Source of the DNA: a virus
Length of the DNA: 25,814 nucleotides
IMG/VR virus record: IMGVR_UViG_3300021389_000139
Coordinates: 1 to 25,814 of that record
Strand: one strand, 5' to 3'
Shown: positions 1 through 25,814 of the stretch, in pieces
Layout: each line of letters starts with the position of its first letter
Numbering within the stretch: the first letter of the stretch is position 1
Position numbers and translations under genes: made by a program
Notes under the pieces: generated by a model
Databases searched by the model: none
The model's input: the letters and a program-made list of their open reading frames with translations, nothing else
Told to the model about the DNA's origin: nothing

Positions 1-571
1 ATTGAAGAATGACGACACATTTCTGGATGTTGCGCCGATCATTGAGGCGTGTTCATCGGGGTGGGTGTTCGTCTGGACAAGCTGGAAGGTCCAAACCAAA
101 TGGATCGAACAATTCGCCGGGCTTGGGTATCCGACGAACATTGTCGTATGGCATAAGCCGGGTGGCGGTATTGGGGATTTGAAAAAGACATTCTACAGCG
201 ATTATGAAATCGCGCTGGTTTGGCATCGTGGCGCTGAACTCTGCGGCAAAAGGATCGGCAGCGTTTGGACCGTCAATAAGGACGGCGCGTCAACCTATGT
301 TCATCCGACACAGAAGCCTGTGGCATTGGCTGTTGAAGCGTTGGATAAAACGACACACGTTTCGGCCTCGGTCCTTGACCTATTCGGCGGCTCTGGCTCA
401 ACCCTGATCGCCTGCGAAAAGACTGCCCGCGACTGCCGTATGATGGAACTAGATCCCAAATACTGCGACGTCATCATCAAGCGGTGGCAGGATTTTACAG
501 GACAACAAGCAACCCTTGAGGCAACAGGCCAAACCTACGACGAACTCAAAGCAGATCGGGAGGCAGCTTAA
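1..571 (+). CDS. DNA methyltransferase, 3' part (5' end outside window)
   Basis: C-terminal part of a site-specific DNA methyltransferase (amino-methylating, N6-adenine or N4-cytosine type) that would transfer a methyl group from S-adenosylmethionine to phage or host DNA. Counting residues from the TTG at position 2, I see HPTQKP at 101-106, the SAM-binding motif I as DLFGGSGST at 126-134, and an acidic ExD pair (E149, D151) after the next strand. HPTQKP followed by motif I near the C-terminus is the beta-class order, in which the catalytic DPPY motif comes first. No DPPY is present in the visible part and the frame is open to the window edge, so the true start lies upstream and the TTG at 2 is not a credible start. 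The stop overlaps the small-terminase start (TAATG). It may protect packaged DNA from restriction; target site unknown. Confidence 0.85.
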   Translation, partial: LKNDDTFLDVAPIIEACSSGWVFVWTSWKVQTKWIEQFAGLGYPTNIVVWHKPGGGIGDLKKTFYSDYEIALVWHRGAELCGKRIGSVWTVNKDGASTYVHPTQKPVALAVEALDKTTHVSASVLDLFGGSGSTLIACEKTARDCRMMELDPKYCDVIIKRWQDFTGQQATLEATGQTYDELKADREAA

Positions 572-957
572 TGGGCAAAGGCGATCCAGAAGGCGGTCGG
601 CCTCGCGTCGAGATCGACATTGACCAGTTGCGAAACATGGTCCGCATTCAATGCACGGCAGAGGAATGCGCGGGGGTGTTTGAGTGCTCAGTTGATACGC
701 TGGACCGCAGGCTGAAGGAGGAAGGCTATGGCGGTTTTGCGGACTTCTATAAAAAGCACAGCGACGAAGGCAAGGCATCGTTGCGCCGTGCTCAGTGGAA
801 GGCCGCGCAGGATGGCAACCCGACAATGCTTGTTTGGCTTGGCAAACAGATGCTTGGGCAGCGGGATAAGCACGACCTTGACCACACATCCAGCGACGGC
901 AGCATGACGCCCCACGTCGTTGAGCGGATCATCGTGAAGCCTGATGGCAATCAATAA
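571..957 (+). CDS. Terminase small subunit
   Basis: Probable small terminase subunit of 128 residues, which recognises the packaging site on concatemeric phage DNA and hands it to the large subunit. Residues 18-50 read as a helix-turn-helix (QCTAEECAGVFECSVDTLDR with the following helix), and the later stretch ASLRRAQWKAAQDGNPTMLVWLGKQMLGQRDK (shown only as a landmark: residues about 70-100) is the region seen in many small terminases and HTH phage proteins of this type. It starts at an ATG sharing one base with the methyltransferase stop, and its 3' end overlaps the large terminase by 14 bases. That neighbour is the strongest functional evidence. Confidence 0.85.
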   Translation: MGKGDPEGGRPRVEIDIDQLRNMVRIQCTAEECAGVFECSVDTLDRRLKEEGYGGFADFYKKHSDEGKASLRRAQWKAAQDGNPTMLVWLGKQMLGQRDKHDLDHTSSDGSMTPHVVERIIVKPDGNQ

Positions 958-2260
958 ACTCCAAATCCGCACCGCAGAGGTTTTCCAGCCGCTCCTTGCC
1001 CCTGCCCGATACAAGGGCGCACATGGTGGACGCGGATCTGGAAAGAGTCACTTCTTTGCGGGTCTACTGGTCGAGGATGCGTTGCGCGCCCCCGGTGAAC
1101 TTGGCACAGGGCTGCGGGCTGCATGTATCCGTGAGGTGCAGAAGTCGCTGAAGGAAAGCGCCAAGCGTCTGGTCGAGGACAAGATAACCGAGTTCGGGCT
1201 AGGCGAGGCTCAGGGCTTCAAGGTGTTCCGCGAAGTCATCGAAACACCGGGCGACGGTATCATCACATTCACAGGGATGCAGGACCACACCGCAGACAGC
1301 GTGAAGTCTATGGAGGGCTTCCACCGGGCATGGGTGGAGGAGGCTCAGTCTCTGTCAGAGCGTTCATTGCAGCTTCTGCGCCCGACGATCCGGGCCGAAG
1401 GCTCTGAGTTGTGGTTCGGCTGGAACCCTGCCCGTGCCACCGATCCTGTTGACATGATGTTGCGTGGGAATGTGGCCCCGACTGGCTCCGTTGTCGTGCA
1501 GGCCAACTGGAAGCATAACCCGTGGTTCCCGAAGGTTCTGGAGCAAGAGCGGCTTGACTGCCTGAACATTACCCCAGAGCGATACGGCCACATTTGGGAA
1601 GGTGAATACGCGACCGTCCTTGATGGCGCATACTATGCAAAGCACCTGACCGACGCACAACTTGAAAACCGCATTGGCTTCGTGGCTCGTGACCATCTGC
1701 ACAAGGTCTACGCCTGCTGGGACATTGGGTCATCGTCCCGGAAGGCAGACGCCACCTCGATCTGGATCGTCCAGTTCATCGGCACAGAAGTCAGGGTGCT
1801 GAATTACTACGAGGCCGTGGGCCAACCTTTTGATGCACACATCTACTGGCTGCGTCAGAACAACTACGAGGATGCGATCTGCGTTCTGCCTCACGACGGT
1901 CGAAAGCACGACACGGTGTATCAGGTCACGCCGGAAGGCTACATGCAAGAAGCTGGCTTCACGGTGGAGACTGTCCCCAACCAAGGCGCAGGGGCGGCAT
2001 TGCAGCGGATCGACGCAGCCCGCAGGATGTTCCCCAACTGTCGTTTCAACGCAGAGACAACGCAGGGTGGCCGTGACGCCCTCGGCTGGTATCACGAGAA
2101 GCGCGACGAGAGGCGCGGCATTGGCCTCGGCCCGGAACATGACCAGTCATCGCACGCGGCTGACGCATGGGGCTTGGTGGCAATATTCCGTCAGGGCATT
2201 ATGGTGACGCAGGACAACTGGGGGACGCCGATCAGACGAAACCTTCGCGGGATTGTTTGA
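944..2260 (+). CDS. Terminase large subunit
   Basis: Packaging motor ATPase-nuclease of 438 residues that docks on the portal, pumps DNA into the procapsid and cuts the concatemer. Walker A is GGRGSGKS at 28-35. A Walker B/catalytic glutamate segment is AWVEEAQ at 129-135 (E132, E133). The C-terminal RNase H-like nuclease shows CWDIGSS (D260), HDGRKHD (D318) and HAADAW (D407), plausible metal-binding acidic residues. The length is normal for the family. The ATG lies inside the 3' end of the small-terminase gene, as is common for this pair. The portal gene is about 13 kb further along rather than next door. Confidence 0.95.
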   Translation: MAINKLQIRTAEVFQPLLAPARYKGAHGGRGSGKSHFFAGLLVEDALRAPGELGTGLRAACIREVQKSLKESAKRLVEDKITEFGLGEAQGFKVFREVIETPGDGIITFTGMQDHTADSVKSMEGFHRAWVEEAQSLSERSLQLLRPTIRAEGSELWFGWNPARATDPVDMMLRGNVAPTGSVVVQANWKHNPWFPKVLEQERLDCLNITPERYGHIWEGEYATVLDGAYYAKHLTDAQLENRIGFVARDHLHKVYACWDIGSSSRKADATSIWIVQFIGTEVRVLNYYEAVGQPFDAHIYWLRQNNYEDAICVLPHDGRKHDTVYQVTPEGYMQEAGFTVETVPNQGAGAALQRIDAARRMFPNCRFNAETTQGGRDALGWYHEKRDERRGIGLGPEHDQSSHAADAWGLVAIFRQGIMVTQDNWGTPIRRNLRGIV

Positions 2261-2282
2261 CCACCGCTTTCCGTGCTATATT
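2253..2282 (+). promoter_or_regulatory. Possible sigma70-type promoter after terminase
   Basis: The 45-base gap after the large terminase contains TATATT at 2277-2282 (five of six matches to TATAAT). TTGTTT at 2253-2258 sits 18 bases upstream; the better-looking TTGACC at 2257-2262 is only 14 bases away. It would drive the genes from 2306 onward. The match is weak and unsupported by other evidence. Confidence 0.25.
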
Positions 2283-2305
2283 GCGCCTGAATATGTGAGG
2301 GCGTT

Positions 2306-2755
2306 ATGGACGGACAAAGATATACCGGGCTGCTGGACATGATCAACGGTGGCGGCGCTGGCCGCGCTGGGCAGCAATTCGAGGGCGGCGGGCTTCTCTC
2401 TGACATCGCCAACGCTCTGGCTCGACCCTACGGCTACATGGACCGCATGGCCGCTGTGAGGCCGCAGGCACGCCCGATGCAGGCAGGACTGCCCGACATG
2501 CCGATGATCCAGACGCCCCCTCCCCAGCAGTCACCGCTGGAGATGTTCGGCGGGCAGGTTCCCAATTCGTCACCAATTCCGGTGCAGCAGTCGCCTCTTG
2601 AAATGTTCGGTGGTCAACCGCCTGCACCTTACACGCCGCCCCTGCAATACGGCGGACGCGGCACGGCAGGGATGCCCTATCCCCAGTTTGCAATGACGCC
2701 AGAGCAGCGGGCCACCTTGGATTATCTCCGCAGCATCGGATATGTGAATTACTGA
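2306..2755 (+). CDS. Pro/Gln/Gly-rich hypothetical protein with a repeated motif
   Basis: Unrecognised 149-residue protein, rich in proline, glutamine, glycine and methionine and probably largely disordered in the middle. The segment QQSPLEMFGGQ occurs twice (about residues 74-84 and 94-104), encoded by clearly different codons. The C-terminus (MTPEQRATLDYLRSIGYVNY) could be a short helix. A GAGG ribosome-binding site lies 5 bases before the ATG. The stop overlaps the next start (TGATG), so it is probably translated together with the ART-domain protein and may be a virion or assembly partner of it. The function is unknown. Confidence 0.75.
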   Translation: MDGQRYTGLLDMINGGGAGRAGQQFEGGGLLSDIANALARPYGYMDRMAAVRPQARPMQAGLPDMPMIQTPPPQQSPLEMFGGQVPNSSPIPVQQSPLEMFGGQPPAPYTPPLQYGGRGTAGMPYPQFAMTPEQRATLDYLRSIGYVNY

Positions 2756-4224
2756 TGGTCGAAACGCTCTGGGATAAAATCACGCAGTTCGTTTCGCCAG
2801 AAGCGGGGCAAGCCCGTAGCCGTGCGCTGAACGAGGCTATCGGCTATTACATCCCACCGGAGATGCGTGGGCTTCTCGGCCTCGTGGCAGATGCTACACC
2901 TTCGGCGTCATACGGTCGGGCAGCACAGGCCAGTCAGGAAATGGTCGCTCCGGGACGCACCCCAATGCAGCGGATCGGCAGCGCAGGTGAGATGCTGTCC
3001 TCAACGGCTGAAATAGCCGCCCCTATGGCCGTTGCTGGTCGTGCGGGTATGCCAGTGGCCCAAGCCGTGCAGGAGGGCTTGCTGGGCTTCTCTGCGGGCG
3101 CTGACGACGTGGGGCGCAGGTTCGTTGAGCGCATGAACCAGCCGGGGCCAGTCCCGACGATGTATAGCAATCCCCTGCGAGTTTTTCACGGCGGGAAGGA
3201 CTTGATTACAAGTCCGCGAGCGACAGTTGACCCGGAAGGATTGTTGCCCGGATTTAGCGTAACACCTGACGAAAGAGTTGCTGGTATGTATGCAGGGATG
3301 CGTGGCGGTGATGCTGTGTCATCCTTTGACATAGACAAGAGCAAACTAAGTTCTATTGGCGAAATGGAGTTATATGATCTTCAAGACTTTCTTGAAGTAT
3401 CAAGGGGCCTTGATGAAGGAGATTTGCCGCAGGCTGAATTGCTCAAAGAGTTGCAAGATCGTGGCATCAATGCAATCAAATACGCTGACCCAGAGTTTGG
3501 AATGCGGATATTGGACCCGTCCATCTTGAGGTCCGTGCGTGTGGCTGATGAACTCCCCGCCCCCCGCAACGAGGCCGAGGCTATGGCCCGTCAGGTCTTG
3601 GAGCTGCGCGCCGCTGGCCGTGCGGGCGACGTAACAGAGGAAATGCGCGCCGCTGCTGACCCGCAGTATATGTTCGCCAACACCCCTCTCCCGATGGACG
3701 AGGTAAGCAGAATGGCGCGGGCGCGAGAGATGGGCAGAGTTGACCCGCAGTATCATGCAACCCTTGCAGACTTTCCGGCGTTTATGCCGAGCGAGACTGG
3801 CTTGGTCGGTCGGGGCGTTTATACGGGCGACTTCCCCACGGATATTGAGGACTACGCGCGGAAGCAGGGAACGTCAGAGGGGCTGAACATCATCCCGCTT
3901 CTGGTCCCCTCAGAACAAACATATGCGCGTCGGATTGATTGGCAAAACCTTGTCGATGCGGATGAGGCTTTCCCGTGGAATGCAACTGTGGATGAAACGG
4001 TGCAGGGGTTCAAGCGGGCGGCTGACACTATGTCCGCGCAAGGTTATCCGGGCGTCAACAGCCAGCCCGGTGAGCGGGTCACGTTTGACCCGGCCAATAT
4101 CCGTTCCCGCTTCGCCTTGTTTGACCCAGAGTTTGCCCATCTCCGCAACCTAAGCGCAGGCGTCGGTGGCCTCGGCCTTCTCGGCCTTGGTGCATATGAC
4201 GCCCAGCAGGGGGAGCAATACTGA
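2755..4224 (+). CDS. Virion-region protein with two ADP-ribosyltransferase-like domains
   Basis: 489 residues. ART-like domain 1 covers about 142-263: VFHGG (H145), [15 protein letters not shown] (166-180) and [19 protein letters not shown] (E247). Domain 2 covers about 331-462: [12 protein letters not shown] (H334), [15 protein letters not shown] (354-368) and [19 protein letters not shown] (E440). This H..., G-x-x-T-x-x-x-x-x-A-x-x-Y-A..., E-x-x-x-F-D-P-x-x-I-R-S layout resembles ART-like domains in large phage and MuF-type polyvalent proteins, which can modify host proteins with ADP-ribose from NAD. Whether either domain is catalytic cannot be told by eye. A linker at about 280-330 ([31 protein letters not shown]) separates them, and a Gly/Leu-rich stretch ([16 protein letters not shown]) ends the protein. 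Domain 1 lies in an AT-richer block. It overlaps both neighbours by one base. Confidence 0.7.
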
Positions 4225-4364
4225 TGCCGCTGAAAAAGGGCAAATCCGCCAAGGTCATCTCTGGGAACATTCGCTCGGAAATGAAGTCGGGCAAACCGCA
4301 AAGGCAAGCCATCGCCATTGCTCTCAGCAAGGCAGGCAAATCCAAGAAGGGACGCCGCAAATGA
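4224..4364 (+). CDS. Small lysine-rich protein (MPLKKGKS family)
   Basis: A 46-residue, strongly basic protein starting [20 protein letters not shown] and ending in a Lys/Arg tail (KSKKGRRK). From memory, short proteins with this start and the [16 protein letters not shown] core are common, uncharacterised neighbours of structural genes in podovirus genomes. It is translationally coupled at both ends: TGATG with the ART protein and ATGA with the next gene. The charge suggests nucleic acid or capsid binding, but this is inference. Confidence 0.8.
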
Positions 4365-4465
4365 AAAAGCCCACCTCCAAGCCCGCATTCAAGCCCTGCA
4401 AGGGTTGCCCGTCCCCGTCCAAGTGCAAGGCCGCTGGTCGCTGCATGATGAAGGGCAAGAAGTAA
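4361..4465 (+). CDS. Four-cysteine basic microprotein
   Basis: A 34-residue protein with four cysteines (C13, C16, C22, C28; spacing C-x2-C-x5-C-x5-C) in a Lys/Pro-rich background. The cysteine layout could bind one zinc ion or form disulfides. It is supported as a gene by its position in an unbroken chain of stop/start overlaps (ATGA before, TAATG after) and by similarity to short CKGCP-type phage proteins that I recall near adaptor genes. Function unknown. Confidence 0.7.
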
Positions 4466-4614
4466 TGGCCAAGGGGCTGTATAGCAACATTGCAGCCAAG
4501 AAGCGCCGGATCAAGCTGGGCAGCAACGAGAAGATGCGCAAGCCCGGCTCCAAGGGCGCACCCACGGCAAAGGCGTTCCGAGAGAGCGCCAAGACTGCAA
4601 AGAAGGCGAAGTGA
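4465..4614 (+). CDS. Small basic protein (MAKGLYSNI family)
   Basis: A 49-residue Lys/Arg/Ala-rich protein. [20 protein letters not shown] followed by EKMRKPGSKGAPTAKAF is a recurring pattern in uncharacterised small phage proteins. The start ATG overlaps the previous stop (TAATG) and the stop overlaps the next ATG (TGATG). No membrane segment or signal is seen. A role in DNA binding, or as a minor virion component, is possible but not shown. Confidence 0.8.
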   Translation: MAKGLYSNIAAKKRRIKLGSNEKMRKPGSKGAPTAKAFRESAKTAKKAK

Positions 4615-4874
4615 TGGCCAAAGATCCGCGCCTATCCAAAGCAGGCGTTTCGGGGTATAACAAACCCAAGCGCACGCCAAGTCATCCGACCAAGAGCCAC
4701 GTCGTTGTGGCGAAAGAGGGTGACAAGGTAAAGACGATCCGCTTCGGGCAGCAGGGCGTCAAAGGCTCCCCTGATGGATCTGCGCGGAACAAGTCATTCA
4801 AGGCGCGACACGCCGACAACATCGCCAAGGGCAAGATGTCCGCAGCGTTCTGGGCCAACAAAGTGAAGTGGTAA
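4614..4874 (+). CDS. Conserved small basic phage protein (…AAFWANKVKW)
   Basis: An 86-residue basic protein with a characteristic N-terminus (RLSKAGVSGYNKPKRTP), a central VVAKEGDKVKTIRFGQQG that looks like beta strands, and the C-terminal signature FKARHADNIAKGKMSAAFWA followed by NKVKW. This is a recurring family in tailed phages, as I remember it, of unknown function. An in-frame GTG sits one codon earlier (4611), but the ATG at 4614 keeps the TGATG coupling used all along this operon. It lies just before the head-tail adaptor. Confidence 0.85.
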   Translation: MAKDPRLSKAGVSGYNKPKRTPSHPTKSHVVVAKEGDKVKTIRFGQQGVKGSPDGSARNKSFKARHADNIAKGKMSAAFWANKVKW

Positions 4875-4875
4875 A

Positions 4876-5490
4876 ATGGCAATCACAACCTACGCAGAAT
4901 TGCAGACAGCGGTATCGAACTGGCTCAACCGGGACGACCTGAACGCCGTTGTGCCTACCTTCATCGCACTGGCCGAGGCCCAGATCGCCCGTGATGTGCG
5001 TCACTGGCGCATGATTGAACAGACCACCCTGACGGTTGACGGCCAGTATGAGGCCATCCCGGCAGACTGGGTGGAGACGATCCGCATGGTTCTCAGCACC
5101 AGCGACAGGCGCAGGCTTGAGACTGGCAGCCTGAACGAACTGATGGACCGCAGGCACACAGACGACAGCGTGGGAGCGCCGATGCTCTATGCCCACGTCG
5201 GGGACCAGTTTGAGTTCTACCCGACGCCTGATGGCAGCTACAGCGTTGAACTGACCTATTACAAGACAATCCCAAAGTTGTCTGACAGCAACACGAGCAA
5301 CTGGCTCTTGGCGCAGGCACCTGACGTGTATCTCTACGGCTCATTGATTCAGTCCGCGCCCTACCTGAGCGACGATCAACGTGCTACTATCTGGGCAGGC
5401 TTCTACGCTGCGTCCGTTTCCCAACTCAACGCAGCCAGCGATGCAGCCCGCACGAGCGGCAGCTTGCGGCTTAGAACGAGGAACCAGTGA
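4876..5490 (+). CDS. Head-tail adaptor protein (SU10-like)
   Basis: A 204-residue protein of the phage adaptor type that forms a ring under the portal and connects head to short tail. The opening MAITTYAELQTAVSNWLNR and the following helix (VPTFIALAEAQIARDVR) are the family hallmarks, followed by a beta-rich middle with the phrase FEFYPTPDGSYSVELTYYKT (about residues 114-133) and a C-terminal helical region. The length matches the family. The start is one base after the previous stop, and its stop overlaps the tailspike ATG (TGATG). Confidence 0.8.
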   Translation: MAITTYAELQTAVSNWLNRDDLNAVVPTFIALAEAQIARDVRHWRMIEQTTLTVDGQYEAIPADWVETIRMVLSTSDRRRLETGSLNELMDRRHTDDSVGAPMLYAHVGDQFEFYPTPDGSYSVELTYYKTIPKLSDSNTSNWLLAQAPDVYLYGSLIQSAPYLSDDQRATIWAGFYAASVSQLNAASDAARTSGSLRLRTRNQ

Positions 5491-7310
5491 TGGCGACGAC
5501 CACGACATACGGATTGAACAAGCCCACCGTCGGCGGTGACGAGAACACATGGGGCGGCAGTCTGAACGACAACGCCGACAAGATCGATGATCTGCTTGAC
5601 GGCACGACGGCGGTCAAGCCAAACCTTGATCTAGGCTTGTGGAAGGTCGGCGGCACGGCGGTCACTGCCTCGGCGGAAGATTTAAGCGCTAGGGCTTTCA
5701 GCGCGGTGGCACTGCTGCTTGGAGACACGGACCTGACCTACACTGCTGAGCAGATCGGCACAGTGTCGTCTGGCCAGTATATCCGCACCCGCAGCGAGGG
5801 CTTTGCCTATCAAGTAGCAGCATCCGGCGCATCTGACCACCACGTCACCACGGCGGGCGGGGTCAAGCTGTATGTGCTTCCGGGCAATGCGGGCTACAAC
5901 GTCAAGGCCTTCGGCGCGCTCGGGGATAACTCGGCAGACGATACGTCTGGAGTGCAAAAGATGCTGGATGTTCTGAAGGCAAACGGCGGCATCGGCATCA
6001 TCCCGAAAGGCAACTATCGCATTACGTCTTCGCTCACCCTTAACACAGCATCCACAAACTGGGCGCTTGTCGGTGAGGACGGGGCAAAGTTAATTCGCGC
6101 CGCAGACTTTGGATCTGTCGTGTCCATCCACACCGCCGATGATTGGCGCATTGAAAACATTGAAATCGATGCCGGTTTCTCGTCGTTTGCGACCAACGCC
6201 AATCACGGGGTTGTTTGGTATAACTGCTCAAACGTGTTGGTTCGCCGCTGCCGCGTGACAAATTACAAGAATACCGCCATCATTGGCTACACATCCCCGG
6301 CATCGCTGACCTACACAAACAACGTCGTTGAGGATTGCGTCACAGATGGGCTTGATGCGGCGAACAACGGCATTCTTTTGGCCGACCTGTTCCGCTCTGG
6401 CTTGCGCAATTGCCAAGTGCTGAACGTCGGCAAGTCTGGCTCGCCGTGCTACGCGCTGCAGTTAAAGAACAGCTGCCAAGAAGGGTTTATTGAGGGTGGC
6501 AGAGCAACTGGCGCTACATTTGGCATTGCGATGGGGAATTACGACACAAGCGGCACGCATTGCCGCAATCGCGTGTCTGGTGTTCACGTATTCGACTGCG
6601 ACGTTGGGATTGCTTTTGGGAACGCGAAGGGCAACCTGTTCAGTGATCTGGTGATCGACATGGACAACGCGGGCCTGAGTGCGGTGGACTTCAACCTTAA
6701 CAGCGTCGGCTGCGCGGGTCGCAACATCGCAGTCCACAACTTGGCCGCAGGCAAGAGCGCTGTGCGTTGCAGATCCGGCGATACAGATAACGTCGTGCAT
6801 GTTTCAACCATTGAAAACGACAGCGGCTTGGTCCGCCCGTTTGCTGAGTTTGGTTCTGGCGCTGCACGCAACACAATCAACCTTGATCGCTACGTCAACC
6901 CGACAACTGTCACTAGCACGACAAGCGGACTTATTGCTGATACTTCCGGCGTCTCGACCAACCGCGCGAGCCTGCTGTCGTTTCCGCTGCGCTACAGTTA
7001 CACGATTGCCAGCGATGCCATCACGCTGAACGGCCCGCATGTGACTATTGTCCGCGTGGACACGGAAAGCAGCGCGTCAACGGATGATTTGCTAACGATC
7101 AACGGTGGCGTGGATGGGCAAACCATCACGATCAACACCACAACAAATGTGCGCGACGTCGTTGTTAAGCATTCGTCTTCGGGGTCAAACACGATCCGAC
7201 TGGTAGGGTCTGCTGACTTCACTTTGGATGGGATCGCAGATCGATTGTTGTTGCAATACGATGGTTTGCTTTCGCAATGGTGCGAAGTCGGACGCGGAAA
7301 CAATATCTAA
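5490..7310 (+). CDS. Tailspike with pectate-lyase-like beta-helix
   Basis: A 606-residue receptor-binding or depolymerase protein. The N-terminal region (1-130; YGLNKPTVGGDENTWGGSLN) is the usual attachment part of short-tail fibres. From about residue 137, VKAFGALGDNSADDTSGVQ with a later IIPKGNYRI is the signature start of a pectate-lyase-superfamily right-handed beta-helix, continuing as Asn/Val/Gly-rich coils to about 500. The C-terminal 100 residues (ITINTTTNVRDVVVKH, LLQYDGLLSQWCEV) look like a fibre tip or trimerisation domain. It would bind and perhaps cleave surface polysaccharide; no catalytic residues can be assigned by eye. I chose ATG 5490 over GTG 5487 because it restores the TGATG overlap and gives better spacing from GAGGAA. 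Confidence 0.85.
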   Translation: MATTTTYGLNKPTVGGDENTWGGSLNDNADKIDDLLDGTTAVKPNLDLGLWKVGGTAVTASAEDLSARAFSAVALLLGDTDLTYTAEQIGTVSSGQYIRTRSEGFAYQVAASGASDHHVTTAGGVKLYVLPGNAGYNVKAFGALGDNSADDTSGVQKMLDVLKANGGIGIIPKGNYRITSSLTLNTASTNWALVGEDGAKLIRAADFGSVVSIHTADDWRIENIEIDAGFSSFATNANHGVVWYNCSNVLVRRCRVTNYKNTAIIGYTSPASLTYTNNVVEDCVTDGLDAANNGILLADLFRSGLRNCQVLNVGKSGSPCYALQLKNSCQEGFIEGGRATGATFGIAMGNYDTSGTHCRNRVSGVHVFDCDVGIAFGNAKGNLFSDLVIDMDNAGLSAVDFNLNSVGCAGRNIAVHNLAAGKSAVRCRSGDTDNVVHVSTIENDSGLVRPFAEFGSGAARNTINLDRYVNPTTVTSTTSGLIADTSGVSTNRASLLSFPLRYSYTIASDAITLNGPHVTIVRVDTESSASTDDLLTINGGVDGQTITINTTTNVRDVVVKHSSSGSNTIRLVGSADFTLDGIADRLLLQYDGLLSQWCEVGRGNNI

Positions 7311-7352
7311 TGCGCCATGATTTGCGTGCTTTTGTCATTTGAGGTCTGATAC

Positions 7353-8828
7353 ATGCCACTAGTGCCTCTTAATCTTCCGCCCGGCGTTGTCCGCAACGGC
7401 ACTGATCTGGAAAGCGCCAACCGCTGGCGTGACGTGTCTCTGGTCCGCTGGCGCAATGGATCGCTGCGTCCTGTCGGCGGGTGGCGTGAGCGTAAAGCCG
7501 ATGCATTCACTGGTATCACGCGCGGGATGCACACTTGGCAGGACAACAGCGGCAACCGCTGGCTTGCAGGCGGGCAGGCTTCATCGCTTTACATCATGAA
7601 CGCAGCCAACACGGCAACAGACATCACGCCGGGAGCGCTGACAGCGGGTAACGTCAACCCGACACTAAACGCTGGCTACGGCGGCGGGTTCTATGGCACG
7701 GGGTTCTATGGTTCACCTGCTGTCACCAGCGGCATTTATTCAGAGGCCACGACGTGGAGCCTTGATAACTTCGGAGAATACCTCATTGCTTGCAACCCGC
7801 AGGACGGAGTGATCTGGGAATGGCAACTTAACACGGCCAACGATGCTGCGGCTGTGGCGAACGCCCCCGTGGACAATCTTGGCATCGTTGTGACTGAGGA
7901 GCGCTTTCTGTTCGCTCTGGGCGCAGGGGGCAACCCGCGCAAGGTGCAGTGGTGCGACCGAGAGGACAACACGCTGTGGACGCCAGCGGCCACGAATGAG
8001 GCAGGGGACATCATCCTGCAAACATCTGGCCAGATCATGGCAGGGGTGCGGACACGGGGCCAGACGCTGATCCTGACGGACATTGACGCGCACAGCGCAT
8101 CTTACCAAGGCCCACCTTTTGTCTATGGGTTTGAGCGTGTCGGCACGGCTTGCGGCCTGCTTGCCCGAAAGGCTGTCATATCTGTTGATTCTGGCGTGTT
8201 TTGGATGGGCCGCAATGCTTTTTACTTTTACGATGGATCGTCGGTGCGTGAATTGAACTGCCTCGTGCAGGATCACGTCTTTGGCGACATCAACAACACG
8301 AACATCAGCAAGGCTTGGGCCATGTCTCTCGGCAACGAGGGCGAAATCTGGTGGTTCTACCCATCGTCCAGTTCAAGCGAATGCGACCGCTATGTCATGT
8401 ATGACTACAAGGCAGATTGGTGGTCTATCGGCGAATTGTCCCGCTCCTCTGGCATCGACCGGGGCGTGTTCCAGTATCCGATGATGATGGACGCCGGGAA
8501 TGAACTGTATGAGCACGAGATCGGCACCAACTACAGCGGCGGCTCCATCTATGCAGAGACTGGTCCGATCAGCCTTGGCAATGGCGATCAGGTGATGAAC
8601 GTGACGCACTTGATCCCCGACGAGGCGACGCAGGGGCAGGTCACGGCCACGTTCAAAACGCGGTTCTACCCCAACGACACGGAACGCAGCTACGGCCCCT
8701 ATACGATGGACAACCCGACAAGCGTGCGCTTCACCGGGCGTCAGATCAGAATGCGGATCAATGGCACGGCCTCTGACTGGCGTGTGGGCATCATGCGGAT
8801 TGACGCCAAACCAAGGGGGCTGCGGTGA
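7353..8828 (+). CDS. Short-tail hub/stabilisation-type structural protein
   Basis: A 491-residue protein opening with PLNLPPGVVRNGTDLESANR and WRNGSLRPVGGWRE, a beginning I associate with podovirus tail hub, nozzle or packaged-DNA stabilisation proteins (P22 gp10-like role). The body is beta-rich with repeated Trp/Tyr/Gly strands (GGGFYGTGFYGSPAVTSGIY, GVIWEWQLN, GVFWMGRNAFYFYDG), consistent with a propeller-like fold. No transmembrane segment is seen. A GAGG ribosome-binding site lies at 7341-7344. The 42 bases before it show no clear signal. The stop overlaps the next GTG start (GTGA). Confidence 0.7.
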   Translation: MPLVPLNLPPGVVRNGTDLESANRWRDVSLVRWRNGSLRPVGGWRERKADAFTGITRGMHTWQDNSGNRWLAGGQASSLYIMNAANTATDITPGALTAGNVNPTLNAGYGGGFYGTGFYGSPAVTSGIYSEATTWSLDNFGEYLIACNPQDGVIWEWQLNTANDAAAVANAPVDNLGIVVTEERFLFALGAGGNPRKVQWCDREDNTLWTPAATNEAGDIILQTSGQIMAGVRTRGQTLILTDIDAHSASYQGPPFVYGFERVGTACGLLARKAVISVDSGVFWMGRNAFYFYDGSSVRELNCLVQDHVFGDINNTNISKAWAMSLGNEGEIWWFYPSSSSSECDRYVMYDYKADWWSIGELSRSSGIDRGVFQYPMMMDAGNELYEHEIGTNYSGGSIYAETGPISLGNGDQVMNVTHLIPDEATQGQVTATFKTRFYPNDTERSYGPYTMDNPTSVRFTGRQIRMRINGTASDWRVGIMRIDAKPRGLR

Positions 8829-9484
8829 CTGTTCCCGTCATTGGTGGAGACATTCGGCAGTGGGGTGAAAGCCTGCGTCGATACCTTGCCCGCACCAGAT
8901 CACAGCTTGAGGCGCTGACAAGCGGATCTCCGGCCAGTGAGAACGGGACGATCCTCTGGGACAGGGAAAACAAGTATCCCGTTGTCTCGCTGGACGGTGA
9001 ATGGCGGCAGCTTGTCATTGCCAACGGCTTTGCTTTTCTGACGCAGGACAGCGACATCACGGCGGCAGCGGCTGACACGGCCTATCCGATTGTGTTCGAC
9101 GCGCCTGCAGCGGGCTACTCTGACGGCATCACGCTGGGGGCGTCACCGAACCAAAGCCGAGTCATCTTCAACGAGGGCGGGCTGTATCTTCTCAGCTTCA
9201 CGGCGCAGATCTACAGCACGAGCGCGTCACAGGTGAACTTCCGCTTCTGGCCGAGGGTCAATGGCGTGGATGTGCCGACCGGGACGACCCTTGCCAGTTT
9301 GCATGACAACACAGCCGCGCAGACAGTCACCAAGGGGGCAATCTTCCGGGTAAGCGCTAATGACTATTTGGAAGCCATGTGGGCTACAGACCGCACTGAC
9401 GGTTCGCTGAAAGCATTTGCTGCAACGGCTTATGCCCCTGCATCCCCATCGGTGTCGTTGTCCATCACACGGATCAGCGCATGA
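8825..9484 (+). CDS. C1q-like virion/fibre protein
   Basis: A 219-residue protein. The N-terminal part (1-40) is helical (QWGESLRRYLARTRSQLEAL), followed by a short beta segment (GTILWDRENKYPVVSLDGEW). Residues about 75-219 look like a C1q/TNF-type jelly-roll: VIFNEGGLYLLSFTAQIYS, a central VNFRFWPRVNGVDV, and FRVSANDYLEAMWATD, ending in LSITRI. Such domains form trimeric tips of phage fibres and often bind receptors. It starts at GTG overlapping the hub gene's stop and ends in ATGA with the next gene, so it is probably a tail-associated protein. Confidence 0.65.
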   Translation: MTVPVIGGDIRQWGESLRRYLARTRSQLEALTSGSPASENGTILWDRENKYPVVSLDGEWRQLVIANGFAFLTQDSDITAAAADTAYPIVFDAPAAGYSDGITLGASPNQSRVIFNEGGLYLLSFTAQIYSTSASQVNFRFWPRVNGVDVPTGTTLASLHDNTAAQTVTKGAIFRVSANDYLEAMWATDRTDGSLKAFAATAYAPASPSVSLSITRISA

Positions 9485-9837
9485 TAGACTTGGAAGCGTA
9501 TCGACCGCAGATCGAGGCCGCACTGGCCTACAGCGGCGGAACGCATCTGTTCGAGGACGTGGTTCAAGGTGTGATTGATGGCCGGATGCAGGCTTGGGTC
9601 AACGACGACACAATTGCCATCACTGAGGTTGTTGTGTTTCCACGGAAGAAAACGCTGCACTGCTTTCTGGCGGGCGGCAAACTGCGCGGGGTGGTCGAAA
9701 TGATGCCCAGTGCAATCGCTTGGGGACAGGCTCAAGGATGCACCGCCTTCACAGTGGCGGGACGCAAAGGATGGATGCGGGTTCTATCTCGGCACGGATG
9801 GGAACCGCAGTTTTACGTCATGGGGATGCCCATTTAG
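9481..9837 (+). CDS. GNAT-like small phage protein
   Basis: A 118-residue soluble protein. AYSGGTHLFEDVVQGVIDGR, then ITEVVVFPRKKTLHCFLAGG, then IAWGQAQGCTAFTVAGRKGW with a closing HGWEPQFYVM gives the strand-helix rhythm and the late GRxGWxRxLxxxGW pattern of small GNAT-fold proteins seen in phage structural operons. I see no obvious acetyl-CoA-binding R/Q-x-x-G-x-G/A loop, so enzymatic activity is uncertain. It overlaps the previous stop (ATGA) and is followed by a 61-base gap. Confidence 0.6.
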   Translation: MIDLEAYRPQIEAALAYSGGTHLFEDVVQGVIDGRMQAWVNDDTIAITEVVVFPRKKTLHCFLAGGKLRGVVEMMPSAIAWGQAQGCTAFTVAGRKGWMRVLSRHGWEPQFYVMGMPI

Positions 9838-9842
9838 TCAAC

Positions 9843-9879
9843 TTGCTGCAAAGTGGCCTTTATGATACTTTGCAAGCAG
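9843..9879 (+). repeat. Intergenic inverted repeat
   Basis: TGCAAAGT at 9847-9854 is the exact reverse complement of ACTTTGCA at 9867-9874, with a 12-base loop. With one bulged base (A9875) pairing extends outward by GC/GC and T/A. There is no T-run after it, so it does not look like a standard terminator; an operator, processing site or mRNA-stabilising hairpin is possible. A TATGAT at 9861-9866 in the loop resembles a -10 element but has no well-spaced -35. Confidence 0.45.
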
Positions 9880-9898
9880 ATATTCAAAGGAGTTTGCC

Positions 9899-10375
9899 AT
9901 GTCTGGCGGCAAAGGCGGAAGTCAAACAACCTCGGTTGAAATCCCTGCGTGGCTTGAAGATGCTGCGAAGCGGAACATTGCCAAGGCTGAAGGCATTTCT
10001 CAGCTAGATTTCATTCCCTACATGGGGGCTGACGTGGCTGGGTTCTCTCCGATGCAGTTGGCAGCGATGCAGGGAACTGGATCGGCGGCGTCTGCCTTTG
10101 GACTTGGCGGTGGCGACCCACTGGCTGGAATACCTCAGCCGCAGCAGTTCGCAGGCGGCATTCAGGGCTATTCGTCGTATCCGCTGTATGAGCAGGCGTT
10201 GGCTAATCTACAGGCGGCGGCTCCCGGCCAGTATGCTGCGCGGCAGGCACCGTTTATCAACCAGCAGACAGGCGCGGCTCCGGGTGGTGTTTACATGAGC
10301 GGCGCGCAGCAGCCTGTTGCAGTGCCTGCACCTATTCAGCCTGTCCGTCCAGACATTGAAAACTACGGGCCGTAA
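9899..10375 (+). CDS. Virion-associated hypothetical protein (MSGGKGG family)
   Basis: A 158-residue protein with a strong ribosome-binding site (AAAGGAG at 9886-9892). The N-terminus, SVEIPAWLEDAAKRNIAKAE with a following YMGADVAGFSPMQ and AAMQGTGSAASAFG, resembles N-terminal parts of internal or structural podovirus proteins that I recall being paired with a Gln/Gly-rich partner. The C-terminal third is Pro/Gln-rich and probably disordered. Its partner follows after 10 bases. It may be part of the ejected core; the role is unproven. Confidence 0.7.
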   Translation: MSGGKGGSQTTSVEIPAWLEDAAKRNIAKAEGISQLDFIPYMGADVAGFSPMQLAAMQGTGSAASAFGLGGGDPLAGIPQPQQFAGGIQGYSSYPLYEQALANLQAAAPGQYAARQAPFINQQTGAAPGGVYMSGAQQPVAVPAPIQPVRPDIENYGP

Positions 10376-10385
10376 GGAGACACAC

Positions 10386-11303
10386 ATGGCAGGCGCATCA
10401 AATCCAGCGAACACGCAGCCCAATGTCTTCGGGCAGGCGGCACAAGGCTTGCAGATGGCAGGTCAAGGCACAATCGCTTCCGGCATGGGGCCAAACATCG
10501 GCCAGTTCCAGAACCCCTACACGCAGCAGGTCATCCAGCGCACAGAGCAGGACATTGCCCGTCAGCGTGAAATGGCGATGAACCAACTCGGCGCACAGGC
10601 TGGCGCGGCTGGGGCATTCGGCGGCTCACGTCACGGCGTGGCTGAAGGCGTCCTCGGCGGCGAATATGCCCGGATGGCTGGCGACATGGCGGCACAACAG
10701 CGTCAGACTGGTTTCAACACCGCGCTTCAGGCTGCACAGAACCAGCAGGGCATCGGCCTTCAGGCGGCGGGTCAGCTTGGCAACCTCGCCCAGACTGGCT
10801 TTGGCATGGGCATGGGCATCAACCAGCAGCAGATGCAGCAGGGGGCAATGCAGCAGGCTCTACAGCAGCAGATCATCGACGCGGCACGGGCGCAGTATGG
10901 CGGCTTCACTGGCGCTCCACAGGCGTCTCTGGGGCTTCCTATGGCGGCTCTGGGGGCTGCGAACATGGGGCAGCAGTCTTCAACCCAAACAAGACAGCCG
11001 GGTCTGTTTGACTTCCTCGGTCTTGGGGCAAGCACTCTTGGCGGGCTTGGAGAGATTGCAAAGGCTGGCGGGTTCGCCGCTCTATCAGACGCGCGTTTGA
11101 AAACCAACGTCCGCCCCATCGGTGAGCGCAACGGCATCAAGCTGTATTCTTGGGACTGGAACGAGGAGGGCAAGCGCATTGCCAGCCCTGACCAGCCTAC
11201 GGTCGGCGTCATGGCTGATGAACTGATGGAGACGCACCCGCACCTCGTCATGCGCGGCTCTGACGGCTACCTGCGGGTCAACTACGGCGGGCTGCAACTC
11301 TGA
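10386..11303 (+). CDS. Gln/Gly/Ala-rich virion protein with C-terminal S74 chaperone domain
   Basis: 305 residues. Residues 1-200 are rich in Gln, Gly, Ala and Met, with helical stretches (QQVIQRTEQDIARQREMAMN; QQQMQQGAMQQALQQQIIDA), suggesting an assembling or ejected virion protein. Residues 233-303 match the peptidase S74 intramolecular chaperone: LSDARLKTNV (S234, K239, the usual five-residue Ser-Lys spacing), LYSWDWNEEG, VGVMADELMETHP and YLRVNYGGL. S74 domains fold trimeric spikes and then cut themselves off before the conserved serine. The ATG at 10386 is preferred to an in-frame start at 10317 because AAGGAGA (10374-10380) lies just upstream. The stop overlaps the next ATG (TGATG). 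Confidence 0.8.
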   Translation: MAGASNPANTQPNVFGQAAQGLQMAGQGTIASGMGPNIGQFQNPYTQQVIQRTEQDIARQREMAMNQLGAQAGAAGAFGGSRHGVAEGVLGGEYARMAGDMAAQQRQTGFNTALQAAQNQQGIGLQAAGQLGNLAQTGFGMGMGINQQQMQQGAMQQALQQQIIDAARAQYGGFTGAPQASLGLPMAALGAANMGQQSSTQTRQPGLFDFLGLGASTLGGLGEIAKAGGFAALSDARLKTNVRPIGERNGIKLYSWDWNEEGKRIASPDQPTVGVMADELMETHPHLVMRGSDGYLRVNYGGLQL

Positions 11304-12718
11304 TGGATTACATCCGCTATGCAAACACTGGCGCAACAAGAAACATGCCTCTGTCGGAGGATTTGGTTTCTGCGCTTGGGTTTTTGCCTGAACTTGGTGT
11401 TCAAGCGGAAGTGTTCTCAGGTGGTCAGCCGCTTATAGGCAGCGGACAGCCCCGTGTTGGATCGACACGCCATGATTCTGGGGGGGCTGCTGATGTTTTC
11501 TTTTACAAAGACGGGCGTCGGCTCGATTGGGCCAATCCAGAGGACCAGCCAGTTTTTTCTGAAATTGTGCGGCGTGGCAGACAAAGCGGGCTGACAGGCT
11601 TTGGCGCTGGCCCAAATTACATGCAGCCGGGTTCTATGCACATTGGCTTCGGTGCGCCTTCCGTTTGGGGCGCAGGAGGCAAAAGCGCAAATGCACCTGA
11701 ATGGTTGCGTGAGGCATACTATGGCGCAAATGCGCCGCAAGGAGGCAATATGCAGCCGCAAGGACTTCTCGCCACACCCACGGTGTCGACCCAAGGCCAA
11801 GAGCCTGAAAAACTCCCGTTCTTTCAGCGCCCTGAGACGGCAAACCTGCTGGACACGCTGGCCATCGGCTTCTCTGGCATGACGCTCAACCCCAATCAGG
11901 CGTTGATCCAATCAGCGCAGGAGCGGATCAAGGGCCGTCGTGAGAGCGCACAGACAGCGCAGCAGCGGAACGCCACGGCAGCATGGCTGGAGAGCCAAGG
12001 GCTTGCTCAGTTGGCAGATGGTGTGCGCAGCGGTGCTATTACGGGCGCAGAGGCGATGACGCTAGCTAGGGGCGGCGGTCAAGAAGCTACGGCTGCGCAG
12101 CGAAATTATGAGTTTTTGATTTCTCAAAACATTCCGCAGGATCAGGCAATTGAGCGCGCATTTGGTGGTGGCGTAAACGTCAATTTTCCGGGCGCGCCAA
12201 CAATTGGAACCATCCCGCCGGGTTATCAGGCTGTTCAAGACCCTCAGACCAAGACGTATCGGTTTGAGCCTATTGCGGGCGGTCCAGTCGCTGCCCAAGC
12301 AGAAACGCGCGCTGGGCAACAAGAAGCGGCAGCCGCTACGGCTCAAGACAGCCTTCGGTTGATTGACAGCGTTCTCAACAGCCCCAACCTTGAAAGCGTT
12401 ACCGGGATGTTCCAAGGCAGGGTGCCTGCATTGACTCAAGCTGGCACTGATTTGGTTACGCGGATTGAGCAGCTTCAGGGTCAAGCGTTTTTGCAGGCGT
12501 TTGAAAGCCTGAAGGGCGGCGGTGCGATTACTGAGCGGGAAGGTATCGCGGCGCAGAATGCGATTGCTAACCTGAATAGGGCGCAGAGTGGCCCTGCGTT
12601 CAAGGAATCGCTTAAAGCGTTGCGCGACATTGTTGACCGTGGGCGGAGGCGCGCGGCTGGTGAAAATGTGCCAGAAGAAACAAGCATTGGCGGCGTAGTG
12701 GTTGGAGATCCTTACTGA
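11303..12718 (+). CDS. Internal virion protein with N-terminal M15-like peptidase domain
   Basis: 471 residues. The N-terminal 120 residues look like a zinc-dependent D-Ala/L-Ala peptidase of the M15/LAS type: GSTRHDSGGAADVFFY gives H57-x6-D64, and GSMHIGFG gives H113, the three expected metal ligands. The remainder has long helical, Ala/Gln-rich segments (SAQERIKGRRESAQTAQQRN, AQAETRAGQQEAAAATAQDS) ending in a region (LQAFESLKGGGAITEREG, LRDIVDRGRRRAAGE) that I associate with internal virion or tail-associated proteins. A likely role is local peptidoglycan digestion during DNA entry. It is coupled to both neighbours by TGATG. Confidence 0.7.
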   Translation: MDYIRYANTGATRNMPLSEDLVSALGFLPELGVQAEVFSGGQPLIGSGQPRVGSTRHDSGGAADVFFYKDGRRLDWANPEDQPVFSEIVRRGRQSGLTGFGAGPNYMQPGSMHIGFGAPSVWGAGGKSANAPEWLREAYYGANAPQGGNMQPQGLLATPTVSTQGQEPEKLPFFQRPETANLLDTLAIGFSGMTLNPNQALIQSAQERIKGRRESAQTAQQRNATAAWLESQGLAQLADGVRSGAITGAEAMTLARGGGQEATAAQRNYEFLISQNIPQDQAIERAFGGGVNVNFPGAPTIGTIPPGYQAVQDPQTKTYRFEPIAGGPVAAQAETRAGQQEAAAATAQDSLRLIDSVLNSPNLESVTGMFQGRVPALTQAGTDLVTRIEQLQGQAFLQAFESLKGGGAITEREGIAAQNAIANLNRAQSGPAFKESLKALRDIVDRGRRRAAGENVPEETSIGGVVVGDPY

Positions 12719-14964
12719 TGGCTGACAAAGTATATCCCGTCACCCGCGACGGCGTGCAGTTTGAGGTTCGGGCTTCAAGCAAAGAAGAAGCCGCGCGCAA
12801 GGCACAAGATGCTGACATCGCGGCGATCCCTCGGATCATTGCGCGGCAGGGAACAACCCGCGTTTTCGAGCGCCCCAATGGTCAGCGATATGTTGTTTCG
12901 CCGGGGTATAGTTCCACCGACCCGAAAGCGGTTGAGCAGGTTATGTCAGGCATGACGGCTGGAGAAGTGTCTCGCGGCGGAATTGAGCGCGGCCTGATTG
13001 AGCAATATCCCGTTGCTGCTCGTGCTGGTGAATTTGTGCGCGGGGTTCCATTCGCTGGATCAAGACTTGATGAGGCTTTGGGGGCAGCGCTTGGACCAGA
13101 GGCTGCTACGGGTGCGCGCGCGCTTTCCGGTGCCATGCAGCGTCAACGTCCGGGTGAAACCCTTGCCCTGAATGTTGCAGGCGGCATTACTGCTGCCGCG
13201 CCTACTGCTGTAATGGCTCCGCAGGCTCTGACGAGCGCGATGGGGACTGTCCTTGGCACAGGTTCACGGGCTGCACAGATCGGACGTGGTGCTGTTGCTG
13301 GGGCGACTCTTGGCGGCATTGAAGGTGGCATATACGGCTCTGGCGAGGGCGTGACGCCGCAGGAGCGTATTTCTGAGGCGCAGACAGGGGCAGGGTTCGG
13401 TGCGCTGACGGGCGGCCTTCTTGGCGGCGCTACGCCTCTCGTTGAGGCAGGGGCGCGCAACGTCATCTCCCTGTTTCGGCGCAGCGACATTGCCAAGATT
13501 GCGGCGACGTTTGGCATTTCGCCCAATGCGGCCCGTGTTCTCAAGAATACGTTTGAGATGGGCGGCGACATGAACGCGGCAATGCAGCGGCTTCAGCAGG
13601 CAGGCAATGAGGGCATGATTGCAGATGCTGGCCCCGCTGCACAGGCTCTGCTTGATGCTGTCGCATCGTCTGGCCCGGCTGGATCCGCTGCGGCACGCGC
13701 GCCTATTGATGAACGCATGGTTCGCACGCAGGAAAATCTTGAGACTGGACTGACGGGGCTTCTCGGCCAGCCCGCTGAAGGCCCGGTGACTGCTGTGTCT
13801 GAAATCATGCAGCGCACACAAACGCAACGCGGCAACCTTTACGATCAAGCGTATAGAACGCCGATTGACTATTCTGCGCAGCCCGGTCAGCAGATCGAAA
13901 GCATCATCCGTCAGCGCATTGAGCCGAATGTGTTGATGCAGGCCGTGAGCGAAGCCAATGCAGAAATGGCGGATCGCGGGCTTAGCAACCAGCAGATAAT
14001 GGCGCAGATTGCACCCGACGGAAGCGTGCAGTTTGTTGAAATGCCGAACGTGCGCCAGATCGATGAGATGAAAAAAGCGCTGAACCAGCTTTCGCGTAAC
14101 GCGCGCAACTTTGAAGGCGCTGTCCCCGTGGAGACGCAACAGAGCCTTCGTTATGCGCGGCAGGCGGCGGATCTTCGAGATGCCTTGATCGAGGCGACTG
14201 GCGGAAGCCAAGGCACATATGCGCAGGCGGTAAAGGTCGGCGGCGACACGATCCAAGAACGTAACGCATATGAGTTCGGTGAGCGGCTTCTCAGCCCCCG
14301 CACTCGCATTGAGGATGTCCGCCTTGAAATGGGTGCAAACCCGTCTGATGCACAGATTGAAGCGGCCAAACGCGGCCTTCGCACCCGGATTGATCAGGTT
14401 GTCGGTGATGTTCGCCGCATTCCAAGCGATCCGAACATTGACGCACGTCAGGCCGTTGCGACTTTGCGCGAAATGAGCAGCGACAACGCCCGCGAGAAGA
14501 TCCGCCGCGTTCTCGGCTCTGATGCAGATGACATCTTCAAGATGCTGGATGAGGCTAGCGTTGCAGCGGAAACGCGGGCAGCTATGGCGGCAAACTCTCG
14601 CACCGCCATCCGTCAGGCTGCGCAGGGTGACATCGAGCAGATGACGCAGCCGGGTGCAGTTGGCGAGGCATTGCGCGGTGAGCCAATCAACACGACCAAG
14701 CGCTTGGTTCAGGCAGTGACAGGATACACTGACGAGTTTACCACGCAACAACGTCAGCGCATCTATCAAGACTTGGCAAAAGCGCTTACTCAATCGCGTG
14801 GGCAAGATGCACAGATCGCGTTGCGTGCTCTGGATGCTGCAATGCAGGGCCAGCGGCTTACCGCCGCGCAGACAGACATGCTGGCGCGGCTTGTTTCCAG
14901 CGCATTGGCAACGAGCATGGCACCTTCGGCTGGCCGCGCTACGGCCACTCAATACGGCCAATAA
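12718..14964 (+). CDS. Large internal virion/DNA-ejection protein
   Basis: A 748-residue protein without a recognisable enzymatic motif. The N-terminus (1-60) is a small alpha/beta unit (YPVTRDGVQFEVRASSKEEA). Residues about 149-240 contain Gly/Ala-rich, glycine-zipper-like hydrophobic stretches (LNVAGGITAAAPTAVMAP, GAVAGATLGGIEGGIYGSG, GAGFGALTGGLLGGATP). The rest is long, helical and Gln/Arg/Ala-rich. This is the profile of podovirus ejection proteins that leave the capsid and span the cell envelope. Its place between the M15-fused protein and the portal fits. The assignment rests on context and composition. Some in-frame repeats of Gln-rich helices are present but no exact repeat. Confidence 0.6.
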   Translation: MADKVYPVTRDGVQFEVRASSKEEAARKAQDADIAAIPRIIARQGTTRVFERPNGQRYVVSPGYSSTDPKAVEQVMSGMTAGEVSRGGIERGLIEQYPVAARAGEFVRGVPFAGSRLDEALGAALGPEAATGARALSGAMQRQRPGETLALNVAGGITAAAPTAVMAPQALTSAMGTVLGTGSRAAQIGRGAVAGATLGGIEGGIYGSGEGVTPQERISEAQTGAGFGALTGGLLGGATPLVEAGARNVISLFRRSDIAKIAATFGISPNAARVLKNTFEMGGDMNAAMQRLQQAGNEGMIADAGPAAQALLDAVASSGPAGSAAARAPIDERMVRTQENLETGLTGLLGQPAEGPVTAVSEIMQRTQTQRGNLYDQAYRTPIDYSAQPGQQIESIIRQRIEPNVLMQAVSEANAEMADRGLSNQQIMAQIAPDGSVQFVEMPNVRQIDEMKKALNQLSRNARNFEGAVPVETQQSLRYARQAADLRDALIEATGGSQGTYAQAVKVGGDTIQERNAYEFGERLLSPRTRIEDVRLEMGANPSDAQIEAAKRGLRTRIDQVVGDVRRIPSDPNIDARQAVATLREMSSDNAREKIRRVLGSDADDIFKMLDEASVAAETRAAMAANSRTAIRQAAQGDIEQMTQPGAVGEALRGEPINTTKRLVQAVTGYTDEFTTQQRQRIYQDLAKALTQSRGQDAQIALRALDAAMQGQRLTAAQTDMLARLVSSALATSMAPSAGRATATQYGQ

Positions 14965-14973
14965 GGAGCGGAC

Positions 14974-17067
14974 ATGAAACCGAAACGCCTAACGGACACG
15001 GAAATCCAGAGCACTGTCACCAGCGCAGTGCGCGAGGCTGTTGATTTCGTCGAAAGCGAAGTCGCCCCGGATCGGATCGAGTCGCAGAAATACTTTGACG
15101 GCGGCACCAAGGTTGAACACGAGGAAGGCCGTTCCAAGGTTGTGGCAACCAAGGTGCGTGACACCATCCGGGCCATCAAGCCTGCCCTGATGCGGGTGTT
15201 CCTGCAATCCGACAAGCCTGTTGAGTTCATCCCGACGACACCACAGGCTGTGCAGGGTGCCGATCAGGCCACCAAATATGCCAAGTATGTCTTTGAGCGG
15301 AACAACGGCTTCCGGGTGCTGCACAGCGCCATTCACGACGCACTGATCAAAAAGACTGGCATCGTCAAAGTCTACTACGACGAAGTGCCGGATCTGGAGA
15401 TTGATGAATACAGCGACCTGACGCCAGAGCAGTTGCAGCTTGTCGAAGCCGATCCAGAGGTTGAAATCATCGACCGTGAGGAAACGATCATTGCCGAGGC
15501 AGTGGTTGACCCGATGGGCATGGTCATTCAGCCGCAGATGGCGACCTACAAGGTGCGCGTGGCCCGTGAGAGCCTGAAGGGCCAGATCAAGATCGAAGCC
15601 GTGGCCCCGGAGGACTTCTTCGTTGACCGCATGGCCGTCAGCATTGAGGACTGCTACGTCTGCGGCCACACGTCAGAGGCCCGCGTCGGTGATCTGGTTG
15701 CTATGGGCTACGACTTTGAGACGGTCTACGAACTGTCTGGGGCTGCCGATGGCACCGTTGACGACGAGGAAGAACTGGCCCGCCGTGGCTGGGATGACAC
15801 GTCAGAGGACGAACACCCCAACGACCCGTCAATGCGGAAAGTGCAGTTCACCGAAGCCTACATGAAGATGGACATTGAGGGGCTGGGCGTTCCCAAGCTG
15901 TATAAGTTCATTTGCGCGGGCAACGACTACGAGGTTCTGGAATACGAACTGTGCGACTATGTGCCGTTTGCAGTATTTGAGGTGGACCCAGAGCCGCACA
16001 CATTCTTTGGTCGTTCACTGGCAGAGATTGTGCAGGACGATCAGGACGCCGCTACATCTATGCTGCGTGGCCTGCTCGACAACATCGCAATGATGAACAA
16101 CCCGCGCCTCGGTGTCTTGGAGGGTCGTGCAAATCTTGACGACCTGCTGAACAACGAAATCGGCGGCATCGTGCGGATGAAGGACATCAACGCCGTCCGT
16201 GAGTTTCAGATCGGCAACGCGGCTGTCTCGGCGCTTCCGGCGATGCAATACTACGACGAGGCCATCAGGGCCAAGACAGGCGTCTCTGGGGCCGCTATGG
16301 GGCTTGATGCTGATGCCTTGCAGTCCCAGACAGCCGCAGGCGTCAATGCCGCTGTGCAGGCCGCTACGGCAGTCTCTGAACTGATCGCCCGCAACCTTGC
16401 TGAAGGCGGGATGAAGCAGATGTTCCGCCTCATTGCGCAAATCGCACGGGCAAACCCGAACCCCGGCGAGATGATGCGTCTGGACGGGCAGTTTGTCCCG
16501 GTTGATCCGCGTAGCTGGACGAATGATCTGGATCTGGTCACGAATGTCGGTCTGGGCAACAACGCCCGCGAAGAGCGTATGATGATGCTGCAAACCACCT
16601 TGCAGACGCAGATGCAGATTTGGCAGACATATGGCCCGACGAATGGTCTGGTCAGCATGACGCAGATGCGCAACACGCTCGCTGATCTTCTCGGCATGTC
16701 CGGCATTCACAATGCGGATCGGTATTACAACCCGATGAACCCGCAGATGGAGCAGCAGTTGCTTATGCAGGCGCAGCAGGCAGCACAGGGCCAGCAACAG
16801 CCGCAGTCTGACCCGAACATGGCATTCATGCAGGCGGAGCAGATGAAGGCCCAGACCCGTGCGCAGGTTGACATGCAGAAGGCCGCTATGGAGCATCAGC
16901 GCAAATTGATGGAGATGGCAGCAAGCGATGACCTGAAGCGGGACGAAATGGCACAGAACTTGCTAGTCGATGCGGCCAAGATTCTCGGTCAATATGGCAC
17001 AAGCGTTGATGTTGCCCGCGTCCGTCAGGAACAAGCAATGCCGCGTCAATTCGGGGAAATGTTTTGA
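14974..17067 (+). CDS. Portal protein
   Basis: A 697-residue protein forming the dodecameric DNA gate of the capsid vertex. Family features seen: AVDFVESEVAPDRIESQKYF near the N-terminus, KVRDTIRAIKPALMRVFLQS (about 59-78), HSAIHDALIKKTGIVKVYYD, VAPEDFFVDRMA (wing), TFFGRSLAEIVQDDQDAATS with LRGLLDNIAMMNNPR (stem region) and a Gln/Met-rich C-terminal barrel-like tail (QQLLMQAQQAAQGQQQPQSD). The length fits large podovirus portals of the P22/SU10 kind. AAGGAG at 14963-14968 overlaps the previous stop and precedes the ATG. Confidence 0.9.
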   Translation: MKPKRLTDTEIQSTVTSAVREAVDFVESEVAPDRIESQKYFDGGTKVEHEEGRSKVVATKVRDTIRAIKPALMRVFLQSDKPVEFIPTTPQAVQGADQATKYAKYVFERNNGFRVLHSAIHDALIKKTGIVKVYYDEVPDLEIDEYSDLTPEQLQLVEADPEVEIIDREETIIAEAVVDPMGMVIQPQMATYKVRVARESLKGQIKIEAVAPEDFFVDRMAVSIEDCYVCGHTSEARVGDLVAMGYDFETVYELSGAADGTVDDEEELARRGWDDTSEDEHPNDPSMRKVQFTEAYMKMDIEGLGVPKLYKFICAGNDYEVLEYELCDYVPFAVFEVDPEPHTFFGRSLAEIVQDDQDAATSMLRGLLDNIAMMNNPRLGVLEGRANLDDLLNNEIGGIVRMKDINAVREFQIGNAAVSALPAMQYYDEAIRAKTGVSGAAMGLDADALQSQTAAGVNAAVQAATAVSELIARNLAEGGMKQMFRLIAQIARANPNPGEMMRLDGQFVPVDPRSWTNDLDLVTNVGLGNNAREERMMMLQTTLQTQMQIWQTYGPTNGLVSMTQMRNTLADLLGMSGIHNADRYYNPMNPQMEQQLLMQAQQAAQGQQQPQSDPNMAFMQAEQMKAQTRAQVDMQKAAMEHQRKLMEMAASDDLKRDEMAQNLLVDAAKILGQYGTSVDVARVRQEQAMPRQFGEMF

Positions 17068-17312
17068 GCCTCGTAAAGCAGCGCGCAGGGGAAGCACGTC
17101 GGCTATTGTCTGACGAGGTGTTCCAATCCGTAATTCAAGAAATCAGGGAAGATGCGACAGCCTTTTTCCTGAATTCGAATTGTGGTATTGATGAACTTGC
17201 AGACGCTCATATGAGGGTCCGCGCAACGCAGATTATCCTAGACGCCCTCCAAGCGAGATTAGACGCCGAGGCCGTTCAGGACAAAAAGGATCAGCACCGT
17301 GGAAGCGACTGA
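17064..17312 (+). CDS. Small portal-scaffold junction protein
   Basis: An 82-residue helical protein (VKQRAGEARRLLSDEVFQSV; FLNSNCGIDELADAHMRVRA) beginning at TTG, which overlaps the portal stop (TTGA) and follows GGGGA. Short helical proteins in this slot, starting MSL-KQR and ending in a DAL-ARLDAE-type helix, recur between portal and scaffold genes. Function unknown; a role in procapsid assembly is plausible from position. The 3' end overlaps the scaffold start by 14 bases. Confidence 0.8.
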   Translation: MSLVKQRAGEARRLLSDEVFQSVIQEIREDATAFFLNSNCGIDELADAHMRVRATQIILDALQARLDAEAVQDKKDQHRGSD

Positions 17313-18252
17313 TACGATGGAACAGGCCGTCAATAGCCTTTTGGATATTGAGCCTGAACAAACCGAAGAAATCGAAACCGATGAGGTGGAGACGGATGAG
17401 GTTGAAACCGACGAGGTAGAGGTTGAAGAAATCGATACCGACGAGGACGAGGATGAAGGCGAAGAGCCGGATTCTGACGAGGACGATGAGGACGAAGACA
17501 CCGACGCCGACGAGAAACCCAAACTCCACAAAGTCAAAGTTGACGGTGAGGAGCGCGAGGTCACCCTTGACGAGCTAAAGCGGGGCTATTCGGGCCAACA
17601 AAAAGTCCAGAAGGGAATGCAGCAGGCCGCAGAGGTGCGGAAACAAGCCGAAGGCCTGTATCAGACCCTTCAATCTGAACGACAGCAATTCCTTGCGACG
17701 GTGCAGCAAATGCAGCAGCAAGGTATCGTGACGCCCCCCAAGGCTCCTGACATGTCTATGATGGAAAATGATCCAATCGGCTACATGCAGGAGAAAGCAG
17801 CTTACGACGTTAAGATGCAGGAGTTCCAAGGCCAGCAGCGCCAGATCCAGATGGAGCAAGCGCGCGCCCAGCAACTGCAAGAGAGCGCCAGACAGGTGCA
17901 ATTGCAGGAGCAAGTCAAGGCGCTGGTCCAACGCATTCCTGAGTTTGCCAACCCGGAAAAGGCGGCAAATCTCAAGAAGGAACTGCTGGATTACGGCATG
18001 AGCAAAGGGCTGTCCGCTGAAGAACTGCAAGCCACGACCAACGCAGCATATGTGGACATCCTCTATGATGCGTATCGGTTCCGTCAGCTTCAGAGCGGCA
18101 CGGCAAAGGCTAAGAAGAAGCCAGAGTCCCCGCGTAATGTGAAGCCGAAACCGCGTCGTTCTGAGCCGCAGAAGATCGTTCAGCAACGGAAAATGCAAGC
18201 CGCAAAGAAATCGGGAAAGCCTGAGTCTTTCATTGATTTCTTGCTCGAATAG
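17299..18252 (+). CDS. Capsid scaffolding protein
   Basis: A 317-residue protein that would fill the procapsid and guide coat assembly. Residues about 15-72 are extremely acidic, including three ETDEV units in a row and long Asp/Glu runs. A short beta unit (LHKVKVDGEEREVTLDELKR) follows, then a long Gln-rich coiled-coil (about 100-225), and a basic C-terminus (AKKKPESPRNVKPKPRRSEP) expected to bind the coat protein. This acid-coil-base order directly before the major capsid gene is typical. I prefer the GTG start at 17299, which has AAAAGGA nine bases upstream; ATG 17317 is the alternative. Confidence 0.85.
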   Translation: MEATDTMEQAVNSLLDIEPEQTEEIETDEVETDEVETDEVEVEEIDTDEDEDEGEEPDSDEDDEDEDTDADEKPKLHKVKVDGEEREVTLDELKRGYSGQQKVQKGMQQAAEVRKQAEGLYQTLQSERQQFLATVQQMQQQGIVTPPKAPDMSMMENDPIGYMQEKAAYDVKMQEFQGQQRQIQMEQARAQQLQESARQVQLQEQVKALVQRIPEFANPEKAANLKKELLDYGMSKGLSAEELQATTNAAYVDILYDAYRFRQLQSGTAKAKKKPESPRNVKPKPRRSEPQKIVQQRKMQAAKKSGKPESFIDFLLE

Positions 18253-18273
18253 CAAACCGCATGAGGTGAACAC

Positions 18274-19230
18274 ATGGCACAGCCAACCAATACCCTTGAC
18301 TCCTACGACGTAAAAGGCATCCGCGAGGATCTTTCGGATGTAATCTACAATATCTCCCCCGAAGAAACGCCGTTCTACACTGCGTGCGCCAAGGGCAAGG
18401 CGACCAACACTTTCCACGAATGGCAGACCGACTCGCTGCGTGCATCGGCTGACAACGCACACATTGAAGGCGATGACACCATTGCTGAAGCCCGTGCCGT
18501 CACCAGCCGCTTGGGCTCGTATACGCAAATCTTCAAGAACGCGGTTGTCATTCCCGGCACCGATCAGGGTCTGAACAAAGCAGGCCGCGCCCGTGAGATG
18601 GCCTATCAGGTTCTGAAGATCGCCAAAGAGCAGAAGCTGGACATCGAAAAGGCACTGTTCGCCAATCAGGCTCGCGCTGCTGGCTCGTCCAGTGCTGCAC
18701 GCCGTCTGGCAGGCGCACCCGCATGGCTGTTCACGAACACCGTGTTTGGTGCAAACGAAGGTGCAGATCCGACTGGTGACGGCACCGACGCACGCACGGA
18801 CGAAACCACTGCGCTGACCGCGTTCTCGCAGCCCAAGTTCGACGGCGTGATGCAGTCGATCTGGACTGCTGGCGGCAAGCCGGATTCGGTTTACCTGTCG
18901 GCCTACCAGATGAACATCGCGCTTTCGTTCACCGGCAACAATAATCAGCGCTCCAACATCACTGCGGAAGCAGAGAAGGTCATCAAGCACATGGCCGTCT
19001 ATGTAACCCCGTGGGGAACCGTTGAGTTCAAGCCGACCCGCGAAAACCGTGGCCGTGACGTGTTCATCATGCAGGATGACATGTGGGGCGTTGGTGTTCT
19101 GCGCGCGACGAAGAACGAAGAACTTGCCAAGACGGGCGACAACGAGAAGCGTCAGGTTCTGACCGAACTGACCCTGATCTGCCGCAACGAAGCGTCTTCC
19201 GGCGGCATCTTCGACAACAGCACGTCGTAA
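18274..19230 (+). CDS. Major capsid protein (SU10/DUF5309-like)
   Basis: A 318-residue HK97-fold coat protein. The N-terminus, VKGIREDLSDVIYNISPEET PFYT, and the following WQTDSLRAS are hallmarks of the DUF5309/SU10-like coat family. A central segment (REMAYQVLKIAKEQKLDIEK) corresponds to the spine helix, and GGKPDSVYLSAYQMNIALSF with VYVTPWGTVEFKPTR to the P and A domains. GAGGTG at 18264-18269 is a good ribosome-binding site. There is no separate maturation protease gene in the neighbourhood. It is followed by a strong hairpin. Confidence 0.92.
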   Translation: MAQPTNTLDSYDVKGIREDLSDVIYNISPEETPFYTACAKGKATNTFHEWQTDSLRASADNAHIEGDDTIAEARAVTSRLGSYTQIFKNAVVIPGTDQGLNKAGRAREMAYQVLKIAKEQKLDIEKALFANQARAAGSSSAARRLAGAPAWLFTNTVFGANEGADPTGDGTDARTDETTALTAFSQPKFDGVMQSIWTAGGKPDSVYLSAYQMNIALSFTGNNNQRSNITAEAEKVIKHMAVYVTPWGTVEFKPTRENRGRDVFIMQDDMWGVGVLRATKNEELAKTGDNEKRQVLTELTLICRNEASSGGIFDNSTS

Positions 19231-19237
19231 GAAACAA

Positions 19238-19263
19238 GGGGGAGGGCTTCACGGTCCTCCCCT
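19238..19263 (+). terminator. Hairpin after the capsid gene, possible terminator
   Basis: Eight bases after the capsid stop, GGGGAGGGC (19239-19247) pairs with GTCCTCCCC (19254-19262) around a TTCACG loop. One G-T wobble lies inside the stem and one more possible pair (G38/T63) outside it. Only a short TATTT follows, so termination may be partial, leaving some read-through into the small genes downstream; it could also stabilise the capsid mRNA. Confidence 0.6.
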
Positions 19264-19271
19264 ATTTCGCA

Positions 19272-19580
19272 ATGGCTGAATATCGTGTAACATGTGACGG
19301 AATATTCCGGGGCGGTGTCGTTTATCGTCGCGGGACAATATTGCGAATGCCCCCTGAAGCGGCAGAGGTTATGAGAATGGCCTATCCGCACCTGACCTTT
19401 GAGGCTGTAGATGACGAAAATCGCGGAACGAGTATTCGAGGACGAGGGGAAGCTGATCGTGCAGGAGACGCACGACTTCAACCCAGTTCTGGAGCGGGCC
19501 AAGTCACTCAAAAGCGCGGGCGTGGACGGCCTAGGGGAGTCAAAACTCGTCGGGCTGGTTCCGATGAAACTCTGGGCTGA
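19272..19580 (+). CDS. Small hypothetical protein overlapping the next gene
   Basis: An open frame of 102 residues. The first 48 or so (MAEYRVTCDGIFRGGVVYRR through LTFEAVDDEN) read like a normal small beta-rich protein. From about 19411 the same DNA is used in another frame by a more convincing gene, and residues beyond 48 here are Arg/Gly/Ser-rich. No good ribosome-binding site precedes the ATG at 19272; the GGGGGAGG upstream is tied up in the hairpin. It may be a real gene with a long overlap or a gene whose tail is unconstrained. Confidence 0.5.
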   Translation: MAEYRVTCDGIFRGGVVYRRGTILRMPPEAAEVMRMAYPHLTFEAVDDENRGTSIRGRGEADRAGDARLQPSSGAGQVTQKRGRGRPRGVKTRRAGSDETLG

Positions 19581-19698
19581 GTGGGCCAAGAAGTGGGGTG
19601 TGAACCCGAATGACAGTCATGCGATGCGGGAAGTCGTGGCGCGTGAACTGAACGACAGCAACAATTCACATCTGCGGGTGTGGGAAGGGCGATATTGA
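19411..19698 (+). CDS. Conserved small head-region phage protein
   Basis: 95 residues, mostly helical: a start of MTKIAERVFEDEGKLIVQET followed by DFNPVLERAKSLKSAGVDG, then LVGLVPMKLWAEWAKKWGVN, and a C-terminus ending in LRVWEGRY. This layout recurs in small uncharacterised proteins next to capsid genes of podoviruses. GAGG at 19401-19404 is well spaced before the ATG. It overlaps the preceding frame by 170 bases. Head completion is a guess from position only. Confidence 0.8.
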   Translation: MTKIAERVFEDEGKLIVQETHDFNPVLERAKSLKSAGVDGLGESKLVGLVPMKLWAEWAKKWGVNPNDSHAMREVVARELNDSNNSHLRVWEGRY

Positions 19699-19700
19699 GA

Positions 19701-19943
19701 ATGGCGAACATCTTGGCTGGAGATCCCGGATACGACGCAACGGCAGTAACACCGTCTGACACTGGACACATAGGGAATGACCGTGCGCTCTATGTGGGCG
19801 GCGCAGGCAACGTAAAGGTTGTCACGGCTGCTGGCTCCACTGTGACGTTTACAGGCGTTCAGGCGGGCAGCGTGCTTCCTGTGCGGGCAACGCGGGTCTT
19901 TTTGACCGACACGACGGCGACGGCTATCGTTGCAATCTACTAA
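19701..19943 (+). CDS. Spike-base protein (RcGTA rcc01079/GhsA-like)
   Basis: An 80-residue protein with DRALYVGGAGNVKVVTAAGS, TVTFTGVQAGSVLPVRATRV and a final TTATAIVAIY. This is the pattern of the small spike-base family named after the Rhodobacter capsulatus gene transfer agent protein rcc01079, a capsid head-spike component. Here it follows the capsid genes and precedes a large fibre, the same base-then-fibre order as in the RcGTA head-spike pair. The ATG at 19701 follows GGAAGGG; an in-frame start at 19680 would lie inside the previous gene. Confidence 0.75.
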   Translation: MANILAGDPGYDATAVTPSDTGHIGNDRALYVGGAGNVKVVTAAGSTVTFTGVQAGSVLPVRATRVFLTDTTATAIVAIY

Positions 19944-19955
19944 AGGGATCTGCAC

Positions 19956-21872
19956 ATGATCAGCCTAGGGCTTAACCTGTGGTCCACGACTATTTTGGCT
20001 CGTGGTGGTGGTGGAGAAGCCCCCTTCTCCCCCGCGTCTCTCTTTGCTTCTGGCGAGGAGGGTGCATGGTATGAGCCTTCGACTACTACAACGTTCACTG
20101 ACCTTGAGGGTTACACCTTCGCCACCTACGGCCAGCCTGTTGCTCACCTGATTGATAAGTCCCAAGGGGCTACGATTGAGGCGAGAAGGAACCTGTTTAC
20201 CGACACAGAAGAGTTGGCTGAGTTTTCAAGCGTCCAAAACGGGGCTGTAGTCAGGGCTGATGGCTGGGCAGAATTTACGGAGAACACTAGCGCCAGTTCC
20301 TTTCATAGATTGTTTGATGCTGGGTTTAGCCTTTCAGCGGTTACATACGAACTTTCCCTTGATTTTGAATATGTAGACTGTCAATTCATACACTTGGTCG
20401 CCTATATAAGCACAAACAATGAGTGGGCATCTATCAGAATCGATTTAATCAATAAAGAAGTTGTAGCTACAGATGTCGGTGGTAGCACTTCTATTGTGTC
20501 TAGTGGCGTTGAACCCCTTGATGGAAACATTTGCCGTGCGAACATGGTGTTTGACGCTGGGGCTTCTGGAACATGGCTTTTTAATGTGTTTACCGCCTCC
20601 TCTACATCGGGATTTTCGACGGTTGGGTCACCCGTATCATTCACGGGAACATCCCGTAAAGTAAAATGCAGGAAATCACAAATTGCAGTAGGCTCCACAG
20701 CCACAGCCTACCAGAAGATCACCACAGGCCAGACAGTCTCTTGGCTCCCCGGCAACCACGCCACCCAGACCACCCTCGCCTCTCGTCCTATCCTTGCGCG
20801 TGTGCCTGAGACTGGGCGTAGGAACCAGCTGGAGAGGACTGAGGAGTTTGATGATGCGGTTTGGATTCTGGATAACAGTGGGGCGACAAACCCTGTTGTA
20901 ACGGCTGATCAAGGTCTTGATCCTAATGGCGATCTTACTGCTGACCGTATCCAATTGAACAAAACGGGCGGGACATTTTCAAGAATTCGTCAAGATTTCA
21001 CCGCCACACCATTACCAAATGCAATCTATACATTCTCAGCTTGGATGAAAACTTACAGCGGGTCTGGCACACAGAATGTTGGTTTGCGGATTTTTTCCAC
21101 GGACTCAAATCATGTCGTCACTGGAGAGTGGCAGAGGTTTTCCGTTACGGTATCCGCAGCAACAACAACACCCAATTCTAGTGTTCTTCTGATTGATGGT
21201 GCTGGCAATGACGAAACTGCTGACATTCTTGTCTGGGGCGCTCAGTTAGATGCTGGCTCCACCGCCACCGACTATCAGAAGGTAGTAACCTCCTACGACA
21301 TCACAGAGGCGGGCGTTACCTCGCTGGAGTATCTGTCGTTTGATGGGGCGAATGACGGTATGGTGACTGCCCCCATCGAAGCTGGGACGGATAAGGCTCA
21401 AGTACTTGCTGGCATTGCCCGCATAGGAACTGTCCAGTACCCAATAGTTATGGAGTTTGGTGGCTCTGCTAACGGCTATGCGGGCAGCTTTAGTTGGACA
21501 CAAAACACAAACGTATCGAACCGCATGTTTGTTTCGACGTATGATTCTCCGAGCGTTGCGACTACAGCTACGATCTCAACAGATTATCCACCAAACACCG
21601 TTGTTATGGTGGCCGAAATAGATAGGGCCGCATCGACTGAGATTTCAGCGAGAATAAACGGCAGCGAAGCTGGAATTTCTCTGTCTGGCTCAGGTAGTTC
21701 TGGCAATTTTGGAACCTTACCAATGTACATAGGCAGTCGTGGGCTGACGGGGTCTTTCTTTAATGGCGAGATGTATGCCCTTGTTTTCCGCTTCGGTCCC
21801 ATCCTCACCACAGGCGAAATCACCAACACCGAAGCCTACCTAGCCACACGCAGCGGGGTGACACTGCCATGA
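19956..21872 (+). CDS. Modular fibre with two carbohydrate-binding-like modules and a LamG-like tip
   Basis: A 638-residue adhesin. The N-terminal part (1-75; PASLFASGEEGAWYEPSTTT, VAHLIDKSQGA) is probably the attachment region. Two related beta-sandwich modules follow: about 77-255 (RRNLFTDTEEL to GSTATAYQKI) and about 288-443 (RRNQLERTEEF, IYTFSAWMKTYSGSG, GEWQRFSVTVS to GSTATDYQKV), like CBM_4_9-type sugar-binding units. The last 180 residues resemble a concanavalin/LamG fold (LSFDGANDGMVTAP, MYIGSRGLTGSFFNGEMYAL). Module cores are markedly AT-richer than their edges. AGGGATC precedes the ATG, and the stop overlaps the next gene (ATGA). It could be a head or tail spike. Confidence 0.7.
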   Translation: MISLGLNLWSTTILARGGGGEAPFSPASLFASGEEGAWYEPSTTTTFTDLEGYTFATYGQPVAHLIDKSQGATIEARRNLFTDTEELAEFSSVQNGAVVRADGWAEFTENTSASSFHRLFDAGFSLSAVTYELSLDFEYVDCQFIHLVAYISTNNEWASIRIDLINKEVVATDVGGSTSIVSSGVEPLDGNICRANMVFDAGASGTWLFNVFTASSTSGFSTVGSPVSFTGTSRKVKCRKSQIAVGSTATAYQKITTGQTVSWLPGNHATQTTLASRPILARVPETGRRNQLERTEEFDDAVWILDNSGATNPVVTADQGLDPNGDLTADRIQLNKTGGTFSRIRQDFTATPLPNAIYTFSAWMKTYSGSGTQNVGLRIFSTDSNHVVTGEWQRFSVTVSAATTTPNSSVLLIDGAGNDETADILVWGAQLDAGSTATDYQKVVTSYDITEAGVTSLEYLSFDGANDGMVTAPIEAGTDKAQVLAGIARIGTVQYPIVMEFGGSANGYAGSFSWTQNTNVSNRMFVSTYDSPSVATTATISTDYPPNTVVMVAEIDRAASTEISARINGSEAGISLSGSGSSGNFGTLPMYIGSRGLTGSFFNGEMYALVFRFGPILTTGEITNTEAYLATRSGVTLP

Positions 21873-22342
21873 GACTGACCATCGCAACCCCCGCAGAGGA
21901 ACTGGACGACACCCGTGACCTTGCAGTGGCTCTTGGCTGGATCAACGGCTACACCCCTGCCGAATGGGAAAACTCCTTCTCGGCCCAATACCAAGACGCT
22001 GCTGGTAACATCTACCACATCAGTAGCTTCGAGGCTTCTACAGGCTGGATCGCCACGGTTACTACGATGGGTCCGGTGGAACGTCCTGCCGCTGACGTAG
22101 GCACCTTGGACGAGGAGACTGGCGAATATGGGGCACCCTACGTCGTGAACCTCGCTGGTGCTCGTCGTGCGCAGGATCGTCTGGTCATCTGGCAACCTGC
22201 ACAACCTGACTTTGAGACTGGTGAAGTCCCAAGCAACCCTGTCCCCAAAGTCGGTGCAGATAAGCTGGTGGCAGTCATCGGCATGAAGGGTCCAGAGGCT
22301 CTCGCAGCTATGGGTCTGCAAAGCATTCCAATGGAACTGTAG
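21869..22342 (+). CDS. Hypothetical protein downstream of the fibre
   Basis: A 157-residue soluble protein, unrecognised. The N-terminal half has LTIATPAEELDDTRDLAVAL and HISSFEASTGWIATVTTM; the C-terminal half has VVNLAGARRAQDRLVIWQPA and KVGADKLVAVIGMKGPEALA. It is coupled to the fibre by an ATGA overlap. Genes in this slot often encode fibre-assembly chaperones or a fibre partner, but nothing in the sequence proves this. Codon use returns to the GC-rich style of the rest of the window. Confidence 0.65.
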   Translation: MRLTIATPAEELDDTRDLAVALGWINGYTPAEWENSFSAQYQDAAGNIYHISSFEASTGWIATVTTMGPVERPAADVGTLDEETGEYGAPYVVNLAGARRAQDRLVIWQPAQPDFETGEVPSNPVPKVGADKLVAVIGMKGPEALAAMGLQSIPMEL

Positions 22343-22390
22343 GTTGTGTAGAATGAAATCGCTGCTCAATCTTTCGCTATGAGGCCCGCT

Positions 22391-22615
22391 ATGGAAACAC
22401 TTGATCTCTTGATGCAATGGGTGGTGGCACCCGTCGCTGCCTTTGTGTGGGTTCTGCACAATCGTGTAAACAAGCAAAGCACGGACATTGAGGTGATCAA
22501 GGCCACGACATCGGCAAACAAAGAGGCCCACGACCGGGAGTTCAAAGAGATGCGCGACAACTTCAAGCGCGTCTTTGAGAAGTTGGACACGATTGAGTCT
22601 GCACTGAGGAAGTGA
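22391..22615 (+). CDS. Holin-like small membrane protein with coiled coil
   Basis: 74 residues. METLDLLMQWVVAPVAAFVW gives one N-terminal membrane segment (about 7-23); the rest is a charged helix with heptad character (EAHDREFKEMRDNFKRVFEK LDTIESAL). Its place directly before the endolysin suggests a holin or other lysis membrane protein. I chose ATG 22391, which has GAGG 6 bases upstream, over ATG 22379. Single-membrane-segment plus coiled-coil proteins of other functions (DUF2730-like) look similar. The 48-base gap before it shows only a weak TAGAAT at 22349. Confidence 0.6.
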   Translation: METLDLLMQWVVAPVAAFVWVLHNRVNKQSTDIEVIKATTSANKEAHDREFKEMRDNFKRVFEKLDTIESALRK

Positions 22616-22616
22616 C

Positions 22617-23246
22617 ATGAAAAAGCGCTACGCCCATTTCCGCGACTTACCTGCGCATGAGTGGCGCTGGCCATCGTTCTCGCCGCGTGAGATCGCCTGC
22701 AAGGGCACGGGTGAGTTGCTTGTGGACGATCACGCGCTGGACAAGCTACAGGCGCTCAGGAGCGCTCTGGGCAAGCCTCTGATCCTCACATCGGCCTACC
22801 GATCCCGGTCGCACAATACCCGCGTCGGTGGGGCCAAGAACAGTCGCCACATGCAGGGCGACGCTTTCGATGTTCGGATGGACAATCACGATCCGCATGA
22901 GTTCGAGGCAGCGGCCCGAAAGATCGGATTCACCGGGTTTGGGTATTACCCCAAGAGCGGGTTCATGCACATCGACACTGGCGCTGCGCGTAGCTGGGGA
23001 ACGCCTTGGCCCAAGACGGCAACCGACTGGCCCATTGAGCCGCCCCGTCAGCCTGAGAAGCTGTCCGAGGACAAGCAGGCGCAGGCTGTGGCAGGTGCAG
23101 GCGTTGCAGGGGCCGTGGCAGCCGCTGTGGAGCACGCCCCGCTGGCGGGTTCGCTTCTGGGCAACCTTGCACCCACTGCGCAGCTTGTGGCTGTCTGCGT
23201 GGCCGCTGCGTTGATCTGCTACGTCCTGTGGAAGCGTTCCCGGTGA
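22617..23246 (+). CDS. Endolysin, M15 peptidase with C-terminal membrane anchor
   Basis: A 209-residue zinc-dependent peptidoglycan peptidase. SAYRSRSHNTRVGGAKNSRH MQGDAFDV gives H78-x6-D85, and GFMHIDTG gives H118, the metal ligands of Peptidase_M15-type endolysins that cut the stem peptide. After the catalytic domain (to about 135) a Pro-rich linker leads to a Gly/Ala-rich segment (AVAGAGVAGAVAAAV, about 157-171) and a clear membrane helix (LVAVCVAAALICYVLW, about 190-205) followed by KRSR. No N-terminal signal is seen. The GAGGAAG ribosome-binding site is good. It starts one base after the holin-like gene. Confidence 0.85.
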   Translation: MKKRYAHFRDLPAHEWRWPSFSPREIACKGTGELLVDDHALDKLQALRSALGKPLILTSAYRSRSHNTRVGGAKNSRHMQGDAFDVRMDNHDPHEFEAAARKIGFTGFGYYPKSGFMHIDTGAARSWGTPWPKTATDWPIEPPRQPEKLSEDKQAQAVAGAGVAGAVAAAVEHAPLAGSLLGNLAPTAQLVAVCVAAALICYVLWKRSR

Positions 23247-23467
23247 TCTCCCGGCTGCGCCTATACCTCGCCGCTCTGGCCGTTGGCGCTGCTGCTGCTT
23301 GGCACATCATTCGAATGATCCGCCAGAGTGAACGCAGGGACATCGAGCGCGAGCGTGCAAATGCCCGCGTTGATGCAATGAAGAAAGCCGGAAGGATACA
23401 AGACGATGTGGAAACTGATCCCTATCTTGTTGATCGTGCCTCTGAGTGGCTGCGTAAAGGCGACTGA
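23243..23467 (+). CDS. Rz-like inner-membrane spanin
   Basis: A 74-residue protein beginning at GTG overlapping the endolysin stop (GTGA). An N-terminal membrane helix (LRLYLAALAVGAAAAWHII, about 5-23) is followed by a charged helix (QSERRDIERERANARVDAMK). Directly after an endolysin, and overlapping a lipoprotein gene, this is the typical Rz position; i-spanins span the periplasm to fuse membranes at the end of lysis. A GTG at 23228 is an alternative start. It is shorter than lambda Rz, common for compact spanins. Confidence 0.65.
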   Translation: MISRLRLYLAALAVGAAAAWHIIRMIRQSERRDIERERANARVDAMKKAGRIQDDVETDPYLVDRASEWLRKGD

Positions 23468-23603
23468 AGGCGACTTCTGCGACATTGCCCGCCCGAAATA
23501 TTTTACCTCTGCCGAGACGATCAACTGGCTGGCCGACAACGACAGACGGCTTCTGGCGCAGATCGTGGCAGAGAATGAGATATATCGGGAGTTTTGTTCG
23601 TAA
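23406..23603 (+). CDS. Rz1-like outer-membrane lipoprotein (o-spanin)
   Basis: 65 residues with a lipoprotein signal: WKLIPILLIVPLSGC, hydrophobic core plus lipobox LSGC with the lipidated cysteine at 16. The mature part (CVKATEGDFCDIARPKYFTS, then WLADNDRRLLAQIVAENEIY REFC) has cysteines at its beginning and end like other CD-x-x-x-P-type Rz1-like phage proteins. It starts inside the Rz-like gene in another frame (62-base overlap), and GGAAGGA precedes the ATG. Together they form a two-component spanin. Confidence 0.75.
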   Translation: MWKLIPILLIVPLSGCVKATEGDFCDIARPKYFTSAETINWLADNDRRLLAQIVAENEIYREFCS

Positions 23604-24745
23604 TGCCTACGCCTAAGCTGACCGAAGAGAAAATGCGCGAGGCTTGGGATGCATATGTCCAAGCCGATTATTCGATGAAAGGCGCATATGAACTTCTCGG
23701 CATATCTCGCAGCACATTTGACCATCGTCTTCGCGCTGCCAAGCTGCACGGGTTCCATCTTTCAGAGGGTGCGCGGAATGTCGTTGACAGGGCCAAGCTG
23801 AAGCCCAGTGAGGCGCGTGGCGGCTGGATACACGACTACGATGCCGACGGTAAAAAGGTCGGGACAACTCGCTGGTCTGTTGACGAAACGGAACTGCGGG
23901 ATGACATGCTGGAGCGGATCAGGGACGCTTTTACTGACATTCCCCCCGCGCCTGAAGTTGCCGCCCCCCAGCACGCCTTAGAAGATCTGATGACGATATA
24001 TCCGCTGGCTGACGTGCACATCGGGATGATGGCATGGGGCGAGGAAACTGGCGAGGATTACAATACCAAGACAGCCGTTGACCGCGTGACATCGTGGGTG
24101 GGTCGGGCTGTTGCATCATCCCCGGACAGCGAAACTGCAATCATCTTGGATGTTGGCGACTTGATGCACGCCGATGACCAGACCAATATGACACCCCGGT
24201 CAAAGCATGTCCTTGATGTCGATACGCGGCACTTCAAGACGCTGGATCTGACCATCTACGCCGTTGCAACGTCGATTGATTTGGCGCGTGCAAAGCACAA
24301 TCGGGTCATTGTCCGCATTCTGCCCGGAAACCATAACCTGACAAGCTATATGGCCGTCATGTTCGCGCTGGCAGAGCGGTATAGGGATGATCCGCGCGTT
24401 GATGTGCAGAAGGTTCCGGGTGAGTTTTTCACGCATGAATTTGGCAAGTGCTTGATTGCAGCGCATCACGGCGACAAGAGCAAGGCCGAGCGAATGGTCA
24501 TGTTTCTGGCCGACGAATATTCAGAGGCTTGGGGCAGGACGCGTCACCGCTATTTGTGGACGGGCCATCTGCATCACCACAAAAGCGCAGACATAGGCGG
24601 CGTCACATGGGAGCAATTGCGCGCCGTCACGGCCCGTGATTCATACGCCGTCAGCCACGCATATACAGCCCGGTCACAGCTACAGGCTATCACCTACCAT
24701 CGAGACTTCGGGGAGGTTCAGCGGGTCAAGATTTCTGGGCCGTGA
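23603..24745 (+). CDS. HTH-metallophosphoesterase fusion
   Basis: 380 residues. The N-terminal part (8-48) is a helix-turn-helix (AYVQADYSMKGAYELLGISR followed by STFDHRLRAA). Residues about 128-380 are a calcineurin-like metallophosphoesterase with all motifs: ADVHIG (D137, H139), DVGDLMHADD (D186), PGNHN (N243, H244), AAHHGDK (H288, H289) and TGHLHHH (H322, H324). Substrates could be nucleotides, DNA ends or cyclic nucleotides; the HTH suggests a DNA- or RNA-linked role. It is the last plus-strand gene, started by TAATG overlap with the lipoprotein, so lies outside the usual lysis set although co-transcribed. Confidence 0.85.
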   Translation: MPTPKLTEEKMREAWDAYVQADYSMKGAYELLGISRSTFDHRLRAAKLHGFHLSEGARNVVDRAKLKPSEARGGWIHDYDADGKKVGTTRWSVDETELRDDMLERIRDAFTDIPPAPEVAAPQHALEDLMTIYPLADVHIGMMAWGEETGEDYNTKTAVDRVTSWVGRAVASSPDSETAIILDVGDLMHADDQTNMTPRSKHVLDVDTRHFKTLDLTIYAVATSIDLARAKHNRVIVRILPGNHNLTSYMAVMFALAERYRDDPRVDVQKVPGEFFTHEFGKCLIAAHHGDKSKAERMVMFLADEYSEAWGRTRHRYLWTGHLHHHKSADIGGVTWEQLRAVTARDSYAVSHAYTARSQLQAITYHRDFGEVQRVKISGP

Positions 24746-24751
24746 TGCCGC

Positions 24752-25099
24752 TCACATATTCGAGGACTGAAGCATCTTTTCCACGATGGGCAGATAGTCA
24801 TAATCCGGCCCGTTCCGCTCCACCCATGCCCGCTTGTTGTTGTGGATCGCTTTCGGCCCGTGCTGGTGACAGGATTTGCAGAGCGGGATGACCTCTAGGT
24901 CGCTGGCCTTCGCAGTGCCGTATCGGTCACAGATGACATGATGCGCATCTGACGGGCCGGGTTTCTGACAGATTACGCATGGCAATTGCTTGACGCGGGC
25001 AATGTGCGCCCGCGCCTTCGCTGTGCCTCGTTCCGGCTTTGGTTGCTTCAAGCCGAGAGGGCCACGCCCGGTCAGGTCCACTGTTCCCACCGCATACAC
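24752..25099 (-). CDS. HNH-type nuclease, Ref/DUF968-like
   Basis: 115 residues from GTG 25099 (another GTG at 25081 has a better GGTGGGA upstream and may be the real start). The zinc/HNH core reads CVICQKPGPSDAHHVICDRY (C41, C44, H53, H54), then LEVIPLCKSCHQHGPKAIHN (C74, C77, H78) and ERNGPDYDYL. This CxxC-HH-PLCxxCH layout resembles phage Ref/DUF968 endonucleases, of which P1 Ref is a RecA-dependent example; the RecA link is not testable here. It faces the metallophosphoesterase gene tail-to-tail with only 6 bases between stops and overlaps the preceding small gene by 28 bases. Confidence 0.75.
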   Translation of the reverse strand: MYAVGTVDLTGRGPLGLKQPKPERGTAKARAHIARVKQLPCVICQKPGPSDAHHVICDRYGTAKASDLEVIPLCKSCHQHGPKAIHNNKRAWVERNGPDYDYLPIVEKMLQSSNM

Positions 25100-25260
25100 T
25101 CAGCCGTGTTGCGCCGTGCGGCCTCCTGAAGCCCGCTGACAGCCTTCTTTGCCTTTCTGGCCCTCTGTATCGCTGCGGACAGGTTATCCCGCTCCTGATA
25201 CAGCACAGCGAGCCTGCGGCGGGCTACAGGGGCCATGAAGATGCGCAGTATCCAGTTCAT
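25072..25260 (-). CDS. Small coiled-coil hypothetical protein
   Basis: A 62-residue basic, mostly helical protein (RRRLAVLYQERDNLSAAIQR, then ARKAKKAVSGLQEAARR) with a short hydrophobic N-terminus (MNWILRIFMAPVA). It starts at an ATG in ATGA overlap with the DUF551-like gene, with a GGAG ribosome-binding site. Unrecognised; real by packing and coupling rather than by homology. Confidence 0.6.
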   Translation of the reverse strand: MNWILRIFMAPVARRRLAVLYQERDNLSAAIQRARKAKKAVSGLQEAARRNTAECMRWEQWT

Positions 25261-25454
25261 GTTGTCTCCGGGCGTTCGGGTAGTGGCATCCAGTGGGTGG
25301 CAAAAACTTGTTCGCTATGGTCCCAATCGTGCAACCAAGCGCCATTAAAATAGCGAATTGGCTGGATATAATCAGTGATGCCTGCCTCAATACGCCAATA
25401 TCCTAAAACGCTAGTGCCATCCCTCGGTGCCGTCTCTATCGGTTGCCATTTCAT
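25257..25454 (-). CDS. DUF551-like protein
   Basis: 65 residues: MKWQPIETAPRDGTSVLGYW at the start and a closing THWMPLPERP. The W-x-P-I-E-T-A-P-R-D-G start and the THWMPLP end are the signature of the small DUF551-type proteins found in many phages and prophages; function unknown. ATGA overlaps join it to both minus-strand neighbours, indicating one operon. Confidence 0.85.
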   Translation of the reverse strand: MKWQPIETAPRDGTSVLGYWRIEAGITDYIQPIRYFNGAWLHDWDHSEQVFATHWMPLPERPETT

Positions 25455-25675
25455 AGCCCAAGAGCCTCGCGATACAGCGCTTCAATGGCATCTGCCTCTG
25501 CCCGTTCATCTGCCTGCCGCTGACGAAGCTGGATGATGCGGCGCATGGTCTTGACGCAGTATCCCATCGAATTGGCCTCTGCGAAGATTTCCTTCCGCAC
25601 CTCGGTTTCCTCTGCGATGCGCTCGTTCTGGGCTTCGATGCGTTCAATAAACGCCTTCAATTGTTCGGCTTCCAT
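25451..25675 (-). CDS. GapR-like nucleoid protein (DUF2312)
   Basis: 74 residues. EQLKAFIERIEAQNERIAEE, EIFAEANSMGYCVKTMRRII and QLRQRQADERAEADAIEALY align, by eye, with the GapR/DUF2312 family: an N-terminal helix dimer, the EAN-x-x-G-Y/F-x-V-K-T-M-R-R motif and the final LYREALG. GapR is an alphaproteobacterial protein that clamps overtwisted DNA. ATG 25675 is preferred over 25699 because AGGAGG lies directly upstream. It may act in phage replication or on host chromosome organisation, or be a host-derived decoy. Confidence 0.8.
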   Translation of the reverse strand: MEAEQLKAFIERIEAQNERIAEETEVRKEIFAEANSMGYCVKTMRRIIQLRQRQADERAEADAIEALYREALGL

Positions 25676-25686
25676 TGTCTTTCCTC

Positions 25687-25814
25687 CTATTCGGACCACT
25701 CGACGCCATGCCGAGATCCGTATTCATATATGACCTCAATGAGATCGCTCATCTGCCGCTTTGTCAGTTTGGATGATCGGAACCCAAGCGGGAACGGTCC
25801 TGATCCATCAAGGC
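25687..25814 (-). CDS. Small phage protein, 3' part (5' end outside window)
   Basis: The last 41 codons of a minus-strand gene running off the window: a start not seen, then FPLGFRSSKLTKRQMSDLIE and VIYEYGSRHGVEWSE before a TAG at 25687-25689. LTKRQMSDLIEVIYEYGSRH is a clear amphipathic helix of the kind seen in small phage recombination or replication-region proteins, but I cannot name the family. The stop overlaps the ribosome-binding site of the GapR-like gene. Confidence 0.65.
   Translation of the reverse strand, partial: LDGSGPFPLGFRSSKLTKRQMSDLIEVIYEYGSRHGVEWSE

Follow-up and report, generated by a model that had tools for sequence, protein, structure and literature searches.

The gene at positions 19,956–21,872 of the window (the whole 25,814-nucleotide stretch of viral DNA analysed here, IMG/VR record IMGVR_UViG_3300021389_000139) probably encodes a head-spike fibre in which a lectin scaffold carries sugar-binding modules nested in its loops, the modules being swapped between phages at joints of near-identical DNA. 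The gene lies on the plus strand, as do all the segments described below, and its 638-residue product matches the NCBIfam family NF048003 (GTA_spike_fiber) with 79 bits against a curated cut-off of 36. Compared with its homologues the gene is a mosaic with fixed borders, in which slots are empty in some phages and filled in others and related modules occupy different slots.

The fibre gene follows a gene of the Rcc01079 spike base family (19,701–19,943; 80 residues), which matched NF048002 in a profile search (76.2 bits, cut-off 28, E=1.8e-21) and whose product is proposed to be the capsid-side socket of the fibre. The N-terminal peptide of the fibre, MISLGLNLW (19,956–19,982), may bind this spike base by analogy with the gene transfer agent of Rhodobacter capsulatus (RcGTA), since its first eight residues, MISLGLNL, resemble the RcGTA peptide IALGLGLGL. 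Peptide and base gene travel together: among the 55 homologues with an N-terminus, a spike_base-like gene adjoined upstream in every one of the 24 cases with an anchor-type peptide (two classes were counted as such), but in none of the 31 with other N-termini. Thirty-one of the 55 relatives therefore have no recognisable spike_base directly upstream, and a head-spike role is not needed for all of them. The fibres of four relatives with other N-termini (MGFNLPVLNRLRR, NMPLALLNRRRR; L055, L081, L085 and L049) are preceded by small genes of 114–118 residues; these gave no spike_base match and may encode other, undescribed base proteins.

The phage has SU10-type portal and major capsid genes, and the fibre gene lies near the latter. 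We infer from this setting that the protein is located on the head, and a head-spike fibre is the most likely reading of the gene. It might instead be a tail fibre, which would leave module exchange unchanged; PHROGs labels some similar proteins as tail proteins, and many relatives are without a spike_base gene upstream. We regard a tail location as unlikely, since the window gene stands directly after spike_base and close to the major capsid gene, and since the phage has a separate tail-spike-like beta-helix gene (5,487–7,310) as well as a separate fibre gene ending in an S74 chaperone (10,317–11,303). Elsewhere in the window, the product of positions 23,594–24,745 falls in a family of DNA repair exonucleases (phrog_704, E=3.5e-94), which possibly bears on recombination, and 2,755–4,224 gives a weak, sub-cut-off match to the ADP-ribosyltransferase of polyvalent proteins. 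A non-exhaustive scan of the window ORFs for a reverse transcriptase, a sign of diversity-generating retroelements, found none. The fibre protein has no Pfam match above the cut-offs and a single, chance match in a PDB sequence search, and megablast of positions 14,974–23,000 against phage genomes returned no match.

Predicted structures place the modules within a single lectin domain. For the window protein, AlphaFold gave a model with a mean pLDDT of 60.6; its module B and lectin part are usable, and module A is poorly modelled because relatives hold other modules at that place. Even so delimited, 165 residues of one lectin domain align across the range 29–638. The model of a relative whose slot 1 is empty (L045; pLDDT 81) is clearer: residues 28–440 of its 449 superpose on the stand-alone lectin domain 5hon over 193 of 206 residues (Z 17.3, r.m.s.d. 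3.0), the N- and C-terminal parts jointly forming one jelly roll with module B between them. Insert-free proteins are known from isolated phages, both slots being empty in BroderSalsa and slot 2 in vB_PsaM_M1, and the 248-residue protein of Skulduggery matches the scaffold with a target TM-score of 0.84. Taken together, the L045 model and the insert-free proteins indicate that the scaffold is most likely a single ConA/LamG-like lectin domain whose loops hold the modules. Clostridial neurotoxins, too, have lectin-like domains that score well in the fold comparison, at 5–12% identity; this likeness is that of the shared jelly roll only, and there is no sign of toxicity.

On the DNA, the first part of the scaffold (PFSPASLFASGEEGAWYEPS...HLIDKS; 20,022–20,162), which in the L045 model is folded together with the C-terminal part, is followed by slot 1 (20,163–20,750). 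This holds module A, running from RRNLF at 20,184 to a linker that ends at 20,717. Joint M (GNHATQTTLASRPILARVPETGRRNQLERTEEFDD; 20,751–20,856) encodes a scaffold strand and the start of module B, the core of which fills slot 2 (20,857–21,248). Joint P (DAGSTATDYQKVVTSYDITEAGVTSLEYLSFDG; 21,249–21,347) leads into the variable face of the C-terminal, ConA/LamG-like lectin part (21,348–21,815), and the conserved end of the fibre continues into the next genes (21,816–22,619). Modules A and B are thus not equivalent neighbours, each being set in a loop of its own.

A preliminary description of this DNA had pictured two AT-rich, sugar-binding-like modules bounded by the same 27-base linker and exchanged as cassettes. 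Recounting bore out the primary observations. The two linkers (20,691–20,717, at the end of module A, and 21,255–21,281, within joint P) agree at 23 of 27 bases, whereas the top-scoring 27-mer pair reached 18–20 when the codons of the fibre gene were shuffled 60 times; AGGAAC occurs at the start of both modules and codes for RRN (RRNLF from 20,184 and RRNQL from 20,817); and the G/C counts of 41 of 120 bases at 20,341–20,460 and 76 of 120 at 20,701–20,820 are exact. Marked AT-richness is confined to the centre of module A (34% GC), module B being only mildly so (about 43–49% GC). The linkers share a reading frame, copy 1 encoding GSTATAYQK and copy 2 GSTATDYQK, and two independent codings of this peptide with the codon usage of the phage would share 19.4 bases on average, with P=0.04 for 23 or more. 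Because the peptide alone predicts most of the shared bases, the linker pair mainly reflects a common module-end peptide, GSTATxYQK, and the match at the DNA level goes only slightly past protein similarity. As module edges the linkers do recur, but conservation at the joints extends beyond 27 bases, to about 80–105 nt. The term binding module is backed by the GTA_spike_fiber family and by sugar-binding folds, more firmly for B, which alone scores 77.4 bits against NF048003, than for A, which covers the full profile but at 20.4 bits (E=5.8e-4) falls below the cut-off of 36. Family membership and fold resemblance together suggest that the modules bind sugars.

The common start motif, end peptide and family matches could also have arisen had modules A and B diverged after a tandem duplication within the gene, the linker being their conserved end and exchange between phages playing no part. 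We reject this origin as very improbable. Module B has no match to module A at E 1e-4, and in an all-against-all comparison of modules the nearest relative of A proved to lie in slot 2 of a different phage (L011; 33% identity, E=1e-14), a relationship that surfaced only there, module A alone as a query having found no relative among viral contigs. Furthermore, the closest relative of the window has B without A, and slot 1 of most relatives is filled by an unrelated type of module.

That closest relative, the IMG/VR contig L002, displays the mosaic most directly. The two genes are 95% identical in DNA over 19,956–20,102. Module A is then missing from L002, which reads DLSGNGNHATQ where the window reads DKSQ...LPGNHATQ. 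Identity is above 90% in joint M (91%), about 65% in the core of module B, about 94% or more in joint P and about 36% in the variable lectin face, before returning to about 94% from 21,806 through the next genes (match 21,806–22,619). Third codon positions follow the same pattern, their identity being 93–95% in joint M and in joint P after the linker but falling to 45% across module B and to 23% across the lectin core. Near-identical joints thus surround cores that are diverged, unrelated or absent. Had the cores been the same in homologous genes, with divergence uniform across linker and core, exchange would have been contradicted; for the L002 pair the opposite is seen and uniform divergence is excluded. 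The similarity of L002 (positions 1–4,000) to the window begins exactly at the fibre ATG, with none upstream, which marks a further mosaic border.

The same edges enclose unrelated cores in other phages also. A search with the 27-base linker pattern found 14 contig stretches, every one of them in homologous genes, and further searches brought the set to 62 distinct proteins that share these landmarks. In 58 of them slot 1 could be read: it is empty in 13, holds one type of module in 40 and something else in 2, and in the remaining 3, the window included, it holds a module of the slot-2 kind. Some homologues carry modules in a further slot close to the N-terminus as well, and related modules sit in different slots of different phages at 84%, 70% and 65% amino-acid identity. 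In Synechococcus phage Sc-Yong805-1 (L106, 1,396–3,129; WAK43761.1) the same edges enclose a module with a long repeat-like stretch, which by eye resembles a beta-propeller.

Shared flanks around unrelated or absent domains, the pattern by which domain shuffling is recognized, are found in three pairs, the window and L002, L055 and L081, and L049 and L062. Upstream, L055 and L081 are 91–98% identical across about 2.7 kb, and their joint M agrees at 98.8% over 80 nt, while slot 1 (40%) and slot 2 (20%) hold unrelated cores; identical or near-identical copies of the L055 contig occur in two further samples (L056 and L082). Conversely, L049 and L062 have a joint-core-joint cassette in common within different surroundings. 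The clearest single recombinant, L064, matches one of L055 and L081 on its left and the other on its right. Its altered section lies at the end of a lone contig, and a search for a second contig with this junction found none, so L064 may be an assembly chimera. Over 803 gene pairs, 51% of similarity ends lie within 30 nt of the five landmarks (the joints) against 16% expected; some of this clustering would arise in any gene in which conserved and variable segments alternate.

How the borders came to be fixed can be read in more than one way. Illegitimate breaks might have occurred anywhere, with survivors only at domain borders, the joints being kept for the fold and not for crossover. Scaffold strands and the module-end peptide are indeed encoded in the joints, and the linker match within the gene is nearly explained by that common peptide. 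Selection of this kind is a serious possibility, yet we judge it the less probable course: it does not readily account for joints that in L002 are near-identical at synonymous sites beside a module B that is not, or for a joint M so well preserved in L055 and L081 between cores that are unrelated on both sides. Crossover inside the joints is accordingly best described as likely from these alignments; of the cassette exchange first proposed, the mosaic and its fixed borders are seen, and crossing-over is read from where similarity ends.

Base composition also distinguishes joints from cores. In 61 of the 62 homologous genes the slot-2 core is poorer in GC than the joints (in the window, 20,751–20,831 and 21,243–21,356), and with amino acids matched, GC at four-fold sites is highest in the scaffold (0.67), intermediate in the flanking genes (0.54) and lowest in the cores (0.48). 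The low GC of the cores is consistent with imported sequence, and the high GC of the joints could come from codon bias or from biased repair. A bolder proposal is that the joint DNA itself is a site of exchange, where crossing-over is frequent enough to keep it near-identical and GC-biased repair raises its GC above that of codons for the same amino acids elsewhere, phages with different capsid anchors thus drawing on a shared pool of spike modules. We offer this tentatively and consider it rather unlikely.

We favour crossing-over within a common scaffold, and picture the fibre as follows. The hydrophobic N-terminal peptide would anchor the fibre in a capsid-borne spike base, the product of the gene just upstream, and the ConA/LamG-like scaffold would hold CBM-like jelly-roll modules, A in slot 1 and B in slot 2. 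Modules, and the variable face of the scaffold, are gained, lost and replaced between phages at fixed borders where the joint DNA is near-identical, and homologous crossing-over inside the joints would effect the swap. At about 80–105 nt the joints are long enough for such crossing-over, so that one module could be replaced without breaking the fold. Each swap would change which surface polysaccharide the particle adheres to first, and by this route might alter host range or allow host switching.

Receptor modules of phages have mostly been discussed at the tail and at the C terminus of fibres. Here a probable capsid spike has several separately replaceable modules within one scaffold, and its empty, filled and swapped states are naturally on hand for comparison. 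With these states one can test how adhesion modules are exchanged without breakage of the protein, from the number of crossovers in known joints. A large set of uncultured phages is also connected in this way to the head spikes of a domesticated gene transfer agent. Our literature search found no papers on module exchange in such phage head-spike fibres, though such papers may exist.

The nearest characterized counterpart is the head spike of RcGTA, composed of the base Rcc01079 (GhsA) and the fibre Rcc01080 (GhsB), which aids adhesion to the capsule; the fibre hangs on a base pentamer via residues 2–10, IALGLGLGL (PMC7296036, PMC10218006). Both systems have adjacent base and fibre genes and an N-terminal hydrophobic peptide of alternating type, and module B of the window belongs to the same NCBIfam domain family as the RcGTA fibre. 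They differ in size and setting: the RcGTA fibre has 325 residues, whereas that of the window has 638, with a lectin scaffold and two nested, putative sugar-binding modules, and lies in a lytic-type phage gene cluster. In predicted fold, the scaffold and module B are like ConA/LamG-like lectins and carbohydrate-binding modules (AbnA domain 4, CBM22, CBM40 and pentraxin), from which the window protein differs in its nested modules and in having no Pfam hit that passes the cut-offs. Smug et al. 2023 (PMC10684548) describe domain shuffling in phage receptor-binding proteins, for example the neck passage proteins of Lactococcus phages. As in the cases cited from that study, close relatives here join near-identical parts to unrelated domains; in those examples the N terminus is kept and the C-terminal domain replaced, whereas in the window fibre several internal slots are swapped independently within one scaffold. 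The fibre thus belongs with the known modular receptor-binding proteins of phages, as a variant on a probable head spike.
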